From contig JANQDY010000149.1 in the NCBI GenBank assembly GCA_028278625.1, forward strand, positions 1 through 64,000: a DNA stretch of 64,000 bases, written 5' to 3'. Positions 1 to 64,000 of this stretch are shown in pieces. Position 1 is the first letter of the stretch. Each line of letters begins with the position of its first letter. The notes beneath the pieces are model-generated. The model was given only the letters and a program-made list of their open reading frames with translations, was not told the DNA's origin and did not search any database. Made by a program: the position numbers and the translations under genes. Source of the stretch: Thermodesulfobacteriota bacterium (lineage in GTDB: Bacteria > Desulfobacterota > DSM-4660 > Desulfatiglandales > Desulfatiglandaceae).

Positions 1-98
1 TCGGTGGACGGTTTAAATCGGAATCAGTGGACGGAATCAATCGGAATGGGTGGACGATTTAAATCGGAATGCCTGGACGGAATGGCCCGGAATACGCA
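1..98. repeat. Four 23-bp direct repeats, probable IS21-family terminus
   Basis: Four copies of a unit of about 23 bp run in tandem from the window edge; the shared GGAAT falls at 20-24, 43-47, 66-70 and 89-93, an exact period of 23. Each unit has the form TGGACG-N-AAATCGGAAT, with the last copies more diverged. Tandem binding repeats inside the terminal end are characteristic of IS21-family elements, and the array ends in ATACGCA, so the outer element edge is probably near 98. The transposase genes would lie left of the window. Confidence 0.6.
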
Positions 99-152
99 AG
101 AAAAATTGATTCTTCCTTGTCCATTGGGTCACAATCAAGATTCTTAGAGGAA

Positions 153-1265
153 ATGAGAGCACAACTAGGTTATCGAATTGAGCAATACGGTTACAAAGGT
201 TTAGCTTTGCGGTTTATCCATCCATTTTATGAAGAAGCATTTGCCAATATAGCCACTAAAGATCATATTGCTTCAGATGTAATTGCAAATACTATCAAAT
301 CAGTTTCTGAAGATAATTTAAGAGCTTGTGTTAATTCCATCCTAAACAATTTTCGCAAATATCCATCTTTATCATTAACTCTTATTGATAGCATATCTTA
401 CAAATTTAGAGAAGTCAATCTTACGGAAGAATCACAGATTGGACTGAAGTTTATCGCTTTATTTAATGAAGTAAGAGATCCTAGAATAATAGAATGTTTA
501 TATAAGCTTAGTGATCCTTTGGAATTAACATTGAAGATCAATAAAGAAGCTGATATCGTTTCAATTGGATATGCGTTAAGATATGCTTATAACTATAAAG
601 CCAAACTTGATCAAGAAAAATTGCGAACTACTAAGAAAATCAGTCTCTCGAAAAAGATCAATTGGCCTTTGCTTTTTGATAAGCTGAAGAATGAGACTGT
701 ATATTCAAAAATAATAACACCCCTTGAATGGGCTATTTTAATTAATAGTTATTATGTAAAAAAATTTATCGAAAGTTTTACTATAGAAGAAATTAAAATG
801 AGGTTCGAGTCTTTTGCGATTACAGACCAACATAGATTTTTGAAAATAGCAAGCGGATCCCTAAGGAACTTTTTATTAGATTCAGTCGGAAAACGTAGTT
901 TTTATAGAATGTCCAAGAAGGAGAGAAAAAATGCTTTATTTAATAAATCTCCAAACAACCAAGGTGTGGTAATAGATGACGGTGCTGCCAGTGCTATTAA
1001 GCACAAGAGTTATAGTCTGTTACCTGTAGGCATCAAATATACAGTAGGAGACTTCGAGAAAGATGAACTCGTCTCAATATTTAATGATAATGAAGATAAA
1101 ATTGCAGCAGGTGTTTCAAAATATTCAGCAGACGATATACAGCTAATTAGGGGACAGCATAGCAGAAATATAATCAAAATATTGGGATATAATTACGGTC
1201 CTGTTATAAAGGACAAAACTATTTCCTTTCCAATTGAGGAGAAATCTAACATCAGCTTTGGGTAG
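153..1265 (+). CDS. AT-rich orphan protein of unknown function next to IS end
   Basis: This 370-residue protein is not recognised. It is rich in Lys, Ile, Asn and Ser, has no signal peptide or membrane segment, and its base composition is far more AT-rich than the rest of the window, which points to recent acquisition. The frame is open from 69, but the first 28 codons would be translated from the IS terminal repeats; the ATG at 153 follows AGAGGA with good spacing and is preferred. An N-terminal truncation by the IS cannot be excluded. The C-terminal part contains a short basic helical stretch around QHSRNIIKILG. No function is proposed. Confidence 0.6.
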   Translation: MRAQLGYRIEQYGYKGLALRFIHPFYEEAFANIATKDHIASDVIANTIKSVSEDNLRACVNSILNNFRKYPSLSLTLIDSISYKFREVNLTEESQIGLKFIALFNEVRDPRIIECLYKLSDPLELTLKINKEADIVSIGYALRYAYNYKAKLDQEKLRTTKKISLSKKINWPLLFDKLKNETVYSKIITPLEWAILINSYYVKKFIESFTIEEIKMRFESFAITDQHRFLKIASGSLRNFLLDSVGKRSFYRMSKKERKNALFNKSPNNQGVVIDDGAASAIKHKSYSLLPVGIKYTVGDFEKDELVSIFNDNEDKIAAGVSKYSADDIQLIRGQHSRNIIKILGYNYGPVIKDKTISFPIEEKSNISFG

Positions 1266-1368
1266 AATGCTCATTACGCTGCGCTCATTGGCCAGCCTCT
1301 CAAGCTGGACTTTATCCAAGTCCACAAGCCGTCTAATATAAGTAGTACGCTTAAATTGCTCCAAAGAT

Positions 1369-1857
1369 CTACGCTCGGCAGTTTGCGGGTTTACAGCTTT
1401 TAGAAATAGTCTTTTTCAATTCACGGTAAGATATGACAAAAAAGCCGCCTCTTAGAATCCCCCGGAAGTCAAAAGGCTTTGTTTTTCCGTCCGGCGCACG
1501 CAATCGCATTGTTTCCTTAACCATCCCTTTTCTTTGAAGCATATCCTTGATGAATCTTCTGTAAGCGTCATGATCCGCGATGGCTTTTGTGTGGTCGGTG
1601 CGCATCACTTCAACGGGCCAACCCGTGGCCGAAATCCCGTCGGCACGGTCGGGTGCCGATAACATGACAAACCGCCCGTCTTCAGCGAAAACAATCTGAT
1701 TCCAGCCTTTGCCTTTCGGCCTATCTACCTCAAATGACATATGGCCGGCCGAGCGGTTTCCATTCGGGTGGCCGCGGCCGTCCGGCTGTCCATTCACTCG
1801 GCCGCCCGACGTTCCCCCTCCGACGGTGTTTTCCTTTTCTTGATATCCCCCGCCCAA
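1369..1857 (-). CDS. Hypothetical protein in phage regulatory region
   Basis: An unrecognised protein of up to 162 residues lies directly downstream of, and overlaps by 64 bases, the CI-like repressor on the same strand. The upstream frame opens with a TTG at 1857 and a Gly/Asn-rich low-complexity stretch; an internal ATG at 1740, which begins MSFEVDRPKG, may be the true start, giving 123 residues. The body mixes short beta-rich and basic segments ending in a Lys/Arg-rich tail. No membrane segment is visible. Position suggests co-transcription with the repressor, so it may be a lysogeny-associated accessory gene; this is inference only. Confidence 0.45.
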   Translation of the reverse strand: MGGGYQEKENTVGGGTSGGRVNGQPDGRGHPNGNRSAGHMSFEVDRPKGKGWNQIVFAEDGRFVMLSAPDRADGISATGWPVEVMRTDHTKAIADHDAYRRFIKDMLQRKGMVKETMRLRAPDGKTKPFDFRGILRGGFFVISYRELKKTISKSCKPANCRA

Positions 1858-2309
1858 TTCAGGATCATCTGTTCCAATTCCCGACGCTTGCCATCCTGGG
1901 CAAACATCAGGGCATATTTCAATTCGGGGTATTCATCAAATATCTTTTCAAGGTCCAGGGGAACCGAAACCGCCAGCGAGCGGCCGACACTGCCATTTGA
2001 TTCTAAATCCGACGTTTCGTTTTTGTGGCCTGTAGAGTCTTCCTGTTCTGCAACCCGATGATTTATTTCTTCATGTAGCCATTTAGAAACGCTATATCCT
2101 TCTTTGACGGCGAAGCCCCTCCAATTATCGGGAATATTACCGCTGGTAATCCATTTTGACAACGTTGACAATGGAATTCCAAAGAAACTCGATAATCGCG
2201 TTTTCCAGCCCCTCTTAATGGCTATGCCCTGCATTTCAGCGAGATTTTGCAGTGATTTTTCCACATTTTCACTCTTGATGTCTCTTTTTTTGTTGACATC
2301 GGATTCCAT
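1794..2309 (-). CDS. Phage CI-like repressor (N-terminal HTH type)
   Basis: A 171-residue regulator whose residues 35-80 match the bacteriophage CI repressor helix-turn-helix family: FFGIPLSTLSKWITSGNIP is followed by a segment ending in VSKWLHEE. The C-terminal half is acidic and charged and lacks an obvious LexA/S24 peptidase domain, so release may depend on an antirepressor rather than RecA autocleavage. It is divergent from the Cro-like gene at 2361, leaving only 51 bp between them, the classical lysogeny switch layout. Its start codon overlaps a perfect palindrome (2308-2322), suggesting self-regulation. Confidence 0.75.
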   Translation of the reverse strand: MESDVNKKRDIKSENVEKSLQNLAEMQGIAIKRGWKTRLSSFFGIPLSTLSKWITSGNIPDNWRGFAVKEGYSVSKWLHEEINHRVAEQEDSTGHKNETSDLESNGSVGRSLAVSVPLDLEKIFDEYPELKYALMFAQDGKRRELEQMILNWAGDIKKRKTPSEGERRAAE

Positions 2310-2322
2310 ATTACCGTAATAT
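2293..2322 (+). promoter_or_regulatory. Rightward promoter with overlapping repressor operator
   Basis: TTGACA at 2293-2298, 18 bases, then TAATAT at 2317-2322 forms a good sigma-70 promoter for the Cro-like gene. The palindrome ATATTACCGTAATAT (2308-2322, 7-bp arms around a central C) covers its -10 box and the repressor start codon. A second TTACCGTAA core occurs at 2847-2856. This arrangement fits operator control by the divergent repressor. Confidence 0.6.
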
Positions 2323-2360
2323 CCCCGTCATAAAGTCAAAAAACTATACAATAAACAAGC

Positions 2361-2666
2361 ATGGGCAACGCTATGAAGTTTTTCCGTAACAAATTGTCAA
2401 GAATTTTACAAGGGCCAAAAACTCGAAATCACAAGGCCTTCAGTGCGCTTTGCGATATCGGTTTCACGCCTCCCCAGGCCCGGCGCATGCTGATTGCCGG
2501 CAATAACATCCGTGTCAAGCGCCTGGCCCGGGGTGCCAAGGTGACCGCTCCGACCATTTATGCGGCCGCATATGGCAAACGCCACAACCCTGACGGCCAG
2601 GCGATCCTTTCAGATGCTCTGGGCATCCCCGTTAAGGAACTGTTCCCGGATGGAGGGGCCGTCTAA
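2361..2666 (+). CDS. Cro/Ner-like small DNA-binding protein
   Basis: This 101-residue basic protein has a predicted HTH in its second half: VKRLARGAKVTAPTIYAAAYG reads as a variant helix-turn-helix, and the ending LGIPVKELFPDGG resembles Ner/XRE-type phage regulators where the domain ends with a short VxELFP signature. It sits directly opposite the CI-like repressor and is first in the rightward transcript, so a Cro role is likely. No convincing ribosome binding site is seen before 2361; an in-frame ATG at 2373 is an alternative start. Confidence 0.6.
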   Translation: MGNAMKFFRNKLSRILQGPKTRNHKAFSALCDIGFTPPQARRMLIAGNNIRVKRLARGAKVTAPTIYAAAYGKRHNPDGQAILSDALGIPVKELFPDGGAV

Positions 2667-2846
2667 TGGCTGAAACCAACGACCGTGCCGTCGGATGATG
2701 AACAAGGTTTAGGCAGGCCGTCATTCACTTAAAGGAGGCATTGATTCTCAGACTGTAAAGACTTGAAAGCCGCACAGATGTGCATTTACCGCATGGAGCA
2801 CGGCCGTCCACAAGTCATAACGGCATGATGCAAAGTATCTTCGAAG

Positions 2847-2856
2847 TTACCGTAAT
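2847..2856. promoter_or_regulatory. Second TTACCGTAAT operator-like site
   Basis: TTACCGTAAT is repeated exactly from the operator at 2311-2320 and lies 53 bp upstream of the CII-like gene. It is the only second copy noticed by eye in this module, suggesting a second repressor or Cro binding site. Confidence 0.4.
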
Positions 2857-2908
2857 CTTAACAAGCCCTCGAAAGGAACGGGCATAAGAAAAGCGAGGTA
2901 ATCCTACT

Positions 2909-3340
2909 ATGCAACGCGTAATCGACCTCCTGGACATTGCGGCAAAAAACTATCCGGTAAAGGCTTTGGCCCCTGAAATCGGCAAAGCCGAAAGCACCCT
3001 TCGGAACGAACTGACCCAGCAGGACGGCTATAAGCTGGGCCTATTGACCGCTTACCAAATACTCAAAACCACCAAAGACTACCGTGCCCTTGACCGACTG
3101 GAAAGGCTTCTCGGCCGCGTGGCATTTCCCCTTCCCACCGCCTCACCCGATGACATGCCGGGCCTGATGGCATTGGTAGGCCGCCTGTCAAAGGAATTCG
3201 GTGAACATATGCAGGAGATCGCGGAAGCCATGAAAGACGGCAAGATCGACAAAGGGGAGGCCCGCAAATGCCACAAGGAACTCCTGGAGATGATGGCCGT
3301 TGCGGCGCAATTGAAAGCCTATCTGGAGCAACTGCTTTGA
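2909..3340 (+). CDS. Phage regulatory CII-like protein (CP76 type)
   Basis: A 143-residue protein resembling the P2/186-type CII regulatory family (CP76): an N-terminal segment with KALAPEIGKAESTLRNEL reads as the HTH, followed by QDGYKLGLLTAYQILKTT and a helical C-terminus with MQEIAEAMKDGKIDKGEA. A good site, AGCGAGG, precedes the ATG. In phage 186 CII activates establishment of lysogeny; the same role is inferred from position downstream of the Cro-like gene and an operator-like site. It is followed after 21 bp by another small phage-type gene. Confidence 0.65.
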   Translation: MQRVIDLLDIAAKNYPVKALAPEIGKAESTLRNELTQQDGYKLGLLTAYQILKTTKDYRALDRLERLLGRVAFPLPTASPDDMPGLMALVGRLSKEFGEHMQEIAEAMKDGKIDKGEARKCHKELLEMMAVAAQLKAYLEQLL

Positions 3341-3361
3341 ACCAAAGAAAGGAGGCCTCCA

Positions 3362-3604
3362 ATGCCCCATTGCGCGCTTTCAGACATCAGGAATGAAATT
3401 CGTCCCGAATTTCGCTTATGGGCGGCGGTACTGCTAAAGGCCGTGAAGGATGCCATGGGCGTCAACAACCCGAGACCCCATGTCGTTAGGTCCGCCAGAA
3501 AATGGCTGCAATCGGGAGATGCGGATTGGATATGGAAGCTTCTGGGTTTTGATATGGCCAAGGTGGAGAAGGTGATCAGGGAACGGATCTGCAATGTGGA
3601 ATGA
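3362..3604 (+). CDS. Small phage-type hypothetical protein
   Basis: An 80-residue protein with a strong ribosome binding site (AAAGGAGG, 8 bases before the ATG). It is Trp-rich (WAAVLL, RKWLQSGDADWIW) and ends in a basic amphipathic helix. No family is recognised. Tight placement after the CII-like gene suggests one transcript and an accessory or replication-associated role typical of small genes in lysogeny modules; function unknown. A gap of about 200 bp containing no supported gene separates it from the next coding region. Confidence 0.55.
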   Translation: MPHCALSDIRNEIRPEFRLWAAVLLKAVKDAMGVNNPRPHVVRSARKWLQSGDADWIWKLLGFDMAKVEKVIRERICNVE

Positions 3605-3807
3605 CAATGGAATTGGGAAGTCGTTGGGCGCTTGTTCTTTCGGCCGCTTTTTTTCTTCCCCCGCGCCCCATTAACCTTCTTTCCGGCCAACATCCAAAAC
3701 GCGCCCTGCCTCCCATAAAGCCGCGGGTCCTTCCTAGGACTTGCTTTTATACGGCGCTGAGAGGCTCGATACTCGCGCATTTTTGAGATTTGAAATGGAA
3801 TGGAAAA

Positions 3808-4029
3808 ATGGAAAAATCAAAATTACCGGATCAATCACCGTACAGTCTCAGCATAGCTGGGGCTAGTGAGCACTTTGGGTTGGCGGCGAAAACATTCTAT
3901 AAATGGATTCATCAGGGCCGGCTGCACAGAGGGATCCACTACCTGAAGGTCGGAAGGAAGCCGGTCATAATTCGAGAAGCCTTTATCGAATTCATGAAAC
4001 AGGAGGATGGCAGTGCCTGTCAGAACTAA
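3808..4029 (+). CDS. Excisionase-like helix-turn-helix protein
   Basis: A 73-residue protein with a winged HTH of the MerR/HTH_17 type: SIAGASEHFGLAAKTFYKWIHQGRL followed by KVGRKPVIIREAFIEFM, the pattern of excisionases and AlpA-like regulators. The frame is open from a TTG at 3790, but the ATG at 3808 gives the conventional N-terminus. Its 3' end overlaps the start of the integrase, so the two are translationally coupled, the usual xis-int arrangement. It would be the directionality factor for the recombinase. Confidence 0.65.
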   Translation: MEKSKLPDQSPYSLSIAGASEHFGLAAKTFYKWIHQGRLHRGIHYLKVGRKPVIIREAFIEFMKQEDGSACQN

Positions 4030-5155
4030 CCGCCACGGACGCCTTATCATCGATTTTTCATTTGTCGGGCCGAAGGGCGAGACCATTCGGTGCCGGGAAA
4101 GCACCGGGCTGAAAGACAATAGGAAGAATCGTAAAATTGCAAAGGCGAAGGACAAAGCGATTCAGTATGAACTGAAGCTGGGCAAATTCGATTATCTTCA
4201 TTTCTTTCCAAACGGCGCCAAGGCGAAGCTTTTCAAGAAACCGGCCGTGCCCATATTGAATGATTGGTGGGATATTTGGATCGGTGAAAAAACCTTGCGG
4301 TGGAACACTGAAAAGGGTTGGAACTCATCATACAGAGTGCACATCCAACCGCATTTCGGTTATACGCCCATCGACAGCATCACGGATCACCAAATCCTGA
4401 TATTCAGAAAGCGGCTGCTGAGAAAGGGCCTGAAGGCTTCCACCATCAACGACAAAATCATCAAACCGCTCTGCATGTATTTGCTGCGGGCCTACGATTC
4501 AGGAATCATATCCGGATACGCGTGCAAGAATATTCGACGCCTCACCGAGGAACCGGTCGATATCAACCCGTTCACCTTCGAGGAATTGAACCACTTCCTT
4601 GAAACGCTCAGAACGAAAGCGCCGGAATATTATAATTTGTTCTATATTTGGTCCAGAACGGGAGTCCGGCCGGGAGAGATATATGCCTTGAGGTGGGAGC
4701 ACGTCGACTATTTCAATTCAAAACTTCTGATCCGAAAGACCCGCCTCTCTTCACGACATGACGGCCCCCCGAAAACACCCAGGTCTTCAAGGGATATCGA
4801 TTTGAGTTCCGAAACCATTGGAGCCTTTAAACGGCAAGAGTCAAAGACGGGCCTCGCCGGCGGTTATGTTTTCCTGACCAGGGCCGGGCGCCCTTTTTCG
4901 GATGCCTTTATGAGAAAGAAATTTCGGTACCTGCTTCGTTTGTCCGGGCTTCCATATCGCCCGCCGAAACAGATGCGCCATACGTTCGCGACTCTGGCGC
5001 TGGCGGCCGGAGAAAACATAAGCTGGGTGTCGAAAACACTGGGTCACGCCAGTGAAGATACCACCTGGAAACGGTACAACAGATTCATTCCGAATCTGAC
5101 GAGAGATGACGGATCGGCATTGGAATCGAGGCTGGGCAACGGTTGCCCAAAATGA
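4013..5155 (+). CDS. int: Tyrosine recombinase (site-specific integrase)
   Basis: Catalyses integration and excision. Residues 1-75 resemble the Arm_DNA-bind_2/DUF3596-type arm domain (IDFSFVGPKGETIRCRESTG... FDYLHFFPNGAKA), then a SAM-like core-binding domain, then the catalytic domain with the first Arg in RTGVRPGEIYALRW, QMRHTFATLAL, the LGHASEDTTWKRY box and the Tyr nucleophile in KRYNRF. The usual His two residues before the second Arg-containing box is Lys, as in relatives of this subgroup. An ATG at 4007 abuts AGGAGG with no spacing, so the GTG at 4013, six bases downstream of it, is the likely start. It lies 72 bp from tRNA-Glu. Confidence 0.92.
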   Translation: MPVRTNRHGRLIIDFSFVGPKGETIRCRESTGLKDNRKNRKIAKAKDKAIQYELKLGKFDYLHFFPNGAKAKLFKKPAVPILNDWWDIWIGEKTLRWNTEKGWNSSYRVHIQPHFGYTPIDSITDHQILIFRKRLLRKGLKASTINDKIIKPLCMYLLRAYDSGIISGYACKNIRRLTEEPVDINPFTFEELNHFLETLRTKAPEYYNLFYIWSRTGVRPGEIYALRWEHVDYFNSKLLIRKTRLSSRHDGPPKTPRSSRDIDLSSETIGAFKRQESKTGLAGGYVFLTRAGRPFSDAFMRKKFRYLLRLSGLPYRPPKQMRHTFATLALAAGENISWVSKTLGHASEDTTWKRYNRFIPNLTRDDGSALESRLGNGCPK

Positions 5156-5227
5156 AGTAAAAAAGGGGGAAAGGAGGTAAAAGGCTGATTGACGAAATGC
5201 TGAAAAATCAGGTAGTTAGGGGTTGTC

Positions 5228-5303
5228 TGGTAGTCCCAACGGGAATCGAACCCGTGTCTCCGGCGTGAGAGGCCGGTATCCTGAACCGCTAGACGATGGG
5301 ACC
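5228..5303 (-). tRNA. tRNA-Glu (CTC), probable integration target
   Basis: The minus strand folds as a complete 76-nt tRNA: 7-bp acceptor stem (one G-U pair at the end), anticodon stem CCGGC/GCCGG with loop CTCTCAC giving anticodon CUC, T arm with TTCGATT, and encoded CCA at 5228-5230. Its 3' end faces the integrase gene, so this end of the gene is the expected attachment core for the element to the left. Confidence 0.95.
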
Positions 5304-5763
5304 GTTGGTGGCTGGGAGCCACACAAAAAATATATATACCATTTTTCCCCATCAATGCCAAGCAAAAAATATTGCATGCTTGTTCCTTCTGGCTGACGGA
5401 AATCTTGCCACAACCAGGACCCGACAAACCTGTCCGGATATGATTGCAGGTTTTCCGGCGAAACAGGTGAGGGCAAAAACCAGGGGAGCCAAATTAACAG
5501 GCGATTTTTTCTTTACAAAAAGTACCACATTGTGGTATCCCAGTTTGGAAATTCACCGGCGCCCGTTTTCTTTGGCGTCCCGGCCCAATTTGAACGGGTG
5601 GCAGAAGTGGTATTTATGGCACTTTTTTATGACAAGAGAAGGGTTTTTCCTGTTTCAGGCGCGGGAGTCGTTTGCCTATGGATAATGCCCGGGCCCCTTG
5701 AGGGCTTTGCGCATGGATTTTCCGTAGAAGAACTTTTTTTCCCAAATCGCAACAGGAGGCACT
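5304..5763. other. Intergenic region without a supported gene
   Basis: Between tRNA-Glu and the homocysteine pair no coding region has a ribosome binding site or recognisable protein. The notable element is the palindrome at 5523-5537; an AGGAGG at 5754-5759 belongs to the following gene. Confidence 0.5.
5523..5537. promoter_or_regulatory. Palindrome TACCACA-T-TGTGGTA, possible operator
   Basis: Seven-base arms flank a single T. The same 15-bp core, with A at the centre, lies at the middle of the long palindrome at 9170-9216. Both are upstream of sulfur-transfer genes. It sits just downstream of a TTTACA that could be a -35 box, so a repressor site is plausible. Confidence 0.4.
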
Positions 5764-5814
5764 CTTAAGACCAGAACCATTGAAGAAATAAACGACAAAA
5801 TTCGTTCGGGATCC

Positions 5815-6957
5815 GTGGTGGTCTTTACCGCGGAGGAAGTCCTGGACGTAGTTGCCAGGAAAGGAATCAAAAAGGCGGCCAGGGAGGTGGATGTGGTCAC
5901 CACCGGGACGTTCAGTCCCATGTGTTCATCCGGCGCGTTTTTGAACATCAAACAGGGCAGGGAGAAAATGAAGCTCGGTGGTGGCTGGGTCACCTTAAAC
6001 GGAGTCACGGCCTATGCGGGGCTGGCCGCCGCGGATATCTATGTGGGAGCCACGGCACTGCCCGATAGAGATCCTCGCAACAACAACGGGCGCCCCGGAA
6101 GGTTCCGTTACGGGGGCGCCCATGTGATCGAAGACCTGGTTTCGGGAAAAGAGATCATGGTCAGGGGCGGCGCCTACGGCACGGACTGCTATCCCAAAAT
6201 GAGAGAGGAGAAACCGGTCGGTCTCGAGGACATGAATGAGGCGGTCCTCTTTAACCCGCGAAACTGCTATCAAAACTACAATGTGGCCGTAAACCTTTCT
6301 GACAAGACCATCTATACCTATATGGGCAAGCTGAAGCCCCGCTTGGGAAACGCCAACTACTGCAGCGCCGGTCAGCTTTCCCCCCTCTTAAATGATCCCC
6401 TCTATCGGACCATCGGGATTGGCACCCGGGTCCTTTTGGGCGGTGCCCAGGGATATGTTGCCTGGAACGGAACCCAGCACAACCCAAACGTACCCCGCCT
6501 GGAGAACCACACGCCCAGATCGGGTGCGGGAACCCTGGCCCTGGTTGGGGATATGAAGGAGATGGCGCCCCAATGGCTTCGTGCGGTCTCCTTCACCGGG
6601 TATGGGGTGAGCCTGAGTGTGGCCGTAGGGGTCCCGATTCCCATCCTGGACGAAGAGATGATGGCATTCGTGTCGGTCACCGACGAGAACCTGAAAGCCC
6701 CGGTGGTGGACTACAGCGCCTACTATCCCAAAGGCGAAGGGGAGGCCAAACTGGGGGAGGTCACCTACGCCGAACTCAAGAGCGGGTCCATACAGATGAA
6801 CGGCAAGAATGTGCCCACCGGCTGTTTCTCCAGCTACACAAAGGCACGGGAGGTGGCGGGCCTCCTGAAACAGGACATTCAAAAAAAGAGGTTCTTTCTG
6901 AGCCGGGCCGTATCCCCCTTGCCGGGACCCGCTGCTGAAAAGGAGGGCGCGTCATGA
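5815..6957 (+). CDS. Homocysteine biosynthesis protein (HcyBio/DUF39, aspartate-semialdehyde sulfurtransferase)
   Basis: Member of the HcyBio family, which in methanogens and some anaerobes forms homocysteine from aspartate semialdehyde and a sulfide source. Diagnostic segments are EVDVVTTGTFSPMCSSGAFLN near the N-terminus, GGAQGYVAWNGTQHNP in the middle and GCFSSYTKAREVA near the end; the Cys in MCSSG is the presumed sulfur-carrying residue. The GTG at 5815 is the only standard start, but the frame is open from 5728 and family-like sequence TIEEINDKIRSGS precedes it, behind an AGGAGG at 5754-5759. The true start is therefore probably near 5764 and nonstandard. It overlaps the next gene by four bases. 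Confidence 0.85.
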   Translation: MVVFTAEEVLDVVARKGIKKAAREVDVVTTGTFSPMCSSGAFLNIKQGREKMKLGGGWVTLNGVTAYAGLAAADIYVGATALPDRDPRNNNGRPGRFRYGGAHVIEDLVSGKEIMVRGGAYGTDCYPKMREEKPVGLEDMNEAVLFNPRNCYQNYNVAVNLSDKTIYTYMGKLKPRLGNANYCSAGQLSPLLNDPLYRTIGIGTRVLLGGAQGYVAWNGTQHNPNVPRLENHTPRSGAGTLALVGDMKEMAPQWLRAVSFTGYGVSLSVAVGVPIPILDEEMMAFVSVTDENLKAPVVDYSAYYPKGEGEAKLGEVTYAELKSGSIQMNGKNVPTGCFSSYTKAREVAGLLKQDIQKKRFFLSRAVSPLPGPAAEKEGAS

Positions 6958-7376
6958 ACGAGACAGGGAAAAAGACAAGAGTCGTCCTCTCATTTCCGCC
7001 GGCCGAGGTGGAGGAGCCGATCACCTACCATCTGATTCGGGATTGCGGACTCATGGTGAATATCCTTCGCGCCACCATCGACCCCGGCAAAGAGGGCCGG
7101 ATGGTGGTGGACTTGAGCGGCGTGGAGCGGGACCTTACCCGAGGCTTTGACTATCTTGAAACCGCCGGGGTGAAGGTGGAACCCCTGGCGGAAGAAATGG
7201 AGCACAATAAGGACAGCTGCGTCGGTTGTACGGCCTGCGTTCCCATCTGCCCTACCGGGTCCCTTCGCGTGGACCGGGAAAGCTGGGAGGTTTCCTACGA
7301 GCCGGACAAGTGTGTGGTCTGTCTCTCTTGTGTAGACGCTTGCCCTTACAGGGCCATGGCGGTCCACCTGGACTGA
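6954..7376 (+). CDS. NIL-domain ferredoxin partner of HcyBio
   Basis: A 140-residue protein with an N-terminal NIL domain (about residues 8-80, YHLIRDCGLMVNILRATI) and a C-terminal two-cluster ferredoxin domain: CVGCTACVPICP and CVVCLSCVDACP. In methanogens the DUF39 and NIL/ferredoxin proteins are encoded together and both are needed for homocysteine synthesis from sulfide; the ferredoxin probably supplies electrons for persulfide reduction. ATGA overlap with the upstream stop indicates translational coupling. Cytoplasmic. Confidence 0.88.
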   Translation: MNETGKKTRVVLSFPPAEVEEPITYHLIRDCGLMVNILRATIDPGKEGRMVVDLSGVERDLTRGFDYLETAGVKVEPLAEEMEHNKDSCVGCTACVPICPTGSLRVDRESWEVSYEPDKCVVCLSCVDACPYRAMAVHLD

Positions 7377-7449
7377 AAGCACCCGGGTCTTTTCCGCTGG
7401 ACGCATCGTGGGACAGCTGTTTTCCCGGCGGTTTTTGTGGGAGAGGACA

Positions 7450-7830
7450 TTGAACAACGAGGAATTCAAAAATATCCGCAGACGTCTCAACAAAACGCAA
7501 AAGCAGATGGCCCAACTGCTTGGAACTTCCGTCAAGACCGTTCACAGCTACGAACAGGGGTGGCGAACCATTCCGGTCCATGCGGAGCGGCAAGCCTATT
7601 TCCTGCTTTCAAGGGTCCGGGACACTTCCGCCGGAAAAGATCCCTGCTGGATCAGGAAGAAATGCCCCTTTGAACGGAAGACCCGGTGTCCTGCCTGGGA
7701 GTTTCAGGTAGGGGACATCTGCTGGTTCATCAACGGGACCATTTGTGAAGGGACGGTCCAAAAGGATTGGCGAGAGAAGATCAGAATCTGCAAGTCCTGC
7801 GAGATGGTTCGTTCCTGGCTGCAGGAGTGA
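7450..7830 (+). CDS. XRE-family regulator with two-CW cysteine domain
   Basis: A 126-residue protein. Residues 3-55 form an XRE helix-turn-helix (RLNKTQKQMAQLLGTSVKTVHSYEQG). The C-terminus has the two-CW pattern: CWIRKKCPFERKTRCPAW, then GDICWFINGTICEG and a final CKSCEM. The Cys-rich half may bind a metal or Fe-S cluster and make DNA binding redox or sulfide responsive; this is inference. The start is a TTG at 7450 behind GAGAGGA; an upstream ATG at 7408 has no site and would add an unrelated stretch. It is likely the local regulator of the homocysteine genes. Confidence 0.75.
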   Translation: MNNEEFKNIRRRLNKTQKQMAQLLGTSVKTVHSYEQGWRTIPVHAERQAYFLLSRVRDTSAGKDPCWIRKKCPFERKTRCPAWEFQVGDICWFINGTICEGTVQKDWREKIRICKSCEMVRSWLQE

Positions 7831-7960
7831 GCGAGGGGGGACTCATGTATGGAGGACGAGCCTCCGGATAACGAGGGTATTGCTCAAGGTCCCCGAGTTG
7901 GTCTGCATGGGGAATGAGAAAAAAGACCAAGAAAAGACAAGCGGTTGTTTTTCCAAAACC

Positions 7961-9058
7961 TCAGTCCTCGGGTAGAATGTCCTTTGTGAAGCCCAATCCG
8001 TCAATGAGGATGGACTCATAGGCGGCAAGCACATCCATGGCTGGACCGGCACCCTGGAGAGTGGTTTGTGTAATCATGGTGCCGCTTTTCAGAATACTGG
8101 TTGAGACAGCCTCCGATTGTTCGAATGTAATTCCCAGATCACCGGCCTTTCTAATGCGATACCCTTTTTCGGTTAGTATGGGAGGCAATTTATCCAGATC
8201 AATGACAATCCGTTTTTTGGGTGTGATCACAAAATTCCTTCTCCCGTCCCTGGCACATGTCTCCTCTATGAAGCTATCGCGCAGCGGTTCCGGGAGTCCT
8301 TCCGGCAAAGATCCGCATACGGGGCAGCTTTCCAATTTTTCGATGCGGATGCTGTGAAAGTCCATGCGGCGAAGGTCAATATGGAATAATCTGTTCAGCA
8401 GTTTCGGTTTTCGGCCGATGATCAACTGAACCGCCTCAAAAACCTGAAGGGACGTCACGATTCCCAAGGCAGAGGGATGGACACCAACCACGCCGCATTT
8501 TGGAAGGTCTTTCTCCTTGAGCCCCGGCATAAAACATTCAATGCAGATCGTTTGACCCGGAATAATGGTCGTCAGGTTTCCAAACGCCTCTATGGCCCCT
8601 CCGAAGACATAGGGGACTTTTCGTTTGTTGCATGTTCTGTTAAGCAGATAGCGGGGTTCAGGTCTGTCAAGACCGTCGAGGACCACGTCTGCACCGGCGA
8701 TCAACTGGTCCGCGTTGGTTGTATTCAGCGACTCCGGGATCGGTTCCAACGCCACGTCGGGATTCAACCTGCTTAATTTCCGCATGGCCATTTCCACTTT
8801 CGGCAGGCCCACCGCGTCCACATCATACAGATATTGTCTGTGCAGGTCAGATCGTGAAACAATGTCACGGTCAACCATCCGGAGGCATCCGATCCCCATG
8901 GCAACCAGCTTCAAAGAAATGAGCGAGCCGAGGCCACCCATTCCGATGACACATGCTTTCCCATTCCGGAGTTTGACCTGGCCCTCGTAATCGATGTCCT
9001 GGAGAGCAATCTGCCTGGAATAGATCTCCAGTTCGGCATCTGAGAGTTCCTTTGGCAT
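7961..9058 (-). CDS. MoeB/ThiF-family E1-like adenylyltransferase with C-terminal extension
   Basis: A 365-residue E1-like enzyme that would adenylate the C-terminal Gly of a ubiquitin-like sulfur carrier. Visible are the nucleotide-binding GMGGLGS motif (about 40), RQYL, the zinc pairs CIEC and CPVC, and the conserved PKCGVVG Cys of the MoeB type. After about residue 265 there is an extra domain of about 100 residues (KRIVIDLDKLPP to the end) that I cannot assign. It is convergent with the two-CW regulator. Partner carriers are encoded at 26.9 and 28 kb, but its specificity is unknown. Confidence 0.8.
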   Translation of the reverse strand: MPKELSDAELEIYSRQIALQDIDYEGQVKLRNGKACVIGMGGLGSLISLKLVAMGIGCLRMVDRDIVSRSDLHRQYLYDVDAVGLPKVEMAMRKLSRLNPDVALEPIPESLNTTNADQLIAGADVVLDGLDRPEPRYLLNRTCNKRKVPYVFGGAIEAFGNLTTIIPGQTICIECFMPGLKEKDLPKCGVVGVHPSALGIVTSLQVFEAVQLIIGRKPKLLNRLFHIDLRRMDFHSIRIEKLESCPVCGSLPEGLPEPLRDSFIEETCARDGRRNFVITPKKRIVIDLDKLPPILTEKGYRIRKAGDLGITFEQSEAVSTSILKSGTMITQTTLQGAGPAMDVLAAYESILIDGLGFTKDILPED

Positions 9059-9433
9059 CCTTCAACCTCGATTCTCATCTGTTGAGTCGTTATGACAGGC
9101 CGTACGAAACATGAAGGTTTTTCGGGCGACAGGGTCAGCCATCACCGGCTGAAAAAGGGTTTCTACAGGGCCCATTGACACCAGATACCACAATGTGGTA
9201 TCTGGTGTCAATGGGCTTTTAGGGTTTGCGAAACATTTGAACCCCGGCATTTTGTCGGAAAAGGGCGCCCTCCGCAAAGCAGGCCTGAAATGACCAGTCC
9301 GCCCGCCGGTCCCATGGGGCGCCACGGGCGTAGAATCCTTACAGGCAGTCGCCCATAGCCATGGCATTGGGCGTTGCTTAAAGCATTTGAAGGCTGTTAA
9401 GAAAGATAAGTAATTGAAATGATTAGGTAGGAA
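9059..9433. other. Intergenic region with long palindrome
   Basis: This spacer between the E1-like gene and tRNA-Gln has no supported gene. Its only clear structure is the perfect palindrome at 9170-9216. Confidence 0.5.
9170..9216. repeat. Perfect 47-bp palindrome (23-bp arms, 1-nt centre)
   Basis: Arms 9170-9192 and 9194-9216 are exact reverse complements around a single A at 9193. The core TACCACA-A-TGTGGTA matches the site at 5523-5537. On the plus strand it is followed by TTTTAGGG, a weak U tract. It could act as a hairpin terminator between tRNA-Gln and the E1-like gene, or as an extended operator; the shared core favours a protein-binding role. Confidence 0.7.
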
Positions 9434-9507
9434 TGGCTGGGGGACGAGGATTCGAACCTCGGTTAACGGGGCCAGAACCCGTCGTATTACCCCTATACGA
9501 TCCCCCA
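9434..9507 (-). tRNA. tRNA-Gln (CTG)
   Basis: The minus strand folds as a complete 74-nt tRNA with acceptor TGGGGGA/TCCCCCA, discriminator G, encoded CCA at 9434-9436, anticodon stem ACGGG/CCCGT and loop TTCTGGC giving anticodon CUG. The T loop TTCGAAT is standard. Confidence 0.95.
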
Positions 9508-9595
9508 GCAAAGATTCGGAGTTTATCAATCTTTCTTGAAATGTCAAGCCAAAAATGCCTGGCGCCAATGAGGAAGAGACAGGACAAAGGGGATC

Positions 9596-10594
9596 CTATG
9601 GACTCACCTTCCAGCATCTGACCCAGTGATCACCGGCAAAACGGGAGAACGGAATATCCGCTTTTTTGCATCTTTCTTCCACGATGGGGCATCTCCCCTG
9701 AAATTTGCACCCCGGTGGCGGATCCAGCGGGCTGGGAACATCCCCCTTGAGGGGCGTTATAGACTCGAGTGAACTTGCTGGAACAATTTTCGGAACAGCG
9801 GAAAGGAGTGCCAGGGTATAGGGATGTAAGGGCCTTTCGAAGAGTTCCTCGGTGTTGGCGTATTCCATGATGTGCCCCAGGTACATGACGGCCACCCGGT
9901 CGCTCAGGTAACTGACAACATTGAGGTCGTGGGATATGAAAAGATAGCTCAGTTCCAGTCGGGCCTGCAGGTCCTTTAGAAGGTTGATGATCTGGGCCTG
10001 TATGGACACATCAAGGGCGGAAATCGGTTCATCGCAGATGATAAGTGAAGGGTTGACGCTCAGAGAGCGGGCGATGCCAACCCGTTGGCGCTGGCCCCCG
10101 CTGAATTCATGGGGGTATCGATCGGCACTCCCGGGCCAGATGCCCACCATTTCCATGAGTTCGTCCCTGCGGGGCTTGCGCTGGTTTTTGGGCAGGCCGA
10201 TACAGCGAAGACCTTCATCAATGCTCTGGCCGATGGTCATGCGAGGGTTGAGGGAACCGTAGGGGTCCTGAAAGACAATCTGAATCTCTTTTCTCAAGGG
10301 CTGCATCTCCTTGAGTGAAAGACCGCTGATGTCTCGACCTTTATAGCGTATCTTCCCCGAATCCGGGTCCAACAGCCTCAGGATCAGGCGCCCCACCGTC
10401 GATTTACCGCATCCGCTCTCCCCCACCAGGCCAAGGCTTTTGCCCTTTTCTATTTCAAAGTCAACACCGTCCACGGCTTTTACCAGCGCAGCGACCCGTT
10501 GAAGGAATCCCCTGCGAACAGGGAAATATTTCTTGAGCCCCTCAACTTTCAGGGTGGTAGCAGGACCATTATGCTTTTTTTGCGTTATCATCAT
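9596..10594 (-). CDS. oppF: Peptide-type ABC importer ATPase (OppF/DppF family)
   Basis: ATPase of a peptide/nickel-type importer, 332 residues. Walker A GESGCGKST, Q-loop VFQDPYGSLNPR, signature [14 protein letters not shown], Walker B LIICDEPISALD and the H-loop SHDLNVV are all present. The C-terminal oligopeptide extension has the Cys-containing FQGRCPI.EERC pattern that can hold an Fe-S cluster or disulfide in this family. It abuts the OppD-like gene with no gap and is last in a five-gene minus-strand operon. The substrate cannot be read from sequence. Confidence 0.88.
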   Translation of the reverse strand: MMITQKKHNGPATTLKVEGLKKYFPVRRGFLQRVAALVKAVDGVDFEIEKGKSLGLVGESGCGKSTVGRLILRLLDPDSGKIRYKGRDISGLSLKEMQPLRKEIQIVFQDPYGSLNPRMTIGQSIDEGLRCIGLPKNQRKPRRDELMEMVGIWPGSADRYPHEFSGGQRQRVGIARSLSVNPSLIICDEPISALDVSIQAQIINLLKDLQARLELSYLFISHDLNVVSYLSDRVAVMYLGHIMEYANTEELFERPLHPYTLALLSAVPKIVPASSLESITPLKGDVPSPLDPPPGCKFQGRCPIVEERCKKADIPFSRFAGDHWVRCWKVSP

Positions 10595-11593
10595 CTATGG
10601 TTTTCGAGCCAGAACCGGGCAGCGGCTCCGATGTCCCTCCTCAAGGTGTATGATCTCGGGCAATCCGGTTTTACAGTCCGCAAGAGCATGGGCGCATCTG
10701 GGATGAAACGGGCATCCTTCCGGCTTGAATGCGGGATTGGGGACCGTGCCGGGGATATTGTGAAGGCGGTGGCCCCGCTTTTTCCGGTCGGGAAGCGACG
10801 CCAAAAGCCCCCGGGTGTAAGGATGAGCAGGGTTTTCAAAAACTTGCCGGGTGTTTCCTTCTTCAACAATAAGTCCCGCATACATGACGTAAACGCGGTC
10901 CGCAATGCCTGAAACAACGCCCAGATCGTGGGTGATATAGAGAATGGACATGGAAGCCGTTTCCTGCACGGACCTGAGCAATTTCAGGATCTGCGCCTGT
11001 ACAGTGACATCCAGGGCAGTGGTCGGCTCATCGGCGATCATCAAATCCGGGTTGCAGGCAAGGGCCATGGCGATCATCACCCGTTGCCGTTGTCCGCCAC
11101 TCAACTGGTGCGGATAATCCTTAAGCCGTTCCTCGGGAGAGGGGATTCCCATGTCTTTGAGCAATTGAATGCATCGCTTGTCCAGGGCATCCTGCTCGAT
11201 GGTTTCATGGGTTCGAATGGCCTCTCCGATCTGGTTTCCGATGGTAAAAACAGGGTTCAGGGACGTCAGAGGTTCCTGAAAGACCATGGATATCTGGTTT
11301 CCTCTGATCTTCTGCATGGCACTATCGTCAAGTTCAAGAAGGTCTTCCCCTTTAAAGAGGATGCGCCCGCCTTCGATTTCTCCGGGAGGGTTGGGGATGA
11401 GCCCCAAAGCGGCCAGGGCGGAGACGGTCTTGCCGCATCCCGATTCCCCAACCAGACAGACGGTCTCGCCCGCGCAAATGTTGTAGCTGACGCCGTCAAC
11501 GGCCCGGGAAATCTTGTTGTGGCCGTAGAAGTAGACCCTGAGGTCCTCTGTACTGAGGAGCGGTTTGTGGGAATGTACGGGTTCGGTTTCCAA
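10595..11593 (-). CDS. oppD: Peptide-type ABC importer ATPase (OppD/DppD family)
   Basis: First ATPase of the importer, 332 residues, with Walker [21 protein letters not shown] at the Q-loop, signature [14 protein letters not shown], Walker [13 protein letters not shown] and H-loop THDLGVV. The C-terminus carries the family extension with [11 protein letters not shown]. It lies 14 bp downstream of the second permease. It pairs with the OppF-like ATPase to power transport at the inner membrane. Confidence 0.88.
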
Positions 11594-11607
11594 GTTCGAG
11601 CAGACCT

Positions 11608-12765
11608 CTAATCTTGCCTCAGCTTTGGGTTGAGAGCGTCCTTCAGCCCTTCACCGAAGAGATTGAAACAGAGCACCACAATCAGAATTGCAATGCCCGG
11701 CACAAATGTCAGCCAAGGCGCGTCAAAGATGAAGCGTTTGCCATCGGAAAGGATGTTCCCCCAGGTTGCGTACGGCGGGGGAACGCCAAAGCCAAGGAAA
11801 CTGAGGCCGGCCTCGGTCAGAATGGCGGTGGCGATACCGATGGTGGCCGAGACCAGCACCGGGGCGATGGCGTTGGGCATCATATGCCTGAAAATAATCC
11901 GGAAATTGCCCACCCCCAGGGCTTTGGCGGCACTTACGAAATCCTGCTCTCGCAAGGAAAGGAATTCGGCCCGCACAAACCGTGTGGTTCCCATCCAACT
12001 GGTGAGTCCGATAACGATCATGATATTGTAGATGCTGGCCGGCAGGAGCGCCACAACCGTTAAGATCAGGAAGAAACTGGGAAAACAGAGCATGATATCC
12101 ACCATGCGCATGATGAGGGTATCAAAGGAAAAGGCGCTTTTCCGAAGCCACAAGGGCATGAAACGGTTCTCTTTTTCTTTTCTTGCCTTAAAGGAGAGCA
12201 GGAGGATGAAAATGCCCACGGCCAGGAGGCCGCAGCCGGATGCGATCCATTGAAGGAAGAAGAAGATACTACCGGTCATGAGAAGCACAACCCCCAGGAT
12301 CTGATCATAACCGATGCCGTTCTGTCCGTAAAATCCTGCCAGTCCCCCCAGGAAGACGCCCACGATGACGGCGATACCCACCGCCACAAACCCCACCGTT
12401 AGCGATACCCATGCCCCCTGAAGCATTCTTGCAAATACATCCCGCCCCAGGTCGTCCGTTCCCAAGAGATAAAGGCCCAAGGTGGGAGTTTCATGGGCTT
12501 TGAGTGTCTCCAGGTTGGGCCTGCTGAAAGGCGGCAGCAGTTTTTCCTGAAGCCGGACAAGGGATGGATTGAACACCGGGTCCTGGCCGGAGGTCAACAG
12601 AACCCCCATGACGGCGGTGGCAAAGAAACCCAGAAAAATAATGAGCCCCACCACGGCAAGACGATTCTGGTTGAACAGATCGAAACGTTCTTGAAACCAG
12701 GATTGCTTCGGCGCTCTCGGGCCGTCCAGGGCTTCCGGTGTATCGATGCGGGTCTCTTCCATCAT
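11608..12765 (-). CDS. oppC: Peptide-type ABC permease (OppC/DppC family) with extra membrane insert
   Basis: Inner-membrane permease, 385 residues, about 90 longer than usual. An N-terminal membrane helix (VVGLIIFLGFFATAVMG) precedes the conserved block GTDDLGRDVFARMLQGA. The transport core includes the EAA-type loop SAAKALGVGNFRIIFRHMMPN. The extra length is an insertion of about 50 residues with two hydrophobic helices (VVLLMTGSIFFFLQWIA and LLAVGIFILLLSF) between core helices. It starts three bases after the upstream permease stop. Confidence 0.85.
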   Translation of the reverse strand: MMEETRIDTPEALDGPRAPKQSWFQERFDLFNQNRLAVVGLIIFLGFFATAVMGVLLTSGQDPVFNPSLVRLQEKLLPPFSRPNLETLKAHETPTLGLYLLGTDDLGRDVFARMLQGAWVSLTVGFVAVGIAVIVGVFLGGLAGFYGQNGIGYDQILGVVLLMTGSIFFFLQWIASGCGLLAVGIFILLLSFKARKEKENRFMPLWLRKSAFSFDTLIMRMVDIMLCFPSFFLILTVVALLPASIYNIMIVIGLTSWMGTTRFVRAEFLSLREQDFVSAAKALGVGNFRIIFRHMMPNAIAPVLVSATIGIATAILTEAGLSFLGFGVPPPYATWGNILSDGKRFIFDAPWLTFVPGIAILIVVLCFNLFGEGLKDALNPKLRQD

Positions 12766-12768
12766 GAT

Positions 12769-13728
12769 CTAGAGTCTGATCCTCGGGTCCACCGCCAGGT
12801 AGAGGAGGTCTGAAATAAAGGTTCCCGCCAGCACCAGCACGGCGGAAAGAAAATTAACGGTCAAAATGATCGGGTAGTCCCTGGCAAGAATCGCTTCATA
12901 GGCCATTCTTCCCATACCCGGCCAGGAGAAGATGCTTTCAATAATGACGGAGCCGCCGATGAGTCCCGGCAGAATCAGTCCGAACATGGTAACAAAGGGG
13001 AGCAGGGCATTCCGTAGGGCGTGCTTGTAGTGCACCTGATCCGATGGCAGCCCTTTGGCACGGGCTGTCCGCACATAGTCCTGCCCTTCCACTTCGAGCA
13101 TCTGGCTCCTGACATACCGGGAAAGGACGGCGATGCCGCCCGTGGCGCCCAAGAGGGACGGCAAAAGGAGATGCCAGATGCGATCCATGAAGAGATTGGG
13201 CCATGGTGCATCTCCCATGCCGTAGGTTTCCATGCCGATGACCGGCACATGGAAGACCGTCACCACTAAAATGATGAGGATATAGGCGAAAAAGAACCCC
13301 GGTATGGAAATCAAAAAATAGGACAGGAATGTGGCACTCCGGTCATAGATGCCGCCCCTGTGGATGGCGGACCGGATACCCACCGGAAAGGAAAGGGTCC
13401 AGGTTAAAAGCGTCCCCACGATGAAGAGCGGAAGGCTGTTCAGGAACCGTTCCCAGATTTTTTTGAGAACCGATTGATTGTCCTTCCAGGAGACGATTTT
13501 TCCCGTGAAGAGATCCCGGTAGAAGTAGACGTACTGGATATACAAGGGCTCATCCAGGTGAAATTGTTTCTTAAACCGTTCCACCATCTCCGGCGTGAAT
13601 TTGGGATTCATGGGGTCAATCTGGCTCGGTTCACCCGGCGCCAGGTGGATGATCAAAAAGGAAATCACGGAAACAAAGAAGAGCGTGATGGTTTTTTGAA
13701 CGATGCTTCTTCCGATAAACGAAAACAT
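12769..13728 (-). CDS. oppB: Peptide-type ABC permease (OppB/DppB family)
   Basis: Inner-membrane permease of 319 residues with the typical OppB N-terminus (IVQKTITLFFVSVISFLIIHLAPGEP), about six membrane helices and the EAA-type loop YVRTARAKGLPSDQVHYKHALRNALLP near the C-terminus. Length is standard. It is the partner of the OppC-like permease. The intervening sequence to the solute-binding protein is 44 bp. Confidence 0.87.
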   Translation of the reverse strand: MFSFIGRSIVQKTITLFFVSVISFLIIHLAPGEPSQIDPMNPKFTPEMVERFKKQFHLDEPLYIQYVYFYRDLFTGKIVSWKDNQSVLKKIWERFLNSLPLFIVGTLLTWTLSFPVGIRSAIHRGGIYDRSATFLSYFLISIPGFFFAYILIILVVTVFHVPVIGMETYGMGDAPWPNLFMDRIWHLLLPSLLGATGGIAVLSRYVRSQMLEVEGQDYVRTARAKGLPSDQVHYKHALRNALLPFVTMFGLILPGLIGGSVIIESIFSWPGMGRMAYEAILARDYPIILTVNFLSAVLVLAGTFISDLLYLAVDPRIRL

Positions 13729-13772
13729 AAGACCCGCCTAATGCAAACCAAACTTAACAGTGAACCGCTTTA

Positions 13773-15911
13773 TTACCAATTTTCGGCCGACATTTCGGGC
13801 ATATTGGGAATCTTGACCCATTTGTTGAAATGGAATTTATAAGTACCCGTTTTGGTCGGTTTGATCTTTTTATAAAGCATGTTGCCGTCTTCATCAAAAT
13901 CCTTAATCACCACACGCTTGTCCAGCACGGCCGTCCATTTCCCCACGTAAAGGAACGTATAGGGCTGCTCCTCCGCGATGATCTTGTGGAATTCATGGCA
14001 GTATTCAACCTGCTTTTCATGGTTGTATTCCCTTCGGATTTTGATGATCAGCTCGTCGGCCTTCTTGTTTTTGAAGCTTACAAAATTCAATTGGTATGGA
14101 TGGGTCTGGCTGGAATGCCAGATCTGATAAAGATCCGGATTGATTCCCATTTGCCAGCCAAGTACGACGGCATCAAAGTCATGTTTGTCCACCCGTTCCT
14201 TTATGAACACGGACCATTCCAATAGATCCGTCCGCACATCAATGCCGATCTGCCGCCATGCGTCCTGGGCGATGGCCAAGATGGCCTTTCGAATGTCATT
14301 GCCGCTGTTACTGATCAGGGTGAACTGAAACGGTTTTCCGTCCTTTTCCAGCCAGCCGGCCTTGTTCATTTTAAATCCCGCTTCCTGAAGCAGTCTTAAC
14401 GCCCCTTCGGGATCATAGGGCAATGGTGGAATTTTATGGTCATAGTAATCGGTCTGTTTTACAAAGGGGCCGGTGATGATTTCACCCTGGCCGTACAACA
14501 CATAATCGATGATTTTATTGACGTCAATGGCCATGCCAAGCGCCCTTCGCACCCTCACATCATCGAAAGGGGGTCTTTCCATGTTGTAACCGATATAGGA
14601 ATACCCGAATGATGTTCCTGAAAAGCTTTGGAACCGGGGATCTTCCTTTAATCGTTTCACCTGGTGCGGCTGCACATTGTAAGCATCCAGGGTTCCCGCA
14701 TAAAATTCCATCTCCTGGGTCAAAAGGTCGGGAATGATGCGCATGACGTATTTTTTATAGTTGGGAGGACCCTCCCAGTAATCTTCAAAAGCCTTAAGAC
14801 TGATAAACTGATCCGACTTCCATTCCAGAAAGGTAAAGGGCCCGCAACCGACCGGATGCCGGTTAAAGCGGCTTTGCCGCATGGCGTAGTTTTCAGGGTC
14901 TTGGCCAAAGGTTTCCGCCTCCCTTTTAAGGGCCTCCCAATCGAGCAGGTGCTGGGGCAGTACGCCCATGCCCCAGGTGCTTATGGCGGGCGAATAGAGC
15001 CGTTTATAAACGATCCGGACTTTCAGGGGGTCCAACACTTCCACGGACTTGACCGGTTCATAGTCGGAAATCCTGGGGGAAAGATTCTTGGGGTCCATGA
15101 TGGCTTCATAGGTAAATCGCACGTCATTTGCATCGAAGAGGTGCCCGTCATGGAACTTCACATTGGGACGAAGGTTGAAAACCAGTACGGGGTTATGCTC
15201 TGTTGCGGGTAAGATCGCTTTGGCCCATGCCATTCGCTGTTTTTCTGCAATCGGCGATTCAGCGTTCACATATTGGGCCCCATCAAAGGTGGAAAAATAG
15301 TCACTCCCTAGGACTTCGGAAAGGCGGGTGAAGAGATCCTGGTCAACTTCCGAAAGGACGAGCTTGATGCGGCAGGGAGCTTTGACACGGATTTTCACCG
15401 AACCCGTCTCTTTCTTCGATTGGGCATTCTTCATGTTCTTTGTGACCACCCATTCCTTGGGGGGGAGCAGAATGACCGATTGGATGCGTTTCAGAGACGC
15501 TTTGACCCTTGGCGAAAAGGTTTGGCTGTTTTCTATCGCCTGTTCAAGAAATTGGACCACTGCTGATGCATCCGGCAGCTCTCTCTCTGATATCTGGGCA
15601 TTCTCGTTGATATAGAAATAGGCTTCCTCAAAGATTTTCCAGGAGGTGGCCAGTCGTCCGCGAAACCTGAGTTCCTCGTCATAATCAATCAAACCTTCGA
15701 AAACCAGTCCCTCGATTTGGCTGCTGGCGGTGTTGGCAGACAGGATGGGGTTCAAGAGGGTCGCATCCCCAATGGATGCATTGATGTACTCTTTTAAGCG
15801 GTTGGGGTTCCCTTTGGTCTGCTCCTCATAGGTGGGGACCCAAAAATAGGACTGAAGCAGGAAAAGGACAATGATGGTTGGGACCAGGATCAGAAAACGT
15901 TTGGTGGTCAT
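13773..15911 (-). CDS. Large family-5 solute-binding protein of peptide-type importer
   Basis: Extracytoplasmic binding protein of 712 residues, well above the usual 500-600. An N-terminal hydrophobic helix (LILVPTIIVLFLLQSYF) without a clear cleavage or lipobox suggests membrane anchoring. The SBP_bac_5 fold is shown by NPILSANTASSQIEGLVFEGLIDYDEEL and by VRRALGMAIDVNKIIDYVLYGQGE. Extra length sits at about residues 100-230, where a region with no clear homology (KASLKRIQSVILLPPKEW) separates the two N-terminal pieces. First gene of the operon; the divergent spacer to the AhpD-like gene is about 285 bp. Confidence 0.82.
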   Translation of the reverse strand: MTTKRFLILVPTIIVLFLLQSYFWVPTYEEQTKGNPNRLKEYINASIGDATLLNPILSANTASSQIEGLVFEGLIDYDEELRFRGRLATSWKIFEEAYFYINENAQISERELPDASAVVQFLEQAIENSQTFSPRVKASLKRIQSVILLPPKEWVVTKNMKNAQSKKETGSVKIRVKAPCRIKLVLSEVDQDLFTRLSEVLGSDYFSTFDGAQYVNAESPIAEKQRMAWAKAILPATEHNPVLVFNLRPNVKFHDGHLFDANDVRFTYEAIMDPKNLSPRISDYEPVKSVEVLDPLKVRIVYKRLYSPAISTWGMGVLPQHLLDWEALKREAETFGQDPENYAMRQSRFNRHPVGCGPFTFLEWKSDQFISLKAFEDYWEGPPNYKKYVMRIIPDLLTQEMEFYAGTLDAYNVQPHQVKRLKEDPRFQSFSGTSFGYSYIGYNMERPPFDDVRVRRALGMAIDVNKIIDYVLYGQGEIITGPFVKQTDYYDHKIPPLPYDPEGALRLLQEAGFKMNKAGWLEKDGKPFQFTLISNSGNDIRKAILAIAQDAWRQIGIDVRTDLLEWSVFIKERVDKHDFDAVVLGWQMGINPDLYQIWHSSQTHPYQLNFVSFKNKKADELIIKIRREYNHEKQVEYCHEFHKIIAEEQPYTFLYVGKWTAVLDKRVVIKDFDEDGNMLYKKIKPTKTGTYKFHFNKWVKIPNMPEMSAENW

Positions 15912-16096
15912 GAAGAATAAGCATGCGATCTAAATTGTAACTGATCGGTTTCAGGTATCATTCAATCTTGGGATCGAGAATAGAGAATTGCTTGTTTGAC
16001 GTCAAGAAAAAAGGATCAAGTTGGGATGACTCAAGTATAAACAGTTCCGTGACGCCGCAAAACCGAAGCAATTTTGAGAACCGTTGTGGCCGTCTC

Positions 16097-16125
16097 TTGA
16101 CATTTCAGAAGACCCATAATATCTT
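16097..16125 (+). promoter_or_regulatory. Sigma-70 promoter for arsenosugar genes
   Basis: TTGACA at 16097-16102, a 17-base spacer and TATCTT at 16120-16125 lie 72 bp before the AhpD-like start codon. The -35 box is consensus. Confidence 0.5.
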
Positions 16126-16196
16126 TTTATAACAAAAATTAATGAATTTTCAGGTATTTTCTCTCTAATGATCCTCCAATTCCAAGGAATGAGAAA

Positions 16197-16529
16197 ATGG
16201 AAACATACTACAAACCGGAAGACCTGCCCAAGTTCCCGGACATCAACAAGCAGGTGCCCGAGCTGGCCGAGAAGTTCTTTGACTACTATAACGCGGTATT
16301 TGCCGAAGGCGCCCTGACAGAGCGAGAAAAAGCCCTTATTGCCCTTTCCGTGGCCCACGCGGTCCAGTGCCCCTATTGTATTGACGCTTTTACCCAGGCG
16401 TGTTTGGAAAAGGGTTCCAACCTGGAGGAAATGACGGAGGCAATTCATGTGGTAACGGCCATCAGAGGAGGGGCTTCCCTGGTTCACGGCGTTCAAATGC
16501 GCAACATCGCGGAGAAGCTCTCCATGTAA
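16197..16529 (+). CDS. Arsenosugar-associated AhpD/CMD-like protein
   Basis: A 110-residue carboxymuconolactone-decarboxylase/AhpD-fold protein with the redox motif CPYC (about residue 62) and the following helix HGVQMRNIAEKL. The family is typically encoded beside ArsS and is annotated as arsenosugar-biosynthesis-associated peroxidase-like; the sequence ALTEREKALIALSVAHAVQCPYCIDA fits. It is 14 bp upstream of arsS and shares its transcript. The exact reaction is not established. Confidence 0.82.
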   Translation: METYYKPEDLPKFPDINKQVPELAEKFFDYYNAVFAEGALTEREKALIALSVAHAVQCPYCIDAFTQACLEKGSNLEEMTEAIHVVTAIRGGASLVHGVQMRNIAEKLSM

Positions 16530-16543
16530 GAAGGGATCAGCCC

Positions 16544-17545
16544 ATGGAAATCAGGCGATCTTCACAGCTGGCGGCCGCTTTTGAAGCGGAGCCGCCCCTG
16601 TTTTTCAGAACGCTTCAGTCACATGGCATCAAACTGGTGCGCGAAGAGACCACGACCCTTCAGGTGAATGTGGGTCTTTTGTGCAACCAGAACTGCCGTC
16701 ATTGTCATTTGGAAGCAGGGCCCGGCCGGTCTGAAGTCATGGGCACGGATACAATGGATGCGGTTATTGCCTTTGCTGAAAGATGCGGTTTTGAGACCGT
16801 CGATATTACCGGCGGGGCCCCGGAGCTGAATCCCCACATCCATCAGCTCATCGAAGGTCTTTGGAGGTGCTCAAAACGGATCCTGTTCCGTTCAAACCTA
16901 AGTGTCTTAGGTGATGGAAACCATGAGGATTTGATTCAATTGCTCAAGGAAAAGGGGATTGCCGTTGTTGCCTCCCTTCCCTCAATAAACGAGCTTCAGA
17001 CGGACTCACAGCGGGGAACGGGCGTTTTCGAGAAGAGTGTGGCGACCCTCTTAAAGCTGAATGGCGCAGGTTACGGTAACGTTGGGACGGGTCTGGAACT
17101 GAATCTCGTCACAAATCCCGCAGGGGCCTTTCTGCCGGGGTCACAGGACCAGGTGGAAAAGCGGTTTCGAGAAGTCCTCATGAAGAAGTGGGGTATCGTA
17201 TTCAACAGCCTTTTCGCCTTTGCCAATGTTCCGCTGGGTCGATTTCGCCGTTGGCTCGAGGATAAGGGAAACCTTGAATCCTATTTGGAACGTCTTTCTT
17301 CAAACTTCAATGTTTGTGCGGTGGATGGTCTCATGTGCAGAAACCTGATTTCCGTTTCGTGGGACGGGTTTCTATATGACTGCGATTTCAATCTGGCAAA
17401 AGGGCTCCACATGGGAGGGCAGAAAACCCATGTATCGGAAATGGCCGGGCCTCCCCCTGCGGGGAGCCCGATTGCCTGCGGCGATCACTGTTATACATGT
17501 ACTGCTGGTTCCGGGTTCACCTGAGGCGGCGCCATCAATGCCTGA
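16544..17545 (+). CDS. arsS: Arsenosugar radical SAM enzyme ArsS, probable selenoprotein
   Basis: Radical SAM enzyme of arsenosugar biosynthesis. The SAM cluster motif is CNQNCRHC (about residue 50), followed by ITGGAPELNPH; the C-terminal Cys-rich domain has VCAVDGLMCRNL, YDCDFN and HCYTCTAGSG. The ATG at 16544 is preferred over the upstream frame, which runs into the preceding gene. A plain reading stops at UGA 17522-17524 right after GSGFT, exactly where relatives have Cys followed by GG; reading through gives GGAINA and a UGA stop at 17543-17545. I therefore extend the gene and propose selenocysteine, 333 residues. Confidence 0.75.
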
Positions 17546-17553
17546 GTTCAGGT
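17540..17553 (+). other. Candidate bacterial SECIS hairpin
   Basis: CCTG-AGTT-CAGG (17541-17552, plus a flanking G-U pair) forms a small hairpin whose loop starts 20 nt after the in-frame UGA and has G as its second base. Bacterial SECIS elements have a G in the first two loop positions at about this distance. Confidence 0.45.
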
Positions 17554-17580
17554 TTGTTAGGTTGTCTCACTACCTCCCCA

Positions 17581-17790
17581 TATATGGCATCACTCAGAGA
17601 GCACCTTCTCCTACAGCCGTCCACCATGCGGGAGTTTCTGGAAGCGAGGGTCTTCGTGGAGCGGGCCACAAAATAGGATATCGAACACATGCGGCAAATT
17701 ATCCGGGGCCAGCGAAAGGCCCATGGGGACACAAATATCGACCGTTTCAGTTCCCTTGACACGCATTTCACGCGGCCCTGGCCAAAGGTT
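17581..17790 (+). pseudogene. Decayed GntR-family (FCD domain) regulator fragment
   Basis: In the frame from 17581 the reading LLLQPSTMREFLEARVFVE, an in-frame TAG at 17674-17676, then DIEHMRQIIRGQRKAHGDT and DRFSSLDTHF matches the first half of an FCD ligand-binding domain, with a piece of about ten residues missing before the stop and the rest lost. There is no N-terminal HTH. This appears to be a remnant of a metabolite-responsive GntR regulator. The remainder of the spacer to pirin has no supported gene. Confidence 0.55.
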
Positions 17791-17879
17791 TTATGGATGG
17801 ATAAAAAGGCTGAAGCCGAAGGTAAGGGCGGAAACGGGAGAGGGGAAGGCTAAAAACAGCCCGCGCCCGGGAGGAAATC

Positions 17880-18728
17880 ATGGGAAGCACACGAAAGATT
17901 CGCATCAAATTGACGGGCCAGCCAACCATTGAAGGGGCCGGTGTTCATCTGAACCGTCTTTTCGGTTACAACCAGGTGCCGGCCCTGGACCCTTTTCTGA
18001 TGCTGGATGATTTTCGTTCCGACATTCCGGAACATTACCTGAAAGGATTTCCGTGGCATCCCCACCGGGGCATCGAGACCATTACCTATGTGTTGAAGGG
18101 GGATGTGGCGCACGGGGACAGCATGGGGAACAAAGGCATCATAACCTCCGGTGATGTTCAATGGATGACCGCCGGCAGCGGTATCATACATCAGGAGATG
18201 CCCAAAGGGGATGAGAACGGGTCCATGCATGGATTTCAGCTGTGGGCCAATCTTCCGGCGAGAGAGAAGATGATGCCGCCGCGCTATCGCGGCATCACGG
18301 CGGACCGGATACCGGAAGTGGAAACGGCAAACGGGGTGCGTATCAAGGTTATTGCCGGCGAAATTGGTGGCATAAAAGGCCCCGTGGAAGAGATCGTCAT
18401 TGACCCGGAGTATCTCGATTGCACCGTGCCGATCGGTGAAACCTATGAGCATGAAACGGATCCAGGTTATACGGCCTTTATTTATGTGATCGGCGGAAGG
18501 GGGGTAACCGATCATACGGAGATTGAAAACGGAACCCTCGCGCTTTATGAAGCGGGGGATCGACTTTCCGTGACAGCCACGGGGGATGACCTGCGATTTC
18601 TATTGCTCACCGGAAAGCCCTTAAGGGAACCGGTGGCATGGCGGGGACCCATCGTCATGAATACCCAGGAAGAGCTGGAAACGGCGTTTCGGGAATATCG
18701 GGAAGGCACCTTCATAAAGGATCGGTAA
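17880..18728 (+). CDS. Pirin-family cupin
   Basis: A 282-residue bicupin of the pirin/quercetinase-like family. The metal site is visible as HPHRGIETITYVLKG followed by GDVQWMTAGSGIIHQEMP, supplying His, His, His and Glu. The second cupin (about 165-280) is degenerate, as usual. Some pirins act as quercetin dioxygenases, others as regulators; the role here is unknown. A ribosome site GGGAGGAAATC precedes the ATG. The neighbours suggest no pathway. Confidence 0.85.
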   Translation: MGSTRKIRIKLTGQPTIEGAGVHLNRLFGYNQVPALDPFLMLDDFRSDIPEHYLKGFPWHPHRGIETITYVLKGDVAHGDSMGNKGIITSGDVQWMTAGSGIIHQEMPKGDENGSMHGFQLWANLPAREKMMPPRYRGITADRIPEVETANGVRIKVIAGEIGGIKGPVEEIVIDPEYLDCTVPIGETYEHETDPGYTAFIYVIGGRGVTDHTEIENGTLALYEAGDRLSVTATGDDLRFLLLTGKPLREPVAWRGPIVMNTQEELETAFREYREGTFIKDR

Positions 18729-19038
18729 GGCGCAGGATTTAGGCTTTTTCAGGGGCACCCCCGTCGGCGGACATGGGATATCTCAAACCATGGGCCGAAA
18801 GCGTTGTGGCCTTTACCGCCCGGATCACACTTTGAAAAGAAGATCCCCGACCACGACGTGAAACCGCCTCTTTCCTGGGCTATATGGCGGTGGGGGCCGG
18901 TGTGGGAACCTTTGGCGGAGCGAAAGAGATGGCGGGACCTGTTGCGGTCCTCCGGGGTGGTGGAATTGGATCCGGAAGGACGCGAAGTGGTCAGAAAGCC
19001 CGGTTAAACATTTCGGGTTTTGAGCAGGAGAAATCAAC
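18729..19038. other. Intergenic region without a supported gene
   Basis: A short open frame at 18804-19007 (67 codons, Trp/Arg-rich, ending ELDPEGREVVRKPG) has coding-like codon use but no ribosome site and no recognised family; it may be a gene remnant. Nothing else is supported. Confidence 0.35.
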
Positions 19039-19521
19039 ATGGCATGCCAATGTACGGAAATCGCCGGCGATGAAATGCCTTTGTCCGAAACCTGTATCGG
19101 TCACCTGTGGGTATTTAAGAACCTGGCACCGGAAGAGCTCAAAGCCCTCACCACTGAAGCGTCCAAAAAGAGGCTTTCAAAGGGAGAAGCCCTGTTTATG
19201 CAGGGAGATCGCTGCGATGAGATGTTCCTGATCAAAGGGGGGCGCGTCAAACTCTCCAAGGTTCTTGAAGACGGCAGCGAATTGACCCTTGAGGGGATGG
19301 AGGTTCTGGGGCAATTGAAGATCACCGGGAACCCGGAGTGCATGGTTTGCGGCTTTGGGGAAACCTGTCCCATGAGCGCATTGCCCTGGATATTTGGAGA
19401 AGATACCGCCGTTACACCTGATAAGTTCTGCAAGGTGGAGGATCAGAAAGAAGTGTGGGAAGAGGCCAAATCCTTGGGAAAGGAGATTGCTCGAAAACTG
19501 GGTGAGCGGATGCGGATGTAG
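19039..19521 (+). CDS. Crp-like cyclic-nucleotide-binding-fold protein lacking HTH
   Basis: A 160-residue protein with the first part of a Crp/Fnr sensory beta-roll: LWVFKNLAPEELKAL, SKGEALFMQGDRCDEMFLIKGGRVKLSKV. After residue about 95 the usual roll and dimer helix are replaced by a Cys-rich segment CMVCGFGETCPMSALPW and a helical tail; there is no DNA-binding domain. Cys at 3, 5 and 18 resemble an Fnr-like N-terminal cluster arrangement. It may be an Fe-S or redox sensor working by protein contacts. The function is inferred and uncertain. Confidence 0.65.
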   Translation: MACQCTEIAGDEMPLSETCIGHLWVFKNLAPEELKALTTEASKKRLSKGEALFMQGDRCDEMFLIKGGRVKLSKVLEDGSELTLEGMEVLGQLKITGNPECMVCGFGETCPMSALPWIFGEDTAVTPDKFCKVEDQKEVWEEAKSLGKEIARKLGERMRM

Positions 19522-19605
19522 TGTTGGGCGAAAACCGCAAAATCCAACAACAATCAAAAAGCGAATACGGCGCCCAATTGCGTTGATTTGGAATAGATGC
19601 CGGGG

Positions 19606-19911
19606 CTATTTTACGGCGCGAAGCGCATGGGTCCGTCGCAACCGGGCCCATAGCGCGTCAATGATCATTTGAGAGCATTTGGAGATGTCGAAACTGCCAT
19701 CACCGCCCAACACGCGACAGGATTCCATCAATGCTTCATTCCCTGACCAGAAGCCGAATTTTTCTCTGATGTGCGGTCCAAAGGTGATGTGAAGGACTTT
19801 CAGTTCATCTCTTCCCATTCTGGCGATTTTGGCCCTTTCTTTCAGGGTCAATTCACTGATGAGCGTTTCTACGGCCTCATCAACGGTCTTCGGGAGATTG
19901 CTCGATAGCAT
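19606..19911 (-). CDS. DUF6794-family small protein
   Basis: A 101-residue protein beginning LPKTVDEAVETLISELTLKERAKIARM and containing LHITFGPHIREKFGFWSGNEALMESC, the pattern I associate with the DUF6794 family, which has no known function. It is soluble and helical. Its start overlaps the end of the upstream STI1-like gene by 32 bases, suggesting translational coupling. Confidence 0.7.
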   Translation of the reverse strand: MLSSNLPKTVDEAVETLISELTLKERAKIARMGRDELKVLHITFGPHIREKFGFWSGNEALMESCRVLGGDGSFDISKCSQMIIDALWARLRRTHALRAVK

Positions 19912-20413
19912 GCGATTTTTGGAGGACTTTTTGCTGAATCTCTTTTATCTCAGGATTATTCAAAAGCTCCATAAATTTCGGGTTCGCCATGAGGGTTTGA
20001 AGGTCGCCGGAATATATGGCTTTCATGAATTCGGGGTCTTTCAACAGTTCCTGAAATTTCGGGTCGTTCTGGAGGGAGTTGATACGGCTCATGATGTCCT
20101 TGTCGTTCATCATGGATTTCTGAAGGGATTGGATTTCAGGAGATACGGCTTTTGGGGGGCCGTTTTTGAATTGGTCCCTGTCCAGAGACGCATCAGGTTC
20201 GGACACAAATCGGATCGTCCGAATCTCCGATTCGTTCACAGTGAGGGGACCCAGGCTTTTTGAATCTATTTTATAGACGCCTTTACTGTGAGAGATGAGC
20301 TCCCCCACAATAACGCCGCCGTCCACCAGTTCGATCTCGCAAAACTGATTTCCGGATGCATTGCCGGAGAAGGCCAGAAGAAACAAGAGGAGGCAGATGA
20401 AAAAAGATCTCAT
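19880..20413 (-). CDS. Secreted protein with STI1-like repeats
   Basis: A 177-residue exported protein: a signal peptide of about 22 residues (FFICLLLFLLAFSGNASG), a small beta domain (CEIELVDGGVIVGELISHSKGVYKI) and a helical C-terminus in which LQNDPKFQELLKDPEFMKAI and LMANPKFMELLNNPEIKEI resemble the DP/STI1 motifs of co-chaperones. A periplasmic peptide- or protein-binding role is possible. It sits between a sulfatase-modifying-factor-type protein and DUF6794 in one minus-strand group. Confidence 0.7.
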   Translation of the reverse strand: MRSFFICLLLFLLAFSGNASGNQFCEIELVDGGVIVGELISHSKGVYKIDSKSLGPLTVNESEIRTIRFVSEPDASLDRDQFKNGPPKAVSPEIQSLQKSMMNDKDIMSRINSLQNDPKFQELLKDPEFMKAIYSGDLQTLMANPKFMELLNNPEIKEIQQKVLQKSHAIEQSPEDR

Positions 20414-20444
20414 AATGGAAGAATTCTTGTCATACGGTCAAAAG

Positions 20445-21374
20445 CTACCTTGACCCGCTTTCATCCTTTGGCGGGTCATAGACCAGGCGGAAACCGACGC
20501 CGTTTTCCCAATAATCAGGATAGTTGTAGTAACGGCTTGCGGACCGACAGCTTCCGGCCCGGCTGCTCCAGCCGCCGCCCCGGTTTATACGGTCGGTTCC
20601 CTCTTTGGGACCTGTCGGATCCACGACCGAATTTGGGGGGTATTTTCCGTACCAATCCTGGCACCACTCCCATACATTTCCGTGCATGTCATAAAGGCCC
20701 CATGCATTGGGTGGAAAACTGGCCACCGGTCGTGTCGATTTATTGGATTTCCCCTTTGGGCATCCGGTTGTCGGTATTGTTCCATTGTAGCTTGCCTGGT
20801 CGGTTTTCAAGCAGTCTCCGAATGAGAAAGGCGTTGTTGTTCCGGCCCTTGCGGCATATTCCCATTCAGCTTCCGTAGGAAGCCTGTACCTGTTGGATTT
20901 TTCAAGATTATTGAGTTTTTCAAGAAATACCTGTATCTCATTCCAGGAAACCATTTCCACGGGGCAGTCCTCTCCACACTCCTTGAACTGAGAAGGATTA
21001 TCCCCCATGACCGCTTTCCATTGCTTTTGAGTCACTTCCGTCGCTTGCATGTAAAAGCCTTTGCTGAATGTGACCCGGTGTTGGGATTCGTTGCGGTGGC
21101 GTTGAAGTTCGTTGGCCGGGCTTCCCATCAAAAAGCTGCCCGGCGGAATAAATTGAAACACCATGCCTAAGTCGTTCGTCATCTGTCTCGGCTGAGATTT
21201 GCCGGAGACCGATTCCTTTTTCTCAAAAACGTCGGGAGTTGCTTTCAGTTCAGTGCCCGTGACCTGCTTCGCAATTGTGCCTCCATCGGGACGGTTTTGG
21301 ACCTCTCCGCTCCAGCCGTTTACAGGAAATATGAAAAGCAGAAAAATGAAATAAGCGTATTTGACCCATGTCAT
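20445..21374 (-). CDS. SUMF1/FGE-sulfatase-domain exported protein
   Basis: A 309-residue protein with a signal peptide (YAYFIFLLFIFPVNGWSG) and a formylglycine-generating-enzyme-type domain from about residue 70: FIPPGSFLMGSP, ATEVTQKQWKAVMG, YRLPTEAEWEYAARAG, MHGNVWEWCQDWYG and INRGGGWSSRAGSCRSASR. The family includes true FGE enzymes and many non-catalytic C-type-lectin-like proteins. Cys pairs of FGE are only partly present, so activity is uncertain. The small spacing (31 bp) to the STI1-like gene suggests co-expression. Confidence 0.8.
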   Translation of the reverse strand: MTWVKYAYFIFLLFIFPVNGWSGEVQNRPDGGTIAKQVTGTELKATPDVFEKKESVSGKSQPRQMTNDLGMVFQFIPPGSFLMGSPANELQRHRNESQHRVTFSKGFYMQATEVTQKQWKAVMGDNPSQFKECGEDCPVEMVSWNEIQVFLEKLNNLEKSNRYRLPTEAEWEYAARAGTTTPFSFGDCLKTDQASYNGTIPTTGCPKGKSNKSTRPVASFPPNAWGLYDMHGNVWEWCQDWYGKYPPNSVVDPTGPKEGTDRINRGGGWSSRAGSCRSASRYYNYPDYWENGVGFRLVYDPPKDESGSR

Positions 21375-21428
21375 AATAGCAACGCCTCATTGGAAGGGTT
21401 GAATGAAAAGGGGGGACAATGCCTCAGT

Positions 21429-22721
21429 TTAGTGTTTTTGGTTGCCCACCCGCGAAATCAAATTCCCCGAACCGTCAAATTCCAGTTCTAATTCTTCATG
21501 TTGAATGTTTTGATTGGGTTCTCCATCAAGAAAATCGAGGCAGCCTGTCGATACCATCAGATTTGTCAATTCCAGCGTGTTCTTGACATGGATGATTCGA
21601 ACGTCTTCCAAGTCATACGGTCTCAGAGTTATCAGAGCGGCATGAATCGCCTCCCGATCGTTTTGGAAAGACATGGGAATTCTTCCTGCCTCCGGACAGC
21701 AAGCCGTTAAGCAGTTAATGAGGGTCGACTGAAAGTCAATCTTGTCTATCAATCGTTTTGTTGTGAAGTCGGCCTGACCGATACCCAGAGCGCTGCCTTC
21801 ACTTCCAGCCGTTAGATCCCGAACGAATATCCGCGTAATTTTCGGCAAAGGACGTTTCGCCCCGTAGGCGCACACATCGCGCCCCACTACGCATGGATCA
21901 ATACCCATGCCGCTGATGTCTTTTCCCATTTCATCAACGATAAGCAAATCGATTTCATCCAACGGAATTGTGGGCAACCAACTTCGTGCAGTCTTCAGAA
22001 GCTCTGTTTCAACAGACGCCACCTCTTGTGAAAGGGCCATCTCGATTTTGGCTGTTTCGTGGGACTGGTTTTCAAGAAGGCAAACTCCCAGAACCTTCGG
22101 TTTCCTTTTCAATAATTCTCTGCCAGCTGAACTGATGATTTCATATTGAGATCTGATGACAGAAAGACGATGATAATGTTCGGCTCCGATTTGGTTGCCC
22201 AAACCAATGGCCATCATTTTAATGATGCCACTTTCTACGGGGCCGATAAAATTGGTGTGGGGTTTAACCCGATTAATCAACACAATACCATCGGCCTCAC
22301 TGGCGAACTGATCAAGGAACAGGGGGATGCCATTTATTTCACCCATGGGTATGACATCCATGGTTGCCTTTACAGGCACACCTACGCTATCCTCGGTGAT
22401 CCCCCGAGCGCGAAGTACGTCTGTTTGACCTTCAACGGTTGCACCGCCATGAGATCCCATGGCCGGTGTTACATAAGGACGATATCCAGCCTCTTTCAGA
22501 AGGGCCGCAACGGCGCGAACGACGGAATCAAGGTTGGAGATTCCACGGCTCCCCACGCCTATGGCCACACTTGCTCCCGGGGGCAAATCAAATCCGTCCT
22601 TGACCTGGGGCCAACCCCGTTCTATTTCTTTTGACACATCTACTGCAGGCGAGCTGTCAAAGCGCTGCTGAACCATCCGCATTTTGGGCAATTCCAGCGG
22701 GGGCATAGCAAACGAATCCAT
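21429..22721 (-). CDS. Nickel-dependent lactate racemase (LarA) homologue
   Basis: A 430-residue Lar_N-family protein. Segments AMGSHGGATVEGQ, NRVKPHTNFIGPVESGIIKMMAIG and GAEHYHRL place His and Lys where LarA binds its nickel pincer nucleotide cofactor. LarA relatives racemise or epimerise various 2-hydroxyacids; the substrate here is unknown. The frame extends to a TTG at 22736, but GGGAGGA lies between it and the ATG at 22721, so 22721 is the start. It follows the GlcD-type dehydrogenase by 20 bp, suggesting a racemase feeding a stereospecific dehydrogenase. No larBCE genes are in the window. Confidence 0.75.
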   Translation of the reverse strand: MDSFAMPPLELPKMRMVQQRFDSSPAVDVSKEIERGWPQVKDGFDLPPGASVAIGVGSRGISNLDSVVRAVAALLKEAGYRPYVTPAMGSHGGATVEGQTDVLRARGITEDSVGVPVKATMDVIPMGEINGIPLFLDQFASEADGIVLINRVKPHTNFIGPVESGIIKMMAIGLGNQIGAEHYHRLSVIRSQYEIISSAGRELLKRKPKVLGVCLLENQSHETAKIEMALSQEVASVETELLKTARSWLPTIPLDEIDLLIVDEMGKDISGMGIDPCVVGRDVCAYGAKRPLPKITRIFVRDLTAGSEGSALGIGQADFTTKRLIDKIDFQSTLINCLTACCPEAGRIPMSFQNDREAIHAALITLRPYDLEDVRIIHVKNTLELTNLMVSTGCLDFLDGEPNQNIQHEELELEFDGSGNLISRVGNQKH

Positions 22722-22741
22722 AATGTTTCCTCCCAATAATA

Positions 22742-24142
22742 CTATCTCAAATAACCCTCTGTTCCGTCATCAAGTCCCATTTTTCCCGGGTTGAGGATAT
22801 TTTTTGGATCGAAAAGCTTCTTTACGGAGCGCATGACATCCATACTGATGGAATCGTGCTCCAGATGCATGAAGGGTGTTTTGGCAAGCCCTATTCCATG
22901 CTCTCCCGTTAGCGTACCGCCAAGTTCCACTACTTTTTCAAATAGTTCGGAAGAGGCTTTTTCAGCGCGTTCAACTTCATCCCGGTCCGTTCCATCGAAA
23001 CAGACCACCGGGTGAAGATTGCCGTCGCCCGCATGTCCCACGGTCGGCAAGTTGACGTTATGTTTAACGGCAATATCGGATATGGCTTTGAGCATATCGG
23101 GCACTTTGGACATGGGGACGGCCAAATCTTCCACAATGAGGTTATTGTTGATTCGAGCAACAACCCCGTATCCCGACTTGCGTGCGGTCCAAAGTGCTTC
23201 TGCCATTTCTTTCCCCTCGGTGTGCTCCACCGACAATGCGTGATTGCTCTTGAAGATCTGAACGATCTTCTCCATTTGAAATTCGGTTTCCGCCAAGGTA
23301 TTGCCATCGGTTTCGGCGATAAGAAGCGCTTCTACTACGGGCAGGCCCAGATCCGTATTCTGATTGATAACTTCCAGGTTCTGCCGGTCCACTATCTCGA
23401 GAGCGCTGGGGATAATGCCCGAGTACATGATCTGGTATACGGCCCGACCCGCGTCTTCCAGGTTTTCAAAGGTAGCCATTGCAGTTGAAATCAACTCTGG
23501 TTTGGGGTTAATTTTGAGCGTTATTTTGGTCACGGTTCCCAGGGTGCCTTCTGAACCGACGAAAAGCCCTGTCAGATCGTATCCGGAAGCACTGTTCAAG
23601 CATTTGGAGCCTGTATTCAAAACCCGACCGTCAGGTAAAACCACTTCAAGTGCCAGCACATAATCCTTTGTCGTCCCGTACTTGGCACCTTTGATGCCGC
23701 CCGCATTGGTGGCCACGTTTCCGCCAATAGTACAGACAGCCCCGCTGGCCGGATCAGGCGGAAAAAAGAAACCATAAGAAGAGAGAGCCCGGTCTAGATC
23801 GTCGTAGATGACTCCCGGCTGTACCACGGCCAACCTATCCTCTATACTGATTTCCAAAATTCTGTCCATACGCCCGAAATCAAGGACCAAGCCCCCTTGT
23901 TCGGGAACTGCGAGCCCGGCCAAGGAAGTTCCCGCCCCTCTGGGAACAACCGGGAACCCTTCCCGGCTTGCAAGTTTCATGATGTCTGAAACTTGTTCTG
24001 TGCTGACGGGCCACACCGCGAAATCGGGCCTTCGACGATGCTCAGAAGCATCTTTTGAATAGGCGATGAGGTCGATGAGAGAATCCGTAAAGTTCTCTTT
24101 GCCCACGATCTCGATAAGAGATTGTTTGATTGTTGTGTTCAT
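22742..24142 (-). CDS. glcD: GlcD-type FAD-linked 2-hydroxyacid dehydrogenase
   Basis: A 466-residue FAD-binding oxidase/dehydrogenase of the VAO family. The PP-loop is VVPRGAGTSLAGLAVP, with CTIGGNVATNAGGIKGAKYG and LFVGSEGTLGTVTKITL; the C-terminal domain ends with VCFDGTDRDEVER and GEHGIGLAKTPFM. Such enzymes oxidise D-lactate, glycolate or related acids and pass electrons to an Fe-S partner, Etf or quinone. No dedicated Fe-S subunit adjoins it. It is first of the two-gene unit with the LarA homologue. Confidence 0.85.
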   Translation of the reverse strand: MNTTIKQSLIEIVGKENFTDSLIDLIAYSKDASEHRRRPDFAVWPVSTEQVSDIMKLASREGFPVVPRGAGTSLAGLAVPEQGGLVLDFGRMDRILEISIEDRLAVVQPGVIYDDLDRALSSYGFFFPPDPASGAVCTIGGNVATNAGGIKGAKYGTTKDYVLALEVVLPDGRVLNTGSKCLNSASGYDLTGLFVGSEGTLGTVTKITLKINPKPELISTAMATFENLEDAGRAVYQIMYSGIIPSALEIVDRQNLEVINQNTDLGLPVVEALLIAETDGNTLAETEFQMEKIVQIFKSNHALSVEHTEGKEMAEALWTARKSGYGVVARINNNLIVEDLAVPMSKVPDMLKAISDIAVKHNVNLPTVGHAGDGNLHPVVCFDGTDRDEVERAEKASSELFEKVVELGGTLTGEHGIGLAKTPFMHLEHDSISMDVMRSVKKLFDPKNILNPGKMGLDDGTEGYLR

Positions 24143-24225
24143 GCTTTACTCCAACATATGCGTGGTGGGATGAAAGGAAACCATTTAAGCGCTTAACGGC
24201 TTCCCGGGGAAAGATCCGTTCGGTT

Positions 24226-24636
24226 TCAAAGCGTATCGTTTTCATAAACATTACAAATACAGCATAAAAAAGTTGCCTGCTCGCTCTTACTCAAGTTTTT
24301 CATGCCGTGTGGCTCCATGCTCGGTACGTAGATGACATCACCGGGGCCGCAGGTCCATTTCTCAGCAAGCTCATCGGTTTCGGCGTCAAATCGCCAGCAC
24401 TCGAACTGACCGCTCAATATGTACATGGTCTGGATATAAAAATGATTGTGGATGGGTATTTCTCCCCCAGGCTGTGCCGTAAAAAATCTAAAGCCGTATT
24501 CGGGGATACCCATGTCGTCCTCCCCGAACTTGGATAGCCAGCGCACACTAATGCCTTTGACATCGTATGTCTTGCCTTTATAGGGAAATTTCTCTACTTT
24601 GACGTCTTCACTTTCTTTCCAGTTTAAGACTTCCAC
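24226..24636 (-). CDS. Single-domain cupin
   Basis: A 136-residue cupin. Metal ligands are visible as IPIHNHFYIQTMYILSG and GDVIYVPSMEPHGMKN. The N-terminus contains a YKGKTYDVKGISVRWLSKFG segment preceding the barrel. It could be a mononuclear metal dioxygenase, isomerase or ligand-binding protein; no substrate is indicated. It is divergent from the AOR gene, with about 495 bp between them. Confidence 0.72.
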   Translation of the reverse strand: MEVLNWKESEDVKVEKFPYKGKTYDVKGISVRWLSKFGEDDMGIPEYGFRFFTAQPGGEIPIHNHFYIQTMYILSGQFECWRFDAETDELAEKWTCGPGDVIYVPSMEPHGMKNLSKSEQATFLCCICNVYENDTL

Positions 24637-25131
24637 TGTCTACTCCTTAAAAATGGTTGAAATATGTTACAAACCGTCTTGAATATTGTCTTCTCCGGGC
24701 TGGCTTTTTCACGTAAGATAGGGTATATCAATCCTGAGTGAAAGCCGACCCGATCCATCGGAAGAGTGGCTATTTTCGCCTGAGAGTTGGTCACAAACCG
24801 AAACATTCTAGGTAGACCGTGGATTCAGGTCAAGCATTTTTTGAGGCTTGAAGCGACACTCTCGGAACTTGTTGAAGACCGGTAACCTCTGGAATCTAAG
24901 GATAGTGTTATAAACAGCGCTAACCAATTTCACTGTTTGAGGATCTGGATCTTCAGAAAAGCCAATCCATTGGCGTTGGATGGATCGGTTTTCCATACCC
25001 GTTCATTTTTTCTATGAATTCCGTGAAGAATTTTGTATAATTAAAAGTTGACGATGGAAAAAGGTTTTTAAGGGAACGCATATTTTTTGGAAACTCTGCA
25101 AGCGCTAACGACCTAAAAGAAGGAGGGAAGA
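24637..25131. promoter_or_regulatory. Divergent regulatory spacer before the AOR gene
   Basis: No gene is supported. TATAAT at 25036-25041 is a consensus -10 box for the AOR transcript but has no good -35 at 16-18 bases, suggesting activator dependence. The AOR ribosome site AAGGAGG lies at 25121-25127. Confidence 0.35.
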
Positions 25132-26850
25132 ATGAAATTTTTAAGGGTAGACCTGAGTACGAAGAGTGTGAAAGTAGAAGATGTGCCTCAGCAGTATATG
25201 GGTCTTGGAGGCAGGGGGCTTACTTCAATAATGATCAACGAGGAGGTTGAACCGACATGTGATCCCCTCGGCCCGGAAAACAAAATGATCGTAGCTCCCG
25301 GTACGCTGAGCGGGACAAATCTGGTCAATACCAGCAGGGTTTCGATCGGAGCGAAAAGCCCGCTTACCGGTGGCATAAAAGAAAGCAATGCGGGTGGAAC
25401 AGTTGGCGCTGCTCTCGGCCGTCTGGGAATTACGGCGATTATTTTTGAAGGTCAGGCGCCTGATGGAGAACTTTGCACTTTCAGGGTCGATGAGAACGGA
25501 GAAGCGAGTTTGGTTTCGGCATCACAATACAAAGGGATGCGGACCTATGACCTGTGCGAAAAGCTGCTCGATACCTATGGAGAGAAGAGCGCCGTCCTTT
25601 GCATTGGACCGGCGGGAGAACAAGAACTGGGTGCGGCTTCAATACAAACCACGGATGTGGACGGACGTCCTTGCAGAGCGGCCGGCCGAGGAGGTTTAGG
25701 CGCGGTCATGGGCGCCAAAGGGCTGAAGGCCATCGTGGTCGACGAGCGTGGCAAAGCGGCCGACGCAATCGCGGAACCTGAAGCGTTTAAAGAAGCCTCA
25801 AAGGCATTTGCAAAAGCCGTAAAGGAGCATCCTTTCACAGGGGATTTTCTGCCCAATCTTGGTACGGCCGGTATGGTTGCTCCTGTCAATTCCATGGGGG
25901 GCTTTCCCACCTTGAATGCCACACAAGGTGTTATGGAAGGTTGGGAGAAGATCAGCGGTGAGACGATGACGAAGATCATTCAGGAAAGAGGGGGCAACCC
26001 GAGCCACATGGGTTGTGCCCAATGCATCGTCCGTTGTTCCAACGAATACGTGGATGAGAAGGGTGGATTCATTACTTCATCTTTGGAATATGAGACGATC
26101 TGGTCCATGGGGGGGATGACCGGTATTGACGACTTGGATATCATTGCACAGTTGGATCGTTTGTGTGACGACATCGGTGTTGACACCATGGAGACCGGTG
26201 TTGCGGTGGCCGTTGCCATGGATGCCGGGGAAAACAACTTCGGGGATGGACAGGCGGCCATTAATATGGTGGAAGAAATTGGCCAGGGAACAGCATTCGG
26301 CAAAATTCTGGGCAATGGTGCAACTTCTGTTGGCAAACATTTCGGGCATCATCGTATCCCCGCGGCAAAAGGCCAAAGCATCGCGGCCTATGACCCCCGG
26401 GCAATGCAAGGCAATGCCGTTACCTATGCCACCTCCCCAATGGGGGCGGATCATACAGCGGGAAATGTGGTGGGGGAATATATGGGTGAGGCACTTGATC
26501 CGCTAAAAAGAGATGGTCAGGTTGAAGCTTCGCGAAATCTCCAAATTGCCACGGCATCTGTGGATTGCACGGGTCTTTGCCTTCTTGCAAGTTTCGCTTT
26601 GGGTGCCCCGGAGGGTGCCGAGGCGTTTCTGAAGGCGATAAACGCCAAATTTGGAACATCCCTTGGTCCGGACGACATTCCGGCGTTGGGTGTTCGAGTG
26701 CTGACGGCGGAACGCGATTTCAATCGGAGGGCCGGTTTCACGAAAGACGACGACCGGTTGCCAAAGTTCTTTTATGAAGAACCCCTTCCTCCGCATAACA
26801 AAGTGGTGCTCATGACCGAGGAGGACATGGACAGCACGTTTGATTTCTAA
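25132..26850 (+). CDS. Aldehyde:ferredoxin oxidoreductase (AOR family) 1
   Basis: A 572-residue tungsten-pterin enzyme oxidising aldehydes to acids with ferredoxin. The N-terminal domain has FLRVDLSTKS and YMGLGGRGL; the Fe-S cluster Cys motif is CAQCIVRC with a fourth Cys in the C-terminal CTGLC. Pterin-binding segments include AAYDPRAMQGNAVTYATSPMG. Strong ribosome site AAGGAGGG. It is followed by a MoaD-like carrier, the arrangement common for AORs in anaerobes. Cytoplasmic. Substrate is unknown. Confidence 0.9.
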   Translation: MKFLRVDLSTKSVKVEDVPQQYMGLGGRGLTSIMINEEVEPTCDPLGPENKMIVAPGTLSGTNLVNTSRVSIGAKSPLTGGIKESNAGGTVGAALGRLGITAIIFEGQAPDGELCTFRVDENGEASLVSASQYKGMRTYDLCEKLLDTYGEKSAVLCIGPAGEQELGAASIQTTDVDGRPCRAAGRGGLGAVMGAKGLKAIVVDERGKAADAIAEPEAFKEASKAFAKAVKEHPFTGDFLPNLGTAGMVAPVNSMGGFPTLNATQGVMEGWEKISGETMTKIIQERGGNPSHMGCAQCIVRCSNEYVDEKGGFITSSLEYETIWSMGGMTGIDDLDIIAQLDRLCDDIGVDTMETGVAVAVAMDAGENNFGDGQAAINMVEEIGQGTAFGKILGNGATSVGKHFGHHRIPAAKGQSIAAYDPRAMQGNAVTYATSPMGADHTAGNVVGEYMGEALDPLKRDGQVEASRNLQIATASVDCTGLCLLASFALGAPEGAEAFLKAINAKFGTSLGPDDIPALGVRVLTAERDFNRRAGFTKDDDRLPKFFYEEPLPPHNKVVLMTEEDMDSTFDF

Positions 26851-26870
26851 ATAATAGATGCAAATATATT

Positions 26871-27110
26871 ATGATAGTCAAAGTTAGATTGTTCGGAAAT
26901 CTGGGGAAGCGTTTTCCCGGTTACGATCATGAAGAGGGCATGGATGTGGATCTTCCGGATGGTGCGGTGGTTGCGGATCTGCTCACCCATCTGGATGTCT
27001 CATCCGCCCACGGGGGGCTCGTGTCGGCAGGTACATTACCCATGAAGCCTGATGATGAATTGCCGGCCGGCACCACCCTTAGTATTTTTCAACCTGTTTT
27101 TGGCGGCTGA
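26871..27110 (+). CDS. MoaD/ThiS-family sulfur carrier 1
   Basis: A 79-residue ubiquitin-fold carrier (MIVKVRLFGNLGKRFPGY... ISIFQP) ending in GG, the thiocarboxylation site. It immediately follows AOR 1 (20 bp) and probably supplies sulfur for the tungsten-pterin dithiolene specific to that enzyme. The E1 could be either of the ThiF/MoeB-like enzymes in this window. Confidence 0.85.
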   Translation: MIVKVRLFGNLGKRFPGYDHEEGMDVDLPDGAVVADLLTHLDVSSAHGGLVSAGTLPMKPDDELPAGTTLSIFQPVFGG

Positions 27111-27178
27111 ACTTCTGTTCGCCCATGGGGCGCAGCCAAAGAGCCTGAGCCCACCACTGATAGCGCAAAGGTGTATAG

Positions 27179-27202
27179 AACCCCGTCCTTGGACGGGGTT
27201 TT
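27179..27202 (+). terminator. Rho-independent terminator
   Basis: CCCCGTCC-TT-GGACGGGG (27181-27198) followed by TTTT, flanked by AA, forms a strong hairpin 69 bp after the MoaD-like stop, ending the AOR 1 transcript. Confidence 0.8.
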
Positions 27203-27333
27203 GGTTGAACCCCCATGGAAAACCCACGATCCAAAGATGTCATGCCTGAATGAAAGTGTAGGATAAACAGCGCATTTTATGGCCTTCGGAAATAGATCCT
27301 CATTACCCTAAATTTGAATACTCGATAGGACAA

Positions 27334-27939
27334 ATGGTAACAATACATATCGTTCGACACGGTGAAACCGAATGGAACGTACAAGGAAGATTGCAGGGAC
27401 ACAAAGATTCTCCTCTGACACTTCTGGGGAGAGACCAAGCACGCAAAATTAAATCAAATATAATTGAACCTATTGATGTTATATACGCAAGCACCAGCAA
27501 ACGGGCAATTGAGACTGCCAAGATCATTTGTGACGGAACAAATCAACCGATCAAGACCATGCCGGAATTAAGAGAAATGAATTTGGGAACATGGACAGGG
27601 AGAAAAAAAAAGGAGGTAGAGGTAGAATATCCTGCCGAATATAAAGCATTTTGGAACAATCCGTCCAAGTTCTATTTAGATCAAGCGGAGACGTTTGAGA
27701 ATACCCAGCGCAGGGTAAAGAAAGCATTTTCAAGTATACTGGAAACTGAAGATGGAAAAACTGTTCTTCTCGTCTCCCATCACACACCCGTAAAAATTAT
27801 CCTGTCATGCTTGGAAAACCGGCCACTGGACAAAATCTGGGAGCCCCCAGCTGTTGGTAATGGTTCCCATAGTATTGTTAAAAAGAGTTCAGATGGGACC
27901 GTTCGGATTGTTTCATATAGCGGATTGTTGAAGTGGTAG
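27334..27939 (+). CDS. Histidine phosphatase (phosphoglycerate-mutase-like)
   Basis: A 201-residue histidine phosphatase superfamily protein. The catalytic motif is VRHGETEWNVQGRLQGH at residues 7-23, followed by the partner Glu in ELREMNLGTWTGRKKKEVE and the second His in VLLVSHHTPVKII. It resembles CobC/PhoE-type phosphatases. In this position between carrier genes a nucleotide- or cofactor-dephosphorylating role (for example in cobalamin or pterin metabolism) is possible but not shown. Confidence 0.82.
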   Translation: MVTIHIVRHGETEWNVQGRLQGHKDSPLTLLGRDQARKIKSNIIEPIDVIYASTSKRAIETAKIICDGTNQPIKTMPELREMNLGTWTGRKKKEVEVEYPAEYKAFWNNPSKFYLDQAETFENTQRRVKKAFSSILETEDGKTVLLVSHHTPVKIILSCLENRPLDKIWEPPAVGNGSHSIVKKSSDGTVRIVSYSGLLKW

Positions 27940-27994
27940 CCCCGGCGGGTGCGCCACATGGATCGCTAAGATACATATATTGGGAGATGCAAAA

Positions 27995-28237
27995 ATGATA
28001 ATTGAAGCGAAAGTCGCTCAATCTCTTCGCCGCTATCTTCAGAACTCAGAGAATCATATTGATGGGGATAAATGGGATATGCCAGAAGGAACAACCGTCT
28101 CCAATGCCTTAAAAATGCTGGGTCTCCCGAATTGGGAAATCAAACTGCTTCTTGTCAATGGTCGGCATGCGAATATGGATAGCGTATTGAGCGATGGCGA
28201 TGCCCTGCAGGTGTTTCCGCTAATGCCCGGGGGGTGA
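27995..28237 (+). CDS. MoaD/ThiS-family sulfur carrier 2
   Basis: An 80-residue carrier ending LQVFPLMPGG, with the terminal GG needed for adenylation. The frame opens at a TTG (27980), but GGGAGAT precedes the ATG at 27995, which is preferred. It is 3 bp upstream of the ThiF-like gene, so carrier and E1 form a pair. Confidence 0.8.
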   Translation: MIIEAKVAQSLRRYLQNSENHIDGDKWDMPEGTTVSNALKMLGLPNWEIKLLLVNGRHANMDSVLSDGDALQVFPLMPGG

Positions 28238-28240
28238 CGC

Positions 28241-29068
28241 ATGACCCACAAGAGCCTCGAGATTTTGGTAAACGAACAGATCCGTTTTTTTGAGAAAGGA
28301 ACAACTGTAGAAACGGTGCGAGATACCCTGAAGCCTGGTGCCGATGTGCTGGTTCTGAACGGTTTTACCTGCAGTCCTGATGCCCGGGTCAATGAGGGAG
28401 ATACGGTGGTGCTGATCCGTCGGGGAGAAACGCCCGGGGAAGAGGAACTGGAAAGCCTGATGGTGGCGCGCCACACTCCCGGTATCCATGCGCGCATGAA
28501 AAGGGCCACGGTGGGTATTGCAGGTCTGGGAGGACTTGGTTCAGCAGTGGCCATGGCCCTGTGTCGAATGGGTATTGGAAAGATGATCCTGGCGGATTTT
28601 GATCTCGTGGAACCCAGCAATCTGAATCGCCAGCAGTACTTCATTGAACATATCGGTATGGCAAAGACAGACGCCATGGGCCAGATCCTTTTAAGCGTCA
28701 ACCCGTACAGCCAAATCGTTACGCACAACGTATTGTTGGAGAAAGGAAATATTCATAAAACCTTTCGGGAAGCGGATGTTGTTTTGGAATGCCTTGATAT
28801 GGCTGAAACAAAGGCCATGTTTATTCAAACGATTCTCGAATTTCTTCCTGATACTTATGTCATTGGTGCGTCTGGCTTGGCGGGATACGGAAACAGCAAC
28901 AGCATTCAAACCCAGAAGCTTGGGGACAGACTTTTTATGGTGGGCGATTTTGTCACGGCAGCCAAACAGGGCAGGGGACTGATGGCCCCTCGGGTGGGTA
29001 TCGCGGCCCATCATCAGGCCAATCTTGTGGTTAGCCTCTTAACGGATTCCGAAGACACTGTGTCGTGA
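28241..29068 (+). CDS. thiF: ThiF-like E1 adenylyltransferase with N-terminal ThiS-like domain
   Basis: A 275-residue protein: residues 1-68 form a ubiquitin-fold ThiS-like domain (LEILVNEQIRFFEKGTTVETV... TVVLIRRGE) that lacks a terminal GG, fused to an E1 domain with AGLGGLGSAVAMALCRMG, ADFDLVEPSNLNRQQY and VLECLDMAETK. The zinc CxxC pairs of MoeB are absent, as in the short ThiF type. It likely adenylates the carrier encoded just upstream for thiamin thiazole or AOR cofactor sulfur; which is not clear. Confidence 0.78.
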   Translation: MTHKSLEILVNEQIRFFEKGTTVETVRDTLKPGADVLVLNGFTCSPDARVNEGDTVVLIRRGETPGEEELESLMVARHTPGIHARMKRATVGIAGLGGLGSAVAMALCRMGIGKMILADFDLVEPSNLNRQQYFIEHIGMAKTDAMGQILLSVNPYSQIVTHNVLLEKGNIHKTFREADVVLECLDMAETKAMFIQTILEFLPDTYVIGASGLAGYGNSNSIQTQKLGDRLFMVGDFVTAAKQGRGLMAPRVGIAAHHQANLVVSLLTDSEDTVS

Positions 29069-29099
29069 CCCATATCGGAAACTGCCACCCCGGTATGAT

Positions 29100-30200
29100 T
29101 CATGAATTGGCCCTGTCCAGTACACAACGGATTCCTTTTCCCGCCAATGCTGCCTGCCGGCACAAACTGTCTGAAACGCAATAGGCCTTGGTCATGTCAC
29201 CCTGGGCCCACCGCTTTACAAGATCCGGCTCACGAATAAAAGGTCTGCTCATAGAGACATAATCCGTGTACTCTTCCAAAACAAGTCTCTCTGCCAGATG
29301 AAACGTTCGAACGCCTCCTACAAGGATCAAGGGTACTTTGAAATGTTTCTTGAAGACTTGCGCCTCATTCCGGAAGTAAGCTTCTTCATTCTCAGAAATG
29401 ATACCTTCTCTGCAATGGCTGAATCTGCCGCCCACAACGGTTCCACCACTCACTTCAATGGCATCCACCCCTTCTTCCTGGAGCAGATATCCCGTTCGCA
29501 ATGAGTCTTCCAATGTCAGGCCATCTTCCAGAAGATCTCGGGAGTTCATCTTGACCAGGATAGGGAAGTGCGATCCAACTTTAGCGCGGGATTCCCGAAC
29601 TACTTCAAGAAGAATTCTAGCCCTGTTTTCAACGGTTCCGCCATATCCGTCACGGCGCTTGTTGAAGAATGGCGAGAGGAACTGGCTCAGGAGGTATCCA
29701 TGAGCTGCATGAATCTGCAAAGCATCGAAGTTCGCCGCTTTGGCCCGGTAGGCTGCCTTTCCAAATGCTTTTACGATATCCTCGATGTCATTCGCGGTCA
29801 TCTCTGTGGCCCGGGATTTGTCGGGCCCTTCCATTCTTGAGGGAGCCAGAAGTTCTTGACCCGTCAGTGTTTTGTTCGCAAAGAGGCCTCCGTGGGTAAT
29901 TTGTACTGCAATCCGGCCCCCTCGCATATGGACGGCACGATTCATTTTCCTGAGGCCATCTACCAACGCATCCGTGTGAATTCCGAGCTGCCCTATTCCT
30001 GCCTGTCCATCGGGACGAACATAGGCATGTCCCGTTATTATGAGGCCCACCCCCCCTGCTGCAAGATTTGCCATGAGATTCGTAAGTTCCGGAGTACATT
30101 CTCCGTTCGCAGATGCCATCCCTTCCCAGGTAGCAGACCTAATGAATCTGTTTTCCAGTTGCATCCCGTTTATCGCAGAACGCTCAAAAAGTATGGACAT
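29100..30200 (-). CDS. OYE-family NADH:flavin oxidoreductase (short form)
   Basis: A 366-residue FMN TIM-barrel of the old yellow enzyme family. The FMN site is shown by FIRSATWEGMA, VQITHGG, the pair HAAHGYLLSQFLSPFFNKRRDGYGGTVENR (about 170) and ILVGGVRTF. The Cys-rich tail CVSDSLC...RC retains part of a 2,4-dienoyl-CoA-reductase-type cluster motif with Asp at the second position. There is no NAD(P)/FAD domain. It is divergent from the sigma-54 activator. Substrate unknown, possibly an enal or enone reductase. Confidence 0.82.
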   Translation of the reverse strand: MSILFERSAINGMQLENRFIRSATWEGMASANGECTPELTNLMANLAAGGVGLIITGHAYVRPDGQAGIGQLGIHTDALVDGLRKMNRAVHMRGGRIAVQITHGGLFANKTLTGQELLAPSRMEGPDKSRATEMTANDIEDIVKAFGKAAYRAKAANFDALQIHAAHGYLLSQFLSPFFNKRRDGYGGTVENRARILLEVVRESRAKVGSHFPILVKMNSRDLLEDGLTLEDSLRTGYLLQEEGVDAIEVSGGTVVGGRFSHCREGIISENEEAYFRNEAQVFKKHFKVPLILVGGVRTFHLAERLVLEEYTDYVSMSRPFIREPDLVKRWAQGDMTKAYCVSDSLCRQAALAGKGIRCVLDRANS

Positions 30201-30352
30201 TTGTTTCTCCTTTTAATGTCCCGCCTTGATATTGGAACTGATCAAAAAGGAAGGTATCTTAATATGAAATGTGATACAAGGAAAGATTACGGGGAAACGC
30301 CATCCTTGCTCACGTGAAATGCCAAAAAATGGTCCATCTCAACCGTTCTTCA

Positions 30353-30382
30353 TTGACAAAATAGCGCCAAATTTGATAAAAT
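30353..30382 (+). promoter_or_regulatory. Sigma-70 promoter for the sigma-54 activator
   Basis: TTGACA at 30353-30358, 18-base spacer, TAAAAT at 30377-30382, about 230 bp before the activator start codon. The remaining spacer (30201-30615) has no supported gene. Confidence 0.45.
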
Positions 30383-30615
30383 AATCAATAAGGATGTTCT
30401 TTTTTGGAAAATGAATCAGCATCTTACCGCTATATTGATGTGATGGATCAGATACTTTGAAGAGCGGAAAGGAACATCGCAATGTGTTTGGATATCCTGG
30501 GGATTCGGATGATGGCTTGATCTTGCTTTTTCGTCATCAAACCCCCGCAGGTATAATGCGTAGATAAAGCGAAAAGCCACTTGGTGGAGCGCTATTTTTT
30601 TGAAAGAGGATGACA

Positions 30616-32580
30616 ATGAAAGACGGTTTTGGGATATTGGAAAAGCAGTGGAAAATGTATATGGAGTCAGGAAAACTTGATACTAATTTAGTGAGACCCC
30701 TTATCATTTCTTCATGGGAAAGATGCAAGGCTGCTACAGTAAACCAATACGATGGGAGGTGTTATAGGGTTGACGATGATGACATCTTCGGTTCAGAAGA
30801 AAATGATGTGTTGGTGGAAGTTGCAGCACCCATGATGGAATCCATCTATGAATGTATTAAGGGCACAGGTTTTATGGCTGCCCTTGTAAATAAAAACGGT
30901 TTTATTCTAAAAGTGATTGGCGATTTTCAGGTCGTTAAAAGAGCGGAAGAGTTGAATTTTGCTGTTGGCTCCGATTGGAGAGAAGAATCCGTAGGAACCA
31001 ATGCAATGGGTACTTGCCTTGCCTCCGGAATGCCCGTTCAGGTTAATGGGCCCGAGCACTTCTGCCAAAAACATCACCCGTGGACATGTTCAGCTGCACC
31101 CATATATGGCGTTTCCGGGTCAATCACGGGATGCCTCAATTTGTCCGGGCCCTGGGAGAACCGCCATCCCCACACGCTGGGAATGGTAATCGCCAAAGCT
31201 CTCGCAATACAAAACCGTTTGCTTGAGCGGAATGCTAAGAAGGAACTGCGTTTATCGCGCAGTCGCTTCAGTGCGGTCGTTAATAACGTTTCAGAAGGGA
31301 TCTTATCCTTTGATTCAAGAGGAATGCTTGTGAGCGCAAGCCCAATTGCGTGTGACATTATGCGGTTGGATCAAAAGGCAATTATTGGGCAGAGAATAGA
31401 ATCCTTGTTTAAAGGATTCGGCGATATCGCCGAGATCCTGAGATCTTCCCAAAGGGGGGAGAACGGAAAATATTCTGTTGACACTCCCGGAGGCAGGCTC
31501 AGTTGTATCGTTTCTCCTGCTACCACGGGTGATAAAAATGAAGAGAGCGCGGGAGCGCTCGTCATTCTAAACTCCAAGAAGCATTTTGGCAGCAAATCTG
31601 CAAATATGGCAAGCAACGATTCTGAATATTGTTTTGATGATATCATTGGAGAGAGCAAAGGTATTAAATCAGCAAAAAGCATGGCCCAAAAAATCAGCGC
31701 AAGTGATTCCACGGTACTCATATTAGGTGAGAGCGGGACGGGAAAAGAACTTTTTGCGCAAGCGATCCACAATGCCGGGAAGCGCAAATACGGCCCATTT
31801 GTACCAGTGAATTGCGGTGGCATGCCCGGCACCCTCATACAGAGCGAACTATTTGGCTATTGCAGCGGTGCCTTTACAGGTGCCAGGCGTGGAGGACAGG
31901 CCGGGAAATTTGAATGTGCAAGCGGCGGGACGATTTTCCTGGATGAAATAGGCGACATGCCTGAAGTTTTGCAGGCCAATTTTTTGCGAGTGCTTGAGGA
32001 GGGTAGTGTCGTTCGCGTGGGTACCAGCGTCCAGGTGCCGGTGGATGTTCGAGTAATTGCCGCCACGAATAAGGATTTACAGCAGATGGTAAGGAAAGGC
32101 GGTTTTCGTGAAGACCTTTTCTATCGCGTGAACGTGGTGACGATAGAATTGTGTTCTCTAAGAGAGAGAATAGAAGATCTTCGATTGCTCGTGGATCATT
32201 TCCTGGATTCATTCTCAGCTCAATTGGTAAATCGTGTCAAGAAAGTAGAGGATGCGGCATTAGAAATTATGATGCAATATCACTGGCCTGGGAATGTGAG
32301 AGAACTGAGAAATGTCATTGAGCATGCCATACACATCACGGACGGAGATACCATCAAATGTCAGAATCTTCCAAAGTATTTATTGGATGAAAGGATGCGA
32401 TCTTCGACGGTCCCTGTGAGAGCCGGTACCCTGAAGGATGTTGAAATGAAGGCCATCATGGAGACACTCAAGGTTCATAAAGGGAATATCAGCAAAACAG
32501 CGATGGCTTTGGGTATCAATCGGAATACCCTATACGACAAGATGAAAAAGTACAATATTGATAACCCATTTCATCGATAG
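30616..32580 (+). CDS. Sigma-54-dependent activator, AcoR-like (GAF-PAS-AAA-HTH)
   Basis: A 654-residue enhancer-binding activator. A GAF-type sensor occupies about residues 60-200, a PAS-like domain about 215-310, the AAA+ domain about 345-575 with Walker A GESGTGKELFAQ, the sigma-54 contact loop GAFTGA and Walker B GGTIFLDEIGD, and a Fis-type HTH at the end (GNISKTAMALGINRNTLYDKMKKY). The ATG at 30616 is spaced better from AGAGGA than the one at 30610. AcoR-type proteins respond to small alcohols or ketones such as acetoin. The likely target is the alcohol dehydrogenase promoter downstream. Confidence 0.88.
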   Translation: MKDGFGILEKQWKMYMESGKLDTNLVRPLIISSWERCKAATVNQYDGRCYRVDDDDIFGSEENDVLVEVAAPMMESIYECIKGTGFMAALVNKNGFILKVIGDFQVVKRAEELNFAVGSDWREESVGTNAMGTCLASGMPVQVNGPEHFCQKHHPWTCSAAPIYGVSGSITGCLNLSGPWENRHPHTLGMVIAKALAIQNRLLERNAKKELRLSRSRFSAVVNNVSEGILSFDSRGMLVSASPIACDIMRLDQKAIIGQRIESLFKGFGDIAEILRSSQRGENGKYSVDTPGGRLSCIVSPATTGDKNEESAGALVILNSKKHFGSKSANMASNDSEYCFDDIIGESKGIKSAKSMAQKISASDSTVLILGESGTGKELFAQAIHNAGKRKYGPFVPVNCGGMPGTLIQSELFGYCSGAFTGARRGGQAGKFECASGGTIFLDEIGDMPEVLQANFLRVLEEGSVVRVGTSVQVPVDVRVIAATNKDLQQMVRKGGFREDLFYRVNVVTIELCSLRERIEDLRLLVDHFLDSFSAQLVNRVKKVEDAALEIMMQYHWPGNVRELRNVIEHAIHITDGDTIKCQNLPKYLLDERMRSSTVPVRAGTLKDVEMKAIMETLKVHKGNISKTAMALGINRNTLYDKMKKYNIDNPFHR

Positions 32581-32712
32581 TATCCCTGGTGCATGCGTTT
32601 TAAGATGGTGCGAACCCCTTCATTCTTCGAAGAGCGTCTTTTATTGTGTTTAAGGATCTTTTCGAAACGCCTTCAAGGGTGACTTTCTACCCCAACTGGC
32701 ATATTCTTGAAG

Positions 32713-32741
32713 TGTTCGAATATCGAACAGCGTGTTCGAAC
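32713..32741. promoter_or_regulatory. TGTTCGA palindrome and extra half-site, candidate enhancer
   Basis: TGTTCGA-ATA-TCGAACA (32713-32729) is a perfect palindrome, followed four bases later by TGTTCGAAC (32733-32741). Such paired sites are typical of enhancers bound by Fis-type HTH sigma-54 activators; it lies just downstream of the activator gene and about 450 bp before the -24/-12 promoter. Confidence 0.55.
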
Positions 32742-33183
32742 TTAAGGCAAATACAGCATCAACCTCAACCCATTTAAAAGTAATTCTTAATTAATAACAG
32801 TGTGTTATCTAGTTTCCAATTATCTTCTCAGTTCATAGGTCACCTTTCCCGCCAGATTGAAAAAACTGCCTTGTCTAAAGCATCCGGTTCTGCGGATGCA
32901 AGAAATGAATCGCTTTCCTCGGAAGAGCGATTGTGTTTTAAAAACGCTCGCGAGATGCATCTATCCTTGATCAACGTTCTCTCTTCCCAGTTGCTTTGAG
33001 GCCAAAAAAAACCGCTGCCGTCAATAAAAATGCTCTCCATCTGACTGAAAAGCATTGGTTTGGAAATTCGTCTGAAAAATTTCTTGCTGTTCGCAGAACG
33101 AACAGTTTCGTTTCTTCTTCTATAGTCTACTATTTCACGAATAAATCCATGAAAACAATATGTTGTATTGAATTTCAATGGTT

Positions 33184-33198
33184 TGGCATCTCTATTGC
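33184..33198 (+). promoter_or_regulatory. Sigma-54 (-24/-12) promoter
   Basis: TGGCATCTCTATTGC has GG at 33185-33186 and GC at 33197-33198 with exactly ten bases between, close to the consensus TGGCAC-N5-TTGC. It points to the alcohol dehydrogenase gene, giving a leader of about 230 nt. Confidence 0.7.
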
Positions 33199-33436
33199 AA
33201 GCATATATGGCGAAAACGGGCGGACTTAATAAACGGACTCAAAAATAACTTTCACTTAATGACGGCTTTGGTAATGCCCAAAACAGAAGCTGAAAGGGTT
33301 TTTGCCGTTCAGATTGATATGCAGAAAGAATTGGCAACAATGGGGGGGTGGTAGAAGGCTATTTGCAGGTTGGTACGATCGTTGGGCTGATTTACGAAGC
33401 AGGCAACACTTTAGAACAAGAGAAAAGGAGGAAGTT

Positions 33437-34780
33437 ATGGCTAAGAAAAAATTTGTGCCCTGTCCGAAGTGGGAATTGCCACCCGAAGGAACGTGGGTGC
33501 CCTATGATTTGACGCGGGCAGAAATGAAGAAGCAGTTTAATTCAGATATCAGACAATTTCCTTTGACCTACATTGGTCAGGTTTCACCTTCGATTGTGGG
33601 ATGGGGAGCCCACAAACAGGTCGGCGTGGAAGCTAACGGCAACGGAATCAAGCATGCCCTCATAACCACCACAGGTCTTACCAGCACTGGAATTGTGGAA
33701 GAGATTCAATCGGTTCTCAAGCAAGCGGGCGTTGAAAGCACTGTATTTGATGGAATCACCACGAACCCAAAGGATCATGAATGTGAAGCCGGCTATCAGG
33801 CGTACAAAGACGCTGGTTGCGATGGGGTAGTGAGCGTGGGCGGCGGGAGTTCGCACGACTCCGGGAAAGCGATTCGTATTCAGGCCGTATGCGAAAAGAT
33901 CGGGGATAAGCGAAAATTGCGTGATTTTGCATGTAATTTGAACCCCCATTATACCACTAAAATGCCCACGTATCCCGACATTTCCGTCATTCCTCAAATC
34001 GCTGTCAACTGCTCCACTGGAACAGGGGCCCAGTTTACCACGACGGCAGTCATTAACGACACCGAATGGCAATATAAGCTGGTCTGCGTGACCCCAGGTT
34101 CGCTGCCAAGCGTGGCCATCGATGATCCGCTGCTTCATAGAACCCAACCGCCTGATGTTCTGGCCGGTGCAGGTATGGATGCTATTGTCCACGCTTTAGA
34201 ATCATTGACGGGCCGTCTGAACTGCCCTGTGGCAAGATCTCAAAGCCTCATGGGAATTCAATTGATGGCAGCAAATCTGCGGGAAGCGGTGGGAAATCCT
34301 CAGAACCACGTGGCCATGGAGAACATTGTCTGGGGAATGGTGCTTTGCTCCTACGGTTTTCTTAAGGTTGGCGCTGTCGGTGTTATCCACACCCTTGCAC
34401 ATATGCTTGGCGCCATGGGTGACGGACTGGCACACCACGGACTTGCCAATGCCATCTTTATGATTCCGATATCCCGCTGGAATTGCATTGCCAATCCCCA
34501 GGCATACAAAGATGTGGGCTTGGCGATCGGCATGGAGCATATCATGCATTGGACGCCGATTCGTGGTGCCGAAGCAGCCATTGATGAATTGGAAAAACTG
34601 AGAAACGACGTTGGCATTACCAATTGCAGCCTGAAACAGTTTGATTGGTTTATGGAAGATCCCGACGGTTACATCAACCATGCGGCCGAATGGGGATACA
34701 ATGATTTTACAAGGGAAGCCAATAACAGGCAGACGACGCCTCAAGACCTTAAGGATTTAATGTATAGCCAGATTTATTAG
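33437..34780 (+). CDS. Iron-type alcohol dehydrogenase, NDMA-dependent (mycofactocin-type) subgroup
   Basis: A 447-residue group III alcohol dehydrogenase. Metal ligands are visible in GAGMDAIVHALES (Asp, His), GVIHTLAHMLGAM and AHHGLANAIF; the NAD-binding GGGSSHDSGKA is intact. The N-terminal GAHKQVGVEANG... LITTTGLTSTGIVEEI and IDDPLLHRTQPPD resemble the NDMA-dependent methanol dehydrogenase (MDO) group, whose tightly bound NAD needs an external acceptor, mycofactocin. AAAGGAGG and the ATG at 33437 mark the start; the open frame from 33302 adds an unrelated stretch. Its own sigma-54 promoter and terminator bracket it. The mycofactocin operon lies 11 kb downstream. Confidence 0.85.
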   Translation: MAKKKFVPCPKWELPPEGTWVPYDLTRAEMKKQFNSDIRQFPLTYIGQVSPSIVGWGAHKQVGVEANGNGIKHALITTTGLTSTGIVEEIQSVLKQAGVESTVFDGITTNPKDHECEAGYQAYKDAGCDGVVSVGGGSSHDSGKAIRIQAVCEKIGDKRKLRDFACNLNPHYTTKMPTYPDISVIPQIAVNCSTGTGAQFTTTAVINDTEWQYKLVCVTPGSLPSVAIDDPLLHRTQPPDVLAGAGMDAIVHALESLTGRLNCPVARSQSLMGIQLMAANLREAVGNPQNHVAMENIVWGMVLCSYGFLKVGAVGVIHTLAHMLGAMGDGLAHHGLANAIFMIPISRWNCIANPQAYKDVGLAIGMEHIMHWTPIRGAEAAIDELEKLRNDVGITNCSLKQFDWFMEDPDGYINHAAEWGYNDFTREANNRQTTPQDLKDLMYSQIY

Positions 34781-34792
34781 AACAGATACCAT

Positions 34793-34846
34793 GCCGACAA
34801 GGTCAGGTTCTGCCGATTTTGAGCCTGACCTTGCTCCGGCTTTTTT
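34793..34846 (+). terminator. Rho-independent terminator after alcohol dehydrogenase
   Basis: GCCG/CGGC and CAAGGTCAGG (34798-34807)/CCTGACCTTG (34824-34833) form a long stem with a small bulge, directly followed by TTTTTT at 34841-34846. It isolates the alcohol dehydrogenase transcript from AOR 2. Confidence 0.85.
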
Positions 34847-34949
34847 CATGAACGGTTTATTTGGTGAAAGACATCTTTTTTCTCGACGCAGATGTCGTAT
34901 TGAATGACAGGTTTTTTTCCGGGGAAATGGCTTTAAATAGGGGGTAGGT

Positions 34950-36812
34950 ATGCGACTGACCAAAGGCGGGTACTGGGGAAAAGCGCTCAGGGTTGATTTG
35001 AGCGAAGGGAAAGTTTCTGAAGAAACTCTATTTGACGAAGAAATGAAAAGTGTGCTGGGAGGTTCGGGATATGGGGCCAAAATTCTGTATCAAGAAGTTC
35101 CTGCCACCGTACAACCGTTGGATCCCGAGAATAGAATCATTTTTGGTTTAGGCCCGTATCAGGCAACAAAGACAACGGGATCTGCCAAATTTAGTATCGT
35201 TTCGCGATCTCCCCTCACCGGTATATTTGGAGAGACAGCCGCCGGCGCCAACTGGGGCGTTGAACTCAAAAATGCCGGCTTTGATGCATTGATTGTTCAA
35301 GGCAAAGCTGAAAACCCGGTGTATTTGTCCATTACGAATGATAAAGGCGAACTTCGGGATGCCACCAGCATGTGGGGCAAAGACGCTTATGATTCAACGG
35401 ATCTGATCCGTGATGACCTCGGCAACAAGAAGGCGAGTGTGGCATGTATCGGTCAAGCCGGCGAAAAGCAGGTGGCCATCGCATGCATTGTCATTGACAA
35501 ACACAGTTTTGGCGGCAGGTGTGGTTTGGGCGCCGTCATGGGAAGCAAGAATTTAAAGGCCGTGGTGGTAAAAGGAAGCAGAAGACCCCGCGTTGCGGAT
35601 AAGGAGAAACTGGCTGATTTAACGAAAAGCCTCGGGTCAATGGTAAACGAGAACACCAAGGACTGGTTACGATTGCATGGTACTCCCGCGGTTGTGGGAG
35701 GATCCGAAGAAGCCGGTGATATGCCGATAAAATACTGGACGGGCGATACCTGGAAAGATGGCGCCGAGAAGATAGGAGCCCCCAATTATACGGAAGTCCT
35801 CGGGGCAAAACCGTGGCCATGTAAATACTGTGTGGTTGGATGTCACCGAAAAGTAAAGGTAGATGAACCCGCCAAGTACTTCGTGGAAGAGGGAGCGGGT
35901 CCGGAGTACGAAACACTTGGAATGTTCGGAACCTGTTGTTTGGTGGATGATGTGAAGGCCATAGCAAAGTGTAACGACCTCTGTAACCGCTATGGCATTG
36001 ATACCATTTCTGCCGGAGCTTTCGTCGGATTCACCATGTCTTGTTTTGAATCGGGATTTCTAAACAAGGACGACACCGGCGGCTTTTCAGTTGCGTGGGG
36101 TGATGCGGATGGCATGGTCGAAATGACCCGGCAAATCGGTGAAAGGGACGGCTTTTTTGGCGAACTGTTCGCAGACGGGATTGCCCCCGCCGCAAAGAAA
36201 ATCGGCAGAGGAGCAGAGGCGATGGTGGTTCACATAAAAGGGCTGGATTTGCCGGCTCATGATCCGCGTGCGTTCCATTCTTTGGCGGTCAATTATGCAA
36301 CAGGAAACAGGGGTGGCTGTCATGAAAGGGGAAATCCGCAAGTTGCCTCTTTAGGAGCACTTCTGCCGGCAGCCGGCATAAAAGAAGTCGTTGATCCCCA
36401 TGAGATGTTGAATTCCGAGTTCGTAGCGGCAAAGTACCAAGATTATGCGGCACTCACCAATTCACTATGCCACTGTAAATTCATGTTCTTCGGGGGACTG
36501 GGGCTGGAAAACATGCTGGACATTCTGAACGCCACCACTGGATGGGACTGGAGTATGGATGAGTTCCTGGAAGCAGGTGAAAGAATAACCAATATTCAAA
36601 GACTGGTGAACGTGAAGTATGGTATTTCCCGAAAAGACGATACAATTCCCGAAAGAATTCTTATTCCCGCCAAAGAGGGTGGCCGCGCCGGGAAAGCGCC
36701 CAAAGAGATAGAGCTTTTGGAAGCCCTGGATCGCTATTATGAACTGCGGGGTTGGGACAAGGATGGAAAGCCGACCGCAAGCACGATTAGCAGACTCAAC
36801 ATCCAACTGTAA
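34950..36812 (+). CDS. Aldehyde:ferredoxin oxidoreductase (AOR family) 2
   Basis: A 620-residue AOR-family enzyme, distinct from AOR 1. The N-terminus YWGKALRVDLSEGKVSEE and VLGGSGYGAKIL is typical; the Fe-S motif is CKYCVVGC with a further Cys in the C-terminal NSLCHCKF. It likely oxidises the aldehyde made by the neighbouring alcohol dehydrogenase, inferred from position. Ribosome site GGGGGTAGGT is modest. It opens the cluster that continues into the kinase, enolase-like and transporter genes. Confidence 0.88.
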   Translation: MRLTKGGYWGKALRVDLSEGKVSEETLFDEEMKSVLGGSGYGAKILYQEVPATVQPLDPENRIIFGLGPYQATKTTGSAKFSIVSRSPLTGIFGETAAGANWGVELKNAGFDALIVQGKAENPVYLSITNDKGELRDATSMWGKDAYDSTDLIRDDLGNKKASVACIGQAGEKQVAIACIVIDKHSFGGRCGLGAVMGSKNLKAVVVKGSRRPRVADKEKLADLTKSLGSMVNENTKDWLRLHGTPAVVGGSEEAGDMPIKYWTGDTWKDGAEKIGAPNYTEVLGAKPWPCKYCVVGCHRKVKVDEPAKYFVEEGAGPEYETLGMFGTCCLVDDVKAIAKCNDLCNRYGIDTISAGAFVGFTMSCFESGFLNKDDTGGFSVAWGDADGMVEMTRQIGERDGFFGELFADGIAPAAKKIGRGAEAMVVHIKGLDLPAHDPRAFHSLAVNYATGNRGGCHERGNPQVASLGALLPAAGIKEVVDPHEMLNSEFVAAKYQDYAALTNSLCHCKFMFFGGLGLENMLDILNATTGWDWSMDEFLEAGERITNIQRLVNVKYGISRKDDTIPERILIPAKEGGRAGKAPKEIELLEALDRYYELRGWDKDGKPTASTISRLNIQL

Positions 36813-36977
36813 TGGCAATTTTTCTTTGATGATATCTCTGTCATTAAGAAAGTCGAACTGGAATTCTGCCCTGTGAAAAAGATAGGCCCTACAATTTTGA
36901 GCGCTGTGAACCAAGGAAATTATAGTGGGGCCGCCTGTCTGCTACTGAAAAGGTGACAATAATAAGGAGGAAAAAGA

Positions 36978-38021
36978 ATGATCAAAATAACCAGAGATAA
37001 TATCAAGGATTATTTATTGTCCAACAACCTTGTGGAAAAAGGGGAAGATGTATCCATCGAGCCATTGGGTGGATTCTGGGGTGGCATGGGCGTTTCAAGC
37101 ACCCTTATCAAAGTCGAAGGTCCGAAGAGCAAGTTTGTTCTGAAGCAACCCCTCCCGGAACTTGCGGTGAAAGATTTCTGGCCATGTGACACCGCCCGTA
37201 TCGAAAAGGAAAAAAATTGTATCGAAGCTTTGGCCAGTATCGTTGGCGAGGAGTTGGTACCCAAAATACTTTTCTTTGACAAAGACAATGACGTCCTGGT
37301 TATGAGCTTGATTCCGCCGGAATGGGAATTATGGAAAAGGCAGTTGCTGGACGGCAGGGTTGATGACAGAGTTAGCATGAGGTCAGCCGAGGTGCTGGCG
37401 CAAATACACAACAAAACGTTTCAGAACAAAGATATCCAAGAAAAATTTGACGATAGAATTGTACTCTATCAGCTGAGGGTGGACCCCTATTACAAAACCG
37501 TAGCAGAGAGGCATCCCCAGGTAGCCGATGTGGTTTTGGCCGACATGGAGCGGATGCTGTCAACCAGGCAATGTCTGGTACTTGGTGACTACAGTCCCAA
37601 GAATATTTTGACCAAAGACGGGGAAGTTGTTCTTCTCGACCTTGAAATTGGCCATTATGGCGATCCTATACTTGACTTCGCCTCCTGTTTGAATCATCTG
37701 CTGCTTAAATTCATTCATTTTTCTTTCCTGAAACAGAGCCCTCAATATGAATACTTGAAAACGGCTGAAAGCTACTGCGCAACGTACTTTGACACTCTTG
37801 AATTTGGGGAAGAAAAGACACTGAACTTAAACGCAGTAAAAGATCTCGGATGCTTGATGCTGGCAAGAGTCGACGGAAAGTCACCGGTTGAGTACATCAC
37901 CGATGACAACGCCAAAGACATCGTGAGACGTATTAGCCAAGACATTTTGCTTGGGGACTACAGTACACTGAACCAAGTTTTCGAGATGATCGACCGCGAA
38001 ATGCAGCATCCTGCATCTTAA
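36978..38021 (+). CDS. APH/choline-kinase-fold phosphotransferase
   Basis: A 347-residue small-molecule kinase fold. The nucleotide-binding lobe contains FWGGMGVSSTLIKVEG and the Lys in KFVLKQPLPE; the catalytic loop is CLVLGDYSPKNIL, where Asp and Asn are kept but the usual leading His is Leu; the metal-binding Asp is in VVLLDLEIGHYGDPILDFA. Excellent ribosome site AAGGAGG. It probably phosphorylates an imported alcohol-type substrate before the enolase-like enzyme, 23 bp downstream. Substrate unknown. Confidence 0.75.
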   Translation: MIKITRDNIKDYLLSNNLVEKGEDVSIEPLGGFWGGMGVSSTLIKVEGPKSKFVLKQPLPELAVKDFWPCDTARIEKEKNCIEALASIVGEELVPKILFFDKDNDVLVMSLIPPEWELWKRQLLDGRVDDRVSMRSAEVLAQIHNKTFQNKDIQEKFDDRIVLYQLRVDPYYKTVAERHPQVADVVLADMERMLSTRQCLVLGDYSPKNILTKDGEVVLLDLEIGHYGDPILDFASCLNHLLLKFIHFSFLKQSPQYEYLKTAESYCATYFDTLEFGEEKTLNLNAVKDLGCLMLARVDGKSPVEYITDDNAKDIVRRISQDILLGDYSTLNQVFEMIDREMQHPAS

Positions 38022-38044
38022 GAAAGGGGGAGGAGCAAAACACT

Positions 38045-39283
38045 ATGGTTGAAATAAAAAATGTCCACGCGCGTGAAGTCCTGGATTCAAGGGGAACACC
38101 CACCGTGGAGGTTGAGGTAACGGTTGATTCAGGCATTATTGGTCATGCCATAATTCCTTCTGGCGCATCAGTGGGCAAACACGAAGCGGTGGAGTTAAGG
38201 GATGGCGATAAAAAGCGATATCAGGGCAAGGGGGTACTCAAAGCTGTCAACAACGTTAACGAAACGATCGCTCCCGAATTGATTGGCTTTAACGTTCTGA
38301 ACCAATCGAAGCTCGATGACCTACTTAATGATCTTGACGGGACGGAAAACAAGTCAAAGCTCGGGGCCAATGCGATTCTTGGGGTGTCGTTGGCTGCGGC
38401 CAAAGCCGGGGCAAAGGCTTCAGGCCTACCGCTTTATCGATACATTGGAGGAACGGGTCCGAAAAGGTTGCCTATCCCAATGATAAGCATGGTTGTAGGG
38501 GGCGAACATGCGGGCTGGAACCAGGATTTTCAGGATTTCTTCATCATTCCCGTAGGTGCGAGCCGGTTCAGCGAATCACTCTCATATGCCAGCGATGTCT
38601 ATAAAACATTGAAAAAGACTTTTCAGAAGATGGGATTTCGGGGTGTATCCGATACAGGTGGTTTCTGTCCTACCCTCGGTTCGAACATTGAGGCGCTTAA
38701 TGTTTTGACCAAGGCTATTGGTGATGCCGGCTATGAACCCGGGAAGGATATTGCCATCGGCATGGATGTAGCGTCTGAGATGTTCTTCAAAGAGGGCAAG
38801 TACAACCTGCACAGTGAAAATAAGAGCTTGGACCAAACAGAGATGATTGGTCTCCTTGAAGAGATGGCAACCAATTATCCCGTTATCGTTATCGAGGACG
38901 GACTAAGCGAAGATGACTTCGATGGATGGAAATTGCTTACCGAGCGACTCGGGAGCAAAATAAAGCTTATTGGCGACGACCTCTTTGCCACCAACCCCGA
39001 AAGGTTAAAAAAGGGCATCGACATGGGTTTTGCCAATGCCATCCTGGTGAAATTAAATCAAATCGGCACCCTCAGCGAAACCTTAGAAGTGGTCGATCTG
39101 GCGAAGAATGCTGGATACGACAACATCATTTCCAAAAGATCGGGTGAGACAGAGGATACCACCATTGCTGATTTTTCCGTGGCAGTCGGCGCTGAAATGG
39201 TGAAATTTGGTTCATTGGCCAGGTCTGAATGTTTGGCCAAGTACAATCGCCTGTTAAGGATAGAAGAAGATCTGGAGTCGTGA
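38045..39283 (+). CDS. Enolase paralogue with altered catalytic residues
   Basis: A 412-residue enolase homologue with metal ligands kept in GMDVASEMFF, IVIEDGLSEDD and IGDDLFATNPER, and both lysines present (Lys336 in LVKLNQIGT, Lys387 in MVKFGS). Against standard enolase, Glu168 of the QEF motif is Asp164, Glu211 of DEGG is Thr204 in DTGG, His373 of SHRSGE is Lys364, and GASTG is GASVG. Canonical water elimination from 2-phosphoglycerate is therefore unlikely. With the kinase upstream and an importer downstream it probably acts on another phosphorylated hydroxy compound. It may instead be a non-catalytic paralogue. Confidence 0.8.
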   Translation: MVEIKNVHAREVLDSRGTPTVEVEVTVDSGIIGHAIIPSGASVGKHEAVELRDGDKKRYQGKGVLKAVNNVNETIAPELIGFNVLNQSKLDDLLNDLDGTENKSKLGANAILGVSLAAAKAGAKASGLPLYRYIGGTGPKRLPIPMISMVVGGEHAGWNQDFQDFFIIPVGASRFSESLSYASDVYKTLKKTFQKMGFRGVSDTGGFCPTLGSNIEALNVLTKAIGDAGYEPGKDIAIGMDVASEMFFKEGKYNLHSENKSLDQTEMIGLLEEMATNYPVIVIEDGLSEDDFDGWKLLTERLGSKIKLIGDDLFATNPERLKKGIDMGFANAILVKLNQIGTLSETLEVVDLAKNAGYDNIISKRSGETEDTTIADFSVAVGAEMVKFGSLARSECLAKYNRLLRIEEDLES

Positions 39284-39289
39284 ACAAAA

Positions 39290-39339
39290 CCCGGTCCTCA
39301 TATAAGCCTAAACCACAGATACCATAAGGAAGGACCGGG
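39290..39339 (+). other. Intercistronic inverted repeat
   Basis: CCCGGTCCT (39290-39298) and AGGACCGGG (39331-39339) are perfect 9-bp arms with a 32-base loop after the enolase-like gene. No U tract follows, so it may stabilise or partly stop the transcript before the importer genes. Confidence 0.45.
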
Positions 39340-39372
39340 CAACAGAGAAGAATTGGACAGGAGGTATGGCAG

Positions 39373-39573
39373 ATGTTTTTACCGCGAATGACATGGGGAA
39401 ACTGGCTGTTCTGGGGAATTTTAGCTTTTTTTGGCGTCAATTTCCTCTGGCTGGGGTGGCTTGAACTCTACATTCCTCAATGGGTCGGCGCTTTGATAGG
39501 GCTCATCGCTTTCCTGGCTTTGCTTATCTATGGTCCGCGTGAAAAGGAAGAAGTTGAAGAAGGAGAAGAATAA
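39373..39573 (+). CDS. Small two-helix membrane protein of importer operon
   Basis: A 66-residue inner-membrane protein with two hydrophobic helices (WLFWGILAFFGVNFLWLGWL and WVGALIGLIAFLALLIYG) and an acidic tail ending EEVEEGEE. AGGAGG lies eight bases before the ATG. Two-ATPase glycerol-type importers often have a small membrane accessory gene in the operon; this may be its counterpart though the sequence is not recognised. Confidence 0.65.
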   Translation: MFLPRMTWGNWLFWGILAFFGVNFLWLGWLELYIPQWVGALIGLIAFLALLIYGPREKEEVEEGEE

Positions 39574-39574
39574 T

Positions 39575-40690
39575 ATGGCGAGTGTAAAGCTTGAAAATGT
39601 GACAAAGAAATACGGGCAGAAGCTGGCCATAGACAATATCAACTTTGAGTACAAGGAAGGTGAATTCTTCTCAATAATTGGCCCGGCAGGCGCAGGGAAA
39701 TCCACGATTTTGAAAATGATCGCCGGCATTGAATCGGTGACCAGCGGCAAGATCCTTTTTGATGGCTATGAGGTGAATGCCCTTTCCGCAAGGGAAAGAA
39801 ATGTGGCAATGGCCTTCGAAACGTACAATCTCTATTCCCATTTATCTGTCTACGACAACATTGCTTTTCCTTTGAGGGCACCTGAAAGACGTGAAAAGCT
39901 CTCAAAAAGCGAAGAGAGAAGAAGGGTTGAAGAAGTGGCAGATTTCCTTGGAATCAAGCGGCTATTGACCCGTAAGCCCGTGCAACTGAGCGGCGGTGAA
40001 AAGCAAAGGGTCTCTCTGTCACGGGCCATGGTGAGGCAATGCGAATGCTTCTTGCTGGATGAACCCATCGCCCATTTGGATGCCAGACTCAAGTTTTCCA
40101 CACAAACCGCTCTAAAACGGCTTTCCGTCAAATTGGGCACTGCCATCATTTATGTGACCCACGATTATCGGGAAGCATTAGGCTTATCTGATCGCATCGC
40201 GGTATTGAGAAAGGGAAAGTTTGAGCAGATCGGAACACCTCGTGAGATTTACAACCAACCGGCAACCGATTTTGTGGCCAACTTCATCGGAGATCCCCCC
40301 TGCAACTTGATCGATGGGAAGCTCGTGGACAAGAATGGGACAACGCTCTTTCAGTCGGGGGATGAATTCGCCATTCCGCTTCTAAAGAATTCCGTCGAAA
40401 CGGCGCGGCGGATCTCGGATGCGGACCAGGATGGGGAGGTTCGTCTCGGCATCCGACCTTCCCGAATTAACGTGAGTAAAGAGAAGATCTCTGACCGTTC
40501 TTTCCAGTTGCCCATTTATGCCATTGTCCGCCGACCCGAAGGCACAGTTATCACATTTGAGTTGGAAAAGTGCTTTTTTAGGGCAAACGTGAAGGGTGCA
40601 GCCCGATACAGTATGTCGGAGAAGGTCTGGCTGGATTTTGACCAGGAGCACACCTTTTTCTTCAAAAAGACCATCAAGATCTCCAAATAA
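39575..40690 (+). CDS. ABC importer ATPase, GlpS-like
   Basis: A 371-residue CUT1-type ATPase: Walker A GPAGAGKST, signature LSGGEKQRVSLSRAM, Walker B LLDEPIAHLDAR, H-loop THDYREALGLSDRI, and a C-terminal TOBE-like regulatory domain from about 240. The Tyr-Arg in HDYREAL instead of the usual Gln-Glu and the pairing with a second different ATPase resemble the GlpS/GlpT pair of glycerol importers. The start is ATG 39575 behind AAGGAG, overlapping the previous stop codon region; the ATG-less upstream frame is excluded. Confidence 0.82.
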   Translation: MASVKLENVTKKYGQKLAIDNINFEYKEGEFFSIIGPAGAGKSTILKMIAGIESVTSGKILFDGYEVNALSARERNVAMAFETYNLYSHLSVYDNIAFPLRAPERREKLSKSEERRRVEEVADFLGIKRLLTRKPVQLSGGEKQRVSLSRAMVRQCECFLLDEPIAHLDARLKFSTQTALKRLSVKLGTAIIYVTHDYREALGLSDRIAVLRKGKFEQIGTPREIYNQPATDFVANFIGDPPCNLIDGKLVDKNGTTLFQSGDEFAIPLLKNSVETARRISDADQDGEVRLGIRPSRINVSKEKISDRSFQLPIYAIVRRPEGTVITFELEKCFFRANVKGAARYSMSEKVWLDFDQEHTFFFKKTIKISK

Positions 40691-40703
40691 AGGGGGGCGA
40701 AAG

Positions 40704-41798
40704 GTGAGTAGAGTCGACATCAAGAACGTATGGAAAATTTACGAAGGGGATGTTCAGGCGGTTCAGGAACTGAACTTTTTCATAGAGGATGGAGAGTTTC
40801 TGGCGGTTTTAGGTCCCTCTGGTTGTGGGAAAAGCACCACATTGAGGATGATTGCTGGGCTCGAAGATATAACCAAAGGGGATATCCTGTTTGATGGAAA
40901 GAGGGTAAACGATCTGAGTCCCAGTGAACGAAACCTAGCCCTGGCTTTCGAGTCTTATGCCCTCTATGCGAGATTAACCGTACATGAAAACATTGCGTTT
41001 CCTCTCCGTGCCAAAGGCATGAGCAGGGCAGAGGCCGATAAGAAAGTACTGTGGATCGCCAACATATTGAATGTCACCGACATTCTGAAGAAAAAGCCGG
41101 GAAGCCTAAGTGGCGGCCACCAGCAGCGTGTCAACCTATGCAGGGCTTTGGTTCGACAGCCCAATATCACCCTTCTTGACGAACCGATTTCTCATATGGA
41201 CGTGCGTGTCCGTGCGAATATGCGGGCACGAATCCGAAGATTGCATGAAGAATTGAAGCTCACCACTATTTACGTGACCCATGACCAGGAAGAGGCGGTT
41301 TCCCTGGCGGATCGCGTGGCTGTCATGAATCATGCGAAGCTTCAACAGATCGGCAGCGTGGACGAGATTTGGAATCACCCTGCAAACAAATTCGTTGCCA
41401 CCTTTGTCGGGGAACCGCAGATGAATTTCATACCTGGAAGGCTTGAGGGCAGGGAAGCAGTCTCCATCGGTACAAATGGCGGAAAAACGACCTTTCGATT
41501 GGACAAGGAAGTAGATGCCAAGTTTGTCGGTTCTGAAATTACGGTGGGGGTTCGGCCCCAACAGGTGCTGGTATCTCAAAACGATGAGATAAACGATGCC
41601 ATCCCCGGAATAGTTGATTTGACCCAGTTTCAGGGGGAGTCGGTAATTGTGACGGTAATCCTTGATGATGCGGATGAAACGGAGTTGAAGGCGGTTGTTG
41701 AACCCGATCAAGAGCCTGAGAGAGGCAAAAAAATCTGGTTGAAAATGTCGCCTGAGACCATCCATCTTTTCGATGGTGAAGTACCCATTCTTCGATAG
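40704..41798 (+). CDS. ABC importer ATPase, GlpT-like
   Basis: A 364-residue second ATPase of the importer: Walker A GPSGCGKST, signature LSGGHQQRVNLCRAL, Walker B LLDEPISHMDVR, H-loop THDQEEAVSLADRVAV, and a C-terminal TOBE-like domain. The GTG at 40704, 13 bp after the previous stop and behind AAGGGGGG, is the start rather than the upstream ATG of the open frame. Together with the GlpS-like subunit it forms a heterodimeric motor. Confidence 0.82.
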   Translation: MSRVDIKNVWKIYEGDVQAVQELNFFIEDGEFLAVLGPSGCGKSTTLRMIAGLEDITKGDILFDGKRVNDLSPSERNLALAFESYALYARLTVHENIAFPLRAKGMSRAEADKKVLWIANILNVTDILKKKPGSLSGGHQQRVNLCRALVRQPNITLLDEPISHMDVRVRANMRARIRRLHEELKLTTIYVTHDQEEAVSLADRVAVMNHAKLQQIGSVDEIWNHPANKFVATFVGEPQMNFIPGRLEGREAVSIGTNGGKTTFRLDKEVDAKFVGSEITVGVRPQQVLVSQNDEINDAIPGIVDLTQFQGESVIVTVILDDADETELKAVVEPDQEPERGKKIWLKMSPETIHLFDGEVPILR

Positions 41799-41997
41799 AT
41801 CTTTTTTTGAAGTTCGGTATTTGGCTGATTGGTTAACGGGAAGAAGCATCGGGTAGACAACAGATCTGAGGAGGATCCGTTAAAAGGATGGCTCTTTGGA
41901 GGCTTGGAAAAGGGAAGATGGTTGGGGGGTGATATCAGAACAAACTGAACGGATGGAAGGTATGGAAAATCAAGAGAAACAGTTTAAGGAGGTCGTT

Positions 41998-43488
41998 ATG
42001 AAGAAAAAGCGTTTTGCCCAAACATTCATTGGTTTTGCTCTCATGGGTCTATTGTTGTTTTCTCTGTCACCTGTTGCAATTGCGGATTGGCTGGAAACAC
42101 CAACTCCCAAGTTCAAATTGGCGGATATTCCGGAAATCAAGAATAAGCGGCCGATTCATATAGCACTTTTCGGCGGCACCAAGCAGTTTGACATTGAAGT
42201 GCCCAAAATGATAAAGAAATTTGAGGAAAAAACTGGCGTAAAAGTCACATTTGAGAAGATGATTATGACCAGTATCTATCCCAAGATTAACGTTGAACTG
42301 ATGTCCGGATCAGGTGCGTATGACTGTATCGTGATGGAGACCTCCACGACCTGTGAGTGGGCCCCTTATCTCTGGGATGTGAGAGATTTGGCCAAGAAAT
42401 TCGAGCCAAACGGTTTGGCCGGTCTCGAGAGCGACCTCGCGGGTCATGACCCGGCGTTGCTCAGGACTACCTGCGACCGTTCAGGAAAGCTTCGGGGTAT
42501 CCCCTATTGGAACTACGAGCAGGTCCTTTATCATCGCGTGGACTGCTTTGAAGATCCCATCGAAAAGGCCGCGTTCCTAAAGAAATACGGATACGACTTG
42601 AAAGTGCCCGTTACGCGAAAACAGCTGTACGATACGGCTGAGTTTTTTACCAGGAAGAAAGGTGATAAACTGAAAGGCAAGGTGCTTGAAAAAGACGTTT
42701 ACGGTCTGGCACTGATGGCTGGACGCTTTGAAATCAATGACGAAATCAGTTCCATGATCTGGGGCAACGGCGGTCATTGGGCAACCATTGTTCGGGATGA
42801 AAACGGCGTTGCCAAGGAATTCGTCATAACCAAGAAAGACAAACAGAAACAGAAAGAAGCCATTGAATACTACGTCAGCCTGCTCAAGTTTGCCTCCCCC
42901 GGCTGCCTCACCGGTTTCTGGGATTTCTGCTGCGCCCAGTTTGTTGAAGGACAGGCCATCATGCTGCCCCACCTCTATCTTGTGGTGGAGGACTGGACAT
43001 GGCAGGTGGAGAAAAAGGTGCCCGGCGCCAAAAAGGGAATGGCTCTGTGCGTGGGCCGTCAGGGATACATCGGGGATTTTGCCGAATGCGTGGCAAAAGC
43101 CAGCAAGAACCCCGAAGCCTCTTACTGGTTCATCAAATACCTGGGTGGTTATGAGTGCCAGAAACAGCTGATGGAAGGCGGATTTCCCGGCGTGCGGATT
43201 GATATCATGGGTGATCCCAAGTATCAGAACGATCCCAAATGGAAAAAACCCATCGGCGACAGAGCGTACATCAACTCTCTGGCGCTTCAGGTGCAAAACA
43301 ACTATGTGAATGATTACATTCACTTTAACAGTGCAGCCATGGGTAAAATCTATGAAATGCAGATTATCGAACTCCATAATGCTGCCATTAAAAAATACAC
43401 GCCGGAAGAGTGCGTGAAAGTCATAACGAAAAAGACCATGCAGCTGCAGAAGAAGTTTGGACAACTGCCCATTCGTGAAGAGAAGTAG
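41998..43488 (+). CDS. Family-1 solute-binding protein of polyol/sugar-type importer
   Basis: A 496-residue periplasmic binding protein. The signal peptide is KKRFAQTFIGFALMGLLLFSLSPVAIA with AIA before the mature start; the SBP_bac_1 fold is shown by IALFGGTKQFDIEVPKMIKKFEEKTGVKV. Ribosome site AAGGAGG fixes the ATG at 41998; the open frame from 41896 is upstream leader. High aromatic content (Trp-rich) could suit a polyol or sugar ligand. It is followed by an intercistronic hairpin, typical of highly expressed binding proteins. The ligand is unknown. Confidence 0.82.
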   Translation: MKKKRFAQTFIGFALMGLLLFSLSPVAIADWLETPTPKFKLADIPEIKNKRPIHIALFGGTKQFDIEVPKMIKKFEEKTGVKVTFEKMIMTSIYPKINVELMSGSGAYDCIVMETSTTCEWAPYLWDVRDLAKKFEPNGLAGLESDLAGHDPALLRTTCDRSGKLRGIPYWNYEQVLYHRVDCFEDPIEKAAFLKKYGYDLKVPVTRKQLYDTAEFFTRKKGDKLKGKVLEKDVYGLALMAGRFEINDEISSMIWGNGGHWATIVRDENGVAKEFVITKKDKQKQKEAIEYYVSLLKFASPGCLTGFWDFCCAQFVEGQAIMLPHLYLVVEDWTWQVEKKVPGAKKGMALCVGRQGYIGDFAECVAKASKNPEASYWFIKYLGGYECQKQLMEGGFPGVRIDIMGDPKYQNDPKWKKPIGDRAYINSLALQVQNNYVNDYIHFNSAAMGKIYEMQIIELHNAAIKKYTPEECVKVITKKTMQLQKKFGQLPIREEK

Positions 43489-43782
43489 GGGCTGAAACCT
43501 GCTACCCCTGTAACCTTTGTTCACGGGGGTAGCAACTTCCTTCAAATACTTTTGTCTGAAACTTCCAAAGGCACAACAGGGGCAGGAACCTCAGCTCTGA
43601 ATTTTCGCCTCTGAGCCAGCGTTCAACAATGGACCTTCGGGCTATTGTGTTCAGTGGCGAAAAACTCAGCCTGAAAAAGGGAGCGCCGATTTAGCAGGTC
43701 CGCCTTCAAAATGCGTCTTTTAGAGAAAGTCGGGCCATTGAAACGCGAGGAAGGGAAATTGAAACAAAGAGAGGTGGTTTGA
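43489..43782. other. Intercistronic region between binding protein and permeases
   Basis: No gene is supported in these 294 bases. A hairpin at 43501-43533 is the main feature; an AGAGAGG site precedes the permease. Confidence 0.45.
43501..43533 (+). other. Intercistronic hairpin after binding protein
   Basis: GCTACCCC (43501-43508) pairs with GGGGTAGC (43526-43533). No U tract follows, so it is more likely an mRNA-stabilising or partial termination hairpin raising binding-protein levels over the permeases. Confidence 0.55.
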
Positions 43783-44748
43783 ATGGCAAATCGCACAAAA
43801 GAAGAAGTAATGCAGATGAATCCATCAATGCCGGTGGAGAGCGTGGATTTTCAAAAGGTCCGAGAACGGACTTTTTGGAGTGTGCTTAGCGATGACAAAT
43901 ATTATAAATGGGTTCTTTTGATACCGCTACTCCTTGTCCTTCTTATGTTCATGCTCTACCCGCTCTTTTACTGCATGTGGTATTCTTTGCATGAATTTGG
44001 CATGGTCAAGGCTGCCACCTTTCTCGGTTTGGAAAACTACCGCGATGTTTTGCGGGATGGAGAGTTCTGGCTGGCATTGGGCCGTACCGGAATTGTACTG
44101 GTGATCAGCATCGGAGCAGAGCTGATCATCGGCATGGCCATTGCGGTTTTGTTCAACCGGGAATTCAAAGGTCAGAATCCTATTCGGGGGCTGATCCTGC
44201 TCCCCCTGCTGATTGCACCGCTGGCCGTCTCCATGATGTGGAATTTTTTCCTGCAGTACGATTTCGGCATTGTGAATCTGGTTTTGGGCTTGGTAGGGAT
44301 TCCCAAAACAAGTTGGTTTGCACCAGGGGTGGGGCTATACACAATCGCGGCCATCTCGGTGTGGCAATGGATCCCTTTTTCAATTTTCGTTCTTCTGGCA
44401 GGGCTCAAAAGCTTACCCAGAGACTCCTTTGAAGCGGCCAAAGTAGATGGCGCAACCGCCTGGTACACATTCAGAAGACTCACCCTCCCAAATCTCGCGC
44501 CTTTGATTATGATTATTGTCCTTTTAAGGACCATGTGGCTAATCAGGCTCTTTGACCCACTTTACGGAACGACTCGCGGGGGGGCTGACACGGAGCTTCT
44601 GGACTGGCAGATCTATAGAAACACTTTTGTCTATTTTGATATCGGCCGGGGATCCACCCTGGCGATTATCTCGCTTTTTCTGACGATGATCGTCTGCGGT
44701 GTTCTTTTTAGACAGTTGATGAAGGCCCTTTCGGCCACAAGCGAATAA
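43783..44748 (+). CDS. ABC importer permease 1 (CUT1 type)
   Basis: A 321-residue inner-membrane permease with about six helices. The first helix is WVLLIPLLLVLLMFMLYPLFYCMWYSL and the coupling loop is SFEAAKVDGATAWYTFRRLTLPNLAPL. This is the UgpA/MalF-type subunit. A long cytoplasmic N-terminus of about 40 residues precedes the first helix. It is 14 bp upstream of the second permease. Confidence 0.85.
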   Translation: MANRTKEEVMQMNPSMPVESVDFQKVRERTFWSVLSDDKYYKWVLLIPLLLVLLMFMLYPLFYCMWYSLHEFGMVKAATFLGLENYRDVLRDGEFWLALGRTGIVLVISIGAELIIGMAIAVLFNREFKGQNPIRGLILLPLLIAPLAVSMMWNFFLQYDFGIVNLVLGLVGIPKTSWFAPGVGLYTIAAISVWQWIPFSIFVLLAGLKSLPRDSFEAAKVDGATAWYTFRRLTLPNLAPLIMIIVLLRTMWLIRLFDPLYGTTRGGADTELLDWQIYRNTFVYFDIGRGSTLAIISLFLTMIVCGVLFRQLMKALSATSE

Positions 44749-44762
44749 AGGAGGTAGAAAAA

Positions 44763-45575
44763 ATGAAACGAGTCCTTTTCTGGGCAGTGACACTGCTTGT
44801 GGTATTCACCTTTGTCTCTCCCCTGCTCTGGATGTACCTTACCTCATTCAAAACCAATGCGGATATCTACACCCAGGATCTGGTTAAAATGTTTTTCTTT
44901 TCCCCCATCGGGGAGAACTATGTAAACCTCTTTACCAAAACGGTTTTTGTGCGGGAGCTTATAAATACCTTGATCATTTCAATTACCAGCACGATTCTTG
45001 TGATGCTGGTGGCCTTACCGGCTGCATACAGCTTTGCCCGCTATGAGACCGGAAATGGCCATTTGCTGTTTGTCACCATTTCCACCCGAATGTTTCCCGC
45101 CGCAGTGGCAGCCATTCCATTCTTTATGGCTTTCAAGGGATTGGGTCTTTTGGATACACGCTTTGGTCTGATTATTCTCTATCTTTATTTTAATGTTTCC
45201 TTTGCTGTGTTCCTGCTCTACGGATTTTTCAGGGAGATCCCCGCGGAGCTGGAACAAGCGGCTACCATTGATGGGTATGGACGCATCGATATCTTCCGTA
45301 AGATCATTTTTCCAATGATTAAGCCCGGTGCGGCGATAACGGCCATTTTCTGCTTTATCTTTTCATGGAATGAGTTCCTTTATGCATTCCTATTTACAAG
45401 GAATATGGCCAGGACGCTCACCATGGGCCTGGCCTCTTTCTGGGCCTCGGGACAGGTCGATTGGGGAACAATGGCTGCATGTGTGTGTTTGGCCATTTTG
45501 CCAACCCTCGCCGCAGCTTGGTTTATGCAAAGGTACATCATTCGCGGCTTGACATTTGGCGCTGTGAAAGGATAG
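44763..45575 (+). CDS. ABC importer permease 2 (CUT1 type)
   Basis: A 270-residue UgpE/MalG-type permease with six helices starting VLFWAVTLLVVFTFVSPLLWMYLTS. The coupling loop ELEQAATIDGYGRIDIFRKIIFPMIKPG is intact. AAAGGAGG precedes the ATG. It ends the importer operon; the mftA precursor starts 94 bp downstream. Confidence 0.85.
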   Translation: MKRVLFWAVTLLVVFTFVSPLLWMYLTSFKTNADIYTQDLVKMFFFSPIGENYVNLFTKTVFVRELINTLIISITSTILVMLVALPAAYSFARYETGNGHLLFVTISTRMFPAAVAAIPFFMAFKGLGLLDTRFGLIILYLYFNVSFAVFLLYGFFREIPAELEQAATIDGYGRIDIFRKIIFPMIKPGAAITAIFCFIFSWNEFLYAFLFTRNMARTLTMGLASFWASGQVDWGTMAACVCLAILPTLAAAWFMQRYIIRGLTFGAVKG

Positions 45576-45611
45576 ATGGGTTTCGCCAAAATGTATCAAC
45601 TCTCAAAAGGG

Positions 45612-45639
45612 TTGACAAGGATTTCACAATTAATAAATT
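45612..45639 (+). promoter_or_regulatory. Promoter for the mycofactocin operon
   Basis: TTGACA at 45612-45617, 16-base spacer, TAAATT at 45634-45639, about 30 bp before mftA. A separate promoter would let the precursor and operon be expressed apart from the importer. Confidence 0.5.
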
Positions 45640-45669
45640 CTCATGAAAAAAAAGGAGTTAGGAAAACGT

Positions 45670-45801
45670 ATGGAATTGAAACAAAGAACAATCATAGAAG
45701 ACTCAAACGACACGGCCGATGACCTGCAGAAAGACCTTTTTTCCACCGAAGAAATACAGATTGAAGAAATGGCCATAGATGGGATTTGCGGAGTCTATTG
45801 A
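45670..45801 (+). CDS. mftA: Mycofactocin precursor peptide MftA
   Basis: A 43-residue RiPP precursor, missed by length filters. The C-terminus IDGICGVY is the mycofactocin core; MftC modifies the final Val-Tyr, and MftE later releases the product. The leader (MELKQRTIIEDSNDTADDL, then acidic STEEIQIEEM) is typical: acidic and poorly conserved. AAGGAG at 45652-45657 lies 12 bases before the ATG. It is followed after about 296 bp by mftB and mftC, the expected order. Confidence 0.93.
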   Translation: MELKQRTIIEDSNDTADDLQKDLFSTEEIQIEEMAIDGICGVY

Positions 45802-46097
45802 TATACTTGAGAAATGCTGTTGCCACAAGGCTGACGGCGTATCAGATGATTATCCGTTGGCCTTGTCTCCGTCCATAAATGGCCCTTTTCCGCAATCTCG
45901 ACGTCATGTGTCCTTGTACAGCGCACTATCCTAAGCCTCCGGGTCCGCGTCGGGGGATTCTCTATGATCTTGCGAAAGATTGTGCATTTGTGAATAGGTA
46001 ATGCATGGTGCCAGACACTGATTATTTGGATGGTCACTGGCCTTACCTCTTTCTTGGGGTTGTCTAGTCACCAAAGGCGTGGTTATAAATTAGATCA
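45802..46097. other. Spacer between mftA and mftB
   Basis: No gene is supported. The region could act as an untranslated segment raising precursor over enzyme levels; no clear terminator was seen. Confidence 0.4.
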
Positions 46098-46361
46098 ATG
46101 AAGCTAAATAAAGATACAAAGTATTTTCTATCACAGGATGCTCAAGTCAGAGAAGAAAATTTCGGACTCCTCTTTTACTCCATGAAGGGTCCGCAAATCT
46201 ATTTTCTATCTTCAGGGAAATTGCTGAATGCCTCTTTTTTTGAGGGAAAACAGAGTCTGGGACAGGTTCTACCAATGAAAAGGAAAAACCCTTCCTTGAA
46301 GGATCAATTAATGGCTGCTTTGGAACAGCTGGTGAAAAAAGGAGTTATCGTTGAGCGCTAA
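46098..46361 (+). CDS. mftB: Mycofactocin RiPP recognition protein MftB
   Basis: An 87-residue PqqD-like peptide chaperone that delivers MftA to MftC. QVREENFGLLFYSMKGPQIYFLSSGKLLNASFFEGKQ is the winged HTH-like RRE, with FGLLFY and the SSGKLLN strand diagnostic. The ribosome site is weak. Its end overlaps the start of mftC, coupling translation. Confidence 0.85.
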   Translation: MKLNKDTKYFLSQDAQVREENFGLLFYSMKGPQIYFLSSGKLLNASFFEGKQSLGQVLPMKRKNPSLKDQLMAALEQLVKKGVIVER

Positions 46362-47385
46362 GATGGCCAGGATGGGGCTCCGGGCACCGGTCAACGTGAC
46401 CTGGGAAATGACCCTCAAGTGCAATCTCCGTTGTGTCCACTGCCTTTCTGATGCCGGCGCTCCAGCTCCAAACGAATTGAGCCATTCGGAATGCCGCAAT
46501 TTGGTGGATCAATTGACGTCACTTCGGGTGTTTCAGGTTAATATCGGCGGCGGTGAACCGTTTATTCGTGGAGACTTTCCGGATCTGCTCACGTATTGCC
46601 ACCAAAAGGGCCTGATTACATGCGTCAGCACCAACGCGATGCTTGTTGACAACGCTTTGGCCCGCCACCTTTCCCAACTGAAAATGCTCTATTTGCAGAT
46701 CAGCCTGGACGGCGCCACAGCCGACGTGAATGATCCCATAAGGGGGAAGGGGACCTACAAACGGGTCCTCGAAGCTGCTGATTGCCTGGCGCGGCATCAC
46801 GTGAAGTTCAGCATCAATGCGGTGCTAACGCGAACCAACTACCCGCAATTGGAGGATTTGAGGAGAATGGCTGGGAACTACGGCGCCGAATTGCGGGTTT
46901 CTCGCTTCCGCCCCTCGGGCCGCGCCAAGGAATGCAGGGAATCACTGGCCCCTGATAAATGGCAGCTGGAGGCGTTTGCCGAATGGCTGGAAGGACACGA
47001 TCTGGTCCGGACCGGGGATTCCTTTTTCTGCCTCACTTCCGAAAACAGAAGACGAAAGGGGCTCGATATGTGCGGGGCCGCCAAGATGACCTGTTGCATA
47101 TCACCAACGGGTGACGTATACCCTTGCGCCTTTTTGCAGGAAGGGCCATTTCTGGCCGGGAATATTCGGAACACCTCCTTCAAGGAGATGTGGGACCGGT
47201 CTCCGGTCTTAAAAGAACTGCGCCATTTAAATGTGGAAACGTGTATGACCTGTGACCGGTTCGAGGCCTGTAGAGGGGGGTGCCCGGCCATGGCCTATCA
47301 TACCTACCACGATATCAACATGCCGGACCCTGAATGTTTGATCAATTTGAGATCCGGTTTCAGTGACAGGGCAGCCAATGTTTGA
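46351..47385 (+). CDS. mftC: Mycofactocin radical SAM maturase MftC
   Basis: A 344-residue radical SAM enzyme that decarboxylates and crosslinks the terminal Val-Tyr of MftA. The SAM cluster motif is CNLRCVHC (about residue 26), followed by NIGGGEPFIRGDFPDLL; the SPASM domain has MCGAAKMTCCISPTGDVYPCAFL and TCMTCDRFEACRGGCPA for two further clusters. The TTG at 46351, six bases after AAGGAG, is the likely start; the ATG at 46363 is poorly placed. It overlaps mftB and the next gene, so they are coupled. Confidence 0.93.
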   Translation: MSAKMARMGLRAPVNVTWEMTLKCNLRCVHCLSDAGAPAPNELSHSECRNLVDQLTSLRVFQVNIGGGEPFIRGDFPDLLTYCHQKGLITCVSTNAMLVDNALARHLSQLKMLYLQISLDGATADVNDPIRGKGTYKRVLEAADCLARHHVKFSINAVLTRTNYPQLEDLRRMAGNYGAELRVSRFRPSGRAKECRESLAPDKWQLEAFAEWLEGHDLVRTGDSFFCLTSENRRRKGLDMCGAAKMTCCISPTGDVYPCAFLQEGPFLAGNIRNTSFKEMWDRSPVLKELRHLNVETCMTCDRFEACRGGCPAMAYHTYHDINMPDPECLINLRSGFSDRAANV

Positions 47386-49324
47386 TCATCTGAAAAGCCC
47401 CATCACCATCGGGAAGACAGCACTTTCCAATCGCGCCTGCTTTCTGGCCCACCGTACCAATTTCGCTAAAGGGGGGCGTCTCACTGACCGACATGTGGCC
47501 TATTACCGGCGCAGGGCCGAGGGGACATGCGGCCTCATCATCGTAGGCGAGATGGCCATCCATGAAAACGATCGCCCCTGGGAGGCCATGATCGAAGTGT
47601 ACGGTCACCATGCAGTGGAAGACTTTCAAAAGCTGACCCGATCCATTCATGAATTCGATACCCGTATCTTTGCGCAACTGAACCATTACGGTTTTCAGGG
47701 AAGCGGCGCCATCACCCGCCACGCGGTCTGGGGCCCTTCAGCGCTTTCGGATATTGCCTTTGGCGAAACCGCCAAGCCCATGGAACCGGAAGATATCGAC
47801 ACGGTGGTCGATTCGTTTGTCCGGGCCGCCGTGGTTGTCCGGGACGGAGGCTTTGATGGCCTAGAAATCGATATGGGACCCGAATCTCTTTTGAGACAGT
47901 TTCTTTCCCCCTTGAGTAATCACCGGCAGGACCACTACGGCGGCAGCCTGGAAAACCGCATGCGGCTTCCCCTTCAGGTTCTGGAAGCGGTACGGAACAA
48001 AATAGGGGAGGATTTGACGGTAGGAATTCGCCTCTGCGCCGACGAGAAGTTCTGGGGCGCCATTGAGCCATCAGAATCGAGGGAGATGGCATCGGTCTTC
48101 GAAACTGAAGGAGGCGTTCATTTTATCAACGTAGCGGTGGGGACTTACTACAACCTGCACGTTTTGATGCCATCCATGCACACCCCTTTCGGATTTACCA
48201 TCGAGACGGCCGAGCAGATCAAGTCCGCCGTGAATATCCCGGTGATTGCCAGCCACCAGATCGATACGCCCGAAATGGCGGAAGAGATACTTGAAAGCGG
48301 GAAGGGGGACTTGGTGGGTTTTATCCGCAATTTCATCTGCGATCCCGATGCTCCCAAAAAGATACGTGAAGATAAACCCCAAGAGATCCGCTATTGCGTG
48401 CGGGACAACCAAGACTGTGTGGGACGCATCAACCAATCAAAACCCCTATGCTGTATTCAAAACCCGAATGTCGGTTACGAAAATCAATCTCTCGTCCACA
48501 ATCCGCAATCGGTAACCCGGAAAAGGGTGATCGTTGTGGGTGCCGGCCCGGCAGGCCTTTCGGCGGCCGTATCGGCTCGGGAAAAAGGTCATGAGGTCAC
48601 CGTCTACGAAAAGGCCGGCAAACCGGGCGGGCAAATCAACCTGGCGCTCAAAGGGGCCGGACGTGAAAACATGGGGGAAGTGATCCGATATTTGATCCGG
48701 CAATTGGATCAATTGGAAGTCCCCATCATTACAGGAACAGAAGTGACGGTTTCGGGGATGGTTAAAGAGAACCCCGATGCGGTGATCGTTGCCACCGGCT
48801 CGGAACCCTTGAAGAATCCCGTTCCCGGCGATTACGGACCGCCGTCAGTACAGAGCGTATGGGATATTATGGAAGAGCGTTACCCCGTGGGAGAAAGAAT
48901 TCTCTTTGTGGATGAAAACGGGGGCCACCACGCCACCGCCACCGTTGAAAAACTGGCCGACCAGGGGAAAAAAGTAGACATGATTACCGGTGATCTCTTT
49001 ATCGGAATCGAACTGGCGCCCTTAGGGGACCTGTATCTCACCCGGCAGCGGCTTCTTCAAAAGGGTGTCACCTTCACCACCGATGTGAGGGTAGATGCGA
49101 TTAACGGAAATCGCGTTACAGCAAGGGATATCTACACGAACCAGCCTGTCAATTTCGAGGGCCACGACACGATTGTTCTGGACATGGGTAATGGTGCCGT
49201 GGACCGGCTCTATCATGATCTTAAAGGCCGTGTGAAGGAACTTCACCGTGTTGGGGACTGTGTCGCGCCAAGGAACATCGGGATGGCCATTTTTGAAGGG
49301 CAAAAAACGGGAGAGAAGCTGTGA
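47378..49324 (+). CDS. Mycofactocin-associated FadH/OYE oxidoreductase 1
   Basis: A 648-residue dienoyl-CoA-reductase-like flavoprotein: FMN TIM barrel (about 1-330; LSPLSNHRQDHYGGSLENR), a 4Fe-4S motif, then an FAD domain starting VIVVGAGPAGLSAAVSA. In the cluster motif the second Cys is Asp: Cys340-x2-Asp343-x3-Cys347 with Cys359 as the fourth ligand. This may change redox potential. A GTG at 47363 is an alternative start; ATG 47378 gives the usual N-terminus. Such proteins accompany mycofactocin genes and probably move electrons to or from the carrier. Confidence 0.85.
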   Translation: MFDHLKSPITIGKTALSNRACFLAHRTNFAKGGRLTDRHVAYYRRRAEGTCGLIIVGEMAIHENDRPWEAMIEVYGHHAVEDFQKLTRSIHEFDTRIFAQLNHYGFQGSGAITRHAVWGPSALSDIAFGETAKPMEPEDIDTVVDSFVRAAVVVRDGGFDGLEIDMGPESLLRQFLSPLSNHRQDHYGGSLENRMRLPLQVLEAVRNKIGEDLTVGIRLCADEKFWGAIEPSESREMASVFETEGGVHFINVAVGTYYNLHVLMPSMHTPFGFTIETAEQIKSAVNIPVIASHQIDTPEMAEEILESGKGDLVGFIRNFICDPDAPKKIREDKPQEIRYCVRDNQDCVGRINQSKPLCCIQNPNVGYENQSLVHNPQSVTRKRVIVVGAGPAGLSAAVSAREKGHEVTVYEKAGKPGGQINLALKGAGRENMGEVIRYLIRQLDQLEVPIITGTEVTVSGMVKENPDAVIVATGSEPLKNPVPGDYGPPSVQSVWDIMEERYPVGERILFVDENGGHHATATVEKLADQGKKVDMITGDLFIGIELAPLGDLYLTRQRLLQKGVTFTTDVRVDAINGNRVTARDIYTNQPVNFEGHDTIVLDMGNGAVDRLYHDLKGRVKELHRVGDCVAPRNIGMAIFEGQKTGEKL

Positions 49325-51279
49325 GCGACTACAAATACCTCTTTTCTCCATTTAAGCTGGGATCCGTAATCGTGCCCAACCGGATCAACTTTGCGGCCCA
49401 TTTGACCAACCTCTCCCGGGACCATCAAATCAGTGAGGATCACATCTATTATTACCGTGAACGGGCCAAAGGCGGGTGCGGCCTCATCACCACTGAAGAG
49501 CTGACCGTTCATCCTTCTGACCTGGCATACGCAAAGCTTGTTGATGCTTTTGTACCGGAGGTGGTTCCGGGATTCCTGAAACTGACGGAAGCGATTCATG
49601 AATATGACACAAAGATTTTTGCCCAGCTGAACCATAACGGCATGCAGGCGGACGGCAAGCTTTCCCGCCTCCCGGTGTGGGGTCCTTCTCCCGGAAAAGA
49701 TCCGCTGTTCCGGGAAATGGCCAAAGAGATGGAAATCGAAGACATCAAAGAGTGCATCGAGTACTTCCAGAAAAGCGCCCTACACGTTGTGGAAGGGGGA
49801 TTTGACGGCATCGAGTTTCAATTGGGGCACAGCTCCCTGATCCGGCAGTTCCTGTCTCCCGCTACCAACTTCAGAACTGATGCATACGGCGGGAGCCTCG
49901 AAAACCGAATGCGGTTCTGCCTGGAGGTCGTAGAAGGGGTGAGAAAGACTGTGGGCAACGATTTCACCCTGGGGGTCAGGCTCAACGCCGATGAGATGCA
50001 TCCGAGAGGCGGGTTGACCATTGCTGATGCCACGGAAATAGCCGTGCGCCTTGAAGCTGCCAACCTCATCGATTTCCTGGATATCAGTCTGGGCACCTTC
50101 CACAACCTCTATCTGGTGGAAGGCTCTATGCACACGCCGCTGGCCTATACAACCCCCCTTTCAGCCGCAATCCGATCGAAGATCAATTTACCGGTCTATG
50201 CCACCAACCGCATCAATGATCCCCATCTGGCTGAAAAGGTATTGGAAGACGGGCAGGGGGATATGATCAACATGGTGCGGGCTCTGATCGCCGACCCCGA
50301 GCTTCCCAACAAGGCCATGGAAGGCCGGGAGGATGATATCCGGCAGTGCATCGCCTGCAACCAGGGATGTATCGGGCGCATGGGCCTCGGATACACCATC
50401 GGCTGCATGCAGACACCCGCCGCCGGCAATGAAAAAAAACTGGGTATTGGAACCCTCACCCCCTGCGGTACCCCCAAAAAAGTGGTGATTGTGGGTGCGG
50501 GTCCCGCCGGCCTTGAAGCCGCCCGGGTGGCGGCGCTCCGAAAACACCGGGTCATTCTCTTCGAAAGAAACGAGGAGGTTGGGGGGCAGAATATCATCGC
50601 CGGCAAAGTGGCCGGCCGCCAGGAGATTCAGGGTGTGACCCGATGGCTCCTCAGTCAGGTGGAAAAGCTGGACATTGATCTTCGTCTAGGAACCCTCGCG
50701 GATGAAGCCATGATATCCCAGGAAAATCCCGATGTGGTGATCATCGCAACCGGCTCAACACCCAAAGAAAGCCCCATTCCGGGAGAGTACGGTTATCCCC
50801 AGGTGGTGAACTCCGTGGATGTGCTCACGGAAAAAGTTGAAACCGGCGAAAAAGTTTTGCTCATCGATCTGGACGGTCACCACCAAGGAACGGGAACGGC
50901 GGAGTTTCTGGCGGACCGGGGCAAGAAGGTACACGTGCTGGTGCCGGCCCTGTTTCAGGGTTCTCAGTTGGGACCCCTTCAGGATCTCTTTCTGGCAAGG
51001 CAGCGTTTGGCCTTAAAAGGGGTTACCTGCACGCCGGATATTGCGGTCCTGGAAATCAATGGAACCATTGCCAAGGGGCTTAATGTCTATTCAAATGAAA
51101 TGATCGATTTTGAAGGGTACGACACCGTTGTTCTGGCGGCCGGTAACGTGTCGGACGAAGCTCTCTATTTTGCGCTCAAAGGAAAAGTGAAGGAATTGTA
51201 CCGGATCGGAGACTGCGTGGCGCCCAGAAAGACGGACATGGCCATCGTGGAAGGGCATCGGGTGGGAAGAAGCATATGA
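49321..51279 (+). CDS. Mycofactocin-associated FadH/OYE oxidoreductase 2
   Basis: A 652-residue paralogue of the previous gene with all four cluster ligands: CIACNQGC and a later GCMQTP Cys. FMN barrel (LSPATNFRTDAYGGSLENR) and FAD domain (VVIVGAGPAGLEAARVA) are complete. The GTG start overlaps the previous stop by four bases behind GGGAGAG. Two paralogues differing at a cluster ligand suggest a division of labour between carrier oxidation and Etf reduction. Confidence 0.87.
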   Translation: MSDYKYLFSPFKLGSVIVPNRINFAAHLTNLSRDHQISEDHIYYYRERAKGGCGLITTEELTVHPSDLAYAKLVDAFVPEVVPGFLKLTEAIHEYDTKIFAQLNHNGMQADGKLSRLPVWGPSPGKDPLFREMAKEMEIEDIKECIEYFQKSALHVVEGGFDGIEFQLGHSSLIRQFLSPATNFRTDAYGGSLENRMRFCLEVVEGVRKTVGNDFTLGVRLNADEMHPRGGLTIADATEIAVRLEAANLIDFLDISLGTFHNLYLVEGSMHTPLAYTTPLSAAIRSKINLPVYATNRINDPHLAEKVLEDGQGDMINMVRALIADPELPNKAMEGREDDIRQCIACNQGCIGRMGLGYTIGCMQTPAAGNEKKLGIGTLTPCGTPKKVVIVGAGPAGLEAARVAALRKHRVILFERNEEVGGQNIIAGKVAGRQEIQGVTRWLLSQVEKLDIDLRLGTLADEAMISQENPDVVIIATGSTPKESPIPGEYGYPQVVNSVDVLTEKVETGEKVLLIDLDGHHQGTGTAEFLADRGKKVHVLVPALFQGSQLGPLQDLFLARQRLALKGVTCTPDIAVLEINGTIAKGLNVYSNEMIDFEGYDTVVLAAGNVSDEALYFALKGKVKELYRIGDCVAPRKTDMAIVEGHRVGRSI

Positions 51280-52295
51280 ATGACACGGCTCACAAGAAGC
51301 ACCCTTGGGATATATGGGTTCTGGCCGAACACCGGAGGCAAACCTTTGCGCCTGAGACCTTCGGTTTAATTAGCGAGGCGCGACGGTTGGTTTCCCAGTC
51401 TGAAAACGGCCGGATTACGGTGCTGGTGCTTGGGGCACAGCTTCCCGAGGAACCGGAGACCCTGGGTTTTCATGGCGTGGACCGGGTGCTGACACTCGAA
51501 AGTCCAATCCTCTCCCACTATCACGGGGAGCGGGTCGCCCAAATCCTGTCTTCCTTGCTTGAACAAAATTTGCCAAAAGCCCTACTGACGGCCCAAAGTG
51601 CGGATACGGCGGACCTCTGCGTCAGACTGGGAGGGCTCCTTGAAACGGGTGTGGTGACCCACGCAATGGATCTGCGCGTTGACACCAAAGGTGAATGGAG
51701 CGCCGTCCGTCCCATTGCCAACGGGTATCTCTTTGAGGAAATTAAGGTTCAAACCGAAAAGATGCCCATCATCGTTTTTCACCCCGCTGTCCTGATGCCG
51801 GCTGCTGAAGTTGGGAAAACCGTGGCACAAATTGAGGTGATCCCGGTTCAAGATCTTCCAGATGGCCTCAAAACGGAAATCATCGAAGTGATTGAAGCGG
51901 ATCCCGAAACCCTCGATATCGAAGAGGCGGATATGATTGTTTCAGCCGGCCGCGCCGTGGGCGGAGAAGAGGGCATGACGAAGATCCATGAGCTGGCAAG
52001 CGTGCTGGCTGGATCGGTTGCGGCCACAAGACCGGTCATCGACCGACATCTCCTTCCGTATGAACGCCAGATCGGCCAGACCGGTAAAACGGTCACCCCG
52101 CGCCTCATCATCAACTGCGGTATATCAGGGGCCAACGAATACACGGCGGGCATGGAAGGGGCCGAAAAAATTGTTGCGATCAATACCGACCCCCGGGCCC
52201 GTATTTTCCGATTTGCGGATCTGGGGATTGTAGGAGATCTTCATGAACTGCTGCCCTTACTCATAAACCGAATTCGTGAGATGAAAGATGCCTGA
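51276..52295 (+). CDS. etfA: Electron transfer flavoprotein alpha subunit
   Basis: A 339-residue EtfA. The C-terminal FAD domain is typical: AATRPVIDRHLLPYERQIGQTGKTVTPRLIINCGISGANEY and VAINTDPRARIFRFADLGIVGD. It overlaps the OYE 2 stop by four bases. The matching EtfB is three genes downstream, so the two subunits flank the cytochrome and membrane protein. It would accept electrons from the OYE flavoproteins and deliver them to the membrane. Confidence 0.9.
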   Translation: MNDTAHKKHPWDIWVLAEHRRQTFAPETFGLISEARRLVSQSENGRITVLVLGAQLPEEPETLGFHGVDRVLTLESPILSHYHGERVAQILSSLLEQNLPKALLTAQSADTADLCVRLGGLLETGVVTHAMDLRVDTKGEWSAVRPIANGYLFEEIKVQTEKMPIIVFHPAVLMPAAEVGKTVAQIEVIPVQDLPDGLKTEIIEVIEADPETLDIEEADMIVSAGRAVGGEEGMTKIHELASVLAGSVAATRPVIDRHLLPYERQIGQTGKTVTPRLIINCGISGANEYTAGMEGAEKIVAINTDPRARIFRFADLGIVGDLHELLPLLINRIREMKDA

Positions 52296-53073
52296 GTCTA
52301 TTAAGAAACATCTCATATTTGGGTGCTCGATGCTGTTGCTCTTTCTTTTAGCGAACACGCCGTGGGCATATGAAGAGCCGGAGTGCATCAAATGCCACCG
52401 TGAGGGAAGCACCGAAAGCACGCTTCATATGAACGAGAAAGCCTTTGAGAATTCGGTCCATTTTAATGAGATTACCTGCACGGACTGCCATGCGGATGTT
52501 ACGGACGACACTCATATGGAACAAAAGGGTTCGGGGAAGGTGGATTGCAGCTCGTGTCATGATCAGGAGAACCGGCACGGGATAAACTCTCAAAACGTGG
52601 GAACCCGACCTCAATGCCAAGACTGCCACACAAAACATGCCATTCTGGGAAAAGGCCATCCCGATTCCTCGGTAAACCCGGATAACTTCCCGAATACCTG
52701 CGGGTCTTGTCACTCGGCCCAGTTTGGTGATGCGGGTTTTATGACATGGTTGCCGTCGGTTCAGATCAGGACCCACGCCAAACAGGATTTTTCTTGTGAT
52801 TTTGACGAAAGAGACTGCTTGGGGTGCCACCAGGGAAGGGGCGCCCATGGCGAACAAACCCCCGTTAATGATGCCCAATGCTGGAAATGCCATATTCCCA
52901 AAGGTGACCGGGCGGCGGTCGTGGGTGACATCCACCCCAAGGCCGCTCAAAAGAAAAGCATCTATCACGGGATCGCAGGAATACTCTATGGGGCTGCCGC
53001 CCTGGTTTTGATGGTGAGCGGTTGCCGCTTTTTCATGCGCCGTTTCTCAACAAAAAGCGGAACGAGGAGGTGA
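52288..53073 (+). CDS. Seven-haem cytochrome c with C-terminal membrane anchor
   Basis: A 261-residue periplasmic cytochrome: signal peptide (LIFGCSMLLLFLLANTPWA), seven CxxCH motifs (CIKCH, CTDCH, CSSCH, CQDCH, CGSCH, CLGCH, CWKCH) and a C-terminal membrane helix (IAGILYGAAALVLMVSG). Its start overlaps the etfA stop by eight bases. It likely partners the membrane Fe-S protein that follows, exchanging electrons on the periplasmic side with the quinone pool or other cytochromes. Confidence 0.88.
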   Translation: MPESIKKHLIFGCSMLLLFLLANTPWAYEEPECIKCHREGSTESTLHMNEKAFENSVHFNEITCTDCHADVTDDTHMEQKGSGKVDCSSCHDQENRHGINSQNVGTRPQCQDCHTKHAILGKGHPDSSVNPDNFPNTCGSCHSAQFGDAGFMTWLPSVQIRTHAKQDFSCDFDERDCLGCHQGRGAHGEQTPVNDAQCWKCHIPKGDRAAVVGDIHPKAAQKKSIYHGIAGILYGAAALVLMVSGCRFFMRRFSTKSGTRR

Positions 53074-53078
53074 ATGAT

Positions 53079-54971
53079 TTGCTGTTAACCGCTTTTGATC
53101 TCCTCTTAATTGCTATTTCCCTGATCGTTTTCCTGGTGGGCCTTGAAAAACTGAGGGCCTCATGGCGCGTGGGGCGCAAAGAAGATGTAAAGTGCGATCT
53201 AAAGGGTCTCTTTTCATACCTTTTAGGTCACCAAAAGATTCTTCAAAACCCGCCTAAAGGGGTGGCCCACCTGCTGGTGTTCTGGGGCTTCATCTTTGCC
53301 TTTCTGATGGGAATTCTTCCCCAGTTCGGGATCTCCCTCCCATCCCCAGTGGCCGGTATCTTGTCTTTCTTAAGCGACTTCTTTGGCCTTGTGCTTTTGT
53401 GGGGCCTTGTGGTTTTCCTGTTGAGACGAATCAGCAGCGATCCCCAAACCGGGCCCAAACGGGTGATATTCCCCATGATCCTCCTTGTGATCATGGTATT
53501 AAGCGGTTTTCTGGCCGAAGGGACCCGCCTTTCCATCACGGATGCACCATGGCACCTGCGGACGCCTATCGGGAGCCTGCTCTCCAAGGTTTTAGCACCT
53601 TCCCCCCTGCTCATGCAGAGTATGATCCGCATCCACTTTTTTGCCTTGCTGGTTTTTATTGCCATTTTACCCTTCTCCTTCATGCGGCATCTCATTTCTG
53701 GAACCCTTAGCGTGGCGTACCGGGAAAAAGGGCCCAAGAGAGTGCTGAGGAACTTGAACCTGCAGAAAAGTGGCGGTGAAAGCCCGGTGGTGGGAGCGCA
53801 ATCGGTCAGGGACTTTACCTGGAAGCAGTTGCTGGAAATTCAGGCCTGTGTCTCATGCGGCCGCTGTGATGAGGGATGTCCCGCCGCCATTTCCGGAAAA
53901 CCCCTTCATCCCCGCGAGCTTATGGGGGCCATTCACGACCGTATTTGCATAGGACCTTTGGCATCTCTTGAAAAGAGCATTTCACAAGACGCCCTCTGGG
54001 CCTGCACCACGTGCATGGCTTGCGTGGAAAGGTGCCCGGTCTATGCCAGCCCCATGGACAAACTCATGGAGATCAGACGGGCTGAAGTTATGGGGGAAGG
54101 GCGTCTGCCGGAAGCCGCAAGAGATATGATGCGGAATCTTGAGGTTTTTGGTGATGTGAACGGCCGGGGTCCGTCGCACAGGGAAGACTGGGCAATGCAT
54201 TTGGGGATACCCCATATTTCAGAGGAGCATCTGAATCCGGAAATCCTTCTGTGGGTGGGATGTTCCGGCGCTTTTCATCCCCGGTACCAGGAGACCTATC
54301 GTGCGCTGGTTAGGATATTGAAAGCGGGCGGAGTGCGATTCGGGATTTTGGGGCATGAGGAATCTTGCTGCGGTGATGGCGCCAGAAGGTTGGGGGATGA
54401 AACGCGGTTTTTGTCTCTTGCAAGGAAGAACCTGGCCGTTTTCAAAAAGTACCATATTAAAAAAATTGTCTGTCTCTGCCCCCACGGTTATAACACCCTT
54501 AAAAACGAATACGTTTCTCTGGGAGGTGATTTTGAGGTAATTCCAGCGGTCCTTTATGTCCTTGATTTGATCAGGCAAAAAAGGATCACCCTCAAATACC
54601 CCGTCAACAGACAAATGGCCATACATGACCCCTGTTATTTGGGCCGTGTGAACGGCATCTACGATTCCTTGAGAGAAGTGATGGCCAGTGTTCCCGGTAT
54701 CAAACTTCATGAACTCGAACAATCCCGAGAAAATGCCCTTTGCTGCGGAGGGGGGGGTGGCCGCATGTGGCTTCATGAAAGCATCGGAAAGAATATTAAC
54801 CATCTGCGCGCCGAACATGTGGCGGAAGCGGGTGTGAACCTGGTAGGGACGGCCTGCCCCTACTGCCTGACCATGCTGGAGGATGGCATTAATTCTCTTG
54901 AGATGGAGAATCCGCCCAGGGTCATGGATCTGATGGAGGTGATTGATGCGGCCTTGGGTCGCACCTACTGA
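53079..54971 (+). CDS. Membrane Fe-S oxidoreductase (ETF:menaquinone oxidoreductase/HdrD-like)
   Basis: A 630-residue fusion: N-terminal NarI-like membrane domain with about six helices (LLTAFDLLLIAISLIVFLVG to LLVFIAILPFSFM), a dicluster ferredoxin domain (CVSCGRCDEGCP, CTTCMACVERCP) and two CCG domains (ESCCGDGARR, LCCGGGGGRMW). This architecture is the EMO type that links EtfAB to menaquinone in syntrophs and Geobacter. The TTG at 53079, eight bases after GAGGAGG, is preferred; a frame from 53022 would overlap the cytochrome. Confidence 0.88.
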   Translation: MLLTAFDLLLIAISLIVFLVGLEKLRASWRVGRKEDVKCDLKGLFSYLLGHQKILQNPPKGVAHLLVFWGFIFAFLMGILPQFGISLPSPVAGILSFLSDFFGLVLLWGLVVFLLRRISSDPQTGPKRVIFPMILLVIMVLSGFLAEGTRLSITDAPWHLRTPIGSLLSKVLAPSPLLMQSMIRIHFFALLVFIAILPFSFMRHLISGTLSVAYREKGPKRVLRNLNLQKSGGESPVVGAQSVRDFTWKQLLEIQACVSCGRCDEGCPAAISGKPLHPRELMGAIHDRICIGPLASLEKSISQDALWACTTCMACVERCPVYASPMDKLMEIRRAEVMGEGRLPEAARDMMRNLEVFGDVNGRGPSHREDWAMHLGIPHISEEHLNPEILLWVGCSGAFHPRYQETYRALVRILKAGGVRFGILGHEESCCGDGARRLGDETRFLSLARKNLAVFKKYHIKKIVCLCPHGYNTLKNEYVSLGGDFEVIPAVLYVLDLIRQKRITLKYPVNRQMAIHDPCYLGRVNGIYDSLREVMASVPGIKLHELEQSRENALCCGGGGGRMWLHESIGKNINHLRAEHVAEAGVNLVGTACPYCLTMLEDGINSLEMENPPRVMDLMEVIDAALGRTY

Positions 54972-54978
54972 TTATCCC

Positions 54979-55848
54979 ATGCATATTATCGTTTGTGTCA
55001 AACAGATTGCTTACACCTATGCCAGAACCGGAAAGGAACTGGAACGGCATTTTCTCTCCAAAGAGGATGTGGTGTGCCGGGTCAACCCCTATGATGAAGT
55101 GGCCGTTGCTGCCGCCCTCCGTGCCAGGGAACTTTCCGGCGCATTCATCAGTCTGCTGACCCTGGGGCCCATCATTGCGGAGACGGAACTCCGACGTTGT
55201 GCCGCTTTTGGCGTAAAGGGGCTTTACCAAATGGATACGTCAGGAACACTCGATCCGTGGCAGAAAGCAGTTCTGCTCTCCCGCGCCATTTCAAAGATCG
55301 GTGCGGACCTGGTCTTTTGCGGCAAGGAGTCTTTGGATACGCGAAACGGTCAAGTGGGGGCGCACCTGGGGTACTGTCTCAAACGGCCGTTTGTTTCGAA
55401 CCTCAGAGATCTTCATCAGGTTTCCAAGGAAGAGGGACTAGTGGTGGAGCGAAGTGCGGGACGCGGCAGGCGGGAGATGGTCCGGTGCCCGCTCCCCGCA
55501 ATATGCAGCGTGGACGCAGGGAATCTCTCATTACCGGTGCCCACTTTTAATCAGATGGAGGCAAGCGGTAAACTACCAATCACTCAGATGATGTTCGATG
55601 AGAGCACCATAAACCCAAGAGCCCTTCGAACCCGTATCGGTCCCCCGAGACCCCGCCCCAAGGCGCCCGAGCCCCCCGACAGCAGCCTTTCTTCCTATGA
55701 ACGGTCAAAGGCCCTTTTGACCGGCAGCCGTCTTGAAAAGACGGGAGAGATGCTGACGGGAAGCCTCGATTCTCAAGTGGACGGGTTCATCTCTTTTCTT
55801 CAAAACAACGATTTTCTTGAGACAATGCGAGACGATCCTGAGGAGTGA
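54979..55848 (+). CDS. etfB: Electron transfer flavoprotein beta subunit
   Basis: A 289-residue EtfB starting HIIVCVKQIAYTY, with VNPYDEVAVAAALRARE and GKESLDTRNGQVGAHLG for the AMP/FAD region. The ATG at 54979 gives the standard EtfB start; the open frame from 54943 adds a spurious stretch. An extended tail of about 50 residues after FNQMEASG is Pro-rich then helical. It forms the Etf heterodimer with the etfA product and lies seven bases after the membrane protein gene. Confidence 0.9.
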   Translation: MHIIVCVKQIAYTYARTGKELERHFLSKEDVVCRVNPYDEVAVAAALRARELSGAFISLLTLGPIIAETELRRCAAFGVKGLYQMDTSGTLDPWQKAVLLSRAISKIGADLVFCGKESLDTRNGQVGAHLGYCLKRPFVSNLRDLHQVSKEEGLVVERSAGRGRREMVRCPLPAICSVDAGNLSLPVPTFNQMEASGKLPITQMMFDESTINPRALRTRIGPPRPRPKAPEPPDSSLSSYERSKALLTGSRLEKTGEMLTGSLDSQVDGFISFLQNNDFLETMRDDPEE

Positions 55849-55852
55849 TCCT

Positions 55853-57349
55853 TTGGAGAACGGACCGCAACAATCGTTGCCCACTTTAGGCTATCGTCTG
55901 GCTGCGCGGGTTTCCATTCGAGAGAGAAGCGGCAGTATTGTTCTGATTCTCTCCTATCCCCTTAAAACGATGACGCTTCACTCAGCCTGGCGGGTGGTCG
56001 TCAGCCGTCTGAAAGGGAAGGACTTCATATCGTTAGATGAGATAAGGGCCTTGATGGGAGACATGGACATGGACCGGGTGGAATCCATGTTAACCACCCT
56101 GGCGGTAAAAGGATTTCTTGAGCAAAAAGGCGTTTCAAAGCTGGAAGAATACCCAAAAGTATCCGTTGTCATTCCCGTTTACAACCGGCCAACTGAAATC
56201 AAAGAATGTCTTCAATCGCTTTTACATCTGGATTACCCCGTGAAGCAGCTGGAAATCGTGGTTGTGGATGATGGGTCAACGGACCACACACCCATTGTGG
56301 TTTCTGAATTCCCGGTTCGTCTCATTCGCATGGAGAAAAACAGACAGGCCCCGTTCTGCCGAAATACCGGCGCCGAAGCGGCTGAAGGAGAAATCCTGGC
56401 TTTCGTGGATTCCGATTGCCTCGTGGATCCCCAGTGGCTGAAGGAACTGCTGCCCACCTTTAAAGATGCATCAATAGGCGCCGTGGGAGGTCGCGTGGAT
56501 GCCCATTATAGACGATCGGGACTTGACCGGTACGAAGCGGTCAATTCTTCCTTGATCATGGGCCGACGTGCCATGGTCTCACAGAGAAAAGAAAATGTTT
56601 TTTATGTGCCGTCGTGCAATTTACTGGTTCAAAAAAAGGTATTTCAACATGTCGGGGGTTTCAGAGAGGAACTGGTGGTGGGAGAGGACGTGGATCTCTG
56701 CTGGCGCATCCAGGATTTTGGCTTTAGAATCGCTTTTCAACCGGTTGGCAGCGTATTGCACAAACACCGAAACCGCCTGATCCCCTTCTGCAAAAGGCGT
56801 TTTGAATATGGCACCAGTGAACCGTTGCTTCAAAAGCTGCACAAGAAAAGAAGAAAGAAATGGATCTATCCTTTGGGGGGATGGCTTTTCTTGATATTGG
56901 GAATTTTGGCCGTGACAATGAATCTTCCATTCTTGTTTCTCCTGTGCGGAGGCATCATTTTGTGGGATGCTCTTCTTAGATGGCGTACAATTCGAACAAA
57001 AGAGCTGCCGCTGGGGTTCTTATCCATTTTCCTGGCGGTTGTGCGGAGTTATTCCGCCTACGGCTATCATCTCTGTGCCTTTACATCACGGTATTACCTG
57101 ATCTGGGCAATCTTCCTTGTTTTCCTTTTGCCAACGGCTTCAATGATGATTCTGGTGATGCATCTCCTGGTGGGATTGGTTGACTTCATCGTGAAAAAGC
57201 CCCAACTTAACCCATTTCAGTTTCTCTTTTATTTCACCCTCGATCAGATATCCTATCAGTGCGGCGTTTGGCGGGCGTGCCTTAAGGAGCGCTCCTTTGG
57301 ATCGGTGAACCCGAAGCTGGCCCTGTCGGCTTCTTCAAATACTGGTTAG
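55853..57349 (+). CDS. mftF: Mycofactocin glycosyltransferase MftF
   Basis: A 498-residue protein that glycosylates the mycofactocin precursor product. Residues 1-90 are a PqqD-like region (LPTLGYRLAARVSIRERSGS... FISLDEIRAL), then a GT2 domain (VSVVIPVYNRPTEIKECLQSL, DDGSTDHTPI, AFVDSDCLVDPQW), then about four membrane helices. The N-terminal extension plus GT2 plus membrane region is the MftF pattern. The TTG at 55853, seven bases after AGGAG, is the likely start. It closes the operon; no mftD or mftE gene is seen in the window. Confidence 0.85.
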   Translation: MENGPQQSLPTLGYRLAARVSIRERSGSIVLILSYPLKTMTLHSAWRVVVSRLKGKDFISLDEIRALMGDMDMDRVESMLTTLAVKGFLEQKGVSKLEEYPKVSVVIPVYNRPTEIKECLQSLLHLDYPVKQLEIVVVDDGSTDHTPIVVSEFPVRLIRMEKNRQAPFCRNTGAEAAEGEILAFVDSDCLVDPQWLKELLPTFKDASIGAVGGRVDAHYRRSGLDRYEAVNSSLIMGRRAMVSQRKENVFYVPSCNLLVQKKVFQHVGGFREELVVGEDVDLCWRIQDFGFRIAFQPVGSVLHKHRNRLIPFCKRRFEYGTSEPLLQKLHKKRRKKWIYPLGGWLFLILGILAVTMNLPFLFLLCGGIILWDALLRWRTIRTKELPLGFLSIFLAVVRSYSAYGYHLCAFTSRYYLIWAIFLVFLLPTASMMILVMHLLVGLVDFIVKKPQLNPFQFLFYFTLDQISYQCGVWRACLKERSFGSVNPKLALSASSNTG

Positions 57350-57489
57350 CATGGACCCCAACACCTATAACTCAAGAGATTGGGCTTATGAATGTTTTTG
57401 CAAGTTAAATCAATATAATATCAATTTGTTCTTTTTAGAAAACCTGAAACCCCAAAGCTGAGTTTCCAAAAAGGCGAAAGGAGGAATTT

Positions 57490-60012
57490 ATGCAACAAGC
57501 AGCAGAGAGAATCAACCTCGAAGGGATAGAGCCCTATGACAAGGATTGGGGAACCGGTACTTCGGGTCAGATGGAGAATCCGTCACCCTTTCCCCGCATC
57601 AACGCCTGGCGTAGAGAGTTTTTGCGTACACCTCTAACCATTTCTCCGGACCGTGCCGTGCTGTGGACCCGGCAGCTTCAGAAAAACAAGGGAAAACCAC
57701 TGATTGTACGAAATGCCGAAGCGTTGGCTTACACCCTTCGAAAGGTGCCTATCGAAATCGGCAAGTATGAGCTGATTCTAGGCAATATGGGAGCGCCACC
57801 CAGGTCGGCACCGGTGTTTCCCGAATTTTCCTATGAATGGCTGATCCACGAGATGGAAAACGAACCCTTTGAAAAGCGGAAGGGCGATCGCTTCCTCATC
57901 AGTGCGGAGACCAAAAAGGCATTAAAGCGGATTCGAGGCTTCTGGAAGAATGAAACTGTTCATGATTATGCCAAATCATTGATGAGCGAGGAGGAACTGA
58001 AAGGGACCGGCGCCTATGGAAAAGGGGTGTATCTCCTGGGGAACTACTTCTTTGGAGGGGTGGGGCATGTGTCGCCCCGCTATGAGATGGTTTTTGAAAT
58101 GGGTTGGAAGGGCATTCGGGAAAGGATAGAAGAGAAGATCGCCGAGCTGGATCCATTGCTTCCGGAGAATGTTATTAAGCTGCAATTCCACAATGCGCAA
58201 CTGATAGCCCTGGAAGGCATTATCGCCTACACATCCCGTTACGCCGATCTGGCGCGAAATATGGCGTCAAAAAAGAGGGGGGTGCGTCGGAAGGAACTCC
58301 TTCAAATGGCCGACAACTGTGAATGGGTTGCCGAGAATCCACCCAGGAGTTTCTGGGAGGCCCTTCAGCTTTGGTGGCTGCTCACCATTACCATTACCAT
58401 CGAGGGTAACGGTCATTCCATTCACTGGGGCAGGTTTGACCAGATCCTGTATCCCTTTTACGAAAAGGATGTGGCAGAGGGCGAAACGACCCCGGCATTT
58501 GTGCAGGAACTTATTGAAGGGGCCTGGATCAAAATCAGCGAACTGACCAAAGTCAGGGATGCCGGCTCTACCAAAGCCTTTGGAGGGGTGGAGTTGGGAG
58601 GCCCTTCCCTGACCGTCGGCGGCCAGACACCGGATGGGAAAGACGCCACCAATGAGCTCTCCTTTATGGCGGTCGATGCCCTGGTACATGTTCGTCTGAA
58701 TGCCCCCTGGATGACCAGCCGCTGGCATGCAAACTCCCCTCACGAGTGGTGGGTGAAGGTCACGAAGGCGGCAAAAGTGGGCCTGGGAATGCCGTCTTTC
58801 TTTAACGATGAGGTGATCATTCCTTCCATGATCAACCGGGGTCGTTCCATTGAAGATGCGAGAGATTATGGGGCCTTGGGTTGCGTGGAACCCGATTCGG
58901 GTGGGCGGGAATACGGTTGGCACGACGCGGCCTTCTTTAATCTGAACAAGGTTCTCGAACTGGCCCTGAATGATGGCCAGTGTATCGATTGCGGCGCCCA
59001 TTGCCCCAGACACGCCACCTGTGCCGGCGCCGGCTCTCAACTGGGCATTCGAACCGGCAACCTTAGTACGTTCCAAACCTTTGAAGAGGTGAAGGACGCC
59101 TATGTAAAACAGATGGAATACTGGGTGGATCGTCTGGTGAGATCCGAAATCTGCATGGATTTGGCCCATCAGGCCTTGAAACCGCTGCCATACCTTTCGC
59201 TCCTGGTGGAAGATTGCACGGAGAAGGGAATGGATGTAACGGCCGGAGGAGCCCGGTACAATTTCGTGGGTCCGCAAGGGGTTGGCGTCAGCAATGTGGC
59301 CGATGGACTTTCCGCCATCAAACAGTTGGTCTTCGACCAAAAAACGGTCACCGGCGGGGAATTCCTTGAGGCCCTCAAAGGAAATTGGGAAGGTTATGAG
59401 ACACTGCACGCCCTGGTCAACAGTGCCAAGGTCTCCCACTACGGTAACGATGACAAAGGGGCCGACCAGTTGGGATGGTTCGGCGCCAAAACCTATTGCC
59501 GTCTGTTGGAGGGCCGTCCCACGGCCCACGGCGGTGAATTTCAGGCCGGTCTTTATCCCGTTTCAGCCAATGTGCCGCTGGGGGCCCTGCAGGGGGCAAC
59601 GCCGGACGGGAGGAAGGCTGGGGAACCGGTCGCCGATGGCGTTTCACCGGTTCATAATGAACGTGGATCCCATGATATCAAGGGACCCACGGCGGTGGTC
59701 AAATCGGTTTCACGACTGGATCACGGCATTGCCTCAAACGGTACCCTGCTGAATATGCGCTTCAGCCCGTCAACCCTGGCGGGAGAAGTGGGGGATGAGA
59801 GTTTCATCGGTATGATGAAGGTCTTTTTTCGGCGGAAGGGGATGCATAATCAGATCAATGTGATCAGTCGAAAAACCCTTGAAGATGCGATGGAGAATCC
59901 TTCAAAATACAAGGGTCTCATTGTCCGGGTGGCGGGTTACAGCGCCTTTTTTACGGAGCTGGATCCAAGTGTGCAAAGAGATATTCTGGAGAGGACGGAG
60001 TTATCCTTTTAG
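57490..60012 (+). CDS. Glycyl radical enzyme (dehydratase/lyase type)
   Basis: An 840-residue pyruvate-formate-lyase-superfamily enzyme. The thiyl Cys465 and Glu467 lie in GCVEPDSGG, the motif of diol, choline and hydroxyproline-type eliminases rather than PFL; Gly816 in RVAGYSAFF is the radical site. Residues 498-511 form a C-x2-C-x3-C-x5-C cluster I do not recall from characterised members. Ribosome site AAGGAGG. The activase follows. The substrate is unknown; C-O or C-N elimination giving an aldehyde would suit the AORs nearby. Confidence 0.9.
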   Translation: MQQAAERINLEGIEPYDKDWGTGTSGQMENPSPFPRINAWRREFLRTPLTISPDRAVLWTRQLQKNKGKPLIVRNAEALAYTLRKVPIEIGKYELILGNMGAPPRSAPVFPEFSYEWLIHEMENEPFEKRKGDRFLISAETKKALKRIRGFWKNETVHDYAKSLMSEEELKGTGAYGKGVYLLGNYFFGGVGHVSPRYEMVFEMGWKGIRERIEEKIAELDPLLPENVIKLQFHNAQLIALEGIIAYTSRYADLARNMASKKRGVRRKELLQMADNCEWVAENPPRSFWEALQLWWLLTITITIEGNGHSIHWGRFDQILYPFYEKDVAEGETTPAFVQELIEGAWIKISELTKVRDAGSTKAFGGVELGGPSLTVGGQTPDGKDATNELSFMAVDALVHVRLNAPWMTSRWHANSPHEWWVKVTKAAKVGLGMPSFFNDEVIIPSMINRGRSIEDARDYGALGCVEPDSGGREYGWHDAAFFNLNKVLELALNDGQCIDCGAHCPRHATCAGAGSQLGIRTGNLSTFQTFEEVKDAYVKQMEYWVDRLVRSEICMDLAHQALKPLPYLSLLVEDCTEKGMDVTAGGARYNFVGPQGVGVSNVADGLSAIKQLVFDQKTVTGGEFLEALKGNWEGYETLHALVNSAKVSHYGNDDKGADQLGWFGAKTYCRLLEGRPTAHGGEFQAGLYPVSANVPLGALQGATPDGRKAGEPVADGVSPVHNERGSHDIKGPTAVVKSVSRLDHGIASNGTLLNMRFSPSTLAGEVGDESFIGMMKVFFRRKGMHNQINVISRKTLEDAMENPSKYKGLIVRVAGYSAFFTELDPSVQRDILERTELSF

Positions 60013-60028
60013 GAGGTAATTTTCTCGA

Positions 60029-60973
60029 ATGGTTGACATGACTTCCTCCCTGAAAGGGACCGTCTTCAATGTTCAGCGGTATACCGTTCATGACGGTCCC
60101 GGAACCAGGACCCAGGTGTTCCTGAAGGGATGCCCGTTGCGCTGTGTTTGGTGTGACAACCCCGAAAGCTGGAAACACGATCCGGAAGTCGGGGTTTATC
60201 CCAAACGGTGTATTGATGTGGAAAAATGCGGTTTGTGCATGACGGTGTGTCCTGTTGATGAAGGGGATATTTTCGAGGTCAAGGACAAACACGTCACCGC
60301 CATCGACCGAAATCTTTGTACAGGGTGTTTGAAATGTGCCGAGATATGCCCCGCAAACGCTTTGACGGTCTGGGGCAAACGGATCACGGCAGCCGATCAG
60401 ATTGAGGAGGTTTGCGAGGACCGGGCATTTTTTGAGGAAACCGGCGGCGGTATAACCCTGTCCGGGGGAGAGCCGTTTGTTCAAATGGATTTTACCCTTG
60501 CACTTTTAAGGGAATCAAAAAAACGGAAGTTGCACACCTGTGTCGAATCCGCCTTGCCGGTATCGTGGGAATCCTTGGAGGCGGCGCTTCCTTTCATCGA
60601 TTTCTTTATCACCGATATCAAACATATGGATCCAAATAAGCACTTGGCATACACCGGTGTTTCGAGCGAACGGATCCTCGATAACATCATAAAACTCTCC
60701 ACCACGGGAATTCCCATGGTGGTGCGGATTCCAGTGGTGCCGGGTCATAACGATTCGAAGGAAAACATCCGGGAAACGGCTGCCTTCCTGCGGCATGAAT
60801 GCCAAAAGAGCATCACAAAACTGGAATTGCTGCCGTATCATGAACTGGGCAAGATGAAATATGATGCACTGGGCAAAACGTATGCCCTGGAAGGGGAAAG
60901 AATGCCGTCAGCAGAGTTATACAGGGAACAATTGGATGGTTTGATTGAAATCGTCCACGGCTATGGATTCTGA
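60029..60973 (+). CDS. Glycyl radical enzyme activase (radical SAM)
   Basis: A 314-residue activating enzyme that abstracts the Gly816 hydrogen of the upstream GRE. The SAM motif is CPLRCVWC followed by DNPESW; an inserted ferredoxin domain has CGLCMTVCP and CTGCLKCAEICP; TGGGITLSGGEPFVQ is the SAM-binding GGE region. AGGAGG is 12 bases before ATG 60029; an in-frame ATG at 60038 is an alternative. The insert is the type found with dehydratase/lyase GREs. Confidence 0.92.
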   Translation: MVDMTSSLKGTVFNVQRYTVHDGPGTRTQVFLKGCPLRCVWCDNPESWKHDPEVGVYPKRCIDVEKCGLCMTVCPVDEGDIFEVKDKHVTAIDRNLCTGCLKCAEICPANALTVWGKRITAADQIEEVCEDRAFFEETGGGITLSGGEPFVQMDFTLALLRESKKRKLHTCVESALPVSWESLEAALPFIDFFITDIKHMDPNKHLAYTGVSSERILDNIIKLSTTGIPMVVRIPVVPGHNDSKENIRETAAFLRHECQKSITKLELLPYHELGKMKYDALGKTYALEGERMPSAELYREQLDGLIEIVHGYGF

Positions 60974-61012
60974 GCGACAATGACACCCTGACGCATACCC
61001 TGTTCAGACGCC

Positions 61013-61582
61013 CTAATCAGGGGACCTGCCATCGGCAGAGTTGAGTATCGCCTCGGCCCTCCGCCGAGCCCTTTCAAAGCGGTCAATTAATGGTTCTTCC
61101 TCCGCTTCATGAAACGGGTTGCCGCACAAAAAGTAGAGGGATTGCCACAGAAAGAAAAGCCAGATGCCCAGTCCCCAGGAAAGGGCTGTACGGGGTGAGA
61201 AAAATGCCATGAGGGCCACTCCACCGAAACAGATTGCCAGTTCTTTGCCGATACTTCCCAAAAGCGTCCTTTGAAAACAGATGCCGCTGCGCATCCAACT
61301 GAGCATCAAAAGACAAGAGACGTAAAACATGCTCGGCGGGGATTTCAAAACCAGCAATAAAGAAGGGAGTGCCATGGGTAAAAGGATGCTGGAAAGGGAC
61401 GTTTTGGACCATCGGGCCAGGATCACCCCGTACATGGCCAGGCAAATCCATAGGGTCCACTGAAACAGATGAAATCTAGAAAAGGCCCACGGCGGGGTGC
61501 TGGCCATAAGAAACATGAGAATGCCCCAGACCAGGCCGAAAACCAGGGTGCCCAATATGGCTTTTACGGATGAACTCATCAT
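61013..61582 (-). CDS. Multi-helix membrane protein of unknown function
   Basis: A 189-residue inner-membrane protein with about five to six hydrophobic helices (ILGTLVFGLVWGILMFLMA first; LGIWLFFLWQSLYFLCGN last) and a basic cytoplasmic tail (FERARRRAEAILNSADGR). No family is recognised. Its start overlaps the end of the PspA-like gene, so the two probably act together in the envelope. Confidence 0.65.
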   Translation of the reverse strand: MMSSSVKAILGTLVFGLVWGILMFLMASTPPWAFSRFHLFQWTLWICLAMYGVILARWSKTSLSSILLPMALPSLLLVLKSPPSMFYVSCLLMLSWMRSGICFQRTLLGSIGKELAICFGGVALMAFFSPRTALSWGLGIWLFFLWQSLYFLCGNPFHEAEEEPLIDRFERARRRAEAILNSADGRSPD

Positions 61583-62136
61583 AACACCTCCTTTATTGTG
61601 CGTTCTTTCAGGCGGAGCAGTTCAATTTCTACTTCTTCATCAGACACATCCGGATCAAAGGCCAGCCCCGTTCGTTTAGGAGCCGTTCTTTGCCAAGTTT
61701 CCCGGCCTGCCCGGTTGAGATAGACCATTGACCGGTGTTTAAGCCGCTCGTACTCCAGCCGTTGTTTCAGAAGGCATTGCGCAATTTCGCCCGTTTCCCG
61801 CTCAAGTTCATGAATATCACGTTCCAGTGCCTGCTTCTGAGGGTCCAGGGTTTTGAGCTTTCCGATGATAAACCGGGCCATGTCATCCCTCGCCCCATCA
61901 AAAGCAATGGAGAGATCCTTTTGGAGCGCCGCTGTTTCCTGATGCGTGCGGGCCAATCTCTTTTCTCGGTGTTCTTTGACGATCTGAAGGCGTTTCAACG
62001 CCACATCCTTTCGGCTCAACGCCTCCTCCATCTCCCGCAAGTGTTGTTTGAGCAGGAAACTTTTGTTTTCAAACCGATCCATCAAACCGTGAATATTGGC
62101 TCTGCAAAGCCTTACAAGTCTGATCATGGGTCCCAT
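61579..62136 (-). CDS. PspA/IM30-like coiled-coil protein
   Basis: A 185-residue helical protein resembling PspA: MIRLVRLCRANIHGLMDRFENKSFLLKQHLREMEEAL is the amphipathic helix and first coiled coil, followed by long heptad-rich segments (KHREKRLARTHQETAALQKDL). AAGGAGG and ATG 62136 set the start; upstream frame is leader. Such proteins bind and protect the inner membrane under stress. It sits between a membrane protein and a VWA protein. Confidence 0.78.
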   Translation of the reverse strand: MGPMIRLVRLCRANIHGLMDRFENKSFLLKQHLREMEEALSRKDVALKRLQIVKEHREKRLARTHQETAALQKDLSIAFDGARDDMARFIIGKLKTLDPQKQALERDIHELERETGEIAQCLLKQRLEYERLKHRSMVYLNRAGRETWQRTAPKRTGLAFDPDVSDEEVEIELLRLKERTIKEVL

Positions 62137-62189
62137 GATCCGATCCTCCTTGGGAGCGGGGCGGCCAGACCGCCCCATAATGGGCGCAT

Positions 62190-63626
62190 TTATGGATTCA
62201 GGCGCCTGCCGGTGTAACCCTCATACTGGAGAGATTTGGCATTCCGTTTCTGTTTTAAAAGGACCTCGCCCCTGGTTCCTAAGAAGGTCTCTTCTACGAC
62301 TTCCCTCAGCTTGCCGACTTCATTTTTCAGATTGCTTTCCACGCCGGCTGCCTGCACGGCTTGGTTGATCTCTCTTTTCTCCGCTTCATAGGCCTGAATT
62401 CTCTCCATGGCCTTTCGCTGGTCACCCTTTTTGATTTCCCGGGCGACCTCTTCTTTTAGGCGGTTAAAGTCATCTAAAATGACTTTTTTCTCCCATTCAT
62501 CTCTGTGGATGGCGGATAAGGCTTCGGTTCGGTTGTTTACGCAGGCGATGTGGAAGGTTTTGGATAAAAGGGCTTGATAACGCTTGTTTTGATGCCGGTA
62601 ATCCACTGAAACCCCGGAAATCGCATATGCCCGTTCCGAGACCGTGGGAATACGGAATGTCAGAAACAGTTTTTTGGTTTGGCCAGCCAGCAGGTCCCCT
62701 GGAAAAAATTCGGCAACCCCGTCTCGGATTCTAAACGGATACCCGGATGCATCCACCAGAGTCACGCCATCTGAGAGGGGAATGCTGATTTTAACGGAAC
62801 CCGCGGTAACGTTCCTGGCATTTTGAAACTCCTTTTGAAAAATAAGCGCAAGGGCGGCAGGGTCCTCCAGATAATGGTAGTTGCCGGAGCCATGATTGGC
62901 AATGGACGTCATGAGCAGTTCATTGAAGTCGGCCCCAACACCGATGGTGCTGATGGAAAAGGCCGTCTCAGTTGCCATGGCGGCCATATGCCCCAAAGCT
63001 GCCGGGTCGGTGATTCCCTGGTTGGCAATGCCGTCGGAGATGAGGATCACTTTTCCCGAGTTGGCTTGGATCGATCGCCCAAGGAGCAGGTCGATCCCCT
63101 TCTTGAGTCCGGCCCCCAGATTGGTCCCTCCCCCTGCGGACAAGTGGCGTACGATTCTTGAAAACCGCTCCCGGTTTTCAACCGTCATGGGGGAGAGCGA
63201 TGAATGGGCCTGAACGGAGTTGGAATAACTCACCAGCGCAAATCGGTCTTTTTCAGACAGCTGCGCCATGAGGCTTAACACCGCGTCTTGGGCGTCATCA
63301 AGCTTCTTGCCGTTCATGGATCCGCTGCGGTCCAGCACAATAACCAGATCGGCATGCCGCTCTATTTCATCTTTCCGCACCATCAGATCACTGGCTTGAA
63401 GTTGGAGAGATAGCGTGAATCTGCCGTTGCCACCCGAAAAGACCTTGTCCCGGGCCAATCGGCCTGAAATGGTGACAGGTCCGTCAGAAGGTGAAAAAGG
63501 ATTGGTGTCGCCACTAAATCCTCCGGGATCCACCGGCCCCGTTCGGTTGACATAGGCCATGGCCAAAGACGTCAACGCGATGAGGATACCCACAATCAAT
63601 AAAAGGTTTCTGGAAGCGCTTTTCAT
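62190..63626 (-). CDS. Exported von Willebrand factor A domain protein
   Basis: A 478-residue protein with an N-terminal membrane helix (LLLIVGILIALTSLAMAYV) and a VWA domain at about 92-265 carrying the MIDAS motif DRSGSMNGKK and later GGGTNLGAG and ISDGIANQG. The C-terminal third is helical and charged (KKGDQRKAMERIQAYEAEK). ATG 63626 follows AAGGAG. VWA proteins beside PspA-like genes often act with partners in envelope stress or assembly; the role is inferred. Confidence 0.8.
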   Translation of the reverse strand: MKSASRNLLLIVGILIALTSLAMAYVNRTGPVDPGGFSGDTNPFSPSDGPVTISGRLARDKVFSGGNGRFTLSLQLQASDLMVRKDEIERHADLVIVLDRSGSMNGKKLDDAQDAVLSLMAQLSEKDRFALVSYSNSVQAHSSLSPMTVENRERFSRIVRHLSAGGGTNLGAGLKKGIDLLLGRSIQANSGKVILISDGIANQGITDPAALGHMAAMATETAFSISTIGVGADFNELLMTSIANHGSGNYHYLEDPAALALIFQKEFQNARNVTAGSVKISIPLSDGVTLVDASGYPFRIRDGVAEFFPGDLLAGQTKKLFLTFRIPTVSERAYAISGVSVDYRHQNKRYQALLSKTFHIACVNNRTEALSAIHRDEWEKKVILDDFNRLKEEVAREIKKGDQRKAMERIQAYEAEKREINQAVQAAGVESNLKNEVGKLREVVEETFLGTRGEVLLKQKRNAKSLQYEGYTGRRLNP

Positions 63627-63831
63627 GACGATCTCCTTTCTGTTCTCCAAAAATTTCCTTTCTGTGTCGAAAAGATTTTAACTGTCTGAAATTTTTATGC
63701 AATTCAAATAAATGCAAAAAATCCCGGAGAAATTTTTGCATAAGTTTTACTTTGAAACGCCCATGCATTGGGTTACCATTTATATGGCTTGGTTTCAGTG
63801 CGATCCGGCAAACGGGAAAGGAGAACCCCAG

Positions 63832-64000
63832 ATGCGACAGCCCAGAGCCAGTATCCTGGTGATTGAAGATGACCCGGCCATTTTAAACGGCCTGCTGGAT
63901 GTCCTGGTTTTTAACGGATACCATGCCATGGGCGAAGAAGATGGTGGAAAAGGGCTTAAAAAGGCAACCACAGAGAATTATGATTTGATCCTTATGGATG
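63832..64000 (+). CDS. Response regulator receiver domain, partial at window edge
   Basis: The first 56 codons of a gene cut by the window end. ILVIEDDPAIL provides the acidic pair, and YDLILMD ends where the phosphoacceptor Asp lies. AAAGGAG precedes the ATG. It is divergent from the VWA gene. The output domain is outside the window, so its type is unknown. Confidence 0.82.
   Translation, partial: MRQPRASILVIEDDPAILNGLLDVLVFNGYHAMGEEDGGKGLKKATTENYDLILMD

Follow-up and report, generated by a model that had tools for sequence, protein, structure and literature searches.

The stretch of DNA analysed here (the window, 64,000 nucleotides) carries genes for the biosynthesis of mycofactocin, an electron carrier derived from a peptide, intermingled with genes for OYE-type flavoproteins, an electron transfer flavoprotein (Etf), and membrane redox proteins. 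MftD makes the mycofactocin redox core in a step that has been described as aerobic (PMC8406134, in part), yet mft clusters are present in Desulfobacterota, haloarchaea, and other lineages where MftD was not detected over cut-off; the source organism of the window belongs among the relatives of sulfate reducers and, judging from them, would be an anaerobe. MftD was termed non-universal in mft clusters by Haft in 2011 (PMC3023750, in part). In M. smegmatis, loss of mftE merely reduces the yield of mycofactocin, and cells without MftD make none (excerpts of PMC7491314), so that mycofactocin makers lacking MftD need a substitute. Among the open-licence papers searched, none joined 'mycofactocin' and 'electron transfer flavoprotein', and a link of OYE/Etf or EMO to mycofactocin was announced in none of the open-licence titles and abstract openings examined.

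Gene content and operon structure

Family assignments were made with NCBIfam profiles and their curated bit-score cut-offs. Ten genes lie on the forward (+) strand between positions 45643 and 57349, and the operon exists as read: all ten were recovered as open reading frames with profile matches, in the order that an earlier note on this DNA had given. The precursor peptide MftA (45643..45801; 52 aa, ending in IDGICGVY) scored 35.9 bits with TIGR03969 (cut-off 25), the chaperone MftB (46098..46361) 53.6 bits with TIGR03967 (cut-off 33), the radical SAM/SPASM maturase MftC (46351..47385) 359 bits with TIGR03962 (cut-off 265), and the glycosyltransferase MftF (55817..57349) 366 bits with TIGR03965 (cut-off 280). 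Between mftC and mftF are located, in this order, the genes for two OYE-type flavoproteins, OYEa (47363..49324) and OYEb (49321..51279), etfA (51276..52295), a gene for a 7-haem c-type cytochrome (52288..53073), a gene for a predicted EtfD/EMO-type ETF:menaquinone oxidoreductase (53070..54971), and etfB (54943..55848, with a likely start at ATG 54979). The start codon of the EMO-type gene is GTG 53070 or one lying a few codons downstream, and its open reading frame was listed from 53022. The overlaps and few-base gaps described earlier were confirmed from mftB to mftF (-32 to +7 bases with the chosen start codons) and do not extend to mftA and mftB, whose spacing of 296 bases is the sole exception to the tight packing. 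The start at 45670 proposed before is the second Met of MftA, and the listed reading frame opens at 45643.

No mftD was found in the window operon among the open reading frames or with NCBIfam and Pfam profiles, and no mftE with the same profiles. In the 45 genomes behind the related mft loci, MftD was over cut-off in one and MftE in none, the latter giving weaker matches below cut-off only; these searches covered 12 and then 33 of 80 loci, and a further genome search covered 47 of the 80.

The two OYE-type flavoproteins

The designation of the flavoproteins as an 'OYE 1/2' pair was wrong. OYEb is the mycofactocin-system FadH/OYE oxidoreductase 2 (OYE_2; TIGR03997, 864 bits, cut-off 793), and OYEa, which at 752 bits lies below that cut-off, is a diverged OYE_2-like paralogue. 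Assignment of OYEa to OYE_1 (TIGR03996) was rejected, as neither window protein reaches the cut-off of 628 bits (363 and 371 bits for OYEa and OYEb, respectively). The Fe-S ligands of OYEa read CDCC (motif CxxD) in 15 of 15 OYEa rows (L001-L017 and the window); those of OYEb read CCCC in 44 of 64 rows, including the window, and CDCC in 20.

The NADPH motif was absent in all 82 OYE rows aligned, and GxGxxG was absent from the second dinucleotide site in all 64 OYEb rows, that of the window included. This site is like that of trimethylamine dehydrogenase (TMADH), and OYEb could be aligned there without gaps to TMADH and histamine dehydrogenase. Both enzymes resemble OYEb in being OYE-type proteins with [4Fe-4S] Cys residues and a second dinucleotide site other than GxGxxG, whereas OYEb has Leu in place of the cysteinyl-FMN Cys of TMADH and is overall nearer to 2-naphthoyl-CoA reductase (NCR, 316 bits) and FadH (281 bits) than to TMADH (197 bits). 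TMADH passes its electrons to ETF (PMC8097209, in part).

Etf, cytochrome, and EtfD/EMO-type protein

The nearest solved chain to the window EtfA (PF00766, PF01012) was 5ol2 (161 bits), and those nearest to EtfB (PF01012) were 6fah_B (CarD) and 4kpu_B (59 bits). As mft_etfA and mft_etfB the two proteins scored 129 and 71 bits, below the cut-offs of 240 and 200, respectively. A DGDTAQ-type motif in EtfB is linked to electron bifurcation; at the place of CarD DGDTAQ, the window EtfB has DTRNGQ.

The cytochrome (PF14522) has seven CxxCH motifs, an N-terminal signal-like segment, and a C-terminal hydrophobic segment, and is probably periplasmic. The EMO-type protein (PF02754 in two stretches, PF13183) has five hydrophobic segments, Fer4, and two CCG domains, matches the solved chain 9ojn with 292 bits, and retains the equivalents of EtfD His78 and His241 (haem b) and Phe85 and Phe230 (quinone site), the haem-b and menaquinone-site residues being taken from PMC13083937 (in part). 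The five membrane segments, [4Fe-4S], two CCG domains, and His pair that mark EtfD/EMO sequences are thus all present, and the protein is homologous to EtfD of M. smegmatis and EMO of Syntrophus, the quinone-site Phe pair included. It differs from them in adjoining mft genes and a 7-haem cytochrome rather than beta-oxidation genes, and in having Cys-Cys for EtfD Cys538-Thr539 and Gly for Cys584. An electron route from the OYE-side Etf through the EMO-type protein to quinone is well supported as a prediction from the sequence. The earlier proposal that this protein and the cytochrome together feed menaquinone agrees with the quinone-site residues kept and needs qualification for the cytochrome, which may offer a second electron exit besides menaquinone.

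Conserved linkage and cassette transfer

A linkage of OYE, Etf, and a quinone reductase with mftC is conserved in relatives. EtfA is present at 69 unique loci (71 less L143 and L144, which share contigs with L038 and L031). The gene after EtfA is FixC-like at 57 of these, the cytochrome at 11, and at one (L004) a 16-haem HmcA-like protein that occupies the slot together with HmcB and HmcC; nothing else was seen there. EMO follows the cytochrome at 10 of the 11 cytochrome loci and in the window, the contig of L001 ending at that point. No FixC locus has the cytochrome directly after EtfA, and the cytochrome, present only in EMO-type loci, was rejected as a universal part of the cassette. A further 23 loci are without EtfA: 12 end less than 3 kb from mftC, L133 is without mftC, and ten are counter-evidence, EtfA being absent although more than 3 kb follow mftC (L008, L011, L040, L051, L059, L061, L132, L138, L141, and L142). 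Seven of the ten have OYE_2 matches at other places in their genomes; L059, L061, and L142 do not.

The cassette also stands beside mft genes in haloarchaea and other bacteria, with differing neighbour genes. At L017, MftC and MftF belong to the clade of the window (100/99 and 100/100), whereas OYEb and EtfA group with actinobacterial FixC types (100/99 and 99/97) in trees of which some were built on a subset of the loci; as the ancestry of OYE-Etf-FixC differs here from that of the flanking mftC and mftF, it moves as a cassette. Among 395 genomes from the phylum of G002, OYE_2 was over cut-off in 16 and MftC in 18, and the two were together in 15 (Fisher p 2.5e-23, uncorrected for kinship); the one OYE_2 genome without MftC over cut-off was G432.

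The mycofactocin OYE/Etf set of NCBIfam (TIGR03996, TIGR03997, NF038209, and TIGR04503; Streptomyces plasmids) likewise has OYE, EtfA, and EtfB between mftC and mftF. The window differs in that its Etf proteins fall below the cut-offs, OYE_1 is missing, and cytochrome and EMO replace FixC and its ferredoxin. With such an exchangeable quinone end, one peptide cofactor would be wired to different respiratory chains. The earlier description as a mycofactocin respiratory module in an anaerobe is upheld as to the linkage, but an anaerobe-only device was rejected, since Streptomyces plasmids bear the cassette.

Exclusion with MftD

Among 149 actinobacterial genomes sampled, MftC was over cut-off in 18, MftD in 15, and OYE_2 in 3 (a split of 2 vs 15 without G035, the chosen centre of the sample). 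The three OYE_2 genomes are exactly the MftC genomes without MftD, so that each of the 18 has MftD or OYE_2 and never both. MftG was over cut-off in only 4 of the 18, and in 11 of the 15 MftD genomes no match to MftG or OYE_2 reached the cut-off. The OYE_2 gene of G524 is on a contig other than that of mftC, and Etf was not seen in the two 20 kb stretches examined. GMC and OYE homologues below cut-off were common in the sample.

Twelve plasmids with mftC gave the same picture, with MftD on 4, OYE on 8, and one or the other on all 12, a count that leaves out three radical SAM matches (28-33% identity, not annotated mftC). The S. lavendulae plasmid is OYE-positive by tblastn alone (unannotated record), and Streptomyces SAT1 has OYE_2 in two unannotated pieces. 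The four MftD plasmids have no cassette in the 19-25 kb round mftC and were absent among the matches listed (60 of 551 OYE records). Two Sphingopyxis plasmids without an mftC match also had MftD-like genes.

Few independent lineages underlie the exclusion (3 of 18 genomes; 6 of the 8 OYE plasmids from Streptomyces). Of the 45 genomes behind the related loci, G027 carries both OYE_2 and MftD, located on other contigs, and G029 and G030 carry neither. Within Streptomyces, MftD and the OYE cassette each take the slot between mftC and mftF. From the mutual exclusion and the shared slot, the cassette probably replaces MftD, whose substrate is the amine precursor AHDP. Although proposed to share the role of actinobacterial MftD and MftG in AHDP oxidation and mycofactocinol re-oxidation, respectively, the cassette is of other protein families than these LldD-like and GMC enzymes, and except in G027 was not seen together with them.

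Proposed function and alternatives

The explanation favoured here, with moderate confidence, is a mycofactocin system without MftD that is combined with a transferable OYE-Etf-quinone reductase cassette, which would both make and re-oxidise the cofactor. Beyond the gene content, motifs, conserved linkage, cassette swap, and exclusion with MftD observed, we infer the OYE substrate, the direction of flow, and the role of the cytochrome as follows. MftA, MftB, MftC, and MftF would yield a glycosylated peptide cofactor, and the OYE-type Fe-S flavoproteins, Etf, and membrane quinone reductase would act in the stead of MftD. A mycofactocin species would donate two electrons to the FMN of the OYE, from where they would pass through the [4Fe-4S] cluster to Etf, and the EtfD/EMO-type protein would accept them from Etf and conduct them over its Fe-S chain and haem b to menaquinone, with the 7-haem cytochrome as EMO partner or second exit. 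The OYE substrate would most likely be AHDP, and probably reduced mycofactocin too; a single cassette would thereby make the redox core and keep it cycling. Electron flow from premycofactocin (-255 mV) to menaquinone (-74 mV) would fit these potentials (PMC11778925, in part). Against the favoured explanation, an entire respiratory branch seems excessive for the biosynthetic step alone. More tentatively, OYE_2 and the Etf chain may form a premycofactocin synthase unrelated to MftD, in which an ETF-linked amine dehydrogenase takes the place of the MftD oxidase; this synthase would have spread as a cassette among mftA-B-C-F clusters, had its quinone end swapped (FixC, EMO with heptahaem cytochrome, or Hmc), and rendered both synthesis and re-oxidation respiratory and free of oxygen.

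The earlier note had the OYEs re-oxidise mycofactocin through Etf and EMO. The linkage, the EMO residues, and the lack of an NADPH motif, as in ETF-linked TMADH, speak for this, but not for re-oxidation as the sole task, as MftD, the enzyme that the cassette excludes, is biosynthetic; formation of the redox core may be the primary task. Nor is the re-oxidation route as poorly known as was stated, at least for mycobacteria, where MftG performs it and feeds the respiratory chain (PMC11778925, in part). That the OYEs do only this job of MftG, with another enzyme making the redox core, is rather improbable: a dedicated Etf and membrane reductase would suit a high-flux step, and plasmid MftG, where annotated near mftC, accompanies MftD (2 of 4 MftD plasmids), so that plasmids alone cannot separate the two, but in the genomes OYE_2 complements MftD and not MftG, the 11 MftD genomes without MftG still having no OYE_2 over cut-off, and the M. 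smegmatis result calls for a substitute. Somewhat less doubtful, though still unlikely, is a role in biosynthesis only, in which the OYEs replace MftD, Etf and EMO serve as a drain, and the mature cofactor is re-oxidised elsewhere; the exclusion, the identical gene slot in Streptomyces, and the amine-oxidising relatives TMADH and histamine dehydrogenase suit it, whereas cofactor synthesis would hardly call for a dedicated membrane complex that includes a 7-haem cytochrome.

A main exit through the cytochrome instead of menaquinone, with EMO delivering to periplasmic cytochromes as in Hmc-type complexes, has about the same low probability. The place of the cytochrome between EtfA and EMO wherever an EMO gene is seen after EtfA (all 10 such loci and the window), its absence from that place in FixC loci, and the Hmc-like proteins of L004 argue for such an exit, and the retained quinone-site Phe residues and the FixC-type cassettes with no cytochrome in that slot argue against it. 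Finally, OYE, Etf, and EMO might belong to local substrate catabolism (enoate or acyl-CoA redox reactions) and lie beside mft by chance. OYE relatives are enoate reductases, and a diol dehydratase, an aldehyde oxidoreductase, and a transporter are encoded in the region, but this reading is highly improbable and was rejected on the co-occurrence of OYE_2 and MftC, the cassette also recurring beside mft in bacteria and haloarchaea amid differing neighbours.

Flanking genes

An ABC transporter with two UgpC-like ATPases, an SBP, and two permeases (39530..45575, + strand) precedes the operon, and homologues precede mftA in L007 and L016. Its last permease gene ends 67 bases before mftA, so that the transcript may begin further upstream. 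A glycyl radical diol dehydratase with its activase (57490..60973, + strand; 701 bits to the glycerol dehydratase 1r8w) begins 140 bases past mftF, and an aldehyde oxidoreductase gene is also present in the region. The Fe-dependent alcohol dehydrogenase at 33302..34780 (+ strand), a candidate reducer of mycofactocin, scored 425-437 bits with those directly upstream of mftA in L030, L032, L037, and L063, and 92-289 bits with 13 other Fe-dependent alcohol dehydrogenases compared.

Operon structure in the window

Ten genes were found on the + strand at 45643-57349, in the order mftA, mftB, mftC, OYEa, OYEb (two paralogues of the FadH/OYE type), etfA, a seven-haem c-type cytochrome, an EMO-type protein resembling the ETF:menaquinone oxidoreductase EtfD, etfB, and mftF, the same order as in the earlier note. 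Its further claim of overlaps or gaps of a few bases held from mftB to mftF, where, with the gene starts chosen, adjacent genes overlap or lie no more than 7 bases apart, and failed for mftA and mftB, which are 296 bases apart. MftA, MftB, MftC, MftF, and OYEb scored above the NCBI curated cut-offs; OYEa, EtfA, and EtfB were similar to mycofactocin-associated families, yet fell under the cut-offs of those families. Neither mftD nor mftE was found in this operon. The closest named relatives of the window MftC were mostly from environmental Desulfobacterota, and the source organism probably belongs among them. A shorter OYE gene, with PF00724 as its sole match, is located apart from the operon at 29100-30200 on the - strand.

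The occurrence of OYE and Etf beside mft genes has already been noticed by NCBI curators, as the family names show. No published account of MftD exclusion, the cassette swap, or the EMO and Hmc ends described below was found in a literature search conducted mostly at listing level.

Conserved linkage and quinone ends

Genome contigs were scanned with an MftC alignment, and the 80 loci kept were mapped with 14 further genome stretches. The linkage around mftC, whose conservation had been proposed as a check, proved to be widespread: EtfA was present in 69 unique loci, and the gene that followed it was FixC-like in 57, a cytochrome in 11, and a 16-haem HmcA-like gene in one (L004), accompanied there by HmcB and HmcC above cut-off. 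A small FixX-like ferredoxin followed the FixC-like gene in several loci (two tested). The order cytochrome then EMO was observed in the window and in 10 of the 11 cytochrome loci, the remaining one (L001) being at a contig end. Of 12 cytochrome rows, counting that of the window, 11 carried seven CxxCH motifs and one (L137) carried five.

Ten mftC loci with more than 3 kb beyond mftC had no EtfA, and for seven of them OYE_2 (TIGR03997) matches were found elsewhere in the genome. Loci L138 and L141 carry mftABC without an OYE gene, and OYE_2 genes are present elsewhere in their genomes (G091, G335). Among individual loci, a GlpC-like CCG protein (14934-16370), scoring 248 bits against a cut-off of 278, separates OYEb from etfA in L012, and L013 has an unlabelled ORF of similar size in the same position (5556). 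Extra radical SAM genes adjoin mftF in L140 (13046-15472, under every curated cut-off shown) and L015 (2991-4139, one gene).

In 395 genomes from the phylum of a Desulfobacula MAG (G002), 18 genomes had MftC above cut-off, 16 had OYE_2, and 15 had both (Fisher p 2.5e-23, not corrected for kinship). OYE_2 was above cut-off without MftC in G432, and the reverse was observed in G184, G420, and G019, the last of which has sub-cut-off OYE_2 matches.

Exclusion between MftD and the OYE cassette

Deletion of mftD is reported to abolish mycofactocin and leave AHDP behind, and deletion of mftE only to lower the yield (PMC7491314); a mycofactocin maker without MftD would therefore need a substitute, for which the cassette of OYE, Etf, and quinone reductase is the obvious candidate. 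In 149 actinobacterial genomes from the phylum of G035, the chosen centre, 18 had MftC and 15 had MftD above cut-off, and the three with OYE_2 above cut-off were exactly those MftC genomes lacking MftD (Fisher p 0.0012); leaving out G035, the split of OYE_2 versus MftD was 2 versus 15. In one of the three, G524, OYE_2 and mftC were on different contigs, and the mapped stretches showed no Etf. The re-oxidation protein MftG was above cut-off in four of the 18, all with MftD, and 11 MftD genomes thus have neither MftG nor OYE_2 above cut-off. MftE was above cut-off in 16 of the 18; two of these 16 belong to the three with OYE_2.

Among 45 genomes bearing the compared mftC loci, MftD was above cut-off in one (G027) and MftE in none; an OYE_2 search of 47 such genomes gave matches at E <=1e-180 in 45, with 33 above cut-off. 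The window MftC matched 15 complete plasmid records, 12 of which were counted as mftC after leaving out three radical SAM matches (28-33% identity, not annotated mftC). MftD was found on four of these and an OYE gene or cassette on eight, so that each of the 12 was found to carry one of the two and not the other, absence of the cassette from the four MftD plasmids being judged from 19-25 kb round mftC. The exchange in Streptomyces is positional: the order is mftC-mftD-mftE-mftF in NBC_00080 and mftC-OYE1-OYE2-etfA-FAD oxidoreductase (in the FixC place)-ferredoxin-etfB-mftF in S. yangpuensis. The gene mftE co-occurs with the OYE cassette in NBC_00564 and H. turkmenica.

Apparent exchange of the cassette in L017

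Trees were built for MftC (40 rows), MftF (18), OYEb (28), and EtfA (25). MftC and MftF of L017 grouped with the clade of the window (branches 100/99 and 100/100), whereas its OYEb and EtfA grouped with actinobacterial FixC types (100/99 and 99/97). From this difference in placement, a single cassette of OYE, Etf, and quinone reductase was apparently swapped while the mft genes on either side stayed as they were. We take this swap as the best evidence that the cassette parts belong to one working chain. In L004 the quinone end alone differs, because its OYEb and EtfA remain in the EMO group.

Proposed electron route

OYEb was closest overall to NCR and FadH among solved proteins (316 and 281 bits). 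At the second dinucleotide site, however, read by eye, TMADH and histamine dehydrogenase align with OYEb without gaps, whereas FadH and NCR have two residues fewer; GxGxxG was absent from this site in 82 of 82 aligned OYE rows. In all 64 OYEb rows a histidine occupies the position of a TMADH His that has an active-site role; this histidine is missing from 14 of 15 OYEa rows (L001-L017 set and window). Of the 64 OYEb rows, 44 have CCCC as Fe-S ligands and the other 20 have CDCC; all 15 OYEa rows of the same set have CDCC. Asp stands in place of Cys as second [4Fe-4S] ligand in 20/64 OYEb and 15/18 OYEa rows, and the OYE family may possess an Asp-ligated cluster that comes and goes. In TMADH, electrons are reported to pass from the [4Fe-4S] centre to ETF (PMC8097209).

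The EMO-type protein scored 292 bits against chain 9ojn (1042 residues), which we take to be the 1042-residue EtfD of PMC13083937. Counted along this alignment, the window protein has counterparts of His78 and His241, described there as haem b residues, and of Phe85 and Phe230, assigned to menaquinone. It differs in having Cys-Cys at Cys538-Thr539 and Gly at Cys584, which suggests an Hdr-like cluster in place of the linear one of EtfD. For Syntrophus, EMO is reported to be an ETF:methylmenaquinone oxidoreductase of the dihaem, Fe-S kind (PMC8805022). The OYE substrate could be AHDP, reduced mycofactocin, or both; with reported potentials of -255 mV for premycofactocin and -74 mV for menaquinone (PMC11778925), flow to menaquinone would be downhill. 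The cytochrome may be a second electron exit.

Neighbouring genes and possible electron sources

An ABC permease gene ends 67 bases ahead of mftA, and homologues of this transporter also precede mftA in L007 and L016. Upstream of the transporter, an AFOR-type aldehyde oxidoreductase, an APH-type kinase, and an enolase gene stand in a row (34950-39283) and might together lead from glycerate to PEP. At 33302-34780 lies an Fe-dependent alcohol dehydrogenase whose closest counterparts are encoded immediately ahead of mftA in four loci of Geobacter type; in Geobacter pickeringii, methanol-oxidation genes are reported to adjoin mycofactocin genes (PMC4358379). In other loci, NDMA-dependent relatives of the Zn type and a mycofactocin-coupled type of SDR, all sub-cut-off, were found near mftA or mftF. 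Directly after mftF come a glycyl radical diol dehydratase and its activase (57490-60973); the closest solved relative of the dehydratase was glycerol dehydratase 1r8w, and as sulfopropanediol dehydratase HpfG it scored 889 bits (cut-off 1000). Our guess is that the substrate is a polyol or glycol. The window also encodes a radical SAM protein with DUF3641 (16400-17524) and a phage-type integrase (4007-5155).
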